From NCBI RefSeq assembly GCF_009688965.1, contig NZ_AP021875.1:3782001-3846000 (forward strand): 64,000 nucleotides of DNA, in the 5' to 3' direction. The notes beneath the pieces were generated by a model that was given only the letters and a program-made list of their open reading frames with translations, made no database searches and was not told where the DNA came from. Position numbers and translations under genes: made by a program. This DNA is from Desulfosarcina widdelii (GTDB taxonomy: Bacteria; Desulfobacterota; Desulfobacteria; Desulfobacterales; Desulfosarcinaceae). Of this stretch, positions 1 through 64,000 are shown piece by piece (within the stretch, counting starts at the first letter, position 1; each line of letters opens with the position of its first letter).

Positions 1-646
1 TGCAAACCTTGGCCCGCTTCTTGATGATTTCCGCGCAAAAGGGGCATTCGCGCGTGAAAAACCGCTCGTGAATTTTGCCCACCGCAGTATCGACCTGTTC
101 CTGAAGCTTTTGATTGCCGAACTTCAGATTGCGAATGGGCTCGATGGCCTCCAGTTCGCCGATGTCGCCGATCATCTCTGCGGCTTTCAACCGGACCCGC
201 ACCGGTTCAGCCGAATCCATGAGCAGCCGTAAAATGGTTACGCCGTCCTTATTGACGTAGCAGTCGGCAAGAATAGAAAAGCCTTTTTTAATATTCTGCT
301 TCAAAGCCTCCTGCTCGGCAAGCACCCTGTCGTCGATCACCTGCCCTTTGGCCCCCTGGGGGCTGAATACCGGGATCAATTCAAACTGTGTGGTGCCGGG
401 AAAATTGATGCATCGATAGGAGGCATGATGGGCATAGTTCTCCAGCATGTTGTCCCACCCTTTTGCATACAACGGGCATTCGTCGTTGAAGCACATGAAC
501 AGGTACGGAGATCCCCAACCCAGACCGTCGCCGACATTGATGGGCGGCACCTCCCAGATGCTCATCTCCTCACCGCAGTGAGGGCAGGAAGGTTTCTCCA
601 TGGTCATGATTTTTTCCAGAACCTGTTCTTTGGTTTCAAAAGCCAT
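1..646 (-). CDS. Zinc-ribbon protein, C-terminus cut by window edge
   Basis: The reading frame runs leftward from the ATG at 646 and leaves the window still open, giving 215 codons. A GGAGGCGA ribosome site lies just upstream (651-658). The N-terminus has a CPHCGEEM zinc knuckle. A second cysteine pair, CAEIIKKRAKVC, lies at the cut end and probably starts a C-terminal ribbon. Between them is a helical stretch (LKAAEMIGDIGELEAIEPI) that resembles a HEAT-type repeat. The middle contains PVFSPQGAKGQVIDD. I do not recognise a named family. A regulatory or protein-binding role is only a guess. The reading frame itself is well supported by length and ribosome site. Confidence 0.75.
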   Translation of the reverse strand, partial: MAFETKEQVLEKIMTMEKPSCPHCGEEMSIWEVPPINVGDGLGWGSPYLFMCFNDECPLYAKGWDNMLENYAHHASYRCINFPGTTQFELIPVFSPQGAKGQVIDDRVLAEQEALKQNIKKGFSILADCYVNKDGVTILRLLMDSAEPVRVRLKAAEMIGDIGELEAIEPIRNLKFGNQKLQEQVDTAVGKIHERFFTRECPFCAEIIKKRAKVC

Positions 647-1016
647 TTTTTCGCCTCCATTGGGGTCGGTAACCGATTTGATTCGGGGGTGATGCGTTAG
701 GTCCGTCAATCGAACTTTACGGGTAACAGTAAGGCTTGGGTGGATATTGTCAACTCGAAGCAAAAACCTCCGGTGCCTATTGGTAAAAAGCCATGAACCG
801 CCGCATTGTGTTCATGGTTAAAGGCCTGTCGACGTAAAAAGTCCAACTCTCTATTGAGACTCGTTTTGGCCCCATGCCTGTGTTCCATCTCCTTGGAACT
901 GCAAGCCGGCGGCCTGCTGCTTTTTGAAATTGCAAGTCGTGCCGACTGCAGTTATAAAAGATGAAGACCATGGAAAAAACAGATGGTTGCACGATGACAA
1001 CGGAAAAGGGGGAAAA

Positions 1017-1796
1017 TTGCCTTACCGGATCGTAGCGCTGATCGCCGCCTTGCTGATGGCATGGGCAGCGGGCTGCACCCACCGCACACCCGATGAACCG
1101 GAACGGGAAAAGGCGGCATCCGTAACGACGACGGCGGGACAATCCGGCCTTTCGTCTCCTTCGGTTCCTTCCAAGGGAACCGGGGTCAAAAAAAAGATGC
1201 CGGTTAAAGTGAAAACCGGGGACCGGCTGGGATGGGTGGACAACGCCGTGAAAACCTACCCACCGGATCGGTTTCTTACCGGTGTGGGCATCGCACCGGA
1301 CCGCAAAACGGCAGAACAACGGGCGCTTTCTGAACTGAAAAAACCCTTTGCCAAGGCCATCGCAGGACGCATCACGATGCAGCGCGAAGCCATCGGAAAG
1401 CTTTCCCATCCATTGGATCGCGAACTGATCGACCTATCCGCAACCCGCCGCGAAAGCAGTCTAGAAGATGTCCTTGCCTTCGGTCGGGTGGCGGAAATAT
1501 TCGTCGAAAAAAAACCGCAGACAACCATTTATGCGCTGGCGGTGCTGGATCGGCCCGCGTGCACCCTCCGGGTGGAAAGCCTTGTCCGGCAATTGGATCA
1601 CCAGCTGAAAAAAATCATCGATCAATCCGAACAGCCGGGGGACCGGATGCAGCCGGGCCAAAAAAAGGAACTGCTGCAAATCTTCGTCCGCAGAGAGGCC
1701 CTGGATGCCGCATTGGAACTTACCAACAAAACCGGAAAGGGCGTTCCGATGCCCGTTTCCCAGCAGGCCCTTGCCCGCTTCCTTAAAAAAAAGTGA
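1017..1796 (+). CDS. LPP20-like outer-membrane lipoprotein
   Basis: This is a predicted lipoprotein of 259 residues. I place the start at TTG 1017 because an AAGGGGG ribosome site precedes it and it gives a clean lipoprotein signal (PYRIVALIAALLMAWAAGC). A longer in-frame ATG at 924 would put a charged, unsuitable peptide in front of the signal. The mature protein has a low-complexity linker and then a domain with the pattern WVDNAVKTYPPDRFLTGVG followed by AEQRALSELKKPFAKAI. This pattern is typical of LPP20/FlgP-like lipoproteins. The C-terminal third is helical and charged. Family members are surface or flagellum-associated proteins; the role here is unknown. It appears to be a single gene. 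Confidence 0.6.
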   Translation: MPYRIVALIAALLMAWAAGCTHRTPDEPEREKAASVTTTAGQSGLSSPSVPSKGTGVKKKMPVKVKTGDRLGWVDNAVKTYPPDRFLTGVGIAPDRKTAEQRALSELKKPFAKAIAGRITMQREAIGKLSHPLDRELIDLSATRRESSLEDVLAFGRVAEIFVEKKPQTTIYALAVLDRPACTLRVESLVRQLDHQLKKIIDQSEQPGDRMQPGQKKELLQIFVRREALDAALELTNKTGKGVPMPVSQQALARFLKKK

Positions 1797-1954
1797 AAAA
1801 AACTAAAGCCGATAACCCTAACAGCCGATAATGAAAACGAGTCTTTTTAAAAATAATCCTTATCGGCCATGCCGGCAAAACCGCGCCGACCCAGAAAAAC
1901 ACCCGAGAAACGGGCAAATATCTATCAACAAAGTCGGGCATAAAGGAGATGCAC

Positions 1955-2293
1955 ATGGAAATATCGAACAACAACCCGGTCAGCAACCAGGTTCAGGGGT
2001 TGGAAGCCACGACCAAAGCCAGCGAAGTCAAACGGGACGAAGAAGAAGTCAAGGAGCAGGCTGCGCCCCAGACCGAGGAAAACCCGGACTATCGGCTCAG
2101 CCTGTCGGAAGAGGCCAAGCAGGCCACTACCGAATTCGCCGCCCCGTCCGTCGACGGGCAGGCTGCGGATGGGGCCAAGCTCTCTGACGAAGAGGCCGTC
2201 CAACTGGCCCAACAGGCATCCGCACAGATCGCCCAGACCGACGCCTCCATCTCCAACCAAGCCATCCAGAGAGCGGTCGATCTTTTCACCTAA
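1955..2293 (+). CDS. Small acidic hypothetical protein
   Basis: A 112-residue acidic, probably disordered protein rich in Glu, Gln and Ala. The start at 1955 is chosen over the ATG at 1949 because AAAGGAG is better spaced from it. It has no signal peptide, cysteines or membrane segment. The segment YRLSLSEEAKQ and the helical C-terminus ISNQAIQRAVDLFT resemble small motility-associated proteins in general style, but I cannot assign a family. It stands alone and ends just before a strong bidirectional terminator. Codon use matches its neighbours, so it is probably real. Confidence 0.55.
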   Translation: MEISNNNPVSNQVQGLEATTKASEVKRDEEEVKEQAAPQTEENPDYRLSLSEEAKQATTEFAAPSVDGQAADGAKLSDEEAVQLAQQASAQIAQTDASISNQAIQRAVDLFT

Positions 2294-2321
2294 ACAACGG
2301 AAATCGATCGGTACTGAATCG

Positions 2322-2358
2322 AAAAGCCGGACGGGAATCGATTCCCGTCCGGCTTTTT
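2322..2358. terminator. Bidirectional rho-independent terminator
   Basis: A perfect inverted repeat has arms AAAGCCGGACGGGAATC and its complement, flanked by A and T runs on both sides. It lies between the small + strand gene ending at 2293 and the leftward nfn operon ending at 2470, so it can serve both convergent transcripts. Confidence 0.9.
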
Positions 2359-2469
2359 TATCTTCCTTGATTACGTTCAGCGGGCGCCAGTCCGCGAACA
2401 TTCGATCCGGCGCTCCCTCGCAATCGCCCACTCTGTAGACCTTTTATCGAACGGACAGGGGAGTGGGAA

Positions 2470-3882
2470 CTACCACCCCCAGGTCAAATACTGGTGAATG
2501 GAGTCGGCGGCCTTGCGCCCGGCTCCCATGGCCAGAATTACCGTGGCGGCGCCGGTGACGATGTCTCCACCGGCCCAGACACCTTTCTTGGAGGTTTTTC
2601 CCGTCTCAGGATCGGCGACGATGTATCCCCATTTATTCAAATCCATGTCCGGGGTGGACTGGGTCAGCAGCGGATTGGCTCCGGAGCCCACGGCCACAAT
2701 GACCAGGTCCGTGTCCATGTGAAATTCAGAGCCCTCGATGGCGATGGGACGCCGGCGACCGGAATCGTCGGGTTCGCCGAGTTCCATTTTCAGGCACTCC
2801 ATACCGGTGAGCCGCCCCTTTTCGTCGCCCTCGAATTTGGTGGGATTGGTCAGCAGGAAGAATTCGATCCCTTCCTCCTCGGCATGGTGAATTTCGGCGG
2901 CCCTGGCAGGCATCTCGGTCCGGGAACGACGGTAGACGATCTTGACGCTATCGGCGCCTAAACGCATGGCGGTACGGGCGGAATCCATGGCAACGTTGCC
3001 GGCGCCCAGCACGACCACATTCTTGCCGATGGGAATCGGGGTGTCTACCTTCGGGAATTGGTAGGCCTTCATGAGGTTGGCCCGGGTCAGGTATTCATTG
3101 GCTGACAGGATGCCGATCAGGTTCTCGCCGGGCAGATTCATGAAACGGGGCAGTCCGGCGCCCACACCGAGATAGATGGCTTCGTATCCCTGCTCGAACA
3201 ATTCGTCCAGGCTGACGGTGCGGCCAACGACGGCATCGACTTCCACCTTGACGCCCAGCCGTTCGAGGAAATTGACCTCCTGGGCCACAATGGCCTTGGG
3301 CAGACGGAATTCGGGGATTCCGTAAACCAGGACGCCGCCGGGTTTGTGAAAAGCTTCCAGGACGGTAACGTCGTACCCTTTCTGAATCAGGTCGCCGGCT
3401 ACGGTGAGTCCGGACGGTCCGGAGCCCACCACCGCGACCTTCTTGCCGGTGGATGCGGCCTTGGGCGGCAGTTCGCCGGTGCCGTTTTCCCGCTCCCAGT
3501 CCGCTACAAAACGTTCCAGGTTGCCGATGGCCACCGGTTCTCCCCGTTTGCCCACGATGCATTTGCCTTCGCATTGGATCTCCTGGGGACAAACCCGTCC
3601 ACATACGGCCGGCAGGGCGTTTTTCTGCCATACGTGCCGAATGGCGCCGGTAAAGTCACCTTCGGCGATCAGGCTGATGAACCCGGGAATGTCAACGCTT
3701 ACCGGGCAGCCCTCCACGCAGCCGGGCTTTTTGCATTGCATGCATCTGGCAGCCTCTTCCTGGGCCATGGCGACCGTGTAGCCGGTGGGAACTTCCTCGA
3801 AATTGCGCCTTCTGACTTCCGGTTTCTGTTCGGGCATTCCCACGCGGGGGGCCTTCCCCTTTTTCTCTTTTTTCTCCGTCAT
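2470..3882 (-). CDS. nfnB: NfnB, GltD-like large subunit of bifurcating transhydrogenase
   Basis: This is the large (NfnB/NfnL) subunit of NADH-dependent ferredoxin:NADP+ oxidoreductase, a cytoplasmic flavin enzyme that couples NADPH to NADH plus reduced ferredoxin. It has 470 residues. The N-terminal cysteine region (CMQCKKPGCVEGCP, then CGRVCPQEIQCEGKC) binds two [4Fe-4S] clusters. An FAD Rossmann motif VAVVGSGPSGLT and a second nucleotide motif VVVLGAGNVAMDSA for NAD(P)H follow. A GGAGGG site precedes the ATG. It lies downstream of nfnA on the same strand, 120 bp away. GltD of glutamate synthase is the close paralogue, but the neighbour NfnA and the absence of gltB favour Nfn. Confidence 0.9.
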   Translation of the reverse strand: MTEKKEKKGKAPRVGMPEQKPEVRRRNFEEVPTGYTVAMAQEEAARCMQCKKPGCVEGCPVSVDIPGFISLIAEGDFTGAIRHVWQKNALPAVCGRVCPQEIQCEGKCIVGKRGEPVAIGNLERFVADWERENGTGELPPKAASTGKKVAVVGSGPSGLTVAGDLIQKGYDVTVLEAFHKPGGVLVYGIPEFRLPKAIVAQEVNFLERLGVKVEVDAVVGRTVSLDELFEQGYEAIYLGVGAGLPRFMNLPGENLIGILSANEYLTRANLMKAYQFPKVDTPIPIGKNVVVLGAGNVAMDSARTAMRLGADSVKIVYRRSRTEMPARAAEIHHAEEEGIEFFLLTNPTKFEGDEKGRLTGMECLKMELGEPDDSGRRRPIAIEGSEFHMDTDLVIVAVGSGANPLLTQSTPDMDLNKWGYIVADPETGKTSKKGVWAGGDIVTGAATVILAMGAGRKAADSIHQYLTWGW

Positions 3883-4002
3883 CTCAATCCCTCCATCTCA
3901 GCAATCGGCTAACGGTTCCTCCTGTAGCTGATGCCGCGCTTCATGAATCGTATTCAAATGAGCTTTTTCTTCGACCAACCATTCATTTTTCAGATCCAGC
4001 CT

Positions 4003-4839
4003 TTAGCTTGCATCCTGAAGGGTGCAGAAGCCTTCGTAACAGGACTTCTCCTCTTCGCAGTAAGCCTGCAGACGCAGCATCAACTCGTCGAAATTGACCT
4101 GATGGCCGTCGAATTCCGGACCGTCTACACAGGCGAACTTGGTTTTGCCGCCCACCGTTACCCGGCACCCCCCACACATACCGGTGCCGTCGATCATGAT
4201 GGGATTCAGGCTTACCAGGGTCTTGACACCATACGGTTTGGTCAGGTTGGCCAGCGCTTTCATCATGGGAACCGGGCCGATGCCCACCACCAGTTTCACG
4301 TCCCCGGCGTCCAACTGTTCCTTGAGAACGTCGGTGACGAACCCATGATGGCCGTAAGAACCGTCATCCGTGCAGACCCGCAGATCATTGGAGGCCGCCT
4401 TCATCTGTGATTCGAGAATCAGCAGGTCCTTGGTGCGGGCGCCGATGATGCAGGTCACGTCATTGCCGATCTCTTTCAGGGCCCGGGTAATGGGATGCAG
4501 GACAGCGACACCGGTGCCCCCGCCCACGCAGACCACCTTGCCCACTTTCTCCAGGTGGGTGGCTTTGCCCAACGGCCCGATAACGTCCTGAAAACCCTCG
4601 CCCACCTTCAGCGTCTTGAAAAGCGCCGTGGATTTGCCCACAACCATGTAAATGATGGTAATGGTCCCCTTGTCCGGATCCGTGTCGGCCATGGTCAATG
4701 GAATCCGCTCTCCCTCTTCGTTGGCTTTCAGGATCACGAATTGTCCGGGCTTGGCTTTTTTCGCAATTAGCGGGGCCTCGATTTCATTAAGAATCACGGT
4801 CCCTTCGGCCATCTCTTCCCGTTTTACAATCTTGAACAT
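4003..4839 (-). CDS. nfnA: NfnA, small subunit of bifurcating transhydrogenase
   Basis: A 278-residue PyrK/ferredoxin-NADP reductase-like subunit. It carries an N-terminal FAD-binding barrel (RIPLTMADTD), a nucleotide-binding domain beginning VGKVVCVGGGTGVAVLHP, and a C-terminal [2Fe-2S] cysteine cluster in MCGGCRVTVGGKTKFAC. A GGAGGAATGCA site fits the ATG. With nfnB downstream it forms the NfnAB complex, which in sulfate reducers balances NADH, NADPH and ferredoxin pools. It was formerly annotated as sulfide dehydrogenase alpha subunit. The operon appears to begin here, and its promoter would lie in the AT-rich 4840-5017 region shared with the divergent tatD gene. Confidence 0.9.
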   Translation of the reverse strand: MFKIVKREEMAEGTVILNEIEAPLIAKKAKPGQFVILKANEEGERIPLTMADTDPDKGTITIIYMVVGKSTALFKTLKVGEGFQDVIGPLGKATHLEKVGKVVCVGGGTGVAVLHPITRALKEIGNDVTCIIGARTKDLLILESQMKAASNDLRVCTDDGSYGHHGFVTDVLKEQLDAGDVKLVVGIGPVPMMKALANLTKPYGVKTLVSLNPIMIDGTGMCGGCRVTVGGKTKFACVDGPEFDGHQVNFDELMLRLQAYCEEEKSCYEGFCTLQDAS

Positions 4840-5017
4840 TGCATTCCTCCACGTCTATTGTTTTGTGCGCGGCGACCTCGGCCGCCAAACATTTCCTTTA
4901 TATATAGCCTGATTCTGGCTAATATACATCGCCGAGTTTTGAAATCAAGCTCAAAACTAGTTTTATGTATTTTTTTCCTATTTTTTATGCAACCATTAAC
5001 AATAACTTACAATCTCG

Positions 5018-5827
5018 ATGCAATCCAAAGAAAAAATGAAACTGTTTGACAGCCACTGCCATTTGGACGACGCCGTTTTCAAGCCGGACTTCGAAAAAAT
5101 TTTGCAGCGCGCCGCAAAAGCGGACGTGAAGCGGATGATGATCGCCGGCATCGATGAGCACACTTCCGCCCGCGCGGTGGAACTGGCCGAGTCCTTTCCT
5201 GAAGTTTACGCATCGGTGGGGGTTCACCCCCATGATGCCCGCTCGTGCAGCGAAAAAACGCTGAGAGAACTGTCTTCTCTATCCCTTCATCCCAAGGTGA
5301 TGGCCTGGGGAGAGATCGGCCTGGACTTCAACCGGATGTACTCGCCGCAAAAGGATCAGGAACACTGGTTCGTCCGCCAGTTGGAAATCGCCGACCGATT
5401 GGAATTGCCCCTGATTTTCCATGAACGCGATAGTCAGGGCCGCTTTCTTGAAATTCTCGAAGCCACACCCGCCAAAGACCGCCGGGCCGTGGTGCACTGT
5501 TTCAGCGGCAGCACGTCGGAGTTGGTCCGGTATCTGGACATGGGATTTTACATCGGCATCACCGGCATCGTCACGATTGCCAAACGCGGCAAAACGTTGC
5601 GGGATATGCTGCCCCGCATCCCCAAAAACCGCCTGCTGATCGAAACCGACGCCCCCTACCTGACGCCCACGCCCCAACGCAACAGGCATCGACGCAACGA
5701 ACCGGCCTTTGTCCGCCAGGTGCTGACGAAAGTGGCCGAGGTTCTTGGCGAGGACCTGCAGTCGCTGGCGCAGCAGGTCTGGACCAACACCTGCACTTTG
5801 TTTTGCACCGATCCGTCCACGGATTGA
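5018..5827 (+). CDS. tatD: TatD-family metal-dependent deoxyribonuclease
   Basis: A cytoplasmic TIM-barrel hydrolase of 269 residues with the family's metal ligands: DSHCHLDD at the N-terminus, the GEIGLDF glutamate, IFHERD, VVHCFSGS, and IETDAPYL with the C-terminal aspartate. TatD proteins are 3'-5' exonucleases implicated in DNA repair; YcfH and YjjV paralogues cannot be separated here. No clear ribosome site is seen; an in-frame ATG at 5036 (MKLFDSHCH) is an equally good start. It is divergent from nfnA and followed by a palindromic repeat at 5842. Confidence 0.85.
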   Translation: MQSKEKMKLFDSHCHLDDAVFKPDFEKILQRAAKADVKRMMIAGIDEHTSARAVELAESFPEVYASVGVHPHDARSCSEKTLRELSSLSLHPKVMAWGEIGLDFNRMYSPQKDQEHWFVRQLEIADRLELPLIFHERDSQGRFLEILEATPAKDRRAVVHCFSGSTSELVRYLDMGFYIGITGIVTIAKRGKTLRDMLPRIPKNRLLIETDAPYLTPTPQRNRHRRNEPAFVRQVLTKVAEVLGEDLQSLAQQVWTNTCTLFCTDPSTD

Positions 5828-5841
5828 ATACGAATCCGTGT

Positions 5842-5975
5842 CCGTCCAGAAATCGGCAAATTTGGTCGAGATCAAGGCTTTCGAAAAATTTTTCCGCAGT
5901 CATATAGTCGATATTTCGAGAAAAAAATTTTTCGTATAACGCAGATATCGGGCAAATTGGCCATTTCTGGATGGG
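5842..5975. repeat. Long palindromic repeat, family member 1
   Basis: A 134-bp imperfect palindrome fills the gap between the convergent tatD and vWA genes. The outer arms are CCGTCCAGAAAT and, inverted, ATTTCTGGATGGG. Inner paired blocks are CGAAAAATTTTT and AAAAATTTTTCG. The internal block CGAGATCAAGGCTT (5867-5880) and a right-hand TAACG-NN-GATATC also occur, in the same order and spacing style, in the element at 59373-59495. The shared ends with a different centre suggest a dispersed REP/MITE-like family. It could also act as a terminator for tatD. Confidence 0.7.
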
Positions 5976-5981
5976 CGCGAA

Positions 5982-7172
5982 CTAAGCGGCCATCAGGTGC
6001 TGCACTGCCTTCTCCAACCCGTCGATGGACAGTTCGAACATGGGAAAGATCTGCCGGATCATGATGATGGTGCGGGTGTAGTTCCACATGGATGCCGAAA
6101 CCGGGTTGAGCCAGACGCTGTGGGGAAAAGTGTGCGCCAGCATGCGCAGGCATTCGATGCTGGGGTTGCCGCTGCGGTCCTGAATGTAAATGGATCCATC
6201 CCGCGACATCAGTTCATAGGGGGCCATGCTGGCATCCCCGACCACGATGATCCGGGTCTCGGGGTCCAGCCGCGCCAGTTCAGCCATGCGCATGGGCTTG
6301 CGATAGCGGGCCGGATCTTCCCAGATGGTATCATAGATCGTGTTATGAAAAAAGAAGGTCCGCACCTCCTTGAATTGAGCCCGGGCATAGTCGAAAAGGG
6401 TCTGGACCACTGATACGTAGGGATCCATGGACCAGCCGCCGTTGTCGATGGCAAGGATCACCTTGAGGCGGTCTTTCATCCGGCGGTCGAAGGCGATTTC
6501 GATCTCGCCGCCGTTTTTCATGGTTCGGTAGATGCTCTCGTCCACATTCACCTGATCACGCGGCCCGGCGGGCACCATATTGCGCAGCCGCTTCAAGGCT
6601 TCCCCCACCATGGCCTGGGTCAGAGGCCCGGAAAGGGAGTAGTCCTTGTAGCGCCGCTCCATGGCCACCTTGACGGCCGATTTGTTGCGCGAAACGCCGC
6701 CCACGCGCATTCCGCCGGGATGAAAGCCCGAGTGCCCCACCGGCGAGGTCCCGCCGGTGCCGATCCATTTGCTGCCGCCGTCGTGGCGCCCGTCCTGATC
6801 CTTGAGGCGCTGCTTGAAGTATTCGATCAGTTCCTCGGGCGTCATTTTGGAGAGCTGGCTTTCGTCCATTCCTAAAGCATCGGCCATGGTTTTGGGGTCC
6901 GCCAGCCACTGCTCCAGCATGGCACGGGCTATCTCGTCCAGTTCCAGGCCTTCTGCGTCGGGCAGTTCGGCCCCCTGGAAATGATGGGCGAACACCTGGT
7001 CGAAAAGATCGAAGTAGCGTTCGCTCTTTACCAGGATGGTCCGCGACGCCGTGTAAAATTCATCCAGCGTGGCGATCAGGCGATTGGCCAGCGCCCGGTG
7101 AAGGGTCAAAAAGGCCGTGGGGCTCACCGGCACCCCCACCTCCTTGAGCTTGTAGAAAAAAGCCAGGAACAT
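5982..7172 (-). CDS. CoxE-like von Willebrand factor A protein
   Basis: A 396-residue cytoplasmic protein that pairs with the MoxR ATPase encoded 2 bp upstream. The N-terminal half is helical (CoxE-like). The C-terminal half is a vWA domain. The metal-ion site reads AIDNGGWSMDP instead of the usual DxSxS, so the first MIDAS loop is degenerate, while VVGDASMAPYELM later in the domain is well kept. MoxR/vWA pairs act as chaperones that insert cofactors or assemble metal enzymes and complexes. The client here is not indicated by the neighbours. Confidence 0.8.
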   Translation of the reverse strand: MFLAFFYKLKEVGVPVSPTAFLTLHRALANRLIATLDEFYTASRTILVKSERYFDLFDQVFAHHFQGAELPDAEGLELDEIARAMLEQWLADPKTMADALGMDESQLSKMTPEELIEYFKQRLKDQDGRHDGGSKWIGTGGTSPVGHSGFHPGGMRVGGVSRNKSAVKVAMERRYKDYSLSGPLTQAMVGEALKRLRNMVPAGPRDQVNVDESIYRTMKNGGEIEIAFDRRMKDRLKVILAIDNGGWSMDPYVSVVQTLFDYARAQFKEVRTFFFHNTIYDTIWEDPARYRKPMRMAELARLDPETRIIVVGDASMAPYELMSRDGSIYIQDRSGNPSIECLRMLAHTFPHSVWLNPVSASMWNYTRTIIMIRQIFPMFELSIDGLEKAVQHLMAA

Positions 7173-7174
7173 GA

Positions 7175-8029
7175 TCAGAACACCTTGCGCCGGTTGACAA
7201 AGCTATTGGCGCGTTCGTAGTCGCCGCTCTTTTTGAACAAAACGCCCAGAAAGGGAACGTCTCCTTTGGCCAGACGCTTGGGCTTGAAGTCCGGATCGGC
7301 CTTCAGGGCCCGGATCCAGTTGATCAGCTCCCGGGTGGCCGGCCTCTTTTCCACGGAATCCAGCTCCCGCATGCGGTAGAAAGCGGCAATTGCATTGTCC
7401 ATCAGGTCATCTTGAATATCCGGGAAGTGCACAGCAATGATCCGGCGCATCATCTTGGGGTCCGGAAAGGCGATATGGTGAAAGTTGCAGCGGCCCAGGA
7501 ACGGATCGGAAAGGTCCTTCTTGGCGTTGGAGGTGATGACGATCACCGGCCGGTGACGCGCCGGAACAGTTTTGTCGATTTCGATGATGTCGAACTCCAT
7601 CTGGTCGAGCACATCCAGCATGTCGTCCTGGAAGTCGGTGTCGGCCTTGTCGATCTCGTCGATGAGCAGCACGGTCCGCTTGTCGGCCGCGAAGGCCTGA
7701 CCGATCTTTCCCATCTTGATATACTCTTCGATATTGCTCACGTCCCGCCGGCTGTCGCCGAAGCGGCTGTCGTTGAGGCGGGTAAGAGTATCGTACTGGT
7801 AAAGTGCCTCCACCAGCTTCATGCTGGATTTCACGTTGAGTACGATCAGCGGCATATTGAGGCTTTCGGCGATGGCGTGGGCCAACATGGTCTTGCCGGT
7901 ACCCGGCTCGCCCTTGAGCAGCAGGGGCATCTCCAGGGCCATGGAGATATTGACGATCTGGGCCAGTTCTTCATCCAATACGTAGCGGGTGGCGCCAGTA
8001 AAGGCGGTTTGTTCAGGTTTCGCGTTCAT
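7175..8029 (-). CDS. MoxR-family AAA+ ATPase
   Basis: A 284-residue AAA+ ATPase with Walker A GEPGTGKTMLAHA and Walker B TVLLIDEIDKAD. A sensor 1 asparagine lies in VIVITSNAKKDL and an arginine finger region follows. The start at 8029 (MNAKPEQ) is preferred because AGAGGT lies just upstream; the longer form would start at a TTG inside that site. It is translated together with the vWA gene that follows and is expected to power conformational change in a client protein. The final residues NRRKVF precede the stop that sits against the next start. Confidence 0.88.
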   Translation of the reverse strand: MNAKPEQTAFTGATRYVLDEELAQIVNISMALEMPLLLKGEPGTGKTMLAHAIAESLNMPLIVLNVKSSMKLVEALYQYDTLTRLNDSRFGDSRRDVSNIEEYIKMGKIGQAFAADKRTVLLIDEIDKADTDFQDDMLDVLDQMEFDIIEIDKTVPARHRPVIVITSNAKKDLSDPFLGRCNFHHIAFPDPKMMRRIIAVHFPDIQDDLMDNAIAAFYRMRELDSVEKRPATRELINWIRALKADPDFKPKRLAKGDVPFLGVLFKKSGDYERANSFVNRRKVF

Positions 8030-8100
8030 GAATACCTCTTTCTTCAATTGGCATAACTCAGCACAAGGGATGGGGTGAAATCGCCGCTTCCAGGCGAGCG

Positions 8101-9171
8101 CTACAATCCTTCACGGATTTTGGACGACAGCTCCTTGGTTAGCGCCAGCACACGCTTGGCCAGACCGAGGCTCAGCGATCCGACGCCGCAACTGGGGGTA
8201 ATGAAGGACTGGCGCAGGATGTCCCGGCGGTCGATGCCCAGGGCTTCCACCTGTTGCAGGCGCGCCTGCATTCCGGCAAACAGGCTCTCCACCGTCTCGC
8301 GCTCGATCTCCTCGGGTTTCAGCGTGGGCACGATGCCCCAGGCGAGAAATCCACCTGCGGATAGAAAATCCCGGATCTGGCTCCCGTAAAGAATGAATCG
8401 GTCGAAGTAGGCGTAAGCGTCGAAATTCACGATATCGACGCCGGAGTCCAGCACCAGGGACCAGTCCGTATTGGCGCAGACATGGATGCCGGCCAGGCCG
8501 CCGTCGGCGTGGATGGCCTCGGCCACCTCCTTGAGGCAGGCCAGGATCTCCTCTTTGGAGATGCTGATCAGTTCGGACGACCCGAATCCGGCCAGGGCAG
8601 GCTCGTCGATGAAGACGATCACCGGGCAGCCCGGCCGCGCCAGGGTCTGAATCTGCCAGCGGGCATTGAGCGCCAGCAGCTTTACGGCTACATCGCGCAG
8701 GGTTTCGTTGTAAAAAATGGATCGGCCGTCCTGGTCCTTGACGCCGGTGCCGAACGTGATCGGTCCGGTCACCTGTCCCTTGACGGCCACCGGCGGCGTC
8801 TTCAAACCGGCCAGGGTATCCACAAGGGCCGCCACCCCCTTGCCGGTGGCCTCGTTCAGGGCAAACCGGGAGCCGGGCAATCGTTCGGGGGAAGCGACTG
8901 CCGCCATGTAGTCCTCGAAAAAGGCGAGCAGGTCGGCATCGAACGTCTCGCAGGCCGTATCGATATAGGTTTTCCCGTTCTTTTCGGCGACTGCCGGCAT
9001 TCCCGGTAAAAACTGAGGCACCATCCCCTCTTCGGGGAAAACTGGCAATTGTGCCCACACCGGAATGGCCGGGGTGTGCTCCATAATCAGACGGGAGGCG
9101 GCGACATGATCGTCCAAGGGCATACTGCCGATGAGCAGGGGCAAACAGTCCGGCTGAATTGGCTGTGGCAT
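8101..9171 (-). CDS. MetE C-terminal-like methyltransferase (core-MetE type)
   Basis: A 356-residue single-domain protein resembling the catalytic barrel of cobalamin-independent methionine synthase or uroporphyrinogen decarboxylase/MtaA proteins. Candidate zinc ligands are the H-x-C of HVCANTDW and the late cysteine of PSCGVGSLSL; VFIDEPALAGFG is another conserved strand. The start MPQPIQPDCL is chosen for its GGAAG ribosome site. There is no N-terminal MetE domain, so a folate-independent 'core' methionine synthase using a methyl-corrinoid donor is possible (inference from family knowledge). The gene stands alone, 71 bp downstream of moxR's start region. Confidence 0.7.
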   Translation of the reverse strand: MPQPIQPDCLPLLIGSMPLDDHVAASRLIMEHTPAIPVWAQLPVFPEEGMVPQFLPGMPAVAEKNGKTYIDTACETFDADLLAFFEDYMAAVASPERLPGSRFALNEATGKGVAALVDTLAGLKTPPVAVKGQVTGPITFGTGVKDQDGRSIFYNETLRDVAVKLLALNARWQIQTLARPGCPVIVFIDEPALAGFGSSELISISKEEILACLKEVAEAIHADGGLAGIHVCANTDWSLVLDSGVDIVNFDAYAYFDRFILYGSQIRDFLSAGGFLAWGIVPTLKPEEIERETVESLFAGMQARLQQVEALGIDRRDILRQSFITPSCGVGSLSLGLAKRVLALTKELSSKIREGL

Positions 9172-9456
9172 GATTAGCTTCCTTTCGAGCTTGTCAAGCA
9201 AAGACATAAATCTAAATTTTACCACGGCAGTGGCGGTTTAACAATGGTTCACTTGCGGTTCATTTATTTCAGATCCCACTCGCACCGTGATTGACACACA
9301 TTATCCACAATGATATTGTCTGTCATCGGTTCTGACCCCTTAGTTGATCCGCCGGATGGTCATCGTTGCTGCTTGATGTTCGTCGAGAAATCGGACAAAA
9401 ATCGCCATTCGTGGACGAGCGCTGTCCGGAATGGAGCTTCAATGGACGGACAGGCC

Positions 9457-9855
9457 ATGGGAAATATCATCTCCCTCACAGCAAAACGCAAATTCACCCA
9501 GGGAAAAAGGGACGCCCTGGAACGAAAACGGAAGCTGCTGGCTGTGAGAAAAATTTTCCGGTGCACGCATTGCTCTTCCAAATGCGAAAAATGCGGCGTT
9601 CTGATTACGGCAGAAAACCGGCCGGATTTACCTGCCTACAGAATCCCGTATACATTCTGCGAAAGCTGCGCGGAAGAGTATATGGATTACATAGATGCCC
9701 TAAGGGGAAACGGAGATGCTTCCCTGTATTGGCACAACGACGCCTGGATGAAGGTGTGGGGCACTTGGATCGAGCACCAGGGTGCCGTGGACAGTTATTT
9801 GAAATCAAAAGAGTTTGAACAGTTGCTGGACGAATTGAAAACCGACCGGACCTGA
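9457..9855 (+). CDS. Zinc-ribbon hypothetical protein
   Basis: A small basic then acidic protein of 132 residues when started at [13 protein letters not shown]; longer forms from 9310 or 9442 lack ribosome sites. It has a four-cysteine ribbon [12 protein letters not shown] and a second pair in [13 protein letters not shown], so a zinc-binding fold is likely. The C-terminal half contains [18 protein letters not shown] do not recognise a named function. It lies 88 bp upstream of tatA on the same strand and may be cotranscribed with it. Confidence 0.6.
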
Positions 9856-9943
9856 TCGCTATGATTGCCCGGGCATTGCCGGGCCAAACCGGAACGACAG
9901 GCAATCCGTTCATATCAATGCGTTGGACCACAGGAGGAGAAAT

Positions 9944-10126
9944 ATGTTTGGAATCGGAATGCCGGAATTGATCATTATCCTGGTCATCATTCTTATCATC
10001 TTCGGGGTGGGCAAGCTTCCCGAAATCGGTGGGGGCATGGGCAAGGCCATCCGCAACTTCAAGGACGCATCCAATAAGGCCGAGACCGAGACGCCGGATA
10101 AACTGGAAGATAAAAAAGAAGCATAA
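9944..10126 (+). CDS. tatA: Twin-arginine translocase subunit TatA/E
   Basis: A 60-residue TatA/E protein. The start at [10 protein letters not shown] follows a perfect AGGAGGAGAAAT ribosome site. One N-terminal membrane helix ([18 protein letters not shown]) ends in the conserved hinge and FG-type motif, followed by an amphipathic helix ([15 protein letters not shown]) and a charged tail. TatA oligomers form the pore that exports folded proteins, such as the [NiFe] hydrogenase small subunit expected in this genome. tatB and tatC are not adjacent. A terminator follows directly. Confidence 0.92.
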
Positions 10127-10158
10127 TCGCCTTTTCGTCCAAACCTATCGCCTTTTCC

Positions 10159-10206
10159 AAGCCGGACTGCGCCGAAAGCTCTATTCTTCGCAGGTCCGGC
10201 TTTTTA
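10159..10206 (+). terminator. Rho-independent terminator after tatA
   Basis: A stem AAGCCGGAC paired with GTCCGGCTT, extended inside by TGCG/CGCA, is followed by a T run. It closes the tatA transcript. Confidence 0.85.
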
Positions 10207-10227
10207 ATCCTGCACACAGGTCGGATA

Positions 10228-11034
10228 TTGAAACCGTTCGCGACCATTATGCTCGTAGCAGCTTATATCCTTCTATGCCCCCTGATTCCCTGTACGCAAG
10301 CAACGACCCTGCAACTGGCTACGGACGACACGCCGGGCAATCCATGGATCATCGGCGGTGGATTGCAATTTAACGAAACGTTGCCGGGAATCGAAATTGA
10401 GTTGTACCGTCTCATGGCCGCCCGGCTGGGGCTGAAACTGGACATGGTCCGACTGCCATGGAAGCGCTGTCTCTTGAATATAGAGCGAGGCCTTGTGGAT
10501 GGCATTTTCCCTGCCAGTTTCAAGCCGGAACGGTTGGCGGTTGGTGTTTATCCCATGAAAAACGGCCAGATCGATCCGCTCAGAAAAAGCCGTGACAGTG
10601 CCTACTATCTCTACACTCAAAAAACCGCGCCGTTGGGTTGGGATGGGAATCGATTCGTCAACCTTCACCTGATGGATCGAAAAACCATAGGCGTACCATT
10701 GGGATGGTCCATTGCTTCAGACCTGCGCACCATGGGAATGGACCTCCTGGAAAAACCGATGCCGGAGGATCTGCTGGAAATCTTGAACAGAGGCGGCCTT
10801 GCCGGCGTAGTCTGCCTGGATACGGTGATGGACACGTATCTTGTACAGCGGCCGAATCGGTTCAGCGGAATTCGTAAAAACCAGCCGGCGGTAACGGAAA
10901 ATGCCTACTACCTGATGCTTTCCCACCCTTTTGTTGCCCGGCATCCGGTTCTTTCAGAAAACATCTGGGATACCATTGCGGCAATCAAAAACGAAGGCAC
11001 TTTCAAGGCGGTCATGGAACGCTACCTGCACTAA
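10228..11034 (+). CDS. Periplasmic solute-binding protein, family 3
   Basis: A 268-residue exported protein of the PBPb type (amino-acid-like ligand binding). The TTG start at 10228 gives a signal peptide with a lysine near its start (MKPFATIMLVAAYILLC); an internal ATG at 10249 would lose the charge. The mature part begins TLQLATDDTPGNPW, and GIEIELYRLMAARLGLKL and GLVDGIFPASFKPER are typical of lobe 1. No permease or ATPase gene is beside it, so it may be an orphan binding protein or a sensor partner rather than a transporter part. Confidence 0.75.
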   Translation: MKPFATIMLVAAYILLCPLIPCTQATTLQLATDDTPGNPWIIGGGLQFNETLPGIEIELYRLMAARLGLKLDMVRLPWKRCLLNIERGLVDGIFPASFKPERLAVGVYPMKNGQIDPLRKSRDSAYYLYTQKTAPLGWDGNRFVNLHLMDRKTIGVPLGWSIASDLRTMGMDLLEKPMPEDLLEILNRGGLAGVVCLDTVMDTYLVQRPNRFSGIRKNQPAVTENAYYLMLSHPFVARHPVLSENIWDTIAAIKNEGTFKAVMERYLH

Positions 11035-11080
11035 CCCGCCAGGTTGAACCGGCTACCATTGAGTGATGATGCAAGAGGCC

Positions 11081-11965
11081 CTATCGCACGATGGAAAAGC
11101 CCAGGCGGAAAACGTCCTGGCGTTGGTCGTAATGAAGCAGGGTTTCGGCATAACCGCTGTAGTACTGGGCATGCAGATAAAAATTCAGGCTTTTTCCAAA
11201 CAGCCGGGTCATTGGGTAAGTCAAATCCAATTGCAGGGAACTTCCCTCGTCCGCCCACCACAGGTGTGACTTCAAGGCCACCCCTTCCGGATCCGCGATG
11301 GCCACTTCCAGGTCCACATATCCCCGATAATCTTCCAGATCCTCGTTGGTATCGTCGTCGTTGTTAATGTAAGTAAAAAATTTGGGTGCAATTTTAAGGT
11401 GATAATCGCCGGCCAGATGAATCGCCATGACCGGCTTGAGATAAAGATAGTTGGTGCTTCGGGAGTCTTCGCCCCCCTTGCCGTTAGATTCATGCTGAAA
11501 CCCGCCCTGGATCCCGAAAGCGGAAATGCGCGTGCTTTTCAGCTCGATTTTGGGCAAGAGGTAGAACAGCTCCGGCATGTAGCTGGTGTCGTCAAAGGGT
11601 TTGGAATTCGCTTCCAGATCCCAGATGGACCGCTGGGTATACCCGAGATGGAATCCGGACAGCCACGCTGCCTTTGCGGCCATCCATCCCGCTGGGTTAA
11701 ACAGGCGATATTTGAGACTCAACTGAAATTTGCTTTCCTCTAACCCCGGATCGACCCCAAAAAGAAAATAGATGGGCTCATAGATCGACAGGTCGTCCAG
11801 GAAAGATTGGGTCAAAAGGGCTCCTTCATCCAACGGCACCTGTTGCCCTTCCCACCCTTGAGAAGAAGTTTTTTCCGCGGGCGGTGCTTCCTGCTCGTCC
11901 GCCTGGGCAACAGCAACGGTCAGCAGGATCAGCAATACGGCTACCCATTGGCATCCCTTGGTCAT
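11081..11965 (-). CDS. pldA: Outer-membrane phospholipase A
   Basis: A 294-residue outer-membrane beta-barrel lipase. The start MTKGCQW follows GAAAGGAGC and gives a cleavable signal peptide (VAVLLILLTVAVAQA). The catalytic signature QHESNGKGGEDSRSTN keeps the His, Ser and Asn at the spacing of E. coli OMPLA (H142, S144, N156). The last strand ends in VFRLGFSIVR, a fit for barrel assembly. The enzyme hydrolyses misplaced phospholipids in the outer leaflet. It converges on the binding-protein gene with 46 bp between stops. Confidence 0.88.
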   Translation of the reverse strand: MTKGCQWVAVLLILLTVAVAQADEQEAPPAEKTSSQGWEGQQVPLDEGALLTQSFLDDLSIYEPIYFLFGVDPGLEESKFQLSLKYRLFNPAGWMAAKAAWLSGFHLGYTQRSIWDLEANSKPFDDTSYMPELFYLLPKIELKSTRISAFGIQGGFQHESNGKGGEDSRSTNYLYLKPVMAIHLAGDYHLKIAPKFFTYINNDDDTNEDLEDYRGYVDLEVAIADPEGVALKSHLWWADEGSSLQLDLTYPMTRLFGKSLNFYLHAQYYSGYAETLLHYDQRQDVFRLGFSIVR

Positions 11966-12228
11966 CTTTGCTCCTTTCTTGCCACTGGTCGGCTTGCCGG
12001 TCGACCGGCCATACATCCGGATCCGATACAGCACTGGTTTCAGAAAACGCTTTCAGGAACGGAAACGGGACGATTGTTGTCCTTTCGACACAGACCTCCG
12101 CCTTTTTCGTTGGCTTACCGATACCGGCAGTTGATATTTCGCCGGAGGATGTACTATGAACGAATCTCGATGACAATCACAACCTCAAGCGCCATTGCCT
12201 TCCCCACCGGTTGGCGAGGACAGATAAA

Positions 12229-14166
12229 ATGGAAACCGATGCGCTGCTGTCCATACTGAAAAGAACCGACCCGTTTGCCCTGCTGAAACCGGAGGCCCTC
12301 GCTCCGTTATGCAACAGCCTGACCGTTCGCAACTACGATGCGGGCGCATATATCTTTCGCCAGGGAGAGCCCGGCTGCGATTGTCTTTTCGTCATTGCAC
12401 AGGGTCTGGTCGAAATTCTCGTCGAAGACGATTGCCGGGTGGAGTCCACCGTCGGTCTGCGGCGGGCTTTTGATTTTTTCGGTGAAACCGTGGTGCTTTC
12501 CGGTCAGCGCTATCCGGGATCGGCGCGGGCCAAAGAGGCGCTGACCTGCCTGTGCATCTACCGCAGCGATCTGGAAGCCCTGATTTACAGCCATCCCGAA
12601 TTTTCCGGATTTTTCAACACCCTCCTGGCAGAGCGCATGCGACTGCTATATGAGCGTAATATCACCGACCGTTCCTGCCTGATTTCTCCGACCGGGACGC
12701 CTCGAATGTTTCGGGATCAGGTGAGCCGGGTCATGTCCACCCCTTTGCAAACCTGTCGGGAGGATGCACCCGTGGCCCAGGCGGCGCGCAAGATGATGCA
12801 GCGTCAGGTGGGATGTCTGGTGGTGGTCGATGACGTCGGCCGCTTCCGTGGGATTCTCACCGACCGCCATCTGGTAGGCGGATTGGTCGCCGAGCCGGTC
12901 TGCGCAATCGACAACTGCACGGTTGGCCGGCTCATGGATCCGCGACTGGTCGCCATTTCGCCGGAAGCTTATCTGGGAGAAGCCCTGGTTGCCATGGTAC
13001 GCAACCGGACCCGCCAACTGGTGGTCATGGAACGGAACCTGCCCGTGGGTATCGTGGCCTTTTCCGATCTGCTGCGGTCCCAGTCGGCGGACAGCCTGAT
13101 GCGCATCCACGACATTGCCGAGCAGACGGATATCGAGGGGCTGGCCACCGTAAGTGCCGGCATCGACCGGGTGCTGGATGCCCTGGTGGAAGAACGGGCC
13201 GGTGTGCGGGAAACCATGGAAATCATGACCCGGCTCAACGACCGCATTACCCGCAAGGTCATTGAACTCAGCGAGGACCGCATGAAAACCGACGGATGGG
13301 GACCGCCGCCGGTGGACTACTGCTGGATCAACATGGGCAGCGCGGCTCGCTACGAACAGACCCTGAGAACCGACCAGGACAACGCCATCATTTTCGCCGA
13401 TCCCGCACAGGCCGATGCCGATGCGACCGCCCGCTATTTTCGGCACCTGGCCGAACAGGTGGTCGACGGTCTGGCCCGCTGCGGTTTCGAACGTTGCACC
13501 GGCGGCGTGATGGCCAGCAATCCCAAATGGTGCCGGTCCATATCCCGATGGCTCGATGGCGCCCGCCAATGGATGACCTCACCGGACCCCGAAGATATCC
13601 GGACCCTGACGATTCTACTGGACTTTCGATCCCTGTGGGGCAACACCAGCCTGGCCGACACCCTTTGGGAAGGGGTCAGCAGGGCATTTTCCGACTCCAC
13701 CAGCGCCGGCCACATGCTCTCCCGCGACGACCAGAAACTGGCCGCCCCCATCGGTTTTCTCGGCAAAATCGTTACCGAGCGCAGCGGCCCCCATAAAGGG
13801 CGCCTCAACCTCAAGACGACCGCTTTGGTTCACATGGTCAACGCCGTACGATTGCTGGCCGTCCATCAGGGGATCTCGACGCCGTCCACCCTGGATCGGC
13901 TGGACCGGCTGGCCGAAAAGCGGTTTTTGAGCCCGGAGGATGCCGCCTTCTACAAGGCCGGCTTCGAAACACTCATGATGTTCCGGATCCGGGAAAACCT
14001 GAAACGGGTGAGGGCCGGCGAATCGCCGGACAACACCCTGGATCCGAAAACGCTGGACAAGAGCGAAACCCTTTTGCTCAAAGACGCCCTTTCCGCCGTC
14101 AGTCAGCTTCAAAAACGCATCGGCAAAACATTTCAGGTGCCATGGATGAACTTTTTCGGCCATTAG
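12229..14166 (+). CDS. CNMP-CBS-DUF294 signal-transduction nucleotidyltransferase-like protein
   Basis: A 645-residue cytoplasmic multidomain protein. The order is: a cyclic-nucleotide-binding-like domain (AGAYIFRQGEPGCDCLFVI), two CBS repeats (CREDAPVAQAARKMMQRQ and ISPEAYLGEALVAMV), then a DUF294 nucleotidyltransferase-like domain. That domain shows NMGSAARYEQTLRTDQDNA, with GS and the D-x-D pair intact, and is followed by a helical DUF294_C part. GlnD-like nucleotidyl transfer is possible but unproven. The ATG at 12229 has GAGGA upstream. It is the first gene of a three-gene unit with the kinase 41 bp downstream. Confidence 0.85.
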   Translation: METDALLSILKRTDPFALLKPEALAPLCNSLTVRNYDAGAYIFRQGEPGCDCLFVIAQGLVEILVEDDCRVESTVGLRRAFDFFGETVVLSGQRYPGSARAKEALTCLCIYRSDLEALIYSHPEFSGFFNTLLAERMRLLYERNITDRSCLISPTGTPRMFRDQVSRVMSTPLQTCREDAPVAQAARKMMQRQVGCLVVVDDVGRFRGILTDRHLVGGLVAEPVCAIDNCTVGRLMDPRLVAISPEAYLGEALVAMVRNRTRQLVVMERNLPVGIVAFSDLLRSQSADSLMRIHDIAEQTDIEGLATVSAGIDRVLDALVEERAGVRETMEIMTRLNDRITRKVIELSEDRMKTDGWGPPPVDYCWINMGSAARYEQTLRTDQDNAIIFADPAQADADATARYFRHLAEQVVDGLARCGFERCTGGVMASNPKWCRSISRWLDGARQWMTSPDPEDIRTLTILLDFRSLWGNTSLADTLWEGVSRAFSDSTSAGHMLSRDDQKLAAPIGFLGKIVTERSGPHKGRLNLKTTALVHMVNAVRLLAVHQGISTPSTLDRLDRLAEKRFLSPEDAAFYKAGFETLMMFRIRENLKRVRAGESPDNTLDPKTLDKSETLLLKDALSAVSQLQKRIGKTFQVPWMNFFGH

Positions 14167-14207
14167 GCTGCCGCTGTTGGCCGCTTTATTGGTGAAAGGC
14201 AGACCGC

Positions 14208-16421
14208 ATGACAACCTTCCGCTTTTTTGAGAACCTCCGCATTCGTCACAAGCTGCTGCTGAGTTACCTGCTCACTTTCTGCATAATCATCGCATTGGGA
14301 TCGACGGTGATCTATCACATCGTAAGGGATACCATCGAAGCCAACATCGAAAGCGAATTGAAAAATTCCACCGACGCCATGCTGAACATGGTCCGAACGT
14401 CGGTTTCGGTTGCCATCAAAAATCACCTGCGAGCCGTGGCCGAGAAAAACCTTGAGATGGTAAACCACCTGTATTCGCTTTACCAGAATCGCGAATTTAC
14501 CGAAGCCCAGGCCAAGAAACTGGCCGTCTCGATCCTGCTCGCCCAGCGCATCGGTACGACGGGTTACAGCGCCTGTGTTTCCAGCAAGGGCTTCATGCTG
14601 GTGCATCCGGAGGCGGAGTGGATCGGCCAGGACATCAACCAGTACGCCTTTGTCCGGCAGATGCGCGAAAAACGCAACGGCTATATCGAATATGACTGGA
14701 AAAACCCCGGCGAAAACAATGCGCGCACCAAGGCCATGTATATGGCCTACTTCGAACCGTGGGACTGGATTATTGCGGTCACTTCCTACCGGCGGGAGTT
14801 CAGCAGCCTGGTGAACGTCGATGACTTTCGCAACAGCGTGATGTCCCTGAAGTTTAGTCAAAGCGGGTATGCTTTCGTTACCGACAACAAGGGCAACGTG
14901 ATCATCCATCCCAGCTTGCAGGGCGTCAATGTGTTCTCCAACGCCGAATTTTCAAACTATCCGCTGGAAACCATGCTCAAAGAAAAAAGCGGAACGATCA
15001 TCTACCCCTGGAAAAACCCGGGCGAGAAGCATTTTCGCAAAAAGCTGGTGCGGTTCACCTACCTGCCCGATTACGAATGGATCGTAGCCTCCTCCAGTTA
15101 CCTGGACGAATTTTACGAACCGCTGACCAAATTGAGCAATGTGATCATATTTACGGTGCTGGGATGCATTCTTCTGGTCCTGCCCATCACGGCCCTGATC
15201 AGTGCCTCCATTACCAATCCGCTGGCCGAACTGGTCAGCCGCCTGGAGCAGGGCACCAAAGGAGACCTATCCGTGAGGCTTGATCGGGACGCCAATGACG
15301 AGGTGGGCCGGCTGGCCAGATATTTCAACAGCTTCATGGAACGCCTCGAGGATTACAACCGCAATCTGGAAGCGGAGATCAACGAGCGCAAGGAGGCGGA
15401 AGTGGCCCTGCGGTACAGCGAAAACCGATATCGGTCGGTGATCGAAGCCATGCCCGATGCCATGGTGGTCTACGACATGGAAGGCCGGGTGACCTTCCTG
15501 AACCCGGCCTTCACGGATGTATTCGGCTGGACCGCCGAAGAGTGCGTGGGCAAAAAACTGGATCATTTCGTTCCCAGGGAAAACTGGGAAGAAACCCTAA
15601 AGGGCCTGAAAACCATTACCTCGGGCAAACCCCTGTCCAGCGTAGAGACCCGGCGACTGACCAAAAGCGGTCAAATCATCGATGTAAGCACCCGCGGGGC
15701 CGTTTACCGGGACCCGAACGGTCTGCAGGTGGGCAGTGTGATCATTCACCGCGATGTCTCCGAACTCAAACGTCTGGAAAAGCAGGTGATGAATATCGGC
15801 GACCGGGAACGTCAGAAGATCGGCCAGGATCTCCATGACGACCTTTGTCCCCACTTGATCGGCGTGGAAGGCCTGGGCAAAGTGCTGGTGAGAAAACTCT
15901 CGCCCAAGGCCCCCGAAGAGGCTCATCTGGCGGGAAAAATTACCGGATTGGTGAAAGATGCCATCACAAAAACCCGTCGTCTGGCTCGGGGTCTGTGTCC
16001 CGTCTATCTGGTCGATCGCGGTCTGGAGTCTTCCTTGAGGGAACTGGCCACAGGCACCGAATCCGTATTCGGGGTAGCCTGCAGGTTCGTCTGTAGGATG
16101 CCGGCACGTATTCAGGACAATCTCGTTGCCACCCATCTGTTTCACATCGTGCAAGAGGCGGTGCACAATGCGGCGCGCCATGGGCAGGCAACGGCGATCA
16201 CCATCACCATGGACGGCGACAAAGATCGCATGCAGTTGTCCGTCGAAGACAACGGCATCGGCATTCCGGAGGATCTTGAAACCGAAGGCATGGGCTTGCG
16301 CATCATGGGGTTTCGTGCCAATATGATCCACGCCGTTTTGGATATCCAATCCCCTGAGCCAGGCGGCACCCTGGTACGCGTTTCCCTTGGCAGAACTTCG
16401 GCGACAACCATGGAGCCATGA
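14208..16421 (+). CDS. Cache-HAMP-PAS sensor histidine kinase (HisKA_3 type)
   Basis: A 737-residue inner-membrane sensor kinase. Membrane segments flank a periplasmic region of about 270 residues. That region contains two Cache-like modules, recognisable from PWDWIIAVTSYRREF and DYEWIVASSSYLDEF. A HAMP linker, a coiled coil and a PAS domain (MPDAMVVYDMEGRVTFLNP) follow. The dimerisation region has GQDLHDDLCPHLIG with phospho-acceptor His543, and the ATPase N-box is FHIVQEAVHNAARHG. Double-Cache sensors bind small ligands such as organic acids. It overlaps the response-regulator gene by ATGA, so the two are a cognate pair. Confidence 0.92.
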   Translation: MTTFRFFENLRIRHKLLLSYLLTFCIIIALGSTVIYHIVRDTIEANIESELKNSTDAMLNMVRTSVSVAIKNHLRAVAEKNLEMVNHLYSLYQNREFTEAQAKKLAVSILLAQRIGTTGYSACVSSKGFMLVHPEAEWIGQDINQYAFVRQMREKRNGYIEYDWKNPGENNARTKAMYMAYFEPWDWIIAVTSYRREFSSLVNVDDFRNSVMSLKFSQSGYAFVTDNKGNVIIHPSLQGVNVFSNAEFSNYPLETMLKEKSGTIIYPWKNPGEKHFRKKLVRFTYLPDYEWIVASSSYLDEFYEPLTKLSNVIIFTVLGCILLVLPITALISASITNPLAELVSRLEQGTKGDLSVRLDRDANDEVGRLARYFNSFMERLEDYNRNLEAEINERKEAEVALRYSENRYRSVIEAMPDAMVVYDMEGRVTFLNPAFTDVFGWTAEECVGKKLDHFVPRENWEETLKGLKTITSGKPLSSVETRRLTKSGQIIDVSTRGAVYRDPNGLQVGSVIIHRDVSELKRLEKQVMNIGDRERQKIGQDLHDDLCPHLIGVEGLGKVLVRKLSPKAPEEAHLAGKITGLVKDAITKTRRLARGLCPVYLVDRGLESSLRELATGTESVFGVACRFVCRMPARIQDNLVATHLFHIVQEAVHNAARHGQATAITITMDGDKDRMQLSVEDNGIGIPEDLETEGMGLRIMGFRANMIHAVLDIQSPEPGGTLVRVSLGRTSATTMEP

Positions 16422-17095
16422 CAGACAAGAAAAAAATACTCATCGTCGAGGACCATCCGATATTCAGGTGGGGCTTGAGCGAATTGATCAATCAGGAGCC
16501 CGATATGGTCGTATGCGGGGATGCCACTGATGCTGCCGGCGCCTGGAAAGCCATCGAGCGGCTCAAACCGGACCTGATCATCGCCGACATCACGTTGGAG
16601 AACTCCGACGGCATCGACCTGACCAAGGAGGTCAATCGCCGCAACAAAGGCATTCCAGTACTGATTCTTTCCATGCACGATCAGTTTCTCTACGCCGAAA
16701 GGGCGCTGCATGCCGGTGCCCGGGGGTATATCATGAAGCAGGAGGCCATGGAAAACGTGGTCACCGCCATTCGCCAGGTACTTGTGGGCAAAATCTATCT
16801 CAACGAAAAGGTAAAGGACCAGATTCTTTTCAACCTGGCCGATCGCCCCGCCGGCAACAACCGATCCCCCTTGGATCGCCTTACGGATCGGGAGCTGGAA
16901 GTGTTCCGCATGATCGGCAAAGGCTTCTCCACCCGTGAAATTGCCTCCAAACTGCACCTGAGCATCAAAACCATCGGTACCTACCGAGAGCGGATCAAGG
17001 AAAAACTCAACCTCAAACATGCCAACGAGCTGGTGCGCCACGCCGTTCACTGGGAAAAAACCGGAGAGGTCCCCGAAGAAGAGCCCCTTCCTTGA
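16418..17095 (+). CDS. NarL/FixJ-family response regulator
   Basis: A 225-residue regulator. The receiver domain has the acidic pocket (VEDH) and phospho-acceptor Asp57 in LIIADIT. The C-terminal LuxR-type helix-turn-helix reads LTDRELEVFRMIGKGFSTRE. Its start overlaps the kinase stop by 4 bp (translational coupling). It should be phosphorylated by the upstream kinase; target genes are not indicated. Confidence 0.93.
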   Translation: MTDKKKILIVEDHPIFRWGLSELINQEPDMVVCGDATDAAGAWKAIERLKPDLIIADITLENSDGIDLTKEVNRRNKGIPVLILSMHDQFLYAERALHAGARGYIMKQEAMENVVTAIRQVLVGKIYLNEKVKDQILFNLADRPAGNNRSPLDRLTDRELEVFRMIGKGFSTREIASKLHLSIKTIGTYRERIKEKLNLKHANELVRHAVHWEKTGEVPEEEPLP

Positions 17096-17140
17096 CCGCA
17101 GATTCCGAACTGAAACCGAAAATGGCAATATGGGTATAAA

Positions 17141-17326
17141 ATGGATTACTTTCTCTGCGTTCTCGGTATGGTGATGATCATTGAAGGTGTCCCCTATTTC
17201 GCTGCACCGGACCGCATGAAATCGTGGATGGCCATGATTATGGAAATGGCACCGGGGACCCTGCGCCGCTTCGGATTGGTGATGATGGTGGCTGGATTGG
17301 CGCTGGTTTACCTGGGGCGACGGTAG
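17141..17326 (+). CDS. DUF2065 small membrane protein
   Basis: A 61-residue protein with two hydrophobic helices. It matches the DUF2065 pattern: an N-terminal VLGMVMIIEGVPYFAAPDR and a C-terminal GLVMMVAGLALVYLGRR. Members are often found next to hflC. Function unknown; likely an inner-membrane protein. It ends 3 bp before the convergent transglycosylase gene ends. Confidence 0.8.
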   Translation: MDYFLCVLGMVMIIEGVPYFAAPDRMKSWMAMIMEMAPGTLRRFGLVMMVAGLALVYLGRR

Positions 17327-17329
17327 ATA

Positions 17330-17929
17330 TCATCCCTTCTTGTACAGATAAAAATACTTCATCACCCGCTTCACGTAAGCCTCGGTTTCCGGGATGGGGG
17401 GGATGCCCCGATAGAGATCTACCATCCGGGGGCCGGCATTGTAGGCCGCCAGAGCCAAGGGGAGCTGGCCGTCGAATCGCTTGATCAGTGCTTTTAAATA
17501 GCGTGCCCCACCCATGATGTTCTGCCAGGGATCGAAGGGGTCGTGGACCTCGAAAGCCTTGAGGTTTTGCGGCATGATCTGCATCAGTCCCAGTGCCCCC
17601 TTTTTGGATACGGCCTTGGGGTTGAAGGCCGACTCGGCCCGGATCACCGCTTTGATCAAAGGAAAATCAAGCCCGTGAAGGCCGGCCGCTTCGTCGATAT
17701 AGCGGTCGAAACGGTTGGCATCCATACCGCCGCCCCGGCGCTTGGGGCGCTCCTTGATGTAAATCCGGTAGTCGCTTGAGGTAGGGGCATTGGTGAAATG
17801 CATCACGCCCTGACTGTCGATATACATATAGATATCGGCCAGCGCCGGTGAAGCCAGCAGGACCAGCAGGCAACCGGCGACCCAACCGCCGTGTCGGCGG
17901 CGCAGATATGTTCGAATGGCTTCAATCAT
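17330..17929 (-). CDS. Lytic transglycosylase with DUF4124 N-terminus
   Basis: An exported 199-residue peptidoglycan lytic transglycosylase (SLT family). The ATG at 17929 is preferred to an upstream TTG. A signal peptide (GGWVAGCLLVLLASPALA) is followed by a small DUF4124-like strand region (DIYMYIDSQGVMHFTNAP), then the SLT domain. The catalytic glutamate is in IRAESAFNPKAVS, with GALGLMQIMP and AAYNAGP also present. It cleaves glycan strands in the periplasm; homologues often sit beside secretion or pilus systems, but none is adjacent here. Confidence 0.88.
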   Translation of the reverse strand: MIEAIRTYLRRRHGGWVAGCLLVLLASPALADIYMYIDSQGVMHFTNAPTSSDYRIYIKERPKRRGGGMDANRFDRYIDEAAGLHGLDFPLIKAVIRAESAFNPKAVSKKGALGLMQIMPQNLKAFEVHDPFDPWQNIMGGARYLKALIKRFDGQLPLALAAYNAGPRMVDLYRGIPPIPETEAYVKRVMKYFYLYKKG

Positions 17930-18154
17930 GGCTTCTCTCGTCAAAGGAAGCAAGGGGTTTGTTTCGCCCGGCTCCCGCTGACGCTTCTATCGGCACAACT
18001 TGTGGATTTATAAAGTTTTTTCTTCCTCAAGGCAAGAAAAAAGGTAAAGCACGACGTAGAAACGCCATGCTTGACACGCCCAAGGTTTCCACATATAGAG
18101 CGGTTCAACTTTCTCGTCCACCGAAGCAAAATTCCCATTATAAAAGGAGGTGCC

Positions 18155-19474
18155 ATGTCCGTAGAGAACCCCGCTGCCGAGTATTCTTTCCGCCCCAAGG
18201 ACAGTCTGGTGGGCGCCCAGATGCTGTTTGTCGCCTTCGGCGCCCTGGTCCTGGTTCCCCTGCTCACCGGTCTGAACCCCAATGTCGCCCTGTTCACCGC
18301 CGGAGTAGGCACCCTGATCTTCCAGTTCATTACGAAACGCATGGTTCCCATTTTCCTGGCTTCCTCCTTTGCCTTCATTGCGCCGATTATCCACGGGGTC
18401 AATACCTGGGGAATTCCCGGCACCATGTGCGGCCTGGTAGCCGCCGGGTTGCTGTATGTGGCCCTGAGCCTCTGTATTAAAATCTTCGGTTCCGGCTTTC
18501 TGCACAAACTGCTTCCGCCCGTCGTGGTGGGCCCGGTCATCATGGTCATCGGTCTGGTGCTGGCTCCCGTGGCCGTCAACATGGCCATGGGCCGCACCGG
18601 CGACGGCAGCGCCTGGCTGGTCCCCCAGAGCACGGCCATGATCGTGGCCGGCGTGGCCCTGATCGTGACCGTTCTCGCGTCCCTGCTGGGCAAAGGCTGG
18701 CTGCGTCTGATCCCCATACTCATCGGCGTCGGCGCCGGCTATGTTGCCGCCCTGATCCTCGATCTCGTCGGCATCTCGGGCACGATCCAATCCGGATTCG
18801 ATCCGGGGAGCCTGAAGAACTTTACCGGCCCCGCCCTGGTCAGTTTTAAACCGCTGGTGGACGCGCCCTGGTTCGCCGTTCCAGATTTCGTCTTCCCCGA
18901 ATGGAACCTCCAGGCAATCTTTTTTATCGTTCCGGTAGCCATTGCGCCGGCCATCGAACATTTCGGAGATATCCTGGCCATCGGCAACGTCACCGGCAAA
19001 GACTACGTCGAGAATCCGGGAATTCACCGCACCATGATGGGTGACGGTATCGCCACATCCATGGCTTCCTTGCTGGGGGGACCGCCCAACACCACCTACA
19101 GTGAGGTAACCGGTGCGGTGACCCTGACCCGTATGTTCAATCCCGGGATTATGACCTGGGCAGCCCTGTTTGCCATTGCCCTGGCCTTTATCGGCAAGAT
19201 GGGCGCCCTGCTGCAGACCATTCCGGTGCCGGTAATGGGCGGGATCATGCTGCTTTTGTTCGGCGCCATTACGGTGGTGGGCCTCAACACCCTGGTAAAA
19301 TCCGGGGAAGATCTCACCGAATCCCGCAATCTGACCATTGTCGCCTTGATTTTGGTCTGCGGCATCGGAGGTATGGTGCTCCCCTTCGGGAAATTTACCC
19401 TTGGTGGCATCGGCCTTGCCGGTGTGCTGGGGGTTGTTCTCAATCTGATCCTGCCGGCCCAAAATAAGAACTGA
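18155..19474 (+). CDS. uraA: Uracil/xanthine permease
   Basis: A 439-residue inner-membrane nucleobase permease of the NCS2 family with many hydrophobic helices. The start follows AAAAGGAGGTGCC. Characteristic segments are GANPNVALFTAG-like SGLNPNVALFTAGVGTL near the N-terminus (here LTGLNPNVALFTAGVGTL), LPPVVVGPVIMVIGL, and GGPPNTTYSEVTGAVTLT, the family's substrate-site signature. Uracil is the probable substrate, xanthine the alternative. A terminator follows. Confidence 0.9.
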   Translation: MSVENPAAEYSFRPKDSLVGAQMLFVAFGALVLVPLLTGLNPNVALFTAGVGTLIFQFITKRMVPIFLASSFAFIAPIIHGVNTWGIPGTMCGLVAAGLLYVALSLCIKIFGSGFLHKLLPPVVVGPVIMVIGLVLAPVAVNMAMGRTGDGSAWLVPQSTAMIVAGVALIVTVLASLLGKGWLRLIPILIGVGAGYVAALILDLVGISGTIQSGFDPGSLKNFTGPALVSFKPLVDAPWFAVPDFVFPEWNLQAIFFIVPVAIAPAIEHFGDILAIGNVTGKDYVENPGIHRTMMGDGIATSMASLLGGPPNTTYSEVTGAVTLTRMFNPGIMTWAALFAIALAFIGKMGALLQTIPVPVMGGIMLLLFGAITVVGLNTLVKSGEDLTESRNLTIVALILVCGIGGMVLPFGKFTLGGIGLAGVLGVVLNLILPAQNKN

Positions 19475-19496
19475 TCCGACGCTGTCCGTTCATCGT

Positions 19497-19535
19497 AAAA
19501 ACGCCCCTCCGGCACCCGTCCGGAAGGGGCGTTTT
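19497..19535 (+). terminator. Rho-independent terminator after uraA
   Basis: A hairpin AAAACGCCCC-T-CCGG with CCGG-AA-GGGGCGTTTT, with a small internal bulge and flanking A and T runs, lies 22 bp after the stop. Confidence 0.8.
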
Positions 19536-19642
19536 CATGTTCGGACAGCTAACCGAGCGGCTGTCTTGACACCGCGGCCGGTTTACCCGATGATACGGGA
19601 AATGCCTCTATGGACAGATGCCCGGTGCCTTTGGAGTACTTC

Positions 19643-20368
19643 ATGACCAGAGATCTTATCTACCGCAATCGGCAGGATCCGATTGCCCCTTTCGAGTTCA
19701 ACGCCGCTGTAGCCGATGTCTTCGACGACATGATCCACCGCTCCGTGCCGATGTATGCCGAAATCATCCGCCGGCAGGCCCAAATTATCGAAATCGCTGC
19801 TCCCAAAGGAGCGCGAATTTACGATCTGGGATCTTCGACCGGCAATCTGGCACTGGCCCTTTGTGAACGAATGCCTGCCGGCACGTTCGAACTGACGGCC
19901 GTTGACACCTCTCAGCCCATGCTCGACATTTCCGCAAAACGCCTGAATGCCATCGACCGGCCGACAGATGTCACCCACGTGAATGCCGACGTTCGCTGCA
20001 TCGCCATGGAATCGGCCGGTGCCGTGGTGGCCAACTTTACCCTGCAATTCATCCCGCCGGCGGACAGGGATGCGCTTCTGGAAAAAATACACGGGTCATT
20101 GGTGCCTGGTGGAATCTTCCTATTTTCGGAAAAAACCATTCACCCGGATCCGGGGTTGGCGGATCTGCAGGTGGATTTTTACTACCGCTTCAAAAAGGAA
20201 AACGGATACTCGGAGCTGGAGATCAGCCAGAAGCGCGACGCCCTGGAAAACGTTCTGGTTCCTGAAACCGTTGCTGCCCATCAGGAGCGGTTGCGGCGAT
20301 GCGGGTTTACCGCTTGCGATCTCTGGCTGAAGTGGTTCAATTTCTGCTCGTGGATCTGCACGCGATGA
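19643..20368 (+). CDS. cmoA: Carboxy-S-adenosyl-L-methionine synthase
   Basis: A 241-residue enzyme making carboxy-SAM from SAM and prephenate for tRNA wobble-uridine modification. The start at MTRDLIYRNR has GGAG seven bases upstream and gives the family length (E. coli about 247). The methyltransferase fold shows YDLGSSTGNLALAL, the VNADVRCIAME strand, and VVANFTLQFIPP. The C-terminus LWLKWFNFCSW is typical of CmoA. It overlaps cmoB by ATGA. Confidence 0.93.
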   Translation: MTRDLIYRNRQDPIAPFEFNAAVADVFDDMIHRSVPMYAEIIRRQAQIIEIAAPKGARIYDLGSSTGNLALALCERMPAGTFELTAVDTSQPMLDISAKRLNAIDRPTDVTHVNADVRCIAMESAGAVVANFTLQFIPPADRDALLEKIHGSLVPGGIFLFSEKTIHPDPGLADLQVDFYYRFKKENGYSELEISQKRDALENVLVPETVAAHQERLRRCGFTACDLWLKWFNFCSWICTR

Positions 20369-21342
20369 GCCATCTGGAAGACCTTGGCAACGACCCTGTA
20401 ATCGGGACTTTCCTGCCGGAGCTGATCCGCCTGGTGGACCGGAAAACGGCAGAGATATCGCAGCAGAACAAAAAGGGCCGGGAACTTGAAGGGGCGCTGG
20501 AAGACCTGCCCCGGGCGGAACCGTCTTCCGTAGATGCGAACCGGGATCGGATACGAATCGGCGCTGCCGGCGATCTCGACAAATCCTCTAAAGAAGCCCT
20601 TTTCAACGCCCTGTGTCGGCTGAAACCCTGGCGGAAAGGACCCTTTGACGTCTTCGGCGTGGCTCTGGACAGCGAGTGGAACAGCGCCATCAAATGGAAC
20701 CGGCTGGCCGAACACTTAGGTCCGCAGCGCGGCAAGCGGATCCTGGACATCGGGGCCAGCAATGGCTATTACATGTTCCGCATGGCCGCCCGAAAGCCGG
20801 CCCTGATCATTGGGATCGAACCCCATCTCAACTACTACTTCCAGTTCCTGGCCCTGTCTCGCTACCTGACATTTACCAGCCTGTACAACCTGCCCCTGAA
20901 ACTGGAGGAACTGCCGGCATTGAATGGCTGTTTCGACACGGTGCTTTGCATGGGCATCCTCTATCACCGCCGATCCCCATTGGACACGTTACTGCAAATT
21001 CGCGAGCGCATGGTTCCCGGAGGACAGTTAGTGCTGGAAACCCTGGTTCTGGAAGGCGAAAACGAAATGGCCCTGTTTCCCGAAAAGCGCTATGCCAAAA
21101 TGAAGAATGTCTTCTTCATCCCCACGGTCGCCTGCCTGGGCCACTGGCTGCGGCGAACAGGATTTCAAGATGTGCGCTGCGTGGACATCTCCAAAACCAC
21201 CATAGAAGAGCAGCGCAAAACAGCATGGATCGACACCCAGAGCCTGGAGGACTTTCTCGATCCCGAAGACCCCGCGAAAACCGTCGAAGGCTACCCTGCG
21301 CCGATGCGGGCCATGGTGTTGGCTAACGCCGCAGATTCCTGA
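20365..21342 (+). CDS. cmoB: tRNA U34 carboxymethyltransferase
   Basis: A 325-residue enzyme that transfers the carboxymethyl group from carboxy-SAM to 5-hydroxyuridine at tRNA position 34. I chose the ATG at 20365, overlapping the cmoA stop, because it gives about 93 residues before the LKPWRKGPF motif, as in E. coli CmoB; an earlier ATG at 20299 would overlap cmoA by 70 bp. Conserved segments are WNSAIKWNRL, ILDIGASNGYYMFRM, and CMGILYHRRSPLDTL. It forms a two-gene operon with cmoA; a weak hairpin with a T run after the stop may terminate it. Confidence 0.93.
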   Translation: MSHLEDLGNDPVIGTFLPELIRLVDRKTAEISQQNKKGRELEGALEDLPRAEPSSVDANRDRIRIGAAGDLDKSSKEALFNALCRLKPWRKGPFDVFGVALDSEWNSAIKWNRLAEHLGPQRGKRILDIGASNGYYMFRMAARKPALIIGIEPHLNYYFQFLALSRYLTFTSLYNLPLKLEELPALNGCFDTVLCMGILYHRRSPLDTLLQIRERMVPGGQLVLETLVLEGENEMALFPEKRYAKMKNVFFIPTVACLGHWLRRTGFQDVRCVDISKTTIEEQRKTAWIDTQSLEDFLDPEDPAKTVEGYPAPMRAMVLANAADS

Positions 21343-21390
21343 TGTCGGCCGATTCGCCGCTGGATTGATTTGCCCACGGTCGGCGTTTTT

Positions 21391-22128
21391 TCAGGCGGTG
21401 GGAATTTTTTCAAGGGCCGCTGTAATCGTCCGATGGACCTTGTCCGACAGCGCCTGCACCGACAAATCGGCAAACTGCTCGGGAAAAATGGGGTCCAGCA
21501 CACGGATGTACATATGCTGCCGGCCGTGAAAATTGAGGCTGTACTTGGGCAGGGCGGCATGGGTGCCGTTGATCGCCACCGGTAGAATCGGCACGCCCAT
21601 CTTTTTGGCCAGAATGAAGGCCCCCGGTTTAAAGGCTTTGATATCGCCGGTTTTCGAGCGGGTTCCTTCGGGAAACATGAAAATGGAATTGCCCTTGGAA
21701 AGGGCCTTCTCGCAATCGGCAAACATCCGGGCGATGCCCGCCTTGTCTCCGCGTTTGAGCTTGATATAGCGGTTCAGCCGCATGTTCCAACCAATGAACG
21801 GGAGATTGAACACTTCGGCCTTGGACACCCATTTAAACGGAATGAAAAGGCGGAACGCCACCAGAATGTCCAGTTGGGACTGGTGATTGGAAACGATGAC
21901 AAAATGACGCTGCCAGGCGGTTTTTCTCCGGCCCTCCACATGAACCGACCAGGCCGGCATGAGCCACAGGTACAAAGAGGCCCAGAAGGAGGAAAACAGG
22001 TGCAGCAGCACCAGTCGCCTGTCAAACGCGAAGGTGAGGAGCCATATCAGCAGGGCAACGACAAAAAAGACGGCGGAGGTTAGGCCGATAAAGATCAAAA
22101 ATAAAATGGAGATCGACCGGTTGATCAT
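21391..22128 (-). CDS. plsC: 1-acyl-sn-glycerol-3-phosphate acyltransferase
   Basis: A 245-residue membrane acyltransferase that makes phosphatidate. The start MINRSIS has GGAGG upstream. N-terminal hydrophobic helices are followed by the catalytic NHQSQLD box and the acceptor-binding FMFPEGTRS box. It lies 22 bp downstream of a small lipoprotein gene on the same strand. Confidence 0.88.
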   Translation of the reverse strand: MINRSISILFLIFIGLTSAVFFVVALLIWLLTFAFDRRLVLLHLFSSFWASLYLWLMPAWSVHVEGRRKTAWQRHFVIVSNHQSQLDILVAFRLFIPFKWVSKAEVFNLPFIGWNMRLNRYIKLKRGDKAGIARMFADCEKALSKGNSIFMFPEGTRSKTGDIKAFKPGAFILAKKMGVPILPVAINGTHAALPKYSLNFHGRQHMYIRVLDPIFPEQFADLSVQALSDKVHRTITAALEKIPTA

Positions 22129-22150
22129 AAATGCAGCCTCCAAGAAGGTT

Positions 22151-22354
22151 TCAGCAGGTTGATAAACGATCCATTTTGAATTTTACGGCCCACCACCCGT
22201 TTTTGTCGGACAGGTGAGGCGATAACTGTGCGGCACCGGATTCGGGCACGGGTTGCTTTGCGGTACCCGCACACCCGGTGGCCATGCCGGCAATTCCGAG
22301 AAGCAGGAGAAACCATCCAAGCCGGGGCATTGTAATGAATATTTTTGTTCTCAT
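22151..22354 (-). CDS. Small putative lipoprotein
   Basis: A 67-residue protein with a lipoprotein signal (WFLLLLGIAGMATGC) and a short mature part ending WWAVKFKMDRLSTC. No family recognised. It is upstream of plsC, probably in the same transcript. It could be a truncated remnant of a longer lipoprotein. The signal and lipobox are the only firm support. Confidence 0.45.
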   Translation of the reverse strand: MRTKIFITMPRLGWFLLLLGIAGMATGCAGTAKQPVPESGAAQLSPHLSDKNGWWAVKFKMDRLSTC

Positions 22355-22528
22355 GTTTTTTTCGTTGTTGCCCGATAATCAGAGATGACAGTTGCCCCGG
22401 CTGAACTTTGCCGTACGAATCGAGGTCGTTGATATCGTTGGCGATCAAGAATCGAACCGGGTTCGTCCGGAAACCCGGCAAACGGGGTTTGGATGAAAAC
22501 CGAAAACACGACCAGGAGAATGCCAATT

Positions 22529-23203
22529 ATGAGTGATCGCTACACCGTTATCTTCGACGGCAGAATCATGCCCGGGAAAAATGCGGACATGGTCAAGGAA
22601 CGCTTGAAATCGGCGTTGAAGACCGATGACCAGGGGCTCGCCAGACTATTCACCGGCGATCCCGTGGCCGTGCGCAAGTCCACGGACAAGGCAACCGCCG
22701 AAAAGTACAAAAAGGTGTTCACCGCCGCCGGGGCCTTTTGTGAAATCCGCAAAGACGAGCCACCCGGAACCCCAAGACCAGAAACGCAGGCCAGCGCACC
22801 GGCTCCACCGGAGCCGGCCGACCCGCCGCCGGCGCCACCCGCTTCCCAAGTGAAGACGCACTATACCACGACATCGGACGGAGGAAAAATGGTAATCACG
22901 AATATCGAGACGGTTCCCGGCAGGACGGTAACGGAACATTTCGGTCTGGTTTCAGGCAGCACCATCCGGGCCAAGCACATCGGCCGCGATTTCATGGCCG
23001 GTTTGAAAAACCTGGTGGGCGGCGAACTCAAAGGCTATACCCAACTGCTTCAGGAGTCCCGCCAGCAAGCCATGGACCGTATGGTCGAAGAAGCCCGCCT
23101 TATGGGCGCCAATGCCATCGTCAATGTCCGCTTCTCCACCTCTTCCGTGGCCCAGGGGGCGGCCGAGCTTTACGCTTACGGCACCGCGGTCAGGGTGCAA
23201 TAG
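22529..23203 (+). CDS. YbjQ/UPF0145-domain protein with N-terminal extension
   Basis: A 224-residue protein. The start MSDRYTVIFDG is chosen as the first ATG with usable spacing from AGGAG. Residues 1-75 form an alpha/beta module of unknown type. A Pro/Ala-rich linker follows, and then a YbjQ (UPF0145) domain from about residue 120 (MVITNIETVPGRTVTEHFG) to the end (NAIVNVRF, AYGTAVRV). YbjQ domains form pentameric rings and are sometimes called heavy-metal-binding, without firm proof. First of a tight three-gene operon with another YbjQ protein and an M48 protease. Confidence 0.75.
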   Translation: MSDRYTVIFDGRIMPGKNADMVKERLKSALKTDDQGLARLFTGDPVAVRKSTDKATAEKYKKVFTAAGAFCEIRKDEPPGTPRPETQASAPAPPEPADPPPAPPASQVKTHYTTTSDGGKMVITNIETVPGRTVTEHFGLVSGSTIRAKHIGRDFMAGLKNLVGGELKGYTQLLQESRQQAMDRMVEEARLMGANAIVNVRFSTSSVAQGAAELYAYGTAVRVQ

Positions 23204-23213
23204 GAGAGGGGCC

Positions 23214-23663
23214 ATGATTGACCTGATTATTTTTCTGACACTGCTGGCTTTAGGATACGGTGCCGGCACCTGGGCCGAAAAACGGCACTACCGCTCCATT
23301 GCCCAACGCGAAGAAGCCACCATCAACCTGCCCGCCGTCACGTTGAAATCCGTGTCCGTCCCGGAAGACAAGATACGGGCCAGTCAGTTGGTTTACGGCA
23401 GCGCGGTAATTTCGGTGGATTACTTCAAACGTATCCTGGCCGGTCTGCGCAATATTTTCGGAGGGAAGGTCAAATCCTACGAGAGCTTGGTGGACCGGGC
23501 CCGTCGGGAGGCGCTGCTGCGCATGAAGGAGATGGCCGGGGACGCCACGGTGATCGTCAACGTCCGCATCGAGACGTCCGCCATCGGCAAGCAATCCAGA
23601 CGCAAGAATATCGGCTGTCTGGAAGCCGTGGCCTACGGAACGGCGCTGACCGTGGAGAAGTAG
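23214..23663 (+). CDS. Membrane-anchored YbjQ/UPF0145-domain protein
   Basis: A 149-residue protein. An N-terminal hydrophobic helix (LIIFLTLLALGYGAGTWAE) anchors a single YbjQ domain (VYGSAVISVDYFKRILAG, DATVIVNVRIET, AVAYGTALTV). It is a paralogue of the preceding protein. Start supported by TAGGAGAGG. It lies 10 bp downstream of the first YbjQ gene, and the protease start immediately abuts its stop, so expression is coupled. Confidence 0.8.
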   Translation: MIDLIIFLTLLALGYGAGTWAEKRHYRSIAQREEATINLPAVTLKSVSVPEDKIRASQLVYGSAVISVDYFKRILAGLRNIFGGKVKSYESLVDRARREALLRMKEMAGDATVIVNVRIETSAIGKQSRRKNIGCLEAVAYGTALTVEK

Positions 23664-24599
23664 GTGAAGTTTACCGCCCGGCGCATCCCGACCAACGTCA
23701 ACGTTTCGGGCACCCATCCGCTCAAGGAGTTTGCCATTCTGGCCGGGGGTCTGCTGGCCATCGCCGTTGGCCTTTATCTGGCTCTGGGCCTGGCCGTGGA
23801 TCTGATCGTTCCCCGGATCTCCATGAATCTGGAAAAAAAGTTGGCCGGGGCCTTCGTGGGACGGTTGGCGGAATCGGACCAGGCTACAGACGCCACGCGA
23901 AGCGTTCAGGCCATAGTGGACAGGCTGCAAGCCCGGTGTGCCCTTTTGCCGTACACCATTACCGTCCACGTCCAGGAGGCCGACGCCGTCAATGCCGCGG
24001 CCCTGCCCGGCGGTCACATGCTGGTCTTCACCGGCTTGCTGAAAAAAATGACTTCGGAAAATGAACTGGCGTTTGTTCTGGCCCATGAGTTGGGCCATTT
24101 CGCCCATCGAGACCACTTGCGGGGGCTGGGGCGGGCCCTGGTGCTGCTGACCGTCTCCACCGTGCTGCTGGGCGCGGACAACGACATCAACGGCATGATC
24201 GGTCAGGGCATGCAGCTCACCGAATTGAATTTTTCGCGAAACCAGGAAACCCGGGCCGACGAATTTGCCCTGGAAACCCTGGCCTGCCATTACGGCCATG
24301 TGACAGGCGCCACGGATTTTTTCGCTAAGATTCCCGCCGAAGCAGATCCGGGCCGTTTCGGCCACTATTTCGCCTCTCACCCGGAAAACCGTCGGCGCAT
24401 CGAGCATCTGAAAACGATGGCCCTTCAACGCGGTTACCCCTCCGGCGAATTACGCCCCCTGCCGGCGGACCTGGAGGAATTAGACACACCCTCCCCGCAG
24501 TTAAACGGGGGAATGGGATTGAATCAAACCCCGGTAAAAAACATCGTCTTCGCAGTGAGCCAGTCCGTCCTCTACATGAATCAAACCTTTTCGCGCTAA
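23664..24599 (+). CDS. M48-family metalloprotease
   Basis: A 311-residue membrane-anchored zinc protease starting at GTG directly after the previous stop. One N-terminal membrane helix (EFAILAGGLLAIAVGLYLAL) precedes the catalytic VLAHELGHFAHRDH, and the third ligand is in NQETRADEFAL. GGHMLVFTGLL and SHPENRRRIEHL are further M48 features. The last about 33 residues are encoded opposite the end of the pilT-like gene, so that tail is likely non-conserved. The link to two YbjQ proteins suggests membrane-protein quality control (inference). Confidence 0.82.
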   Translation: MKFTARRIPTNVNVSGTHPLKEFAILAGGLLAIAVGLYLALGLAVDLIVPRISMNLEKKLAGAFVGRLAESDQATDATRSVQAIVDRLQARCALLPYTITVHVQEADAVNAAALPGGHMLVFTGLLKKMTSENELAFVLAHELGHFAHRDHLRGLGRALVLLTVSTVLLGADNDINGMIGQGMQLTELNFSRNQETRADEFALETLACHYGHVTGATDFFAKIPAEADPGRFGHYFASHPENRRRIEHLKTMALQRGYPSGELRPLPADLEELDTPSPQLNGGMGLNQTPVKNIVFAVSQSVLYMNQTFSR

Positions 24600-26093
24600 T
24601 TTGGCCAGTGATATATCGATGCTCTGAAAGTCATCGCTGCCGGCCTGCATCTGGGATCGGACCTGGTGCGTCTTTGCGTCCCGGACAAATCCTTTCATCC
24701 GTTGGCTGTTGACAAAATATTCCAGGGCCAGAATTCGTCCTTTGCCGTCTTTCCGGGGCACCAGACGTTGTGCGAAAGAAACGAGCAGCGACTCGGCCAG
24801 CGTGAGACGAATCAGGTTCTGCTCGTAAGGATCGAACATGTTGACGACCCGCTCGACAATCGAGGTGGAGTTGTCCGAGTGGACGGTGGACAGAACCAGA
24901 TGGCCCGAATTGGCGGCTTGAAGAGCGATGCGGAAGGTTTCCTTGTCCCGCATCTCGCCGACCACGATAACATCCGGTGCCTGCCGCAAAACATGGCGCA
25001 TGCCCTGGGCAAAAGAGTTCACGTCGCGTCCGATTTCACGCTGGCTGATGTTGCTTTTTTTATGCTTGTGCAGGTACTCCACCGGGTCTTCAAGGGTAAT
25101 GATGTTGCACCCCCGTTGACTGTTGATGATATCCACCAGGGCCGACAAGGTGGTCGTTTTTCCGTGGCCCGCGGGGCTGGAAACCAAAATCAATCCTTGG
25201 GGACGCAAGGCAAAACGAGCGACCCATTCGGGCAGATTCAACCGGTCCAGTGGGGGAATTTCGTCCATGATCCGACGCAGGGCGATCGCCACGGAGTTGC
25301 GCTGATGGAACAAAGCGACCCGGAACCTCCCGATACCCGGGTAGGTGGTCGAAAATTCGTAGTCCGTTTTTTCCGAAAAAACGGCCCATTTCTCATCGGA
25401 GAGCAACTCCCGGGCATAGCTCATACAATCTTCGGGCGTAAGCGCTGGGATAGCCAACCGTTTCAATGTGTTGGCAACTTTTATGGATGGAGGCGAGCCC
25501 GCTGTAAAAATCATATCGTAGGCGTCGGTCTTTTTTAGATAGCGCAACAACGACACGATCTGGGGCGACTTCTCTCCCTTTTCCATCTCCACTAGTTCCG
25601 AAAGCGCCTCGCCCTGCAAGCCCGTTCCCGGATTGGTACGAATGCTTCGGATCGCAGTTTCGATCATGAAAGCGGGCATCACTACGGGTTTGATTTTCTT
25701 GCCCAGCGAAAACTCCAATTCGCTGATGGTGGCAAAATCCTGTGGATTGATCATACCCAGGACCAGGGTCTGGTTGGTGAGTTCAAGGGGCAGCACCTTC
25801 AGGGCGCTTATTTTTTCGAACGGCACCAGTTGAAGCACATCTTCACTGATATTGCGCTCGTACAGGTTGACACCCGGAACGCCAAATTTTCTACTCAGCA
25901 GATCCAGCAGGTCTTCCAGGTGGATGAATCCCATTTCGATGAGAATCGATCCCAGTTGCCCGCCAGCCTGGGTCTGCCGCCGAAGTACCTGTTGAAGCTG
26001 TTCTGTGTTGATCAATCCATTGCTGATCAACTCTTCGCCGATTCTCCGCTTTTTCGCTTCCTGGGAGTTATTGGGATGTGAATGATCTGCCAT
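24501..26093 (-). CDS. PilT/GspE-type secretion ATPase with MshEN domain
   Basis: A 530-residue ATPase. The N-terminal MshEN/GspE_N domain (GEELISNGLINTEQLQQVL, GVPGVNLYERNI) is followed by a PilT-type core with Walker A SSPAGHGKTTTLSALV, the Asp box, Walker B APDVIVVGEMRD, and His-box HLVLSTVHSDNS. The C-terminus has the PilT-like arm (LARKGLIHVEDGLAHCED). The start MADHSHPN has AAAAGGAG upstream. It may drive pilus retraction or sense cyclic di-GMP through the MshEN domain (family knowledge). No pilin genes are adjacent. It overlaps the convergent M48 gene by 99 bp. Confidence 0.85.
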   Translation of the reverse strand: MADHSHPNNSQEAKKRRIGEELISNGLINTEQLQQVLRRQTQAGGQLGSILIEMGFIHLEDLLDLLSRKFGVPGVNLYERNISEDVLQLVPFEKISALKVLPLELTNQTLVLGMINPQDFATISELEFSLGKKIKPVVMPAFMIETAIRSIRTNPGTGLQGEALSELVEMEKGEKSPQIVSLLRYLKKTDAYDMIFTAGSPPSIKVANTLKRLAIPALTPEDCMSYARELLSDEKWAVFSEKTDYEFSTTYPGIGRFRVALFHQRNSVAIALRRIMDEIPPLDRLNLPEWVARFALRPQGLILVSSPAGHGKTTTLSALVDIINSQRGCNIITLEDPVEYLHKHKKSNISQREIGRDVNSFAQGMRHVLRQAPDVIVVGEMRDKETFRIALQAANSGHLVLSTVHSDNSTSIVERVVNMFDPYEQNLIRLTLAESLLVSFAQRLVPRKDGKGRILALEYFVNSQRMKGFVRDAKTHQVRSQMQAGSDDFQSIDISLAKLARKGLIHVEDGLAHCEDDVFYRGLIQSHSPV

Positions 26094-26382
26094 AGGTGTG
26101 CACTCCTTTTCTTTTTTAAGCGTGAAACAGCAATTCAACCGGCAAGATGGCATGGGCTTTTGTCAACGGCTGTTGATGTAAACCGAATATGCTTTAAAAT
26201 CAATAACTGAGAATAGAAATGACCGTTTGTATTACGAGTTTTCAGCTTTTCTTGGCGCTTTTTTCGTTGTTGTATGGGTCGTATTGACCATAATCGATTT
26301 GCCTTGCTCATGGTCGGTAAAGATGATATTCGGGTCGGCCGGTTTGCCAATCGTTTATCCTCTCCAAAATGGAGGAACCGCA

Positions 26383-27180
26383 ATGACGGCAATTCTTTTA
26401 ATGTATATTTTCGTCGGGGCCATTGCCGGTGTTCTGGCCGGACTGCTGGGAATCGGCGGCGGCTTGGTCATCGTGCCCATGCTGGTGTTCTGCTTCGTTC
26501 GCCAGGGCATCCCCGAGGCCATGATCATGCACCTGGCGTTAGGTACTTCACTGGCCAGCATCATGTTCACCGCCGTGTCCAGCTTTCGCGCCCACCACAA
26601 ACGCGGGGCGGTGCACTGGGATGTGGTGCGCAAAATCGTTATCGGCATCTTCGCGGGAACCTTTATCGGGAGCTATATCGCCGCCCAGTTGTCCACTCGG
26701 TTCCTGAAGGGGTTTTTCGTCGTGTTCCTCTATTACGTGGCCGTTCAGATGCTGACCGGTAAAAAACCCAAGCCGACACGCCAGATTCCCGGACGCACGG
26801 CCATGTTCGGTGTGGGCAATATCATCGGCGTGGTGTCAAGCCTGGTGGGAATCGGGGGCGGAACCCTTTCGGTACCGTTCATGATCTGGTGCAACATGCC
26901 GGTCCACCACGCCATCGGTACTTCGGCCGCCATCGGATTTCCCATCGCCATCGCCGGCACCATCGGCTACATTGTCAACGGCTGGTCGATCTCGGGGCTC
27001 CCCGAGTATTCTTTGGGATACATATACCTGCCGGCACTGGTGGGCATCGTGGTTACCAGCGTGCTGACCGCTCCTTTGGGCGTACGCCTGGCTCATAGTC
27101 TGCCAGTGGACCGCCTGAAACGGGTTTTTTCCGTGCTGCTGCTGGTGGTTGGCACCCGCATGCTGATCAGCATCATATAG
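26383..27180 (+). CDS. TauE/SafE-family membrane permease
   Basis: A 265-residue membrane protein. The start MTAILLMYIF is given by GGAGGAACCGCA. It has the internal duplication of this family: GLLGIGGGLVIVPMLV in the first half and LVGIGGGTLSVPFM in the second. Members export sulfite, sulfoacetate or related anions, or transport thiosulfate. In a sulfate reducer a sulfur oxyanion is plausible. It precedes sat, but a separate promoter at 27263 drives sat. Confidence 0.85.
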   Translation: MTAILLMYIFVGAIAGVLAGLLGIGGGLVIVPMLVFCFVRQGIPEAMIMHLALGTSLASIMFTAVSSFRAHHKRGAVHWDVVRKIVIGIFAGTFIGSYIAAQLSTRFLKGFFVVFLYYVAVQMLTGKKPKPTRQIPGRTAMFGVGNIIGVVSSLVGIGGGTLSVPFMIWCNMPVHHAIGTSAAIGFPIAIAGTIGYIVNGWSISGLPEYSLGYIYLPALVGIVVTSVLTAPLGVRLAHSLPVDRLKRVFSVLLLVVGTRMLISII

Positions 27181-27262
27181 CCATGTTTCAATCATATGCT
27201 CAAATTATTGATTTCAGGCCGGATATCTTTTGCAGCAACGGTGGCCGCAGCCCGAAATATTC

Positions 27263-27291
27263 TTGACAAAAACACCGTTCCCGCATAGTTA
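27263..27291 (+). promoter_or_regulatory. Candidate sigma-70 promoter of sat
   Basis: A perfect -35 TTGACA is followed after 17 bp by TAGTTA. The transcript would have a leader of about 80 bases before the sat start. The etfB upstream region carries the same -35/spacing/-10 combination. Confidence 0.55.
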
Positions 27292-27378
27292 CTTCTACTT
27301 GGTGTTTCCATCCCTTCCAGGCTATTCATCTGTGTATACAGATTGCGAAAATCACATTATCGAAAGGAGAAAGAACAC

Positions 27379-28650
27379 ATGTCCAATCTTATCCCCCCCC
27401 ATGGCGGCAAGGGCCTCACTGTCTGTCTGCTCGAAGGCGCTGAACTGGAAGCTGAAAAGAAAAAAGCCGAAGGTCTCAAGAAAGTAGAGATCTCCCCGCG
27501 CGTCAAGGGTGACCTGATCATGATCGGCATCGGCGGCTTCAGCCCACTGACCGGTTTCATGACCAAAGCCGATTGGAAAGGCGTTTGCGAAAACTTCCTG
27601 ACCGCCGACGGCACCTTTTGGCCGGTTCCGGTGTGCCTTGATGTCACCAAAGAAGATGCCGACGCCATTGCCGACGGTGACGAAATCGCCCTTTACGATC
27701 CCAAAGGCGACGAAATCATGGCCACCATGAAGGTCACCGAAAAATTCGAGTTGACCGATGCCGACAAAAAATGGGAATGCGAGAAGGTCTTCATGGGTGA
27801 AGGCACCCCGACGGCCGAGGAGTTCTGGAAGATCGCCGAAGAGGATCACCCCGGCGTCCAGATGGTCATGAATCAGAAACCGGTCAACCTGGCCGGCCCG
27901 GTCAAAGTCCTCAGCGAAGGCAACTACCCGACCAAATACGCCGGCGTCTACCATCGTCCGGCCGAATCCCGCAAGCTGTTCGAAGAACGCGGCTGGAGCG
28001 AAGTGGCCGCCCTGCAGTTGCGCAACCCCATGCACCGCAGCCATGAATACCTGTGCAAGATCGCCGTGGAAGTTTGCGACGGCGTCTACATCCACAGCCT
28101 GGTGGGAAACCTGAAACCGGGCGACATTCCCGCCGAAGTCCGCGTGGAGTGCATTGACGCCCTGGTGAAAAACTACTTCGTCGAGAAGAACGTCATTCAG
28201 GGCGGCTACCCGCTGGATATGCGCTACGCAGGTCCTCGTGAAGGCCTTTTGCACGCTGCCTTCCGCCAGAACTACGGCTGCTCCAAGATGATCATCGGTC
28301 GCGACCACGCCGGTGTGGGTGACTTCTACGGCATGTTCGAAGCCCAAACCATCTTCGACAAAATCCCGACCCCCGAGGGCGGCAAGGGCCTGCTCTGCCA
28401 GCCGTTGAAGATCGACTGGACCTTCTACTGCTATAAGTGCGACGGCATGGCCTCCCTGCGGACCTGCCCGCATGCCAAGGAAGACCGCGTGCTGCTCTCC
28501 GGCACCATGCTGCGCAAGATGCTCTCCGAAGGCGGCGAACTGCCCGATCACTTTGGCCGCGATGAAGTTGTTGCCATTCTGCGTAAATACTACGAAGGCC
28601 TCACCGAAAAAGTGGAGATCAAGACCCACAAAGCAGCCACCGGCAATTAA
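27379..28650 (+). CDS. sat: Sulfate adenylyltransferase (dissimilatory)
   Basis: A 423-residue ATP sulfurylase, which activates sulfate to adenosine 5'-phosphosulfate, the first step of sulfate respiration. The start MSNLIPP follows GAAAGGAG. The nucleotide motifs are [12 protein letters not shown] (HxxH-type) and [12 protein letters not shown] cysteine cluster [15 protein letters not shown] fits the zinc site known in bacterial and archaeal Sat. There is no fused APS kinase domain, in line with the dissimilatory form. It is a single-gene unit with its own promoter and terminator; aprAB and qmo are not in this window. Codon bias towards GGC, AAG and CTG suggests high expression. Confidence 0.96.
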
Positions 28651-28682
28651 TCGTCGATATCTGCTTGCTGTACAAACATTAG

Positions 28683-28720
28683 AAAGCGGGTCGCGCCTTG
28701 GGTGCGGCCCGCTTTTTTTT
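28683..28720 (+). terminator. Rho-independent terminator after sat
   Basis: A GC-rich stem (AAAGCGGG with CCCGCTTT, extended inside by CGC/GCG) ends in eight T residues, 32 bp after the sat stop. Confidence 0.9.
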
Positions 28721-28726
28721 ATGGGC

Positions 28727-29569
28727 TCAATCCCGCCTGACCCGCATAAACGACGCAAATCTCGGCACACCGTTTCGGGTGAAGCCTTGGTATTTAAAGG
28801 TAACCGATGCTCCGATGGGCGGTGGGGCCTTGCGCTGGGCCATGGTAAACCCGGTGCCGAGCTTGAATTGGATGCCGTTTTCCAGCCGAAGAGTTAGACT
28901 TCCCATGATGCCCTCGAACTTTCCTTTTCCGGGGTTGTGGGCGATCACGGTCCCTTCCATGTCGCTGAAATGCTTTACCTTTAACACATGAGCACTGCGG
29001 CCGGCCTCAAAAGCAAGGGTCGGATCTTTAACCACAACACCCTCTCCGCCCATGGATTCGATACTTTCAAGAAAAGCATCCAGGTGATCCGTTCCCTGAC
29101 ACTCAATCTGATTGATGACACGGACATGGGTTGCCGGGTGGGCAAAAAACCATTGGCCGGCTTTGTCCAGGCGGGTCGGAAAATCACCGTCCGCCCCCGG
29201 AACTTCGAAGATGTTGTAAGTAATTTCCCGCCAGTTCTTTGAAGGGATCTCATCTAAAACGGTCCGTTGAACAAAAGCAAAATCGTTTCTTTTGCGCCAA
29301 AGTTCTCCGTCCAACGCAAAGGCCGGGAAGTTTTCGGTGAACCAAGGAGGTGTGTGAATCACCCGGCCCTGGCGGGTAAGCAGCAGTTTTCCGTTCCAGT
29401 AGCCGCGAATACCGTCCAGCTTTTCGCTCATCAGCCAGCCGTAAACATCCTGGCTGCCCTTATAGGTGTTTGCATGCTGCAGCAACGGTGGACCGGCAGA
29501 TAGTATCGAGGGCAAACAGCCCACCATGGCCAAGGCGGTGATTGCGGCGCGAATGAACGATGCATACAT
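28727..29569 (-). CDS. ligE: Exported ATP-dependent DNA ligase (LigE-like)
   Basis: A 280-residue minimal ATP-dependent DNA ligase with an N-terminal signal peptide (FIRAAITALAMVGCLPSILSA), so probably periplasmic. Nucleotidyltransferase motifs are in order: I SEKLDGIRGYW with the adenylated lysine, III FALDGELW, IV GGEGVVVKD, and V LKVKHF. A short OB domain (SVTFKYQGFTRNGVPRFASF) ends the protein. The LigE group is thought to act on extracellular DNA during uptake or biofilm life. AGGGAGGG precedes the ATG. No competence genes are adjacent. Confidence 0.85.
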   Translation of the reverse strand: MYASFIRAAITALAMVGCLPSILSAGPPLLQHANTYKGSQDVYGWLMSEKLDGIRGYWNGKLLLTRQGRVIHTPPWFTENFPAFALDGELWRKRNDFAFVQRTVLDEIPSKNWREITYNIFEVPGADGDFPTRLDKAGQWFFAHPATHVRVINQIECQGTDHLDAFLESIESMGGEGVVVKDPTLAFEAGRSAHVLKVKHFSDMEGTVIAHNPGKGKFEGIMGSLTLRLENGIQFKLGTGFTMAQRKAPPPIGASVTFKYQGFTRNGVPRFASFMRVRRD

Positions 29570-29680
29570 ACAATCCCTCCCTTACAATATCATTAAGAGG
29601 AAAATATTGTCATGCTTCGTTATCGTATGAAAAGAATGATCTCACGGCAAGTCCAGGAAGTGTCGCCCCTTAAAGAATAA

Positions 29681-29725
29681 AAAAACTCCGGCTTTCACGA
29701 AATAAACGTGAAAGCCGGAGTTTTT
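29681..29725 (-). terminator. Original tRNA-Val terminator, now stranded at attL
   Basis: A perfect 19-bp stem (arms AAAAACTCCGGCTTTCACG and its complement, 7-base loop) ends two bases from the tRNA 3' fragment at attL. Read leftward it is the natural terminator of the tRNA gene before integration. It is now 16 kb away from the intact tRNA. Its symmetric A/T flanks make it bidirectional, so it may also shield ligE. Confidence 0.85.
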
Positions 29726-29726
29726 C

Positions 29727-29774
29727 TGGTAGGCGCGATTGGATTTGAACCAACGACCTCTTCCGTGTCAGGGA
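29727..29774. other. attL (48-bp duplicate of tRNA-Val 3' part)
   Basis: It is identical to 45680-45727. It contains the CCA end, acceptor 3' strand, T arm, anticodon loop and part of the anticodon stem, but no D arm or 5' acceptor strand, so it is not a functional tRNA. Confidence 0.93.
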
Positions 29775-29799
29775 GGGTGTGTAACGTTACACACCCTCC
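29772..29799. repeat. Perfect 28-bp palindrome at attL
   Basis: Arms GGAGGGTGTGTAAC and its exact complement meet without a loop. It begins inside the last 3 bp of attL. No T run follows, so it is not a standard terminator. A role in integrase or excisionase binding, or as a repressor site, is possible. Confidence 0.8.
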
Positions 29800-29881
29800 T
29801 AACTTCATTGAATAAAATCAAATTTTAGCTTTAGCTCCATATAAACAATATAATGAAAATCGCCTGAAAAAATCTATTTTT

Positions 29882-29897
29882 GTCACATTCAGTCACA
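29882..29897 (+). other. Candidate integrase arm-type sites, left end
   Basis: GTCACA occurs twice as a direct repeat with starts 10 bp apart, about 110 bp inside attL. A matching pair lies at 45617-45633 inside attR. Confidence 0.45.
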
Positions 29898-29957
29898 AAA
29901 GAAAGTCATGACGAATAACTATAGACCAAAAGCGGAACCGATGGAGAACAACGATAT

Positions 29958-30380
29958 CTATTTATAACTAAGCTTTCCCTTTTCAAATACATAGTTTCCG
30001 TTGCCGGTTGTTGAATAGGATAGAACGACGATCTTCTTCAAAACAGTATCAAAACTTTTTGCTTCGGCAATTTTTTGCCTCAGTTCTTTCGAAAGAGAGA
30101 GAAGCGCTTCAAATTGTTCTTCGTATAACCCCACTGTAGAATCAGCTCCTGCGGAAAGGGCCTTGAGGCGGGCATTGAAATTTTCATAGGATGTAACAAG
30201 AACGAAATGTGCAAATACAAGGTCCTTATCAAATTCAAAATTAAAAACCCTGTTCACGACAGCATTTAAGGCGCTGTAATAATATAAAAATTTTCTTTTA
30301 TCTTCAGTGCTCTCCATCTTTGAAATAGCATAATCGAACTCATCTATGATCAACTGCCGAAATTCATCCTTAACACTCAT
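29958..30380 (-). CDS. Hypothetical protein downstream of TA-like pair
   Basis: A 140-residue soluble helical protein (DEFDYAISKMESTEDKRKFLYYYSALNAVVNRVFN) without recognised motifs, membrane segments or cysteines. It follows the antitoxin-like gene by 33 bp on the same strand and is probably cotranscribed. A GGAGGTTTTC site precedes the ATG. It might be a third component of the toxin-antitoxin unit or an anti-phage effector; nothing in the sequence decides this. The 29800-29957 stretch beyond it is AT-rich and non-coding. Confidence 0.6.
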   Translation of the reverse strand: MSVKDEFRQLIIDEFDYAISKMESTEDKRKFLYYYSALNAVVNRVFNFEFDKDLVFAHFVLVTSYENFNARLKALSAGADSTVGLYEEQFEALLSLSKELRQKIAEAKSFDTVLKKIVVLSYSTTGNGNYVFEKGKLSYK

Positions 30381-30413
30381 GAAAACCTCCGGTTAGGGCA
30401 GAAAAGTCTGATA

Positions 30414-30857
30414 TCAACCTTCTATAAAATCAAATGCCTGGGCGAAACCTGAACTTACTGTCGAATAAGTCCCTTGAAATTCCGTCCCAGGAGTGAGGCC
30501 TGTCACGCACACTAGACTATTGTCATCACTCGCTGAAACAACAGTGCCGAAAAAATCGCCAACGACATGTTCAACTTTGATTTGTTTCCTCTCAAGATTT
30601 ATTTGAACCTCAAGATTCAACGCATCTGCCAAAGACATTAATTTTTTTATGGTAAAATTTGATTCTCCGTTCAAAAGTTTTGTGACAGCAGCTGGTGAAA
30701 CACCAAGCTTTTTCGCCAGCATTGACCTTGTCATACCCTCATTTTTCAACTGCTCACGGAGGGTCTCAGTTATAGATAGCAACAAAGACTCAATCTTGTA
30801 ATCAAGGGTCTTTTGGATGGACTTACGTTTAGATTTGAACCAGCTTTCGGTATCCAT
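30414..30857 (-). CDS. HigA-like helix-turn-helix antitoxin
   Basis: A 147-residue protein with a Xre-type helix-turn-helix (RSMLAKKLGVSPAAVTKLL) and a C-terminal extension of about 70 residues. The ATG at 30857 fits GGGGAG; a TTG at 30869 is the alternative. It follows the HigB-like toxin by 14 bp, the toxin-first order usual for higBA. It should neutralise the toxin and repress the promoter through the palindrome at 31256-31273. Confidence 0.75.
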   Translation of the reverse strand: MDTESWFKSKRKSIQKTLDYKIESLLLSITETLREQLKNEGMTRSMLAKKLGVSPAAVTKLLNGESNFTIKKLMSLADALNLEVQINLERKQIKVEHVVGDFFGTVVSASDDNSLVCVTGLTPGTEFQGTYSTVSSGFAQAFDFIEG

Positions 30858-30871
30858 GCGCTCCCCCAAGT

Positions 30872-31252
30872 CTATATTTTTATGATTCGCAAATTTTTTG
30901 AATCATTTAAAATTTTTAGTGTTTTCTGTTTCTCTCGTCTCAATTGGGTCGGCTTTGGCTTTGGGAACCCGCGTGTTAGGATTAAAGAATTTTTCAGAAA
31001 ATTAGTTCCAAAAAAACATAGAATACGGCTACCGCCATTTGTTTTTAGCTCATAGACTTTATCGCCAATATGTCGGAACTTTTTAGTATTTTTTGGAGGG
31101 CCATATTCAATAATCCTATCAAACAAAGCAAAAAAGTGCGCTTGCTCCTGCTCTTCAATGGAATCTATAAAATCTCGAACCTGGACACTTCCATTTTGAA
31201 CGACAGCAAAAAGTCTATATTGCCTTCCTGCAAGTAGCCTTACTATATCCAT
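30872..31252 (-). CDS. HigB/Gp49-like toxin
   Basis: A 126-residue RelE-superfamily protein of the phage Gp49/HigB type: VQVRDFIDSIEEQEQAHFFAL, FRHIGDKVYELKTNGGSRIL and a terminal FPKPKPTQLRREKQ. These enzymes cleave mRNA on the ribosome. An 18-bp perfect palindrome ends 4 bp before the start codon, consistent with autoregulation. On a mobile element the pair would stabilise maintenance or exclude other phages (inference). Confidence 0.75.
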   Translation of the reverse strand: MDIVRLLAGRQYRLFAVVQNGSVQVRDFIDSIEEQEQAHFFALFDRIIEYGPPKNTKKFRHIGDKVYELKTNGGSRILCFFGTNFLKNSLILTRGFPKPKPTQLRREKQKTLKILNDSKNLRIIKI

Positions 31253-31255
31253 ACA

Positions 31256-31273
31256 TTTAACCTATAGGTTAAA
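31256..31273. promoter_or_regulatory. Operator palindrome of the TA-like module
   Basis: A perfect 18-bp palindrome, TTTAACCTA and its complement, lies just upstream of the toxin start. A TTGACA on the minus strand (31275-31280) abuts it, so a bound repressor would block transcription. Confidence 0.6.
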
Positions 31274-31280
31274 ATGTCAA

Positions 31281-31610
31281 GGGATGCAAAGACTCTGATC
31301 ACACCCCGATGGCTTCCTTATACAATATGTGGTGTATTTCGTGTCACCTGTATTCTAAAGGGTCTCTATTTTTTTTATAGAGAGTCGGAAAAATGACAAT
31401 ATATCGCACCTTCAAGGTGCTTATGGACCGCCACTGGTGGCAATCTGGAAACCTTCTTTAGATGCGATATCTCTTAGCGGAAATCGATCTAAACAGTTGA
31501 TTTGGAGATTTAAAATAGGCGTGAACGCTGTTTTTGTAGCTTGATAAGCGAACTGTGTCAATGGGCATTGGTCCACAAAAAATTCGAAGAAGTACTTTTT
31601 TGTGGTTTTA
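31281..31610. other. Early intergenic region rich in inverted repeats
   Basis: No gene is seen between the divergent TA and early operons. Inverted repeats are TCTCTAT/ATAGAGA (31363-31383, T7 loop), GCACCTT-C-AAGGTGC (31406-31420), GCCAC-TG-GTGGC (31430-31441), and CCACAAAAAA/TTTTTTGTGG (31573-31605). ATATCGC (31401-31407) pairs with GCGATAT (31464-31470) around the two middle hairpins, giving a possible three-way junction. It could be a replication origin, a regulatory RNA or an immunity region. Confidence 0.5.
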
Positions 31611-31614
31611 GCTA

Positions 31615-31662
31615 TTGACGTATGATAAAAATAATATTATACCATGCACCATGATTCATGGT
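31615..31662 (+). promoter_or_regulatory. Early promoter with overlapping operator
   Basis: TTGACG (31615-31620) and TATACC (31638-31643) are separated by 17 bp. A perfect palindrome ACCATGA-T-TCATGGT (31648-31662) lies over the expected start site. Its core CATGATTCAT recurs at 32169-32179, upstream of the second regulator. Confidence 0.65.
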
Positions 31663-31683
31663 TCGTATTAAAGGGGGGAAATT

Positions 31684-32145
31684 ATGGAAATTAACCACAG
31701 GGACGTTTTAAGAATTTACAGGCAATTAAATGGTCGCACGCTGATCAGTTGGATTGAAAAGGGACTGTTTAAACCGCTTTACGAACCCGAAAACAGAGGC
31801 GGGAAGCGTTCGTATTCTTATCAAAATCTCGTGGAAATTGGAATCATCAAAGAACTATCTCTTCTGGGGTTCCCAATAAAGCGGATCAAAGTTGTAATGG
31901 AACACGATTCAATTCGAAATCGTATTAATTCAGAGGATTACGACTTTTTTTTGTTAATTTCTATTAATAACGTAAACATTCTCAACGCTGAGAGCATGAA
32001 AAAAGTTGGCACCACATCTTTCATGCCATTGGTCCAAGACGTTCCTGCAGAAAAAGTCGACTCAGGGGTGGTGCTGAGCGGGCATAGAGGCGTTTGGGTA
32101 GATGTTAGATCGATCCGCCAATTAGTTGATGAGGATCTCGGCTAA
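31684..32145 (+). CDS. MerR-like DNA-binding regulator
   Basis: A 153-residue regulator. The N-terminus resembles a MerR winged helix (LISWIEKGLFKPLYEPENRGGKRSYSYQNLVEIGIIKELSLLG has the usual order, seen in parts as RSYSYQNLVEIGI and LGFPIKRIKVV). The C-terminus has no known ligand domain. A GGGGGGAAATT ribosome site precedes the ATG. As the first gene of the early operon with an operator over its own promoter, it is the likely master repressor or switch of the element. Confidence 0.7.
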   Translation: MEINHRDVLRIYRQLNGRTLISWIEKGLFKPLYEPENRGGKRSYSYQNLVEIGIIKELSLLGFPIKRIKVVMEHDSIRNRINSEDYDFFLLISINNVNILNAESMKKVGTTSFMPLVQDVPAEKVDSGVVLSGHRGVWVDVRSIRQLVDEDLG

Positions 32146-32162
32146 AAAATTTTAAGCACAAC

Positions 32163-32180
32163 GATGAATCATGATTCATC
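32163..32180. promoter_or_regulatory. Second operator palindrome
   Basis: A perfect 18-bp palindrome, GATGAATCA and its complement, lies between the two regulator genes and shares CATGATTCAT with the palindrome at 31648-31662. Confidence 0.6.
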
Positions 32181-32195
32181 ATACAAGGAGGTACG

Positions 32196-32420
32196 ATGTC
32201 ACCAAACCTCAAATTGAAAAGTGAAATCCTTTACAGATTTGGCTCCCAGTGCAAATTCGCGAAAGAAGTCGGTGAAAGTGAATTGCTTATCAGCCAGGTC
32301 ATCCATGGGCGGCGAAAGTTGAAACGTGACCAAGCTGAGGCTTGGGAAAAAGCTCTCGGCTGCGGGATCGACGTTTTCGAACCTGCGATCAAGGAGGCCC
32401 CGCAGTGCAGCAACTGCTGA
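32196..32420 (+). CDS. Cro-like helix-turn-helix protein
   Basis: A 74-residue protein with a small helix-turn-helix (FAKEVGESELLISQVIHGRR) and little else; it ends PQCSNC. CAAGGAGGTACG precedes the start. Probably the Cro-like counterpart of the upstream regulator. Its end overlaps the next gene by 16 bp. Confidence 0.7.
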   Translation: MSPNLKLKSEILYRFGSQCKFAKEVGESELLISQVIHGRRKLKRDQAEAWEKALGCGIDVFEPAIKEAPQCSNC

Positions 32421-32620
32421 CAGCAAAGGACGTGGCCGGTTTGCTCCAGTGCAGTGTGCCTCTGGTCTATAAAATGACCACGGACGGTCGGCTTGCATGC
32501 ATCCGGATTCCTTGCCCTGGTACTGGCACCTCCAAGCCAAGGTCTCTAAAGCGATTCCGGCCATCTGATGTTCAATCCCTCATCGATGATCATCTCACGA
32601 TCACTGAACAGGTAAAATAG
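32405..32620 (+). CDS. Excisionase-like helix-turn-helix protein
   Basis: A 71-residue protein. The GTG start at 32405 sits 6 bp after AAGGAGG; an earlier in-frame start would lie deep inside the previous gene. It has the HTH_17 pattern of excisionases (LLTAKDVAGLLQCSVPLVYKM, then the FRPSDVQSLI wing). It may direct excision (Xis) or act as an early regulator. Confidence 0.7.
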   Translation: MQQLLTAKDVAGLLQCSVPLVYKMTTDGRLACIRIPCPGTGTSKPRSLKRFRPSDVQSLIDDHLTITEQVK

Positions 32621-32625
32621 CATCC

Positions 32626-33387
32626 ATGCTGCCATTCATTCAGATGATGCGATCGGAGGAGACTCGGGAGTTATTGCAGCGGCCCAATGAGTTCATGCTG
32701 CTTGCCTTGATTGCATACCGGGCAAAAAGAACGAACGGATTTTCTGCCCACAACCTTGAAATTGGAGAGGCATTAATCGGCGACCACAAATCATGCGGGC
32801 TGACAAGGCAGAAATATCGGTCTGCACTGAACAACCTCAGAGCATGGCAGTTTATAACCACCAAGACAACCAACAAAGGAACTATTGCAAAGATAATAAA
32901 TTCAAACGTTTTTAACGTTAATTGTGAAATCGTCAACCATCAAGACAACCAGAAAATATCCATCGAGCAACCATTAAATAACCATCAAACAACCACTAAC
33001 AATAATGATAAGAAAGAAAAGAAGGGAAAAAATGAAAGAGATACTCTGTCGAGTATCTCTCGTTGCCCTTATCAAAAGATCACTCAGATTTTTTCTGACC
33101 TCCTGCCTGAATTACCAACTCCAAATCTCGACAACAATCTCAAGAAACAAATCCGCTCAAGATGGAAAGAGCATCCCGATCTTGAATGGTGGCGGTGGTA
33201 TTTTGCCGGCGTTTCTGGATGTGACTTTCTTATGGGCCGCAAAAGCGACTGGCACGCAACCCTTCACTGGCTTACCGGGCCCCAAAACATGAGCAAAGTC
33301 CTAAATGGACAATATCTGAATCGGAAACCCATGGACGCAAACCAGGCCGCTGGCCAGGAATTCGTACGCGAGGTGCGAAATGGATAA
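32626..33387 (+). CDS. Phage replication initiator (O-like)
   Basis: A 253-residue protein. The N-terminal winged-helix part (FMLLALIAYRAKRT, GLTRQKYRSALNNLRAWQFI) is typical of phage replisome organisers. An Asn/Lys-rich linker follows. The C-terminal part with WWRWYFAGVSGCDFLMG and HATLHWLTGPQNMSKVLNGQ resembles lambda O-like C-termini. It probably binds the origin and recruits the helicase. It overlaps the next gene by 8 bp. Confidence 0.7.
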   Translation: MLPFIQMMRSEETRELLQRPNEFMLLALIAYRAKRTNGFSAHNLEIGEALIGDHKSCGLTRQKYRSALNNLRAWQFITTKTTNKGTIAKIINSNVFNVNCEIVNHQDNQKISIEQPLNNHQTTTNNNDKKEKKGKNERDTLSSISRCPYQKITQIFSDLLPELPTPNLDNNLKKQIRSRWKEHPDLEWWRWYFAGVSGCDFLMGRKSDWHATLHWLTGPQNMSKVLNGQYLNRKPMDANQAAGQEFVREVRNG

Positions 33388-33901
33388 AACAGACGCCGAA
33401 CGCTTTCGTAATTTAATGCTGGGTATGGCTGATAATTTTCGAGACTCTCTCAGCAAAGAAGGCATGCGCCTGCGCTTTGAAATGCTACGCCCCTATTCCA
33501 TCGAACAGGTTGAACGTGCCGGCATAGAAATCATGTGTTCCAGGAAATACAACAAAATGCCTCCTGTAGCAGAATTCATTGAAGCCATTGAGGGGGCAGC
33601 TCTTTCCTTGGAAACAAAAGCTAATCATCAATGGAATACCCTCATGGAGCAAGTGAGGTCCGTTGGCTGGTACGGGACGCCATCCATTGAGGATCCGATC
33701 ACACGAAAATTGATGACTGGCCGCTTTTCGATGGCCAGCCTTTGTGAGGCCACACCGCGGGAACTGAGCTTTTTGCGACGTGACTTTCTGGCCGCCTATT
33801 TAGCGGAGGAATCGATGGGTGAAGTAAAATTGATAACCGATGGCACAAACGGCAAAAAAGTCAAAAAGTTAGCTGCCGGAATTTTCAAGAATGTCAGTTA
33901 A
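33380..33901 (+). CDS. Putative helicase loader or replication accessory protein
   Basis: A 173-residue helical protein overlapping the initiator gene. The pattern LRFEMLRPYSIEQVERAGIEI and YNKMPPVAEFIEAIEG resembles phage G39P/P-like helicase-loader families. Its position directly after an O-like initiator agrees with that role. The assignment is by resemblance and context only. Confidence 0.6.
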   Translation: MDKTDAERFRNLMLGMADNFRDSLSKEGMRLRFEMLRPYSIEQVERAGIEIMCSRKYNKMPPVAEFIEAIEGAALSLETKANHQWNTLMEQVRSVGWYGTPSIEDPITRKLMTGRFSMASLCEATPRELSFLRRDFLAAYLAEESMGEVKLITDGTNGKKVKKLAAGIFKNVS

Positions 33902-33963
33902 CACTTTCAACGCCGCACATGCTGCGTGCGGTTGGTGCAAAATGATGATTTTGAGCCGGCCAG

Positions 33964-34086
33964 GTGCCCACAACCGAAACCAATTTGGCCGAGCGACAAA
34001 TCCAAGAGCAGGGTTCGTTTGGCCGATACCGGGAGCTGCCCGGTGCTCATGCCAACCGGGTTGCTCACAACATCATCGGAGGATAA
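33964..34086 (+). CDS. 40-codon reading frame abutting the large protein
   Basis: From GTG 33964 to TAA 34086 the frame encodes 40 residues (VPTTETNLAERQIQEQG, then FGRYRELPGAHANRVAHN). It ends immediately before the ATG of the 1,834-residue gene, and the large gene's GGAGG lies within it. It may be a genuine short protein coupled to the next gene, or the surviving 3' end of a longer gene removed by deletion. 33902-33963 holds only a CGCAC/GTGCG hairpin. Confidence 0.4.
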   Translation: MPTTETNLAERQIQEQGSFGRYRELPGAHANRVAHNIIGG

Positions 34087-37000
34087 ATGGCCGAATACGA
34101 CACCTCAAGACTCGGAAGCGACCCTCAAAACGGCGCGCTCTACATTCCGCCCGAAGAACGCAGACCCGATGCCACCGCCGACCGCATCGCCGGCCGGTTT
34201 TTCCAGACCGTGAAAAGCGCACCCGCACGAGCTGCCGCAGCGCATCGCAACCGCATCGAGGCCATGGACAGCGGCGACATGGCCAGTCGTGTGCGTACCG
34301 TAGGCGACCGCATGACCTGGGCGCAACGCACCCGGGCGGCCATGCACGGCGAAACCGCTCCGGATTTTATCGAAGAGGCCGGGCTCGTCAAGGTGCAGGC
34401 CCGCAAAACGGCGCTGATCGATGAGGGCTATCACCCGGACGCGGCCGAGCAGATGGCCATGGTTGAGCACGTCGAGGAGCGCAAGCAGGAGATGGCCGAC
34501 GACATGCGGGCCGTCGAGCGCGAATTTGCCATGCCGCCGGAATACCGCAAAAGCTCCGGTTTCCTCGAGGACGTGGCCGGCGGGCTGGGTACAAGTCTCG
34601 TATCTCTGCCGGCTTATGCAGTTCATCCTCTGGTGGGTGCCGCTGTTACCTTCGATCAGATCGGGGGCGCCAAGGTTCAGGAGCTGGAAAGCCTCGGAAT
34701 CAATGACCCTGAATCGGTGCTCAAATCCGCCCGTTTATCCGCGGCCGTTCAGACCCCCTTGGAGGCGGTCAGCAACCTCTTTATCATTTCCCGCATCCTG
34801 AAGCCGACCAACAAGTGGACATCGGCGCTCGTCGGTGTGGCTCAATCCATGATCGGCGAAGGCGCCACTGAGTTCGTGCAGCAGTACCCGGACGAGTTTG
34901 CGACCATGATGGCGCTCAATCCCGATCTTAACAGCCGGGAGCTTTTCAACGAGTTCATGGACCGGATTCCCGAGACCACGGCCTCGGCCGCCTATGCCGG
35001 GCTGGTGGGCGCCTTTTCCGGCGGGATCACAACCGGGGCCGGGATCAGCTCCATGACGGTCATCGACCGGCTCACGACGCCACGGCAAAAAACGCTCAAT
35101 GCCGTGAAATTGGAGCGTTTAACCCGGCTCACGAACAAGGCCGAAACCGGAGAGCTCAACCAGCAGGAATTCAACGAACTGAAAAGCATGATCGGGGCTC
35201 GGGGCGTTGATCTATCCGTAGAGGAGGCCATTGCCGACATCCGCCAGCGCGTCGATATCAAGGCGCCCATCCAGTCGGAGAACCGGGACCGGATCGTCGC
35301 GTCGTTGGGCAAGGCTTACGATCCACATCAGGCCGAGGCCGTTCAAAACGTTTTCGACGGCACGGCCCGGGCATGGGCTCGACGCAATGACAAAACGCCG
35401 GCGCAATTTTATGAGGAGGTGCTCAGCGGCTTCGAGCAGGGGCAGGCCTCCGCGTTTATTCCATCCAAAGCATCGGTTTTTTTCCAGGGCAAGGGACCGC
35501 AGACCCTCCGCGGACGGATCAAAAAAGAAGGCGGCATCAATTTTCTGAATTTCAAGGGCGAGCTCAAAGAGCTGCCCGTTGCCGTCAAATTCCTCTCTAA
35601 AAAATCAGGCGTGCCCATCGATTTGATCGAACGCACGTTACGCGATGAGGGCTGGCTCGACGAGGGTGAAAATCTGCTCGAGGTCCTGCGCGATCCCGAA
35701 AACCTGAAACGCGGTAAGCTGGGTACCGAGGCTCAGACGGAGGCTCAAAAGCAGGCCCAAGAGGCTCAACAGTGGGAATACGACCCGGAGGAACCGCCGC
35801 CGGGCGATTTTCAAACGATGAAAGCCCAGGACCTGCCCGAGGGTGAAAAGGTCACCATCATCGACGGCAATGGCCGGGACGGTTGGGACGTTTACGAAGT
35901 TGTGGACAAAGACCCGTTTGGCGTTACCCTGCAGGACGGTCGAACTGTCGAACTGTCGCCGCTGGATCAGGTTGACGTTCTTCTTGCCGGCGATATCCCA
36001 GTCGGCAATCCGGATCCGAACGCGCCACGGGGAGCCGTTGAGAATCTGCTCGACGCGGCCCCCAATATTATTCACGCATTCGAGGCGGCCGATCCGTCAA
36101 CGCCTATCCATGAGCTGGGACACGTCATAACTGCGATGCTAGCCAGAGAGCAAGGTGATGACTATTCGATCCTGGCCGAATTTGCCGGTGTTGATGCCGA
36201 GCGTGCCGGATCAGGCCTGCAGGCGTGGACGGAGCAAGAGATCGAAAAGACGGCCCGAGCATTCGAGGCCTACGTCATGGAGGGCCGGGCGCCCACGCTC
36301 AAGCTGCGTGAGGTGTTTGCCCGTATGAAGGCCTGGCTCATTGACATTTATAAGTCGGTCGTGTCCCTGGACGTTGAGCTCAATGACGAGGTGCGCGAAG
36401 TCTTTGACCGGGCCGTTGCCGTCGATTTCGAGCGCCAGGCGGACCCGCTGCTTGACGTCGGCGAATGGCTCAGAGTGGAAAACCTTGACGATGCCGCCGG
36501 CTTTGACCTGTCCACGGCCACAATCCAGGACATCGAACATGAGGCGGTGCGCCGGGTGGTGAAAAAGGCCTCGGCACAGCGCAAGCGGGAGGCATCGAGG
36601 ATTCGCAAAGAGCTCAAACAGGCCGCCGTCGATGATGTCGACGCGTATCATGTCCGCAAAACTATCGATAGCATCCGCGTTGCAAAAGGCTTCGATCACG
36701 ACATTATGTACAATCTTTTCGACGCCGAAACCGTGGAACAATTCAACCGGCGCCTGCCGGGCATGGTCAACCGCGACGGTGTTGACCCGGTGCTCTTTGC
36801 CGCGGCACATGGATACCGCAACCTGGAGACCCTGCTTGACGATGTAATCAACGCACCCAAACGCCAGCGGGCTATCGAAAAGCGGTACCGTGATCTTGTC
36901 ACCGAGTACGAAAAAGGCACCGAGCGCGATAATTCCGAAATCATGGCCGAGGTCCTGGCCGAGCAGGTGCGCATGCTCAACGATGCCGCCGGCAGAGAGC

Positions 37001-39591
37001 CGGCCATGGGCACAAAGGCCGTTGTGCGGCAGGCCACCGGGCAAGTCACCGACAAAGAGCTCATTGAGCTGCGCAAACGGTTCAAGCGTGACGAGCAGAT
37101 CGCCCGGCGGGCTTTTTCCGCCGGAAAAAAGGAGGCGGCCGCCAAGCTCAAAGAGGCTCAAAAGATCAGGATCGAGCGCATCCGGAACGTCCACAGGGCA
37201 AAAGAGCTGCGCGAAAAAACGCATCGACGCATCAAACGTTATTGGCGCATGCAGACGATCCCGCTCGAATACCGTGAGCAGATCATCCACTTGAGCGCCG
37301 AATACTATACCATCCCGCAGACCCTGCAGGTTTCTCCCGATCGATCCCTGGAAGAATTTCTGCAGCTCAAGTCCGAGTCCGAGCCCTATATGGTGCAGAG
37401 CATCATGAGCGCCCACGCCGCCCGACCTGTCCAGCAGCGCAACCCGAAAACCGGCTACCGCATGCCGATGAGCACCGAGGAACTGACCGACATTGCCGAC
37501 CTGATCGACATGCTGGCGTACATGGGCAAAACCGAGGGCGCCTTGATAGAAGCCGGCAAGAAAATGGATTTCAACGCCGCGGTCTCGGAAATGATCACCG
37601 CCGGCTACGAGTCCCACAAGATGGAGCGCCAGGCCCCGGACGGCCCGGTCCGTCGAGACGAAAAGACCCGGCTGGACAAGATCAAGGACATCCCCGCCGG
37701 CATCGATGCAGAGTTGAGAAAAATTGAGTTCCTGCTCCAGGAGCTCGACGGCTGGGAGGAAATGGGGCCGAACTGGCGTTACATCTTCCGGGGGATCACC
37801 AGGGGGGAGGAAAAGCGCCTGCAGATGTCCGAGATGGTCTCCAAGCGCCTGGCCGAAATCTTCGCCGGCCGTGCCCGCAATTGGGCAAAGAAGCGCTACA
37901 CCCTGAGTGACGGCCTCCAGGTGACGAAACAAGAGGCGTTTATGATCGCGCTCAACTCTGGCAATGCCGGCAACCTGTCCGCGCTGATTGGAGGCAATGG
38001 ATATGATAGCGTCCAAATTGATGAATGTATCCACCAGGTGCTCGATCAATCCGAAAGAAAGATGGTCAATGACCTATGGAACCTGGCCGATGAAATGTAC
38101 CCCCACCTTGCCGAGGTCCACCAGCAACTCACGGGCGCCCGCCTGCCGAAAGTCGAGGGCCGTTATTGGCCTTTGATATTTGATCCGAAATTGAGCGTCA
38201 AGGCCGGCATTTTCAAATCCGAGAAAGAGGCCCGGGACCTGTTCACCTCTCCCTACGGAAGCGCCCACGTCGAGGCCGGCCACCGCAAGGCCCGCAAGGG
38301 CGGGAAAATGCCGGTCTATCTGGAGATCAACGCCATATCGCATCATTTCTCAAACGTGATCAACGACATCAGTTACCAGGTGCCCATCCGGAACGCGCAG
38401 AAAATTTTTATGAGCCCGGCCTATCGCGAAATGGTCAACACGGTGCTGGGTGAACAGTATTTCGGGCAGCTGATCCCATGGCTGCAGTTTGTCGCCCGCC
38501 CGGGCATGAATATCCGCTGGAGCCAGATGGAGCGCATGGCCATTTCGCTCAAGCGGAACGCCACCGTTGTCGGTCTCGGCGCCAACCTGGTCACCAGTGC
38601 CAAACAATTCATGAGCTACACACAGACCATTGACGAGGTTGGCGAAGCTCAGGCAGCCAGCGCCCTGGCCAAATTCATCAGCAACCCGCGAAAGTGGATC
38701 CAGTTTGCCAATCAGCACAGCTCACTCATGAAAAACCGGCGGAAATCCTGGGACCGCGAACTCGCAGACATGGCCCGGCTCTTCGACAAGGATCTACTCG
38801 GCCGATCTGAGGGCATTCGGGATGCGCTTTTTTTTACAATCGGCTGTATCGATCAACTGGCCACTTACCCGACCTGGCTGGCCGGATACCGCAAAGCGAT
38901 CAGAGACGGCCGGGAGCATGCCGAGGCGGTCGAGGTTGCCGACAGGACCGTCCGGCGGACCCAGCCCATGGGCTCGCCCAAGGATCTGGCCAACATTCAA
39001 AACGGCACGGTGTTCAAGAAACTGATTACGATGTTCTACACCTTCTTCAGCAGCTTCTACAACCGATTCACCGAAACCCGCCGGAAGCATAAGCTTGGCA
39101 AAATCAACGCGATGCAGGCCTTCCGTTCCTATATGTGGATATGGGTAATCCCCTCGGCCGTTCCCGCCATGGTCGGTTCTCTCTTCTGGAAAAAAGAGAT
39201 TCCCGAGTGGTCTGAATTGGTCAAGGAATCGATTCTCTATTTGGCTGGCGGAATTCCTATTGTGCGCGACCTGGCGGACCCCGTTGTTTCCCGGCTCACA
39301 GGCAGCCGATCTTTTGGCTACACGCTCACGCCTGTTGAAGGTGCCGGAACGGCCGTTGCCAACCTGGCTGCCGATGTCGGGCGGATGGTTGACGCAGAGC
39401 GAAGGGTGGAGCTGGAGCAACTGCTCAAGCACGGCGTGACGACGGCCGGTTATGTAAGCGGCGTGGTCCCGGCCGTCCAAATCAATAGAGGTTTGGACGG
39501 CCTCTTCGACATACTCGAGGGGAAAACCGAAAACCCGGCCCGGCTGATATTCCGGGCCCCTGCGGACGTCAAGAAGGCTCCGCGATTTTAA
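34087..39591 (+). CDS. Large polyvalent ejection protein with zincin motif
   Basis: A 1,834-residue protein, the largest in the window. The N-terminal third has an amphipathic and hydrophobic region (VAGGLGTSLVSLPAYAV). A zincin-like metallopeptidase module lies at about 655-790: H675-E-L-G-H679 in STPIHELGHVITAML, a probable third ligand E720 in EIEKTARAFEAYVMEG, and RMKAWLIDIYKS after it. Residues about 830-1160 are charged and helical. The C-terminal 450 residues (MFYTFFSSFYNRFTETRR, then a hydrophobic WVIPSAVPAMVGSLFW) resemble podophage internal-core and 'large polyvalent' proteins. Such proteins travel with phage DNA and are injected into the host. There is no lysozyme or polymerase motif that I recognise. 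Confidence 0.75.
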   Translation: MAEYDTSRLGSDPQNGALYIPPEERRPDATADRIAGRFFQTVKSAPARAAAAHRNRIEAMDSGDMASRVRTVGDRMTWAQRTRAAMHGETAPDFIEEAGLVKVQARKTALIDEGYHPDAAEQMAMVEHVEERKQEMADDMRAVEREFAMPPEYRKSSGFLEDVAGGLGTSLVSLPAYAVHPLVGAAVTFDQIGGAKVQELESLGINDPESVLKSARLSAAVQTPLEAVSNLFIISRILKPTNKWTSALVGVAQSMIGEGATEFVQQYPDEFATMMALNPDLNSRELFNEFMDRIPETTASAAYAGLVGAFSGGITTGAGISSMTVIDRLTTPRQKTLNAVKLERLTRLTNKAETGELNQQEFNELKSMIGARGVDLSVEEAIADIRQRVDIKAPIQSENRDRIVASLGKAYDPHQAEAVQNVFDGTARAWARRNDKTPAQFYEEVLSGFEQGQASAFIPSKASVFFQGKGPQTLRGRIKKEGGINFLNFKGELKELPVAVKFLSKKSGVPIDLIERTLRDEGWLDEGENLLEVLRDPENLKRGKLGTEAQTEAQKQAQEAQQWEYDPEEPPPGDFQTMKAQDLPEGEKVTIIDGNGRDGWDVYEVVDKDPFGVTLQDGRTVELSPLDQVDVLLAGDIPVGNPDPNAPRGAVENLLDAAPNIIHAFEAADPSTPIHELGHVITAMLAREQGDDYSILAEFAGVDAERAGSGLQAWTEQEIEKTARAFEAYVMEGRAPTLKLREVFARMKAWLIDIYKSVVSLDVELNDEVREVFDRAVAVDFERQADPLLDVGEWLRVENLDDAAGFDLSTATIQDIEHEAVRRVVKKASAQRKREASRIRKELKQAAVDDVDAYHVRKTIDSIRVAKGFDHDIMYNLFDAETVEQFNRRLPGMVNRDGVDPVLFAAAHGYRNLETLLDDVINAPKRQRAIEKRYRDLVTEYEKGTERDNSEIMAEVLAEQVRMLNDAAGREPAMGTKAVVRQATGQVTDKELIELRKRFKRDEQIARRAFSAGKKEAAAKLKEAQKIRIERIRNVHRAKELREKTHRRIKRYWRMQTIPLEYREQIIHLSAEYYTIPQTLQVSPDRSLEEFLQLKSESEPYMVQSIMSAHAARPVQQRNPKTGYRMPMSTEELTDIADLIDMLAYMGKTEGALIEAGKKMDFNAAVSEMITAGYESHKMERQAPDGPVRRDEKTRLDKIKDIPAGIDAELRKIEFLLQELDGWEEMGPNWRYIFRGITRGEEKRLQMSEMVSKRLAEIFAGRARNWAKKRYTLSDGLQVTKQEAFMIALNSGNAGNLSALIGGNGYDSVQIDECIHQVLDQSERKMVNDLWNLADEMYPHLAEVHQQLTGARLPKVEGRYWPLIFDPKLSVKAGIFKSEKEARDLFTSPYGSAHVEAGHRKARKGGKMPVYLEINAISHHFSNVINDISYQVPIRNAQKIFMSPAYREMVNTVLGEQYFGQLIPWLQFVARPGMNIRWSQMERMAISLKRNATVVGLGANLVTSAKQFMSYTQTIDEVGEAQAASALAKFISNPRKWIQFANQHSSLMKNRRKSWDRELADMARLFDKDLLGRSEGIRDALFFTIGCIDQLATYPTWLAGYRKAIRDGREHAEAVEVADRTVRRTQPMGSPKDLANIQNGTVFKKLITMFYTFFSSFYNRFTETRRKHKLGKINAMQAFRSYMWIWVIPSAVPAMVGSLFWKKEIPEWSELVKESILYLAGGIPIVRDLADPVVSRLTGSRSFGYTLTPVEGAGTAVANLAADVGRMVDAERRVELEQLLKHGVTTAGYVSGVVPAVQINRGLDGLFDILEGKTENPARLIFRAPADVKKAPRF

Positions 39592-39607
39592 GAAATGGAG
39601 GTGTCAT

Positions 39608-40594
39608 ATGTGCGGTGGATCTGGTGGTGGTGATGGCGGCGCGGGCCAAGGTTCTCACGGTGGTATGGCCGGAGAAGCCGACGTTTCCGGACTGGCTGCA
39701 GGCGAGGCGGCGGCAGCAAGTGGTTTGGGCCAGGGCGGTTTCGGTGGGCTCGGTATCGGCAACCCGGGTTCATACGGTGGACAGGACACCGTCGGCGCAC
39801 CCGGGGCAACTGGTGGTGCCGGCACCACGTCTGGTGGAGAGGCTGACGTTGCCGGGTTGGCTGCAGCCGAAGCGGCCAGCAAAGCAGCGGCAAAAGCGGC
39901 CGCAGGAGAAGCCCTGACCGACGCAGATATCAGTGCAATGGTTACGGTCACGCAGGACGCCAACCTTGCAAAAAGCCTGACCGCTGAAACGCTGGCGCAA
40001 AGCTATATGTCCACGTCCAAAGCCTCGGACGTCGATAAATCCGAACTGGCCGACAACTACCTGGCCGCACTCGTTGCCCGAGGAGATATCAGCGAGTCCG
40101 ATATCTCATCCAGCGACACCATGGCAAAGATAGTATCGTTTGTTACCGATTTTGCGCTTAGCAAGTCGGTCGTTCCGGTCGCTGGTCAACTGGCCAGCAA
40201 GATCGGCTTGTCGCCGATTGTCGGCAACCTCGCCAGCTTGGTCAGCACGGAGAGTTTTGTGGTCAGTGAATCCCGGCAGTCATTTGCGCAGCACCAAGCA
40301 GCCAAGGCACTCGGGCTATCCACCGAATCGACCGTTGCGACGCAGGCCGGAGGCAGTTCTGGTGGAGAGCAGCAAACGGCATCCAAGGCCAATGCTGGCC
40401 CGGCTACTACGCAACCGGCAACGAGCACGACCATGGCTATCAAGGAAACCGCGGCGGTGAAACCGACGCTTGCCGAGCGTCAGGATCTGGGGCTGATTGG
40501 CACCGGCAGGCGTGGGACGATCCTCACGGGACCGGAGGGCCTGTCCGACGAGCATGACCCGAAACTCAAGCGCAACACCCTGCTCGGAGGGTAG
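39608..40594 (+). CDS. Gly/Ala-rich internal virion-like protein
   Basis: A 328-residue protein starting MCGGSGGGDGG and rich in Gly, Ala and Ser. The C-terminus GLIGTGRRGTILTGPEGL followed by KRNTLLGG is a pattern I associate with small podophage internal virion (gp14-like) proteins. The central region is helical with moderately hydrophobic stretches. GGAGGTGTCAT precedes the ATG. Its position directly after the giant protein supports a shared ejection role. Confidence 0.6.
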   Translation: MCGGSGGGDGGAGQGSHGGMAGEADVSGLAAGEAAAASGLGQGGFGGLGIGNPGSYGGQDTVGAPGATGGAGTTSGGEADVAGLAAAEAASKAAAKAAAGEALTDADISAMVTVTQDANLAKSLTAETLAQSYMSTSKASDVDKSELADNYLAALVARGDISESDISSSDTMAKIVSFVTDFALSKSVVPVAGQLASKIGLSPIVGNLASLVSTESFVVSESRQSFAQHQAAKALGLSTESTVATQAGGSSGGEQQTASKANAGPATTQPATSTTMAIKETAAVKPTLAERQDLGLIGTGRRGTILTGPEGLSDEHDPKLKRNTLLGG

Positions 40595-40630
40595 TCCGGG
40601 CGATCAAAATCAAAATGAAAGGAAAGTACC

Positions 40631-41122
40631 ATGACAACAGACGGAACAAACAATGTCCCCGGAGACGGCAAGAGCGATGATTACGACTTTACTGACTCGA
40701 ATCCCAAACCTGATGGAGATGGCGTTCTCCGCGGTGAGGACGGCCGGCCATGCTTGAAATTTGATAACGGGCCCCAGGCGGAGCCCGAGGACCCCGTGGG
40801 CGAGACCATCGAGCGGTTCGGCGAGAGCGCAATAGATGAAGTGCGGGATTTTATAAAAGAATTTCGAGACGACGAAAACGGCGAATGTGATTTGCGGACC
40901 CTCGAAAGGAACAACCTCTATCATCAACCGGAAGTGGTTGCCGGCTTCGTCGAGCGTCTGGACCAATTGAGGGAACTGAAAAAGTATTACGATGCCGAAA
41001 GCCCACATACAGCTGGGCGAGAGCGGTTTAAATACAAATCCATGATTAGGGGCATTCTCCTCGCTGCTTTGGAAGACGGAAAGTCTCGTTTCGTAAAGAA
41101 GCATGGCCCGTTGAGCATGTAA
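40631..41122 (+). CDS. Acidic hypothetical protein of the ejection block
   Basis: A 163-residue acidic protein, disordered at first and helical later (YYDAESPHTAGRERFKY). No family recognised. The GAAAGGAAAG site is good. It lies between two probable internal virion proteins in the same direction and could be a chaperone or a minor virion component. Confidence 0.6.
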   Translation: MTTDGTNNVPGDGKSDDYDFTDSNPKPDGDGVLRGEDGRPCLKFDNGPQAEPEDPVGETIERFGESAIDEVRDFIKEFRDDENGECDLRTLERNNLYHQPEVVAGFVERLDQLRELKKYYDAESPHTAGRERFKYKSMIRGILLAALEDGKSRFVKKHGPLSM

Positions 41123-41130
41123 AAAAACAT

Positions 41131-41159
41131 GCGCCCGGTAGCGGCAATGCGCCGGGCGC
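41131..41159 (+). other. GC-only hairpin before a ribosome site
   Basis: GCGCCCGG pairs with CCGGGCGC across a 13-base loop. No T run follows; CAGGAGGTG and the start of the 575-residue protein come next. It is more likely a processing or translation-control hairpin than a terminator. Confidence 0.6.
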
Positions 41160-41175
41160 CACCAGGAGGTGAAAA

Positions 41176-42903
41176 ATGAAAATCCCGAGATATGAGAGAC
41201 TGGTCGATGCGCCCAGCAAGACCATGCAGCCGGCCAGCAACGTCCGCATGCCGCTGAACGATCCGGCCAACTCCGGCCTGAAAGAGGCTGCGGCCGTTGC
41301 CGGTGGGATCAGCGAGCAGGCGCAGCAGCGGTATGAGCAACGCCAGCACGAGCGCCGGGCCATGGGCGTGGCCGATGCCGTTTCTAAAATCAGGCAGTTC
41401 GAAACGGAGTCGATCATCCCGTTGTACTCGCTTAAAGGCAAGGATGCCATTGGTGACATAAATGATCCGGAGAAAACGCCCGGGATTTATCGGCGCGGTA
41501 AAAAACTCTATGAGGACGAAATCGAGCGAATCCGCGGAAGTATTTTGGATCCAAAAATTCAAGCGGCTTTCAAGATCAAAGCGTCAACAGTTTTGTCCGA
41601 CGCCCTGGAAAGCCTGGCACGCCATGAAGCGACCGAACACCAGATCCTAAAACAGAACACCTACGAGACGACGCTTGCCCAGCTGGTTCAAAACGTTTCG
41701 ATCAATTGGAGCAATGCGGATGTCCTGACCAACTCCATCGAAGAGATCAAGACACTGGCGGATGAAACCTTTCCCGGGCTCGACATGAGCGTTTCAAAGC
41801 AGGCAGCAGAGTCAGCTCTCCGGGCAACAGCTATAAAGCGCATGGCTGACGTTTCTCCACAAACCGCTCTCAACCATCTCAAAGCCTGGAAAGATAAGCT
41901 GTTGCCCGATACCTATGAGCAGCTCAAGAACCCAATTCTGTCCGAGGCTGTCTTTGATGCCGCAATCGCCACGCACGGCACCGATTATGACGCGATGCTC
42001 GATTCGGTTTCGAAATCTTCGCACTCCCAGGACGTCAAAACCACCGTTGCAAGCTGGATACGCTCCAGGCGGGCAGAACATGAGCGCAGGAACACAGAGG
42101 CCCTGAAGCAACGCCGGGTGGAGGGCTATAATAAATTTTGGGGGTACATGCGCGAAGGCAAACAACTGCAGGCCATGAAAGTGGCCGGCGGTCTGAACAG
42201 CAACGATTTTACTCAGCAGGAAATCAATAACTTGGAACAGTACGCCCGACAGGTGGTCACCCAAAACAACGACCTGCTTGAGAAGGATCTGCACGTTAAA
42301 ATCCGGACGGGCGCGATCACCGACATGCACCAAATTTATGCCATGCCGGAAATGCAACAGCTTACTGTCGAATCGCTCCGCAGGCTTGAGGGAACCATCC
42401 AAGAGGAGGCCAAGCTACCCAGCGGATATAAGGCCGGAATCGATGCTTTAGAGCAACGCTTTGACAGGGTTTTCAAGGATACCGACTATTACAACATGAA
42501 ACCGCTGTTCCTGAGTGAGTTGCTCACTGACATTGAGCGCGAGGAGGCCAGCCGGAAAAAGAAACTTTCCACTCAGGACATCATCAGCATAGGCAATCAA
42601 CTGCTGGACCTTCACACAGAATCAATGCCCTGGTATCGCCCGGATAAAAAATATCGGCCGTTCGAAAATATCGCAGATGAGTACGGTAGCAACCAGGCGC
42701 AGGATAAAGAAGCGGCTAAGCTCATGACTCAAAAGGTGGATCAAATCGATCCGCATGTACGCGACGGCATCATCCAGACGCTGCAGCTATCCGGCCGGAA
42801 ACCTTATACAGAGCACATCTGGAACCTGTTTAAGCATGCACATCCAGCCGATGCGCTGAAGATCGAGGAGACGTTTCCTGGCGCCGGAGATACGATACAT
42901 TGA
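41176..42903 (+). CDS. Helical internal-core-like protein
   Basis: A 575-residue, almost entirely helical protein rich in Gln and Glu (EQAQQRYEQRQHERRAMG, then IIPLYSLKGKDAIGD). It lacks membrane segments and cysteine motifs. Size, composition and gene position resemble the gp15-type internal core proteins of T7-like phages, which form the ejection tube together with gp14 and gp16. The assignment rests on pattern and context. The start follows CAGGAGGTGAAAA. Confidence 0.55.
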   Translation: MKIPRYERLVDAPSKTMQPASNVRMPLNDPANSGLKEAAAVAGGISEQAQQRYEQRQHERRAMGVADAVSKIRQFETESIIPLYSLKGKDAIGDINDPEKTPGIYRRGKKLYEDEIERIRGSILDPKIQAAFKIKASTVLSDALESLARHEATEHQILKQNTYETTLAQLVQNVSINWSNADVLTNSIEEIKTLADETFPGLDMSVSKQAAESALRATAIKRMADVSPQTALNHLKAWKDKLLPDTYEQLKNPILSEAVFDAAIATHGTDYDAMLDSVSKSSHSQDVKTTVASWIRSRRAEHERRNTEALKQRRVEGYNKFWGYMREGKQLQAMKVAGGLNSNDFTQQEINNLEQYARQVVTQNNDLLEKDLHVKIRTGAITDMHQIYAMPEMQQLTVESLRRLEGTIQEEAKLPSGYKAGIDALEQRFDRVFKDTDYYNMKPLFLSELLTDIEREEASRKKKLSTQDIISIGNQLLDLHTESMPWYRPDKKYRPFENIADEYGSNQAQDKEAAKLMTQKVDQIDPHVRDGIIQTLQLSGRKPYTEHIWNLFKHAHPADALKIEETFPGAGDTIH

Positions 42904-42959
42904 GGCGATGCTTTGCGTGTTTCTATGAGGCTAAATAGATTGATATATAGGGGGGGTTG

Positions 42960-43187
42960 ATGAGGCCTTTATGCTCAAAATGCGGCTCTAAGCTAACCGG
43001 ACTCGTTCGTCAGCACCGGCACGATGATCGTCATATCCGCGAAGTCTGGCAGTGCACCGAGTGTTCGCACGATTTCATCAGGATCGAAGAGGGGGCACTA
43101 CAAGAACCGGCGCGGTTTTGTCCGGATGGCATCGGGGAGCCCGGGCCGTACAATCCGTTGAAGCACTTGCGGCGGGATCGATCGTGA
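42960..43187 (+). CDS. Zinc-ribbon protein (Ogr/Delta-like spacing)
   Basis: A 75-residue protein with two cysteine pairs, CSKCGSKL and CTECSHDFI, about 22 residues apart. The spacing and the aromatic residue after the last pair resemble the Ogr/Delta late-gene activators of P2 and its satellite P4, although the last pair is C-x2-C, not C-x4-C. A generic zinc ribbon is the alternative. Its stop overlaps the next start (GTGA). Confidence 0.6.
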   Translation: MRPLCSKCGSKLTGLVRQHRHDDRHIREVWQCTECSHDFIRIEEGALQEPARFCPDGIGEPGPYNPLKHLRRDRS

Positions 43188-43456
43188 AGAAAGACCAGGG
43201 CACCCGCGATCCGTTTTGCGCTCATTACCGAAAATGCCTAAACCGCTGCGCTCGTGACGACACAGCTATGGACTGCGTTGGATGCCCGATGTACGCCCCC
43301 GGTCGTATCGAGCTTACCACAGAAGACGTCAGAGCCTGTCTGAAGCTCATATCTACTGTTTTTGGATCCTCGGCTAGCATTGGCATTGATGAAACGGCGA
43401 GGCGAGGCGTGTCACCGTTTGCACATGCTGACATCCCGTATGTTGAGGAGGCCTAA
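43184..43456 (+). CDS. Cysteine-rich small protein
   Basis: A 90-residue protein whose GTG start overlaps the previous stop. Six cysteines lie in the first 36 residues (FCAHYRKCLNRC, then MDCVGCPMYAPG), enough for a metal site. The rest is helical and ends IPYVEEA. Family unknown. Coupling to the zinc-ribbon gene suggests they work together. Confidence 0.55.
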   Translation: MKKDQGTRDPFCAHYRKCLNRCARDDTAMDCVGCPMYAPGRIELTTEDVRACLKLISTVFGSSASIGIDETARRGVSPFAHADIPYVEEA

Positions 43457-43524
43457 AATAGTCGATTATGCCGGATTATGGCCGAATATTTGAGCTCATG
43501 AACGCTTAGCTCATGCGAAACGAT

Positions 43525-43683
43525 CTATTCAGGTGGGGTTTTTCCATGCTTGGATAGAATGTCAAAAATGGCCTCTTCGAGCAGATCATTGACACGGCAA
43601 TCTTTTTCAGCGGCCAGGATCTTTAATTCACGAATCAGGTCAACCCTAATTGTAGTGTTGTAGCCTTTGCGTTTTATCTCGTT
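43525..43683 (-). CDS. Ribbon-helix-helix DNA-binding protein
   Basis: A 52-residue protein (MNEIKRKGYNTTIRVDLIRE, then LAAEKDCRVNDLLEEAIFDIL) with the short strand and two helices of CopG/Arc-type repressors. A longer reading from 43746 would add a hydrophobic extension and is less likely. It is the only leftward gene of the right half and faces a promoter region with an inverted repeat, which it may bind. Confidence 0.65.
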   Translation of the reverse strand, partial: NEIKRKGYNTTIRVDLIRELKILAAEKDCRVNDLLEEAIFDILSKHGKTPPE

Positions 43684-43720
43684 CATGGTCACCATGTAGC
43701 AAATAAAAAGAAATATAGCA

Positions 43721-43766
43721 ATGTAGTTAAAAAAACCTTGACGCAAGACAGCTATTCAACTACATA
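43721..43766 (+). promoter_or_regulatory. Promoter with flanking inverted repeat
   Basis: TTGACG (43738-43743) and TACATA (43761-43766) are 17 bp apart. ATGTAGTT (43721-43728) and AACTACAT (43758-43765) form a perfect inverted repeat around the -35. The transcript would begin about 50 bp before the structured RNA. Confidence 0.5.
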
Positions 43767-43824
43767 TCTATATATAAAGTCAATTCATTCCAAAACCGCG
43801 ACAATGACAATCAGATTTCAAAAT

Positions 43825-43897
43825 AATGCCTGGATGCCCGTATCGGTAACGAGCGGGGCCGTTGTCGCGACGGTGGAAACATCCAGGCGTTTTTTTA
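43825..43897 (+). ncRNA. Three-way-junction RNA with terminator
   Basis: P1 is a 12-bp closing stem (GCCTGGATG with CATCCAGGC, plus A-U and U-G pairs outside). P2 pairs CCCG with CGGG and carries an inner UCG-GUAA-CGA hairpin with a GNRA tetraloop. P3 pairs CCGTTG with CGACGG (one G-U pair) over a 3-base loop. Seven T residues follow P1, so the 3' end works as an intrinsic terminator. No reading frame fits it. It could be a small regulatory RNA or an attenuator for the next gene. Confidence 0.6.
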
Positions 43898-43913
43898 TGA
43901 AAGGAGCGTCACA

Positions 43914-44132
43914 ATGGAAATCAGAAAAAATTTTAAGGACCGGACGGAGTTGATGCTGCAGGAACTGCGTACCATCAAGGCCATGGTCGCAAGCTCACGC
44001 GAGACCTTGGATGCTGATGACGGCCAGTCCGTCGATGCAACATGGGGAAGGAACCAGGCCGCCGTTGCAGTGATGGGCGATGTTGAGCACCGAATTGACA
44101 TGCTCATTGAGGATGAAAAAGACTTTGAATAG
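43914..44132 (+). CDS. Small hypothetical protein
   Basis: A 72-residue helical protein (LMLQELRTIKAMVASSRETL, then VMGDVEHRIDMLIEDEKDFE) with GAAAGGAG upstream. No family is recognised. It follows the structured RNA directly, and its ribosome site lies in the sequence after the U-tract. Confidence 0.55.
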   Translation: MEIRKNFKDRTELMLQELRTIKAMVASSRETLDADDGQSVDATWGRNQAAVAVMGDVEHRIDMLIEDEKDFE

Positions 44133-44236
44133 TGGCAGAGGGTGGAGAGATTCAGTTCAATGCAGTCATTTCGAGCTCAGCGCAGCGGGGTATCCCTCTG
44201 CAAAAAATCAAATCGGCATTTTTGGACAAAACTTAA

Positions 44237-44260
44237 GCCTGGCCTCTCCGGGGGCCGGGC
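44237..44260 (+). other. GC-rich hairpin before a ribosome site
   Basis: An 8-bp stem GCCTGGCC/GGCCGGGC (one G-U pair) with an 8-base loop is followed directly by CAAAGGAGGA. There is no T run. Confidence 0.55.
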
Positions 44261-44274
44261 CAAAGGAGGATCTC

Positions 44275-44472
44275 ATGGGAAACCAAGCCACTTATCAAAA
44301 GAGCACAGGGCTCTCCCTGGATGATCTGCAAGAAATGAAACGATTGATCAACAGCGCCGCCGAGATCCTGGAAAATTCGGAGAGCAAAACGCCAACCATG
44401 CCCACGGAATCAATTGAGCGCCTCATGAGCACCATGAGGCTCAAGCCGACGCGTCACTGCAGCAAATCATAG
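44275..44472 (+). CDS. Small hypothetical protein
   Basis: A 65-residue protein starting MGNQATYQKS after AAAGGAGGA. Its helix GLSLDDLQEMKRLINSAAEI resembles the previous small protein in style. No motif is recognised. It ends before a bulged hairpin and the integrase. Confidence 0.55.
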   Translation: MGNQATYQKSTGLSLDDLQEMKRLINSAAEILENSESKTPTMPTESIERLMSTMRLKPTRHCSKS

Positions 44473-44478
44473 CCTCTC

Positions 44479-44522
44479 GTGGGGAGCAACGGACGGGACA
44501 CATCCGCGAGCTGCTCCACCAC
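44479..44522 (+). other. Bulged hairpin upstream of integrase
   Basis: GTGGGGAGCA pairs with TGCTCC-A-CCAC (ten pairs, one bulge), with a CGGA/TCCG hairpin in the loop. It lies 60 bp before the integrase start and has no T run. Confidence 0.5.
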
Positions 44523-44583
44523 AACTCGATGGTTTGTTTCTATCGGCGCCAAGTTGAGTCTAATGCATTAAAAGGAGGGTGCC

Positions 44584-45666
44584 ATGGCTAAAGTAAGAAA
44601 ACGCGGAAAGACCTGGCAGATTGACTATTTCGATCCAAATGGCAAACGTGTAAGGAAAGCCTTTAAAAAAAAGAAAGATGCCGAGGCTGAGTTGGCCAAA
44701 CGGGTGTCATTGATCGCAGAAGGACGATACCTGGATGTCAAACGAGAATGCACTACGGTCTTAAAGGTCCTGCTGGACAAATACGAAGAGAATCATAAGC
44801 ACCAACCGAGCTACAAAACCTGCAAGCAATATTTTATCGATGACATTCGCTCTCGGTTCGGCGATGACACGCTCATATCAAACATCAGGTATGTGGACCT
44901 TGAAACCTACAGAAATCACCTGATGAACACATTAACCAAGCACAAGAAAAAGCGCTCAGTGGCAACGGTCAATAAGGCAATTGGCTGCCTGCGGCATGTA
45001 TTCACGAAGGCCGTTGAATGGGAGATGGTCGAAAGCAGCCCATTCGATAAAGGTCGGCCGCTTGTCAGGAAAGAAAACAACAAACGCCTGCGGTTTTTGA
45101 CTGAGGAAGAGATTCCAAAACTGCTGAACGCATGCCCTGTCTATCTTCGGAACATCGTCGAATGCACGCTCAACACAGGAATGCGCCGCGGCGAGGTATT
45201 GAGTCTGAAATGGGATCAGGTCCGGAATGGGTTCATCTACCTCACGAAAACCAAAACCAATGAGGCCAGGCAAATCCCCATCAACAAGGACTTGGACAAC
45301 CTATTCAAGAGGATCAGAAAGAAGGATCACCTTACCACTGAATACGTATTTAATTACCAGGGGACGCCGGTGGCTGACGTCAAAAAGGCATTCGCAACCG
45401 CATTGAAAAAGGCCGGCATCGTGGATTTTCGATTCCATGATCTGCGGCATACCTTCGCCAGTCACTTTGCGATGCGGGGTGGGTCACTCAAGGATTTGCA
45501 GGAACTGCTTGGCCACCGGACGATGACCATGACGCTACGCTACGCCCATTTGACCCAGGAGCACAAAAAGAAAGCGGTCAACCTGCTCAATGGGTTGACC
45601 GCTTCAAAAATCATTTGTCACAAAACTGTCACATCTCAGAATCCCTCCAAATGTTCCAGCCTGTAA
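44584..45666 (+). CDS. int: Tyrosine-recombinase integrase
   Basis: A 360-residue phage-type integrase. The N-terminal arm-binding domain (RKRGKTWQIDYFDPNGKR) and SAM-like core domain precede the catalytic domain. Catalytic residues are R201 in TGMRRGE, H285 and R288 in HDLRH, H311 in LLGH, and nucleophile Y320 in LRYAHL. AAAGGAGGGTGCC precedes the ATG. Its last codons lie 13 bp from attR, the usual place for a tRNA-targeting integrase, and carry candidate arm sites. Leftward transcription of tRNA-Val now runs antisense into it. Confidence 0.95.
   Translation: MAKVRKRGKTWQIDYFDPNGKRVRKAFKKKKDAEAELAKRVSLIAEGRYLDVKRECTTVLKVLLDKYEENHKHQPSYKTCKQYFIDDIRSRFGDDTLISNIRYVDLETYRNHLMNTLTKHKKKRSVATVNKAIGCLRHVFTKAVEWEMVESSPFDKGRPLVRKENNKRLRFLTEEEIPKLLNACPVYLRNIVECTLNTGMRRGEVLSLKWDQVRNGFIYLTKTKTNEARQIPINKDLDNLFKRIRKKDHLTTEYVFNYQGTPVADVKKAFATALKKAGIVDFRFHDLRHTFASHFAMRGGSLKDLQELLGHRTMTMTLRYAHLTQEHKKKAVNLLNGLTASKIICHKTVTSQNPSKCSSL
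45617..45633 (+). other. Candidate integrase arm-type sites, right end
   Basis: GTCACA occurs twice as a direct repeat with starts 11 bp apart, within the last codons of the integrase, about 50 bp from attR. It matches the pair near attL. Confidence 0.45.
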
Positions 45667-45679
45667 CTTATTGATTTTG

Positions 45680-45727
45680 TGGTAGGCGCGATTGGATTTG
45701 AACCAACGACCTCTTCCGTGTCAGGGA
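45680..45727. other. attR within the tRNA-Val gene
   Basis: The 48 bp are identical to 29727-29774. Identity ends inside the 5' strand of the anticodon stem, so crossover lies between the anticodon loop and the 3' end, a frequent choice of tRNA-targeting integrases. Confidence 0.93.
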
Positions 45728-45754
45728 AGCGCTCTCCCCCTGAGCTACGCGCCT
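45680..45754 (-). tRNA. tRNA-Val(GAC)
   Basis: A complete cloverleaf is read leftward. The acceptor is AGGCGCG/CGCGCCT with discriminator A and an encoded CCA (45680-45682). The D arm includes TAGCTCAGGGGGAGAGC, the anticodon stem is CTTCC/GGAAG with loop CTGACAC (anticodon GAC, valine), and the T arm is GTTGG-TTCAAAT-CCAAT. The 3' part was supplied by the element on integration and restores the gene. Confidence 0.95.
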
Positions 45755-45767
45755 ACATGAAGTGACT

Positions 45768-45796
45768 CTGCTACCATCTGCACGCGGCCCTGTCAA
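45768..45796 (-). promoter_or_regulatory. Candidate tRNA-Val promoter
   Basis: On the minus strand TTGACA (45791-45796) is followed after 17 bp by TAGCAG (45768-45773), 13 bp before the tRNA 5' end. Confidence 0.5.
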
Positions 45797-45825
45797 GAAA
45801 AATGAGGTGCTGCGGATACCCCCAT

Positions 45826-46386
45826 TTACACCTCCTGCTGAAGAATCTGAATACCGACGTAGACGTAATGAAACCCGGAAACCACAGTCAGGGTTCCGGT
45901 CATCCACACCAGTGGAATCTGCAGCGCATGGAAACCGGAAAAAGAAGATGTCAGCAGAGAAACGACCACCACGGCGAACTGGGCAACCGTGGTGCATTTG
46001 CTGGCCATGCTGGGTCGAATCCGATACGGTTTCTCGGTGAGAGAAAAAATGGCGATTCCGATGACGATCAGAACGTCCCGGGAAAGCACGATCACCGTCA
46101 ACCATTCGGGGAGGATTCCCTGGATGGCCAAACATACGAAGGAGGAAACCAGAAGAACTTTGTCCGCCACCGGATCCAAATAAGCACCCACAAGGGTCTT
46201 CTGGTTGAACCAGCGGGCGATAAAGCCATCCAGCCCGTCGCTGATGCCTGCCAGGCTGAAGACCACCAAGGCCATGGTCAGGTGCTCCCGCAACAACAGA
46301 ATGACAAACAGCGGCGTCATCAGCAAACGGGCCAGCGTCAGGGTATTGGGAATGTTGACGACTGTGTTGGACCGTCCGCTGTTCAT
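45826..46386 (-). CDS. pgsA: CDP-diacylglycerol-glycerol-3-phosphate phosphatidyltransferase
   Basis: A 186-residue membrane enzyme making phosphatidylglycerophosphate, or a close CDP-alcohol phosphatidyltransferase. The family signature is complete in DGLDGFIARW followed by GAYLDPVADK (D-G-x2-A-R-x8-G-x3-D-x3-D). The N-terminus NIPNTLTLARLLMTP is typical of PgsA. It is the last gene before tRNA-Val on the same strand, 10 bp after the FlgT-like gene. Confidence 0.88.
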   Translation of the reverse strand: MNSGRSNTVVNIPNTLTLARLLMTPLFVILLLREHLTMALVVFSLAGISDGLDGFIARWFNQKTLVGAYLDPVADKVLLVSSFVCLAIQGILPEWLTVIVLSRDVLIVIGIAIFSLTEKPYRIRPSMASKCTTVAQFAVVVVSLLTSSFSGFHALQIPLVWMTGTLTVVSGFHYVYVGIQILQQEV

Positions 46387-46396
46387 AGCCGTCGCA

Positions 46397-47587
46397 TTAT
46401 TGGTGCACCAGCCGAATGCGGACGACTTCGGTGGTTACCTCGTAGATATCGAGACCGAAGCCTTTGAACGTTTTCAGCAGCAGCGCGTCGGCCAGGGATC
46501 GTGCCGTCCCCTGATAACTGACGGCCATCACGGCCTTGTCACTGGACATTTCACGCATTTTCAAGTCCTTGACGCCGGACAGGGTGGCAATCGCGGTTCT
46601 CAGTCGCACGAAGCTGGCAATATGGCCGCCGGTTCCCTCCACCTCCACCAGGATGGCGGCACTGCGATCCTGTTCCTGCTGCCAGGCCACCATGATCTGA
46701 CGTGCCAGCGCATCGCCGGCTGCAGCACCAGCCCCGGACAGGGCCTCGCGCCCGCCCGCAAACGCATCCTGGCCGGAAACCACGAATTTCTGACGCGTAC
46801 GAGCAACCGATTTACCGCTTTGGACGCTGAGGGCCCGCGCTTCGACAACCGCTTCATAGGCAGTAATGGTGCCCCCCAGGGTGTTCGGCGCCGGGGCGGC
46901 CGTGCCGCTGCCGGCAACAACGATGTCTGCGCCCAGGCGTTTGCCAAAGGCTATCATCTGCTCATCGGATACCGTCACGGGCAGTCCCGGCGGCGTGCTG
47001 ATATCGGGTGGATCCATGACGACAAATCCGCTTGTCCGCAAGGCTTCAGCCACCGCCGCTTCGCTGATCGTCCGCTGCTGCAGACGGCGGTCCCCCCACC
47101 AGTAGGCAAAATCTTCATCGTTGACGTTTTTTTCGGCCATCATGAATACAATATGCGGATACGCTGCGCCGGACAGGGCCAAGCCCAGCCGGGAAAGATC
47201 GCGGCTGACCCGGTCGACGGAAATGTCCACCTGCACCAGCGTCCGGATCGTATTTTTCAATACCGATTCGGTCAGCACCCGGTAATTTTGGATATATTCT
47301 TTCGGTCGCTCCAGAAGGTTGTCGTTGATCACCTTGAATCGCCGAACCACGGTTTCACCGGTCAACATTTCCACGACCACCTGGCCCACCGCGGCGACCA
47401 GGGCATCGTCAACCGCATTCTGCCGGGCTTCTACCAATTCATTTCCATGAACAACGGCGGTACCCAGCACGTTTACCTGTTTGACCACCGGCCGGGAAGT
47501 TCCATGGCCGGCAGCGGGGACGAATGCCATAGCAACCAGCAGGCCGATGGCCCCGATCCATTTTCTCATCGCATTATGTTTGAACAT
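46397..47587 (-). CDS. FlgT-N-like exported protein
   Basis: A 396-residue exported protein with a signal peptide (WIGAIGLLVAMAFVPAAG). The N-terminal part (ARQNAVDDALVAAVGQVV, NYRVLTESVLKNTIRTLVQV) resembles the FlgT_N/LPP20-type fold of outer-membrane-associated flagellar proteins. The middle has ADIVVAGSGTAA, like a lipoprotein or TolB-type module. The start MFKHNAMRKW is chosen for its GGAG. No flagellar genes are adjacent, so a general envelope role is possible. Confidence 0.65.
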   Translation of the reverse strand: MFKHNAMRKWIGAIGLLVAMAFVPAAGHGTSRPVVKQVNVLGTAVVHGNELVEARQNAVDDALVAAVGQVVVEMLTGETVVRRFKVINDNLLERPKEYIQNYRVLTESVLKNTIRTLVQVDISVDRVSRDLSRLGLALSGAAYPHIVFMMAEKNVNDEDFAYWWGDRRLQQRTISEAAVAEALRTSGFVVMDPPDISTPPGLPVTVSDEQMIAFGKRLGADIVVAGSGTAAPAPNTLGGTITAYEAVVEARALSVQSGKSVARTRQKFVVSGQDAFAGGREALSGAGAAAGDALARQIMVAWQQEQDRSAAILVEVEGTGGHIASFVRLRTAIATLSGVKDLKMREMSSDKAVMAVSYQGTARSLADALLLKTFKGFGLDIYEVTTEVVRIRLVHQ

Positions 47588-47683
47588 GGGTCTATCTCCG
47601 GCCCGCATCTTGGCAAAGCGGGCAAAGTGCCCCGGAACACGTCGGGACGAGGTTCTGAAAACGCCTATTGATATAATTTTCGG

Positions 47684-48667
47684 TTACGCTTTTCGAACCA
47701 GCGCATAATCGGCAATATCCATCAGCAGTTTCCGGGTCGGATGGTTGTCGAACGGTCTCAGGACAGCCTTGGCGGCCTGAATATGAGCCGCCGCCTGCTC
47801 CCGGGTATAGGCGATTCCGCCGTACTTTTCCAGGCAATCCACCAACCCTTCGAATTCGTCCGCGCCGAAATCCGGATTCTTCAGGACCGCCAGCATCCGC
47901 TCACGATCCGCATCGGATGACCGGGACAGGGCGTGAATCAACGGCAGGGTCAGTTTGCCCTCCCGCAGGTCGGCGCCAGCATGTTTTCCCATCGTCGCCA
48001 GGTCCTGGGTGTAGTCCAGCAGGTCATCGGCCATCTGGAAAGCCAGACCCAGGTGATGGCCGTAGTCGTTCAAAGCCGTTACCCGGATAGGTTCCGCACC
48101 GGCAACCAGAGCGCCGGTCCTGCAGGCCCCCTGGAACAAAACGGCCGTCTTGCAGCGGATCACCTCCAGATATTCTTCTTCGGTCAGGGTAATGTCGCCT
48201 TTCTTCTCCAACTGGCGAATCTCTCCCTGAGACATGTTCTCGGTGATGCCGGCAATGGTTTCAATCACCTCGCACAACCCGGTGTCGGCGGCAATGGAAA
48301 GCCCGCGGGCCAGCAGAAAGTCTCCGGTCAGCACCGCCGTGGGGTTGTCCCAGACCTGGTTGGCCACTGTTTTTCCCCGCCGCATTTCGCTGCCGTCCAC
48401 CAGATCGTCGTGCAGCAAGGTGGCGGCATGCAGGTATTCGAATATGGTGGCAAAGCGGGCGTCCCGATCACCGGAATAGCCGCACAGCCGCGCACACAAC
48501 ACCATCAGCAGTGGCCGGAGGCGCTTTCCCCCGGCAAACAGGATGTGCCCGGCCACCCGGGACACCAGATCGAAATGGGGGTTGAGGTTCCCGGCCAGTT
48601 CCCTTTCGATACGCTGCAGGTCGTCTTGAACGGCCGCCAGGATTTTCTGCTTCAGGCCAACGGTCAT
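47684..48667 (-). CDS. ispB: Long-chain polyprenyl diphosphate synthase
   Basis: A 327-residue prenyltransferase. The first aspartate-rich motif is LLHDDLVDGSEMRRGK and the second is QMADDLLDYTQD. GGKRLRPLLMVLCA is the N-terminal substrate motif. It supplies the side chain of the respiratory quinone, menaquinone in sulfate reducers. Its ATG overlaps the rimO stop by 4 bp, so translation is coupled. Confidence 0.9.
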   Translation of the reverse strand: MTVGLKQKILAAVQDDLQRIERELAGNLNPHFDLVSRVAGHILFAGGKRLRPLLMVLCARLCGYSGDRDARFATIFEYLHAATLLHDDLVDGSEMRRGKTVANQVWDNPTAVLTGDFLLARGLSIAADTGLCEVIETIAGITENMSQGEIRQLEKKGDITLTEEEYLEVIRCKTAVLFQGACRTGALVAGAEPIRVTALNDYGHHLGLAFQMADDLLDYTQDLATMGKHAGADLREGKLTLPLIHALSRSSDADRERMLAVLKNPDFGADEFEGLVDCLEKYGGIAYTREQAAAHIQAAKAVLRPFDNHPTRKLLMDIADYALVRKA

Positions 48668-50019
48668 AGGGCGTCTCCGATAAGATCGTACTCCAGGGCA
48701 TCCGTTATGCGAACCCGGGTCGGTTGTCCTACCATAACATCAGGGCCGTCCGGACCGATCCGAACGAAGGTCAGGCCGTCCACCTCGGGCGCCTGGCGCA
48801 TGGAGCGCCCCTCAAAAAGATGGGGTTCGCTCTGATTCTCGACCAGTACCGGCACCGTTCGGCCGACCATGGCGGTCAGGTTGTCGGCCGAAATCTGCAT
48901 CTGTTTTTCCATCAACGCGTCGTAGCGCATCCGTGCCACTTCCGCAGGAACGTGATCGGGCAGCCGATGGGAGGGCAGATCCTCGGCATCGGAATAGGTG
49001 AAAACCCCAAGGTGATCGAAACGAACCTGTTCGATGAAATCCATCAACGTCTGAAAATCGGCCTCGGTTTCTCCGGGAAACCCGACAATCAGGGTGGTCC
49101 GGATGGCTGCATCGGGCACCGCGGCCCGAATGCGGCCAAACAGATCCAGCATCTGCCGACGGTCGTAATGGCGGTTCATTTTCCTGAGAACATTGGCGGC
49201 CGAATGCTGAACGGGTAGATCGAAGTAGGGGCACAGATTGTCATGGTCGGCAACAGCCTCGATCACACGGTCTGTGATGCTTTCCGGATGGCCGTACAGA
49301 AACCGGATCCAGGTCTGGCCAGCCAATTCCGCCAGGCTTTTCAGCAGGGTGTCGAATCCCATCCCTGCATGTAAATCCTGACCGTAGGCAGTGGTGTCCT
49401 GGGCCACCAGGTTCAACTCCCGGACCCCATCGGCAATCAGTTCCCGGGCTTCTTCCAGGATTTGTTCAGCGGGCCGGCTCTTCTGGCGGCCCCGCAACTG
49501 CGGGATGATGCAGTAGGTACAGCGGCGGCGGCAGCCTTCGGCAATTTTCAGGTAGGCGGTGTGGGCCTGCACACGCTGACGCGCCGTTTTTGGATCCATG
49601 GGAATGCTGTCCGGATCCGGCAGCAGGCAGCTACCCCGGGGCATTTTTCCGGCCACCGCATCGGCAATGCGGGTAAAAGCACCCGTGCCGAGGAACTGGT
49701 CCACTTCGGGAAGGGCATCGACAATGGCATCGCGAAATCGCTCCGGCAGACACCCGGCCACCACGAGTCGCCGGCAGCGTCCCGTTTTTTTATGTCGGGC
49801 CAGTTCGAGAATCGTGTCAATGGATTCATCGATGGCCGACGCCACAAAGCTGCAGGTATTGACAACGATAACATCCGCCCGGGCCGGCTCCTGAACCATG
49901 GACCATCCGGCCAGCCGCAGTTGGCCGGCCATGGTTTCACTGTCCACCTGGTTGCGGGCACAGCCCAGACTTTCGATGTAAAGACGCGTCGAATCCAACG
50001 GGTTTTCCGATTCTGGCAA
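48664..50019 (-). CDS. rimO: Ribosomal protein S12 methylthiotransferase
   Basis: A 451-residue radical-SAM enzyme that methylthiolates Asp88 of ribosomal protein S12. The UPF0004 N-terminal domain has cysteines in ESLGCARNQVDSE, VNTCSFV and VAGCLPER for one cluster. The radical-SAM motif is EGCRRRCTYCIIPQL. A TRAM domain ends the protein (GRTVPVLVENQ). The start is a TTG with no obvious ribosome site. RimO rather than MiaB is favoured by the spacing and the C-terminus. Confidence 0.9.
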   Translation of the reverse strand: MPESENPLDSTRLYIESLGCARNQVDSETMAGQLRLAGWSMVQEPARADVIVVNTCSFVASAIDESIDTILELARHKKTGRCRRLVVAGCLPERFRDAIVDALPEVDQFLGTGAFTRIADAVAGKMPRGSCLLPDPDSIPMDPKTARQRVQAHTAYLKIAEGCRRRCTYCIIPQLRGRQKSRPAEQILEEARELIADGVRELNLVAQDTTAYGQDLHAGMGFDTLLKSLAELAGQTWIRFLYGHPESITDRVIEAVADHDNLCPYFDLPVQHSAANVLRKMNRHYDRRQMLDLFGRIRAAVPDAAIRTTLIVGFPGETEADFQTLMDFIEQVRFDHLGVFTYSDAEDLPSHRLPDHVPAEVARMRYDALMEKQMQISADNLTAMVGRTVPVLVENQSEPHLFEGRSMRQAPEVDGLTFVRIGPDGPDVMVGQPTRVRITDALEYDLIGDAL

Positions 50020-50102
50020 AAGACTATAAAACCGCCATGATTCTCAGTTCATAGCAGTGTTTCAGCATCGGAATCATCTACCAGCAACCCTGTTAAAAGT
50101 CA

Positions 50103-50130
50103 AAAGGCCGCCCGAATATTTCGGGCGGCC
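50103..50130 (-). terminator. Terminator of etfBA
   Basis: A perfect stem GGCCGCCCGA/TCGGGCGGCC with a 5-base loop is followed on the minus strand by a T-rich stretch. Confidence 0.8.
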
Positions 50131-50221
50131 AATCCCATTTACAGCGGCAGGATACGAGAATAGCGATCAATGCCATGCATTGGGTATACTTGAAAATAGT
50201 CCCGGTTTTGCTTCGATGTCT

Positions 50222-51187
50222 TCAGCCCTTGAGTTTTTCGATCTCCGCCGTGATCGCCGGAACAACCTCGAACAAATCCCCAACGATGCCGTAATCGCAT
50301 TTGGAAAAAATTGGCGCCTCGGGATCCTTGTTGACGGCCACCACCACCCGGGAGGACGCCATGCCGGCCAGATGCTGAATGGCCCCGGAAACACCGCAGG
50401 CCACATACAGGTTGGGCGCCACCACTTTACCGGTCTGGCCCACCTGGTCGGAAACCGGACGCCAGCCTTCGTCCACGGCGCTGCGCGACGCACCCACGGC
50501 ACCGTCCACGGTTTTGGCCAGGTTCTCGACCACGCAAAAATCCTCGCCTCCCATGCCCCTGCCACCGGTGATCACTACATCGGCCTCGGTCAGATCGATC
50601 TTGCCGGATTCCATGTGTTTTTCAACAAGGGTCAAGACGGTGCCTTCCAGGCTGACGGCCACCGTTTCCACCTCGCCGGCCCCCGATGCCGCCACGGCCT
50701 CCATGGCCCGTGGACGAATGGCCACAATGGCCGGGCTGCCGGAGAGACTTGCATCGGCCAGCACTTTGCCACCATACATGGGCCGGGTGGCCACAACCTG
50801 ATCGCCGTCCACGCGCACATCCACGCAATCCATGGCCAGCGGCGCCTGGAGACGGGCGGAAAGACGGGCGGCAATGTCCTTGCCCAGCGAAGTGGCTCCG
50901 ATCACGATTACGGCCGGATCGCACTGGGCCACGATCTGATCGACGGCCTGGGTGCAGGCGTCGGGCAGGCCGTCATTCAGGCCCGCATCGCTGGCGACCA
51001 GGATACGGTCGGCCCCGTATTCGGCCGCCTGACCGGCAATGGCCTCGCCTTCGGCCCCCATGACCAGGGCGGTTAGCGGCCCACCCAATGCGTCTCCGAT
51101 TTTTTTTCCGGCAGAAATTGCTTCAAACGAAATATTTTTAAATGCACCTTCTACCTGTTCGGTAACAGCCAGAATTCCTGTTGGCAT
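50222..51187 (-). CDS. etfA: Electron transfer flavoprotein alpha subunit
   Basis: A 321-residue FAD-binding subunit. The start MPTGILAVTEQ has AAGGGAGAAC upstream. The C-terminal FAD domain has VVITGGRGMGG, QVGQTGKVVAPNLY, VSGAIQHLAGM and AVNKDPEAPIF. With EtfB it shuttles electrons from acyl-CoA or other dehydrogenases towards the quinone pool. It lies 99 bp downstream of etfB. Confidence 0.94.
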   Translation of the reverse strand: MPTGILAVTEQVEGAFKNISFEAISAGKKIGDALGGPLTALVMGAEGEAIAGQAAEYGADRILVASDAGLNDGLPDACTQAVDQIVAQCDPAVIVIGATSLGKDIAARLSARLQAPLAMDCVDVRVDGDQVVATRPMYGGKVLADASLSGSPAIVAIRPRAMEAVAASGAGEVETVAVSLEGTVLTLVEKHMESGKIDLTEADVVITGGRGMGGEDFCVVENLAKTVDGAVGASRSAVDEGWRPVSDQVGQTGKVVAPNLYVACGVSGAIQHLAGMASSRVVVAVNKDPEAPIFSKCDYGIVGDLFEVVPAITAEIEKLKG

Positions 51188-51286
51188 GATTGTTCTCCCT
51201 TTATTATGGATGGCCCGGCCGTTGCGGGCATGGTTGGGTTGACGCAAACCTGAATTCGTTCAATTGAACCGTTTTCGAGCTTCTCG

Positions 51287-52057
51287 TCAAATAACCTTGG
51301 CCTCTTCTCTCAAGGCCTTGACCAATGCCGCCGCCTTGTCGGCTGCCGTGTCGCCCTCGATGATCCGTCCGGCCGTCCGCTGGGGAGGCAGGCGCATGGC
51401 AATGGTCTTCACCAGAGGATCTCCGGGATCGGTTCCGGTTTCCGAGAGCGGCCGGGTGTCGATGGGTTTTTTCTTGGCTTTCATGATGCCCGGCAGGCTG
51501 GCATAGCGCGGTTCGTTGAGTCCGCGCTGGGTGGTGATCAGCGCCGGCAGAGCTGCTTCCAGAACGAGGGTGCCGCCGTCCACGGTACGGGTACAGCGAA
51601 TCTTGCCGTCTACCACTTCCTGTCTGATCACCATGGAAATGTGAGGAATGTTCATCAACTCGGCAACTGCCGGCCCCACCTGGAAGTTGTCGTCATCCAC
51701 GGCACGGTGCCCTGCGACAATCAGGTCGAAGGTGCCTTTTTTCAGTTCTCCGGCCAGAACCTTGGCGGTCCCCAGACCATCTAAAAGCCGATCCCCGGGA
51801 TCGATTCGGACGGCAGTGTCAGCTCCCATGGCCAAGGCGGTGCGCAGGGCCTCTACGGATTTTTCCGGTCCCAGCGTAAAAACGGTAACCGATCCGCCGG
51901 CTTCATCTCGAATCTGAAGGGCCTCCTCCACGGCCAGTTCGTCGTAAGGATTCATCACCCAGTTGATCCCTTCGGCCTTGATGGCAATATCGCCGTCGGC
52001 GATCTCGATCAGGGACTCGGTGGCCGGAACCTGTTTGAGCAGTACGGCTATTTCCAC
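51287..52057 (-). CDS. etfB: Electron transfer flavoprotein beta subunit
   Basis: A 256-residue subunit starting at GTG after AAGGAAGGTG. Typical segments are NPYDELAVEEALQI, GADTAVRIDP, the AGHRAVDDDNFQVGP loop and LPALITTQRGLNEPRY. It binds AMP or a second flavin depending on the subtype. The order etfB-etfA is normal; no acyl-CoA dehydrogenase is adjacent. Confidence 0.94.
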   Translation of the reverse strand: MEIAVLLKQVPATESLIEIADGDIAIKAEGINWVMNPYDELAVEEALQIRDEAGGSVTVFTLGPEKSVEALRTALAMGADTAVRIDPGDRLLDGLGTAKVLAGELKKGTFDLIVAGHRAVDDDNFQVGPAVAELMNIPHISMVIRQEVVDGKIRCTRTVDGGTLVLEAALPALITTQRGLNEPRYASLPGIMKAKKKPIDTRPLSETGTDPGDPLVKTIAMRLPPQRTAGRIIEGDTAADKAAALVKALREEAKVI

Positions 52058-52233
52058 GTTTCACCTTCCTTTGGGTTTTCGGGTCCGGGGATGACGTATG
52101 AGCCTCCCGGCCCTTATTTAAAAGTTTTTATTATTGATACAAGCATTCGAGATTAAAAATTATTTTTACGGAGGGCCTCATTTTACATCAGCGGGGCAGT
52201 GCCAAGATTATTGGCTATTATTTAGCTACAATA

Positions 52234-52262
52234 TAACTATTCAGCCCATAAAAATTTGTCAA
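52234..52262 (-). promoter_or_regulatory. Candidate promoter of etfBA
   Basis: On the minus strand TTGACA (52257-52262) is followed after 17 bp by TAGTTA (52234-52239), leaving a leader of about 170 bases to etfB. The 52058-52308 gap is otherwise AT-rich and empty. Confidence 0.5.
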
Positions 52263-52308
52263 GCGCTAAAACCGCTCCGCCGCCAACCATTGCGCTTTGT
52301 CGATATGC

Positions 52309-53316
52309 TCATCGGATTACGAAGCCCCGGGAGGGATGATCCACAAAGCGACCATCGGACTGTCGAACGACGATGAGGCATTCCACCCCCTCCAGTCGGT
52401 TGACGAGATCGATCCCCTTTTGCGAACCCATCACCATCAGGGCCGTGGCCAGGCCATCGGCCACCGTGCAGTTGGCGGCCACCACCGTGGCGCTCACCAC
52501 CCCGTTTTCCACCGGCCGGCCAGTGCGCGGATCGAGAATGTGGGAGTATATCCGACCACCCTTGCGAAAAAAAATGCGATAGTCACCGCTGGTGGCCATA
52601 GCCCGATCAATCAGGGGAACCGCCTTGTACACGTCGTCCAGGGCCGCCGACCGGTCCGGACGATTGATCCCCACCATCCAGGGGTTGCCATCCCTGCGGC
52701 GACCGCGCGCGACGACCTCTCCGCCGATCTCCACCAGATAGTCGTTGAACCCGTTTTTCGCCAAAAGCCGGGCGATGGCGTCAACCCCATACCCCTTGGC
52801 AATGGAAGCCAAATCCAGGGTCAAGGCTGCATCTCGCTTGGCGATGGTGCCTGACGCATCCATGCGGATCCGGTCAAAGCCCACATTTGAGAGGGCCGTT
52901 TGAATCGCGTCCTCATTCGGAAGAGTGTCAGTCGGTCCCTTGCGGCCGAATCCCCACAGGTTGATCAGCGGGTCCAGGGTCCCGTCCCAGGCGCCTTCGG
53001 TCAACCGGTGCAGTTCGGCCGCGACGCGCAACACGGCGGCAAAGTCGTCGGATGGAGTAAAAGGCGTATCCGTTTCATGGATCCGGTTGAACCGGCTGAT
53101 CTCGCTGTCCGGATCGTAGGTGGACATGCTGCGGTTGATTTCGGCCAGGCGTTGGTCAATGCGCGCCTGGAGATCGGTATCCGAGGTGAACCATCCGGCC
53201 ACCACCTTGATATGATAGGTGGTGCCCATGGTCGCTCCCCCCAGCCTCATTTCCTTTTGCGGCAGGCAGGCGGTGCAAACCAGGGCCATCATCACCACAA
53301 GAGCACGGATAGTCAT
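52309..53316 (-). CDS. apbE: FAD:protein FMN transferase
   Basis: A 335-residue exported lipoprotein (MTIRALVVMMALVCTAC) that attaches FMN to threonines of periplasmic flavoproteins such as Rnf or Nqr subunits. Motifs are GGATMGTTYHIKVV, MSTYDPDSEISRFNR, LDLASIAKGYGVD, VEIGGEVVARG, and SHILDPRTGRP with the metal ligands. A longer GTG start at 53358 is possible. It is the last gene of the hyp operon, 57 bp after hypE. Confidence 0.9.
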   Translation of the reverse strand: MTIRALVVMMALVCTACLPQKEMRLGGATMGTTYHIKVVAGWFTSDTDLQARIDQRLAEINRSMSTYDPDSEISRFNRIHETDTPFTPSDDFAAVLRVAAELHRLTEGAWDGTLDPLINLWGFGRKGPTDTLPNEDAIQTALSNVGFDRIRMDASGTIAKRDAALTLDLASIAKGYGVDAIARLLAKNGFNDYLVEIGGEVVARGRRRDGNPWMVGINRPDRSAALDDVYKAVPLIDRAMATSGDYRIFFRKGGRIYSHILDPRTGRPVENGVVSATVVAANCTVADGLATALMVMGSQKGIDLVNRLEGVECLIVVRQSDGRFVDHPSRGFVIR

Positions 53317-53373
53317 TCGAATGAAATTGCACTGTGAATAAAACAAAAAAAGGGCCACTTTCTATCAATCCTG

Positions 53374-54384
53374 TTAACATATGCGCGGCAGTTGCTCGCC
53401 AGTCAACATATCAACAATCCGCTCGCCGCCGATACGGGTTTTCATGAAAACACGGCCGGGACGATCTTCCACCGTTTCACCAATGATACGCGCCTCTCTA
53501 CCGTATGGGGACTTTTTGATCACTGCCAACACCGTTTCGGCCTGGTCCACGGGAACAAAGGCCAGCAGCTTGCCCTCGTTGGCCACGTATAGGGGATCAA
53601 ATCCCAGGAGGTCGCAGATCCCGGCCACTTCGGGCCGAATCGGCAGCCGGTCCTCGTGAATGCGGATGCCGACTCGGGATGCCAGGGCGATTTCGTTGAG
53701 AGTGGTCCCCACCCCGCCACGGGTGGGATCGCGAAGCACATGCACATCGCATCCTGTTTCCAGGATATCGGCCACCATGTGATTCAACGGGGCTGAATCG
53801 CTCTGCACACCGGATTCGAAGGCCAGCCCCTCGCGCTGCGTCAGGATCGTCATGCCGTGATCCGCCATTGTGCCGCTGAGAATCACGGCGTCCCCGGGCC
53901 TGGCATTGCCGCCGGAAACATGAATACGCTCTGGAATGACACCGATACCGGCCGTGTTGATATAGATCTTGTCCGCGGCGCCTTTGGGCACCACCTTGGT
54001 ATCGCCGGTGACCACGGTGACGTCGGCCGCTTTTGCGGCTTGCCCCATTTGGCGGATCACCTTTTCCAGGTCCGCCATGGGGAACCCTTCTTCGATAATC
54101 ATCCCCACGCTCAGGTACAGCGGCCGGGCACCGCACATGGCTACGTCGTTGACCGTGCCGTTGATGGCCAGATCGCCGATACCGCCGCCGGGAAAAAAAA
54201 TGGGATCGACCACATAGGTGTCCGTGGAAAATGCGATGCGTCCGCCCACTAGATTCAAATCAGCGCCATCGTCCAGCATGGCCAGGGCCGGGTTGTCGAA
54301 GGCGGGCAGAAGCAGATCGGCGGTAAGACTGTGGGAAATCTTGCCTCCACTGCCATGGTCCAAAAGGATTTTGTCCGGTTTCAT
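53374..54384 (-). CDS. hypE: Hydrogenase maturation protein HypE
   Basis: A 336-residue PurM-like ATPase that dehydrates the HypF-delivered thiocarbamate to the cyanide ligand of [NiFe] centres. The start MKPDKILLDHGSGGK follows GGAGAGGAG. DDGADLN and the C-terminus ending PRIC, whose cysteine carries the thiocarboxamide, identify HypE rather than SelD. It begins 1 bp after the hypD stop. Confidence 0.95.
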   Translation of the reverse strand: MKPDKILLDHGSGGKISHSLTADLLLPAFDNPALAMLDDGADLNLVGGRIAFSTDTYVVDPIFFPGGGIGDLAINGTVNDVAMCGARPLYLSVGMIIEEGFPMADLEKVIRQMGQAAKAADVTVVTGDTKVVPKGAADKIYINTAGIGVIPERIHVSGGNARPGDAVILSGTMADHGMTILTQREGLAFESGVQSDSAPLNHMVADILETGCDVHVLRDPTRGGVGTTLNEIALASRVGIRIHEDRLPIRPEVAGICDLLGFDPLYVANEGKLLAFVPVDQAETVLAVIKKSPYGREARIIGETVEDRPGRVFMKTRIGGERIVDMLTGEQLPRIC

Positions 54385-54385
54385 A

Positions 54386-55474
54386 TCACTCCTCTCCATG
54401 GTAGCGGTAATAGGCCGCGCAGGTTCCTTCGCTGGAAACCATGCAGGGACCCACCGGAGCCATGGGATTGCAAACCGTTTTGTAAAGCGGGCACTGGGGG
54501 GGAATTTTCACGCCGGTCAGGATTTCGCCGCAGGCGCACCCCTTGGGTTCCGGCTTGGCCGCCACACGAATGTCGAACGCCCTGACCGCATCGAAGGCGG
54601 CATAGGTTTCGCGGATTTCCAGGCCGCTGGCAGAAATGGTGCCCAATCCCCGCCAATCGGCATCGGCCACCGCAAACACCTCGTTCATGACCGCCACGGC
54701 TTTGGGATTGCCCGCATCGGAGACCGCTCTCGGATAGGCGTTTTCCAAGGCCGGACGGCCGGATGCCACCTGGTCCGTCAGCATGGCAATACTCTGGAGC
54801 AGGTCGCTGGGCTCGAATCCGGCCACGACGCAGGGCACCCGGTGGGCATCGAAAAACGGCCGGTAGGCCTCGACACCGATGATCACGGAAACATGACCGG
54901 GCAGCAAAAATCCGTCGATATTCAGTTCCCCCGCGGCCAGCGCCTCCAGCGCCGGTGGAACGGTTTTGTGGGCCGACATGACGAAAAAGTTGTTCAACCC
55001 CTCCTGGTGGGCAGCCAGGATGGCGGCGGCAACGGTCGGGGCCGTCGTTTCGAAACCCACCCCCAGAAAAACGACCCGTTTGTCCGGATTTTGCCGGGCC
55101 AGATTGACCGCATCGAAGGTCGAGTAGACGATGCGCACATCGGCCCCTTCGGCCTTCTCCCGCTGCAGGGAGGAGCCGCTGCCCGGCACCCGGATAAGAT
55201 CGCCGAAAGTGGCCACAATGGTGTCCGGCTGTCTGGCAAGGGCGATGAAGGCGTCGATTTCCCCCTGCGCCGTCACGCAAACCGGGCAACCGGGTCCGGA
55301 CAACAGGGAAATGGTTTCCGGCAATAGCGAACGAATTCCGCTTCTGAAGATGGACACGGTATGGGTGCCGCAGACCTCCATGAAACGAACCGGTTTCCGG
55401 CACGCGCTGCTGATGCGCTGGACCAGATGCCGGGCGATCTTAGGGTCGTGAAAGTCATTGCTGTTTATCCCCAT
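54386..55474 (-). CDS. hypD: Hydrogenase maturation protein HypD
   Basis: A 362-residue iron-sulfur scaffold that with HypC holds the Fe(CN)2CO unit. Signature segments are FMEVCGTHT, SGPGCPVCVT and VGFETTAPT. The C-terminal cysteines in GCACGEILTG, CPLYKTVCNPM and GTCAAYYRY bind a [4Fe-4S] cluster. Its order between hypF and hypE is conserved. Confidence 0.96.
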   Translation of the reverse strand: MGINSNDFHDPKIARHLVQRISSACRKPVRFMEVCGTHTVSIFRSGIRSLLPETISLLSGPGCPVCVTAQGEIDAFIALARQPDTIVATFGDLIRVPGSGSSLQREKAEGADVRIVYSTFDAVNLARQNPDKRVVFLGVGFETTAPTVAAAILAAHQEGLNNFFVMSAHKTVPPALEALAAGELNIDGFLLPGHVSVIIGVEAYRPFFDAHRVPCVVAGFEPSDLLQSIAMLTDQVASGRPALENAYPRAVSDAGNPKAVAVMNEVFAVADADWRGLGTISASGLEIRETYAAFDAVRAFDIRVAAKPEPKGCACGEILTGVKIPPQCPLYKTVCNPMAPVGPCMVSSEGTCAAYYRYHGEE

Positions 55475-55528
55475 TTGCTCATCTTTCCAATGTTTATTAA
55501 AGACCGCGAGAGAGAGGATTTGGCAAGG

Positions 55529-57880
55529 CTATAGGGAGGAAGCTGTATTCGAAATACCGCGACGACCGATAACGCCGTCCAAATCCTTTCTCTCGCGGCC
55601 GTTCATGTTTGCAGCCGCCACCACCGCCTGCCCCAACGAAATCCCCCCGTCATTGGTCGGCACCAGACGGTGGGTGAGCAAATCGAAGCCGCTTTTCTCC
55701 AACACGGCGCCCATCCCGGTCAATAGGCGATTGTTTTGAAAAACCCCGCCGCTTAAGGCCACCCGGTCGATGCCCGTAGACGTTCGCAGGTGGCAGCACA
55801 GGTCATGGAAAAGCCGGATCAGGGTGTTATGAAAGCGGGCACTGATCGTCGACGGCGCACAGCCACTCTTCAGATCGTCAACAACCCCTTGGATGATCGA
55901 AGTAGTATTGATCGGAATAGAACCAATGCCCGTTTCCTTCCAGCTAAAATCGTAGTCGCCCGACACACTGTCGTCAGCGATCATCTCCAGTTCCATGGCC
56001 GCCTGTCCTTCAAAGGCCACATTATTGCGCATACCGACCATGGCGGCAATGGCGTCGAAAAGCCGGCCCAAGCTGGAGGTCAGCGGGCTGTTGATGCCCT
56101 TGTCCATCATCTGGAAGAGCACTGCAATCTGCTGCTGATCGATCTGTTTCAAAAAAGACAATCCCGAAAGATCGACTGCCGCCACGCCGGCTGCCCGCAG
56201 GTAGCCGAGGGCCATACGCCAGGGCTCCCGGATGGCGGCGGTACTACCGGGCATGGGTACGGGAACCAGATGGGCCGCCCGGGTGAACTCGCGACAGTCC
56301 GCGACCAGCACTTCGCCCCCCCAGATGGTGTTGTCGGTCCCCAGGCCCGTTCCGTCGAAGGCCAGGCCGATGACTGGCCCATCCACCTGGTTTTCCGCCA
56401 GGCAGGCGGCAATGTGGGCGTGGTGATGCTGCACCTCGACGATCGGAATATTCCCCAGTTCCCTGGCATAGCGGGTGCTCATGTAGTCCGGGTGCAGGTC
56501 GCAGGCCACCGCTTTCGGTTCGATGTCCAGGATACGTTTGAGATGATTCACCGTCAGCCGGAAAAAATCTTCCGTGGCCTGGTTTTCCAGGTCGCCGATG
56601 TGCTGACTGACAAAGGCCTGGCGGCCCCGGGTGAGGCAGACGGTATTTTTCAGCTCGGCCCCGCAGGCCAGAATGGGGGGAAGCTCATCCCTGAGAAAAA
56701 CCGGTATTGGCACATACCCGCGGGAACGACGGATCGGCCGCATGTGGCCGGCGGCGTGCCGGACAATGGAATCGTCGGAGCGCAGATAGATGTCCCGATC
56801 ATGGACCAGGTAGTCGTCGGCGATGTCGGCCAGGCGGGCAAGGGCTTCTTCATTATCGATGGCGATGGGCTCTTCGCTCAGGTTGGCGCTGGTCATCACC
56901 AGGGCGTCGAAACCGGCATCCAGCAGCAGATAATGCAGGGGCGTGTAAGGCAGCATGATGCCGAAATAGCGGTTGCGGGGAGAGACCGCTTCGGCGATGG
57001 GTGTAGCGGCTTTTTTTTCCAGTAGCACGATGGGCCGCTGGATGGAGCAAAGCAGTTCTTCTTCCGCTTCACTCACATGGGCGATGGCCCGTATTTGTCG
57101 CATATCGGCGCACATCAGGGCCAGGGGTTTTTCTTCCCGATGCTTGCGCCGACGCAGCCGTTCCACTGCCCGAGCATTGGTGGCGTCCACGGCCAGATGG
57201 AAGCCGCCCAGCCCTTTAACGGCCACAATACGACCCGCCTTGATTCGATTGGCCGTTTCCACGATGGGGTCGTCGGTTTTGACCGCCTGCCCCTGGCCGT
57301 CGCACAGGGTCACCCGGGGACCGCAAACCGGGCAGGCGTTGGGTTGGGCGTGAAACCGGCGATTTTCGGGATCATCGTACTCGGCCTGGCATCGGGGGCA
57401 CATGGTGAAGTGGCGCATGCTGGTTTTGGGCCGGTCGTAAGGGATGTCGTCGATGATGGTGTAACGGGGGCCGCAGTTGGTACAGTTGATAAAAGGATAG
57501 CCAAACCGACGGTCGTTGGGATCCCGCATCTCGGCCAGGCAGTCATCGCAGACCCGTACATCCGGAGAAATCAGGGTCTGGCGGGTGGCGCTGCCCCGAC
57601 TCTTGACGATGGAAAAAGCGTCAAACCCCGTAACAGCTTGCGATTCTTCGGTAATTTCGACGATGTGCGCCAATGGCGGCTTGCGGTGGGGGAGATCGTC
57701 GGTGAACTGCTGGATGCGGTCGGGTGGGCCTTCCAGGACCAGGGTTACACCCGTGGCGGTGTTGGCCACCTCCCCTTTCAGACCGTATCGGTTGGCCAGT
57801 TGATAGATGAAGGGCCGAAAGCCCACGCCTTGAACGATGCCGTTGATTTCCAGGCGTTTTGCCGAGGTTGCCGCCGTCAT
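55529..57880 (-). CDS. hypF: Carbamoyltransferase HypF
   Basis: A 783-residue multidomain enzyme that makes the cyanide precursor from carbamoyl phosphate. The order is an acylphosphatase domain (GIVQGVGFRPFIYQ), two zinc fingers (CDDCLAEM with CTNCGPRY; CPRCQAEY with CPVCGPRV), a YrdC domain (LRRRKHREEKPLALM), and a Kae1-like domain with VQHHHAHIAACLAEN and ALSGGVFQNN. Full family length. It lies 15 bp after hypC. Confidence 0.96.
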   Translation of the reverse strand: MTAATSAKRLEINGIVQGVGFRPFIYQLANRYGLKGEVANTATGVTLVLEGPPDRIQQFTDDLPHRKPPLAHIVEITEESQAVTGFDAFSIVKSRGSATRQTLISPDVRVCDDCLAEMRDPNDRRFGYPFINCTNCGPRYTIIDDIPYDRPKTSMRHFTMCPRCQAEYDDPENRRFHAQPNACPVCGPRVTLCDGQGQAVKTDDPIVETANRIKAGRIVAVKGLGGFHLAVDATNARAVERLRRRKHREEKPLALMCADMRQIRAIAHVSEAEEELLCSIQRPIVLLEKKAATPIAEAVSPRNRYFGIMLPYTPLHYLLLDAGFDALVMTSANLSEEPIAIDNEEALARLADIADDYLVHDRDIYLRSDDSIVRHAAGHMRPIRRSRGYVPIPVFLRDELPPILACGAELKNTVCLTRGRQAFVSQHIGDLENQATEDFFRLTVNHLKRILDIEPKAVACDLHPDYMSTRYARELGNIPIVEVQHHHAHIAACLAENQVDGPVIGLAFDGTGLGTDNTIWGGEVLVADCREFTRAAHLVPVPMPGSTAAIREPWRMALGYLRAAGVAAVDLSGLSFLKQIDQQQIAVLFQMMDKGINSPLTSSLGRLFDAIAAMVGMRNNVAFEGQAAMELEMIADDSVSGDYDFSWKETGIGSIPINTTSIIQGVVDDLKSGCAPSTISARFHNTLIRLFHDLCCHLRTSTGIDRVALSGGVFQNNRLLTGMGAVLEKSGFDLLTHRLVPTNDGGISLGQAVVAAANMNGRERKDLDGVIGRRGISNTASSL

Positions 57881-57895
57881 GACCCGATGGGGTAC

Positions 57896-58138
57896 TCAGC
57901 CTTGATCCGGGTCAATATCGTCAACCATCGCCGCGGCCTCCCGCAGTAGCCTGAGAGATTCGGCCGCAGCGGCCGCATCCAGCTTCTGGATGGCGAATCC
58001 GGCGTGGACGATCACGAAATCGCCCACGGAAACATCCTCCATCAGCATCAGGCTGGCCGAACGCTGGACACCGTCCACGTCAATGGTGGCCATGCCGTCA
58101 TTAATTTCGACGATTTTGGATGGAATGGCAAGGCACAT
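57896..58138 (-). CDS. hypC: Hydrogenase assembly chaperone HypC
   Basis: An 80-residue chaperone beginning MCLAIPSKIVEI, with the essential Cys2 and His in VIVHAGFAIQKLD. It forms a complex with HypD and then the hydrogenase large-subunit precursor. GGGAG lies upstream. It starts 5 bp after the protease gene. Confidence 0.96.
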   Translation of the reverse strand: MCLAIPSKIVEINDGMATIDVDGVQRSASLMLMEDVSVGDFVIVHAGFAIQKLDAAAAAESLRLLREAAAMVDDIDPDQG

Positions 58139-58143
58139 GGGTT

Positions 58144-58638
58144 TCAGGCTCCCTCTTTTTTCGTGTAGACCACTTGCAGCCGGTCCAGTTCGGCCAGCAC
58201 CATCTGAATCATATCATCGATGCGGTCCGCCGTTGCCGCCGTCAGATCCACGGACAGGGTTTCGATATCCTTAGGCTCAACGCCAACGATAACTGTTTCC
58301 GGCACCTTGTCAAGCGCCTGGCAAAGGGTCAGGGATTCGAGAAAGTCGATCTGATGCAGCGAATTTTTTGCCCGGATGCGCTCGGGAATCGCTTCGCCGT
58401 CGATGCGGTACAGGTCGCCGGGCTGGCCCCCATTGCGGATGACGTCCACAACGATGAGCTGATCGGCCTCGGATATGATGCCCATCAGGTTGATCCCCAG
58501 AACGCCGCCGTCGATCACGGATACATTGTCCGGAAAATCGTAGCGTTCTTCCAGCGCCTCTACCACTCGTACGCCAAACCCCTCATCGCTGAGCAGAATA
58601 TTGCCGACGCCCAGAATCATGACATGTTCAGTGTTCAT
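58144..58638 (-). CDS. [NiFe] hydrogenase maturation endopeptidase
   Basis: A 164-residue HyaD/HybD-type protease that removes the C-terminal peptide of the large subunit after nickel insertion. Nickel-binding acidic residues are in GVGNILLSDEGFGV and LIVVDVI; the family motif GGVLGINL is present. It heads the hyp operon, about 3.5 kb from the hynAB genes it probably serves. Confidence 0.9.
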   Translation of the reverse strand: MNTEHVMILGVGNILLSDEGFGVRVVEALEERYDFPDNVSVIDGGVLGINLMGIISEADQLIVVDVIRNGGQPGDLYRIDGEAIPERIRAKNSLHQIDFLESLTLCQALDKVPETVIVGVEPKDIETLSVDLTAATADRIDDMIQMVLAELDRLQVVYTKKEGA

Positions 58639-58757
58639 ACCCTCGGTCTTTTCGCTGCGGTTGTGGGTCCAATTGAACCCGAATAGGTTTCAGGCCGGTA
58701 CCTGGCTTGAAGCCAAGCTGTATAGGTAGCACCAAATGGAAACGGGTTCAAGGCATC

Positions 58758-59306
58758 TCAATGGTAAAAATCCCTTCTGTCCGTGGGAATCGCCAGGTTT
58801 GCCATGTTCAGTGAAACGTAACCCATTCGGTCGGCGATCACGGAAACCGGCTGCTGCCATGCGACCTTGTAGCCGCCGATCATGGCCGGAAACATCACCA
58901 CAACATAATAGTTTCCGACAGGCACATCCAGAAAGGCGAAATTTCCGGTATCCGAAGATTCCGCATGGGCGATCAAGTAGCCGGGTTGGCTGCGATGCCG
59001 GGCGAACTGCTTGTAAAAATCGAGGTGCATCTGATTGATGCGGTCCAGGCGTCGATGGGTTTCCATGTCTTCCAGACCCGCGGCATGGGGAACCGGTATC
59101 TCCCGGCGGGTCAGAAAAACGGAAAGATACTCGCCGTAGATCCGTTGTCCGGCTTCATCGGTGATGCAAAGGCTGCCCAGAAGCCCCTGCATTGCCCCGG
59201 CGGGGGGTGCGAACCCTGCGCACAGCATCGCAAGCAGGCCCAAGAGTACCGGCCATCTAATGGTTCTACGGATAGATTGCTGACAACGTGGGGGTTGAAC
59301 GTCCAT
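58758..59306 (-). CDS. Exported hypothetical protein with beta-sandwich-like end
   Basis: A 182-residue exported protein. The start MDVQPPRCQQS follows GGAGGTGACGG. A signal peptide (WPVLLGLLAMLCAGFAPPAGA) precedes a segment with ITDEAGQRIYGEYLSVFLTR. The end (TGNFAFLDVPVGNYYVVVMF) resembles carboxypeptidase-regulatory or prealbumin-like sandwiches. Function unknown. Confidence 0.65.
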   Translation of the reverse strand: MDVQPPRCQQSIRRTIRWPVLLGLLAMLCAGFAPPAGAMQGLLGSLCITDEAGQRIYGEYLSVFLTRREIPVPHAAGLEDMETHRRLDRINQMHLDFYKQFARHRSQPGYLIAHAESSDTGNFAFLDVPVGNYYVVVMFPAMIGGYKVAWQQPVSVIADRMGYVSLNMANLAIPTDRRDFYH

Positions 59307-59372
59307 GGCCGTCACCTCCTGCAGCTTGGTACACAAACCCAATGCTGATGGACTCAAAAAAGCCGCATTTCC

Positions 59373-59495
59373 GACGGGCTTCTAAAAAGGCCGAGATCAA
59401 GGCTTGCGAATCCTGAGGAATGAGGCGTACTTAAGGTACGCCGCAGTGACGAAGGATACGCGTAACGGCGATATCAGCCTTTTTACGAGTCCGTC
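59373..59495. repeat. Long palindromic repeat, family member 2
   Basis: A 123-bp nested palindrome. The outer arms GACGGGCTTCTAAAAAGGC and its near complement match at 16 of 19 positions, the middle arms are GCGAATCCT/AGGATACGC, and a perfect centre GGCGTAC-TTAAG-GTACGCC follows. The block CGAGATCAAGGCTT (59392-59405) and a right-hand TAACG-NN-GATATC are shared with the element at 5842-5975. It lies in a divergent intergenic region upstream of aor. Confidence 0.7.
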
Positions 59496-59577
59496 GATAT
59501 TGAAAATACGCTCAAAAGATGGAATAGTAAACTCCAATGTCAAGCATCCGAACCCGCCACCGTCTCAGGAGGCGTCC

Positions 59578-61545
59578 ATGGATCGTTCATATATGGGAAA
59601 GGTGCTGTGGGTCAACCTGAGCACCGGCGTTCTTTCCACCGAACGCATCCCCGACCGAATTTACAACCGATTTTTATCCGGCACGGGACTGGCCTCCTGG
59701 CTGTTGTACCACCGCATCCCCGGCCGGGCCGATCCCCTGGGCCCGGACAATGTCCTGGGGTTCGTATCCGGGGTTTTGACCGGCAGCGGCTCCCTGTTCA
59801 CAGGGCGCTGGATGGTGGTGGGCAAAAGCCCTCTCACCGGCACCTGGGGGGATGCCAATTGCGGCGGCAACCTGGCACCCGGCATCAAGGGATGCGGCTT
59901 CGATGCCATCTTCTTCACGGGACAAAGTGACCGGCCCGTCTACCTCTATGCCGACACCCGCAGGGCCGAACTGCGCGATGCAAGCCACCTGTGGGGCAAG
60001 GATGCCATCGAAACGGAAAAAATCTTGATCGATGACCACGGGAAAAAGCAGCGCGCCCGGGTGGCCTGCATCGGCATGGCCGGGGAGCGGCGATCCCTGA
60101 TTTCCGGCATCGTGAATCACGGCGGCCGCCTGGCGGCCCGTAGCGGCCTGGGTGCCGTGATGGGGGCCAAACGGCTAAAAGCGGTGGTCCTGTGCGGCGC
60201 CCACCGGGTCAAAGTATACGACCGGAGGCAGATGAAAACCCTCAGCCTGAAATGCAACGAACACGTCGCTTTTCAGCCGCCTTTCCTGAACGGCACCATG
60301 ACCGCTTACCTGGGCACCCTCATGCGGTTGTTGCCCACCCAGATGGAACTGGACGGCATGCTCTACAAGATCATGCTGAAAAAATGGGGCACCGTGAACC
60401 AGAACCAGATGGCCATCGAAACGGGCGACGCTCCGGTCAAGAACTGGAAGGGCTCCAACCGGGATTTCGGCCTGGAGCAGTCCAAACTCATCGATCCCGA
60501 CGAATTCACCAAGCCGGTGGTGGCCAAATATTTCTGCTACTCCTGCCCCTTGGGTTGCGGCGGCATCAACCTTGCGCCCGACGGAAAGACCGAAGTCCAC
60601 CGGCCCGAATACGAATCTACTATCGCCCTGGGCGGGTTGTGCCTCAACGAGGACGCGGAAAGTATCTACTACCTCAACGAACTGCTTAACCGCGCCGGCA
60701 TGGATACCATTTCGGTGGGCGGTACGGTGGCCTTTGCCATCGAATGCTATGAAACCGGCCTGCTGACCACCGAGGAGACCGACGGCCTTAAATTGACCTG
60801 GGGCAATACCGACGCCATCGTTCAACTGGTGGAAAAAATGGTCAAGCGGGAGGGGATCGGCGATCTTCTCGCGGACGGAGCCAAACGGGCCGCTCGGCAA
60901 ATCGGCAAAGGGGCCGACAAAATGGCCATTAACGCCGGGGGCCAGGAACTGGCCATGCACGATGGGCGCTACGATCCCGGATTCGCGGTTCACAACGTGG
61001 TCGAACCCACACCGGGAAGGCACACCATCGGCTCGTACATGTACTACGAAATGTTCCAGCTTTGGCGGCAAATGCCGGACCTGCCCGATCCCTCCCTGCT
61101 CTATTTCAAAGGCAGCAAATATCGGGCAAGCCGCGAGAAAGCCGTCATGGCGGCAGCCTGCAGCCAGTACATGAACGTGATCAACGGGGCCGGATGCTGT
61201 CTGTTTGGCGCTCTTTTGGGGGCCCATCGCATACCGGTATTCGAATGGCTCAACGCCGCGGCCGGTTGGGAAGCCACCCCTGAAGCGTACATGATCATCG
61301 GCCACCGAATTCAGGCCATCAAGCAGCTATTTAATATCAAGCAGGGCGTCTCGCCGAGAGATATCCGCATCAGCCGGCGGGTGCTGGGCGATCCTCCCCA
61401 AAAAGAAGGAGCCAACAAGGGGCGTATGGTTCCCCTGGAAAAGCTGCGACGCTATTATTGGCGGGAAATGGGATACGATATGGAAACCGGTGTTCCCACA
61501 GCGGCCTGCCTGGCCCGGTTGGGGCTGGAAGACGAGGCGATGTGA
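59578..61545 (+). CDS. Tungsten aldehyde:ferredoxin oxidoreductase
   Basis: A 655-residue AOR-family enzyme that oxidises aldehydes to acids, or acts in reverse, with a bis-pterin tungsten site and a [4Fe-4S] cluster. The start MDRSYMGKVLWVN follows CAGGAGGCG. Typical segments are GRWMVVGKSPLTGTWGDANC, CYSCPLGCGGINL for the cluster, GGLCLNEDAESIYYLNEL, NRAGMDTISVGGTVAFAIE and GQELAMHDGRYDPGF. Substrate cannot be inferred. The ferredoxin gene starts 3 bp later, as in AorAB-type pairs. Confidence 0.92.
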   Translation: MDRSYMGKVLWVNLSTGVLSTERIPDRIYNRFLSGTGLASWLLYHRIPGRADPLGPDNVLGFVSGVLTGSGSLFTGRWMVVGKSPLTGTWGDANCGGNLAPGIKGCGFDAIFFTGQSDRPVYLYADTRRAELRDASHLWGKDAIETEKILIDDHGKKQRARVACIGMAGERRSLISGIVNHGGRLAARSGLGAVMGAKRLKAVVLCGAHRVKVYDRRQMKTLSLKCNEHVAFQPPFLNGTMTAYLGTLMRLLPTQMELDGMLYKIMLKKWGTVNQNQMAIETGDAPVKNWKGSNRDFGLEQSKLIDPDEFTKPVVAKYFCYSCPLGCGGINLAPDGKTEVHRPEYESTIALGGLCLNEDAESIYYLNELLNRAGMDTISVGGTVAFAIECYETGLLTTEETDGLKLTWGNTDAIVQLVEKMVKREGIGDLLADGAKRAARQIGKGADKMAINAGGQELAMHDGRYDPGFAVHNVVEPTPGRHTIGSYMYYEMFQLWRQMPDLPDPSLLYFKGSKYRASREKAVMAAACSQYMNVINGAGCCLFGALLGAHRIPVFEWLNAAAGWEATPEAYMIIGHRIQAIKQLFNIKQGVSPRDIRISRRVLGDPPQKEGANKGRMVPLEKLRRYYWREMGYDMETGVPTAACLARLGLEDEAM

Positions 61546-61547
61546 CC

Positions 61548-61973
61548 ATGGCCTACGAAATCACCAATCTCTGCGTGGGATGCGGGGTGTGCAAACGCAT
61601 CTGCCCGGTGGACGCCATAACGGGGAAACGCAAAAAGCTTCATCACATCGACCCTTCCGTCTGCATCGACTGCGGTGCCTGCGGTCGCATCTGCCCCCAC
61701 GAAAGCGTGAAGGATCCCGATGGAAACGTGTGCGAACGAATCCGCATCCGGTCCCGCTGGCCCAAGCCGGTCTTCAATCCCTCCCTTTGCATGGCCTGTA
61801 CCATTTGCGTGGAGGCCTGTCCCACCAGTTGCATCGATTTGAAACCGGACCGCGGCTCCCGGGAAACCCTCCGGCGCCCCTATCTGGAAAACGAACGCCA
61901 CTGCATCGCCTGTGGGTTTTGTTCCGCCGAATGCCCGGTGGATGCCATCGCCATGTCCGACGAAAAAGCCTGA
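61548..61973 (+). CDS. Four-cluster ferredoxin-like subunit
   Basis: A 141-residue protein with four [4Fe-4S] motifs in order: CVGCGVCKRICP, CIDCGACGRICP, CMACTICVEACP and CIACGFCSAECP. It is coupled to the aldehyde oxidoreductase gene and is probably its electron-transfer subunit (AorA-like), passing electrons to a soluble ferredoxin or to a membrane partner. Confidence 0.9.
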   Translation: MAYEITNLCVGCGVCKRICPVDAITGKRKKLHHIDPSVCIDCGACGRICPHESVKDPDGNVCERIRIRSRWPKPVFNPSLCMACTICVEACPTSCIDLKPDRGSRETLRRPYLENERHCIACGFCSAECPVDAIAMSDEKA

Positions 61974-61993
61974 ATCCTTCCGCCGGCTGCTGT

Positions 61994-62017
61994 AGGGGCA
62001 CGGCGCGCCGTGCCCCT
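61994..62017. repeat. Perfect 24-bp palindrome
   Basis: AGGGGCACGGCG meets its exact complement without a loop, 20 bp after the ferredoxin stop. This GTAGGGGCACGG-type palindrome resembles REP-like repeats seen in many environmental bacteria (from memory). Confidence 0.7.
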
Positions 62018-62083
62018 GCTCGATTTCCCCAATAAACCCCACCACCGTAAGCAACGGGGGTATTCGCCCCAGTGCTTTGCAAT

Positions 62084-62123
62084 AAAAAAACCCCCTCCCG
62101 AAAAAAATTCCGGGAGGGGGTTT
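62084..62123. terminator. Bidirectional terminator between ferredoxin and hynB
   Basis: A stem CCCCCTCCCG/CGGGAGGGGG with flanking A and T runs lies between the two convergent genes. Confidence 0.88.
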
Positions 62124-62141
62124 GGCGATCAACGTGGTGCG

Positions 62142-63791
<1,650 letters not shown>

Positions 63792-63837
63792 TATATTGTC
63801 CTCCCTTATTCGTTAAGGAATTGTTCGGTTATCGGTT

Positions 63838-64000
63838 TTACATCTCTTCGTAGAACGGGGTCATGGTGTCCCAGAAGTTGGGCTCACTGCAGCCAATGCA
63901 TGGATGACCCGCCTCCACCGGCCAACTGGTGCCGTCGTTGAATTTGGCGATCGGACAGTTGTTGTAGGTTTCCGGACCACGGCAGCCCACCTTGTACAGG
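63838..64000 (-). CDS. hynA: [NiFe] hydrogenase small subunit, 5' part cut by window edge
   Basis: Only the last 53 codons are inside the window. They read [16 protein letters not shown], then [22 protein letters not shown] and a TAA. These cysteines ligate the proximal-to-distal iron-sulfur relay of periplasmic small subunits. It precedes hynB in the normal order; the Tat signal peptide would lie beyond the window. Confidence 0.93.

Follow-up and report, generated by a model that had tools for sequence, protein, structure and literature searches.

To our knowledge, the C4 antisense RNAs have been studied mainly in phages P1 and P7. In the phage P1 record, C4 (RF01695) is preceded by the targets a1 and b1 and followed by a2 and b2, beyond which lie icd and ant, the genes that C4 controls according to the annotation; its segment b′ is the loop of hairpin P3, and its segment a′ (CTGTCAA) is the 7-nt linker that joins P3 to the closing stem P1. 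The mode of action of C4 in P1/P7 includes maturation by RNase P to a length of about 77 nt and translational inhibition in trans. The CI RNA of satellite P4, which acts by premature termination, pairs with two sequences that flank it, seqA on the upstream and seqC on the downstream side (PMC4825925). In the immI region of P22 (Mnt/Arc, sar RNA, and ant), a ribbon–helix–helix repressor stands beside an antisense RNA, sar, that is directed against ant (PMC12197685), and in Gifsy-1 the activating prophage RNA IsrK occurs as a terminator-ended short form and as a read-through mRNA whose leader ORF is coupled to the next gene (PMC4825925).

The present study concerns an RNA in a 64,000-nucleotide stretch of Desulfosarcina widdelii DNA (the window; coordinates are positions in it, on the plus strand unless noted). 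We read this RNA, with a probability of about 0.78, as a diverged, single-loop antisense RNA of the C4 type that belongs to the c4-2 branch and most probably silences neighboring genes by pairing through one of its loops. Like C4 of P1/P7, it is a three-way junction of similar size, the order is leader target, RNA, gene, and the P3 loop is the antisense part. In contrast to phage P1 C4, which has a UUCG loop and carries a′ in its linker, the window RNA has one antisense segment and a 5-nt linker, GGAAA (43875–43879), that does not supply a second; it has its own T-run, and in place of icd and ant it is followed by two small ORFs without a family and then an integrase, so that there is no antirepressor for it to control. 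It shares with P4 CI a complement in its own leader and a location in an integrated element (PMC4825925), without a sequence or fold match to that RNA. The resemblance to immI, a ribbon–helix–helix gene next to the RNA, is one of analogy, and in the window there is no antirepressor to play the part of ant. The likeness to IsrK is one of description.

A c4-2-like three-way junction

The 73-nt stretch 43825–43897 folds with a minimum free energy (MFE) of −37.0 kcal/mol (z −4.42), which none of 200 dinucleotide shuffles reached; when 1048 windows of 73 nt were sampled from the 64 kb, only one folded as well. The three-way junction itself spans 43825–43891. The stems, the GUAA loop and the seven T residues reported in the initial annotation are all present, and its description of the stems as perfect or interrupted by G-U pairs only is correct for P1 (43825–43836 with 43880–43891; 12 bp, one G-U) and incorrect for P2 (43837–43857), which contains a bulged A at 43842. 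The loop of P2 (43846–43849) is a GNRA tetraloop, as in all relatives parsed, and the UA/G step of this hairpin, where the MFE structure draws a single bulged A with a U-G pair, is the counterpart of the UA bulge of the family. P3 (43858–43874) has 7 bp and a 3-nt loop in the MFE structure; comparison with the relatives suggests rather a stem of 4–5 bp and a loop of 7–9 nt.

An Rfam search, proposed in the initial annotation, returned c4-2 (RF02944, in the clan of C4) as the top of 4227 families, with an end-to-end match under a relaxed threshold (32 bits, E 1.6e-4). Because this score lies under the gathering cut-off of 41 bits, we call the window RNA c4-2-like and do not assign it to RF02944. 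Matches to the Rfam families “S15 leader” and “ncS54” were due to chance (E 3–4). The window RNA shares with c4-2 its size, the order P1-P2-P3, a P2 that has a UA bulge and ends in a GNRA loop, the P3 hairpin and the phage-type setting. It differs in that P1 is continuous, without the UAUGG/CCUAA internal loop that faces a GAAA loop in the Rfam consensus, and in that its tetraloop is GUAA; a continuous P1 is likewise found in most relatives with non-GAAA loops.

More relatives were found in viral contigs by means of P2 patterns, and a script seeking P1, a bulged P2 capped by a GNRA loop, and P3 yielded about 50 deduplicated RNAs; a search of genome contigs with the pattern CCGTATCGGTAACGA gave chance matches, which were discarded. 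No close homologs of the window locus were found by DNA, by the 72-aa ORF downstream or by the repressor, and the covariation therefore rests on distant relatives, namely 25 RNAs with a continuous P1, the window RNA among them, which were aligned with MAFFT. In this alignment both partners vary in 16 of the 17 P1/P2 pairs. Covariation scores 0.71, compared with 0.20 for shuffles and no more than 0.17 for slid versions. In all, 90.8% of cells pair, a percentage biased toward structure because the RNAs were partly picked by pairing. Thus, at the family level P1 and P2 are kept by compensatory changes, the absence of which would, according to the initial annotation, have refuted its reading. The covariance model built from these sequences (R1) scores the window RNA, itself a member, at 54.9 bits and finds matches in 30 of 242 genomes of the order. 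Two wider sets of genomes contain c4-2 matches in 9 of 97 and in 6 of 395 members, respectively, and the genome from which the window comes has, elsewhere, another two matches to c4-2 and one to C4 above cut-off. Together, the Rfam match and our own model give the “compact regulatory RNA” of the initial annotation a more specific form, a divergent c4-2/C4-type antisense RNA, whose regulatory action we infer. Some elements contain two c4-2-like RNAs, in tandem at locus L070 (6386–6450 and 6466–6530, minus strand) and as a pair at locus L463 (genome G236, C56:43813 and 46641).

Complementarity between the P3 loop and its own leader

Complementarity between the P3 loop and a target in the leader is a family-level rule. 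The longest exact complement of each P3 loop in its own 120-nt leader, compared with the leaders of other loci, averages 6.9 nt versus 5.0 nt (n = 39); among 49 deduplicated loci the means are 6.8 and 4.9 nt, a difference reached in none of 20,000 permutations (p < 5e-5). The result was repeated in 18 order-level loci found later by the model (6.4 versus 5.0 nt, p < 5e-5). In the window, the b′-like segment CGUUGUCGCG of P3 (43860–43869) is complementary to CGCGACAAUG (43797–43806), an a1/b1-like target that lies, as in C4, upstream in the same predicted transcript and that overlaps an AUG. Eight Watson–Crick pairs, those of CGCGACAA, are joined in this match by a U-G and a C-G pair. None of the leaders of the 38 other loci contains as long a match, and the duplex energy is the best of the 39. 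However, an equally long match occurs in about 1% of random 120-nt windows, so that the evidence from this single locus is moderate and the strength of the case comes from the family rule.

Complementarity also extends downstream, often to a Shine–Dalgarno sequence or start codon (5.5 versus 4.7 nt in the full set), whereas the order-level loci show no such enrichment (4.4 versus 4.5 nt). The P3 loops of many phage loci can thus pair both with their leader and with the start of the gene that follows, which is the arrangement a1/b1–C4–a2/b2 of phage P1. In the window a second candidate target, CGUCACAAUGG (43907–43917; duplex −14.1 kcal/mol with a mismatch), coincides with the start codon of the 72-aa ORF; it is weak and only average compared with other loci, while several phage relatives have a strong downstream match. 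Many relatives have a purine-rich leader hairpin and a spacing of the AUG that the window leader lacks. Candidate targets on both sides of the RNA bring to mind an immunity of the P4 CI kind, in which pairing with the nascent leader would terminate transcription prematurely and translation would not be blocked. Pairing of P4 CI with seqA and seqC (PMC4825925), the same order of parts and the stronger upstream target in the window are consistent with this mechanism; the fold and the Rfam match indicate C4 and not P4 CI, and we consider it possible but rather doubtful.

A possible leader ORF of 49 aa (43804–43953) runs through the RNA. It has no Pfam match, and a Phage_ASH/Icd-like identity was accordingly rejected, as was a leader ORF as a general rule, since the first-AUG frame is open in 12 of all loci with a target against 10 expected. 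Where the AUG of a relative follows its target by 12–24 nt, the frame is open in 11 of 18 cases, versus 28% of other frames, which is suggestive of leader ORFs in a subset of relatives. It might be argued from these frames, and from the one open through the window RNA, that what functions is the translated 49-aa peptide, with the fold as a by-product. We regard this as highly improbable, since the peptides differ, the compensatory changes hit synonymous and nonsynonymous sites alike, and both the Pfam result and the count over all target loci speak against it.

Covariation of the P2 tetraloop with P1

The identity of the tetraloop's third base goes with that of the base in P1 that lies five positions ahead of P2 (Fisher p 1.6e-7): GNAA loops occur with G at this position in 25 of 29 cases and with A in 4, and GNGA loops with A in 15 of 16 and with G in 1, these counts ignoring the relatedness of the loci. 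Other P1 positions give p values of 0.02 or more. Suggested by the first loci, the hypothesis was then tested with scans for GNGA loops: of the 12 new loci, 10 had AG, one AC and one GG. In addition, P1 is interrupted after 5–6 bp in all six RNAs with GAAA or GGAA loops, versus 1 of 45 (p 3.9e-7). The rule in the family is therefore GYAA with GG/CC, GYGA with AG/CU, and GAAA with an interrupted P1; the tandem pair at L070 has AA with both loop types.

This agrees with the rule for tetraloop–receptor contacts in crystal structures, where GYGA loops go with AR/YU receptors, GYAA loops with RG/CY receptors and GAAA loops with an 11-nt receptor (PMC3494683). The window RNA follows the rule: its GUAA loop accompanies a GG at 43832–43833, partnered by CC at 43883–43884, which is the predicted GG/CC minor-groove receptor. 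The covariation suggests that the GNRA loop of P2 docks into the P1 stem of its own RNA. We found no earlier report of such a contact in c4-2 in the literature searched, which did not extend to the main c4-2 paper.

Stem P1 is followed by the T-run at 43890–43896, and runs of at least five T after P1 are present in 53% of family RNAs versus 3% of control stretches, so that P1 and its T-run resemble a terminator in half of the c4-2-like family. This feature would be expected if the locus simply served the operon of the element as an intrinsic terminator or attenuator, with transcripts ending at P1 and the seven T and the inner hairpins playing no part. A terminator, however, needs none of the compensatory changes in P2, the P3 loop that tracks its leader or the covariation between tetraloop and P1, and we therefore think this alternative unlikely. 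Attenuation, as envisaged in the initial annotation, is possible, and termination may still be part of the mechanism of an antisense RNA.

The chromosomal branch and the integrated element

The c4-2 shape is also found in a branch of chromosomal RNAs whose P3 loop (GGAUGG) and linker (CUGACAG) hardly vary, and the fold alone is therefore no proof of antisense action. Members of the branch are L002/L496 (same genome as the window, C1:1678243–1678311), L493, L495, L497–L504, L506, L511 and L515. Their P3 loop lacks leader complementarity. A cobalamin riboswitch lies 0.1–0.95 kb upstream on the same strand in 14 of 20 loci scanned and in none of 20 other c4-2-like loci, and some branch RNAs adjoin cobalamin genes (cobO-like at L002, cbiK-like at L478), making the branch a candidate for a riboswitch-controlled small RNA. 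The existence of this branch raises the question of whether the window RNA is likewise a cis element without an antisense role. This is very unlikely, given that its P3 loop is not of the constant type, that it is located in an integrated element and that the window contains no cobalamin riboswitch.

A broader model, which we put forward tentatively and at somewhat less than even odds, is that c4-2 is a docked junction, with a receptor that covaries with the loop, which directs a single P3 loop against its own leader; phage elements would use it to silence small ORFs, antirepressors or integrase, and the chromosomal branch would have been co-opted by cobalamin regulation. The results provide the c4-2 branch with a testable architecture: there is one antisense loop, its target lies in the leader of the RNA itself, and the tertiary contact predicted for it conforms to the classical tetraloop–receptor rule. 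For prophages of little-studied bacteria, this offers a route to predicting both targets and switching genes. The same shape in a nonphage, cobalamin-linked role is a warning to such predictions.

The initial annotation had also placed a promoter with an inverted repeat upstream of the RNA. The repeat is real, with 19-nt arms (43713–43731 and 43755–43773) that are 84% complementary, and forms an operator candidate (43713–43773) around the promoter-like site TTGACG-17-TACATA (43738–43766); the second hexamer of this site is poor, and a consensus promoter scan did not list it. The neighboring gene, divergently transcribed, encodes a ribbon–helix–helix (Arc-like) protein of 56 aa (43525–43695, minus strand; PHROG 3180, E 6.6e-8; Pfam Antitox_RHH, E 4.9e-7), the putative repressor under whose control the window RNA probably stands. 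A divergent repressor was rejected as a part of the family module, since in the translations inspected it occurs at the window only.

If the window RNA is a C4-type antisense RNA, transcription would proceed rightward from the promoter in the inverted repeat, beside the divergent gene, and the transcript, presumably processed, would fold into the junction and probably stop at the T-run. The GUAA loop would dock on the GG/CC pairs of P1 and leave the P3 loop exposed, which, in trans or on the nascent chain, would pair with its target in that transcript's own 5′ leader. Pairing would block translation from the overlapping AUG, as in P1, favor a stop at the RNA's own terminator, as in P4 CI (PMC4825925), or both. 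The small ORFs and possibly the integrase would thereby be repressed in the lysogen.

The first downstream gene, an ORF of 72 aa without a family (43914–44132), encodes a predicted helical hairpin, for which a fold search is uninformative, and has no homology to the neighboring small ORFs. It is followed by an ORF of 65 aa, also without a family (44275–44472), the tyrosine integrase of the element (44584–45666; Pfam PF00589, E 8.8e-36) and a tRNA-Val gene that forms the right attachment site (45680–45754, minus strand). Repeats of the tRNA-Val 3′ end (at least 35 bp) delimit an element of ~16 kb (29727–45680) with integrase, HTH, excisionase-like and replication-initiation genes and, among the proteins scanned, no recognized head or tail genes. 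“Satellite-like,” as the initial annotation called it, is a plausible description, and a deleted prophage fits too. In relatives, antirepressors (AntA, P22_AR_N, Bro-N/ANT, Rha and KilA-N) are common as next genes; other relatives have small ORFs and then an integrase (L009 and L031), or small helical ORFs near tRNA genes. As in the window, a tRNA gene lies on the other strand 0.3–1 kb downstream of the RNA in six order-level loci (L464, L466, L467, L470, L479 and L482), which suggests a position at the ends of integrated elements.

The left copy of the tRNA-Val repeat is seen as a weak Rfam tRNA match at 29730–29800. The largest gene of the element (34087–39591) encodes an 1834-aa protein assigned to PHROG 9880, a family of unknown function (E 3.6e-156), and at 30414–31252, on the minus strand, an HTH protein and an adjacent small ORF are, judging from PHROG matches, arranged like a HigBA-like toxin–antitoxin pair.
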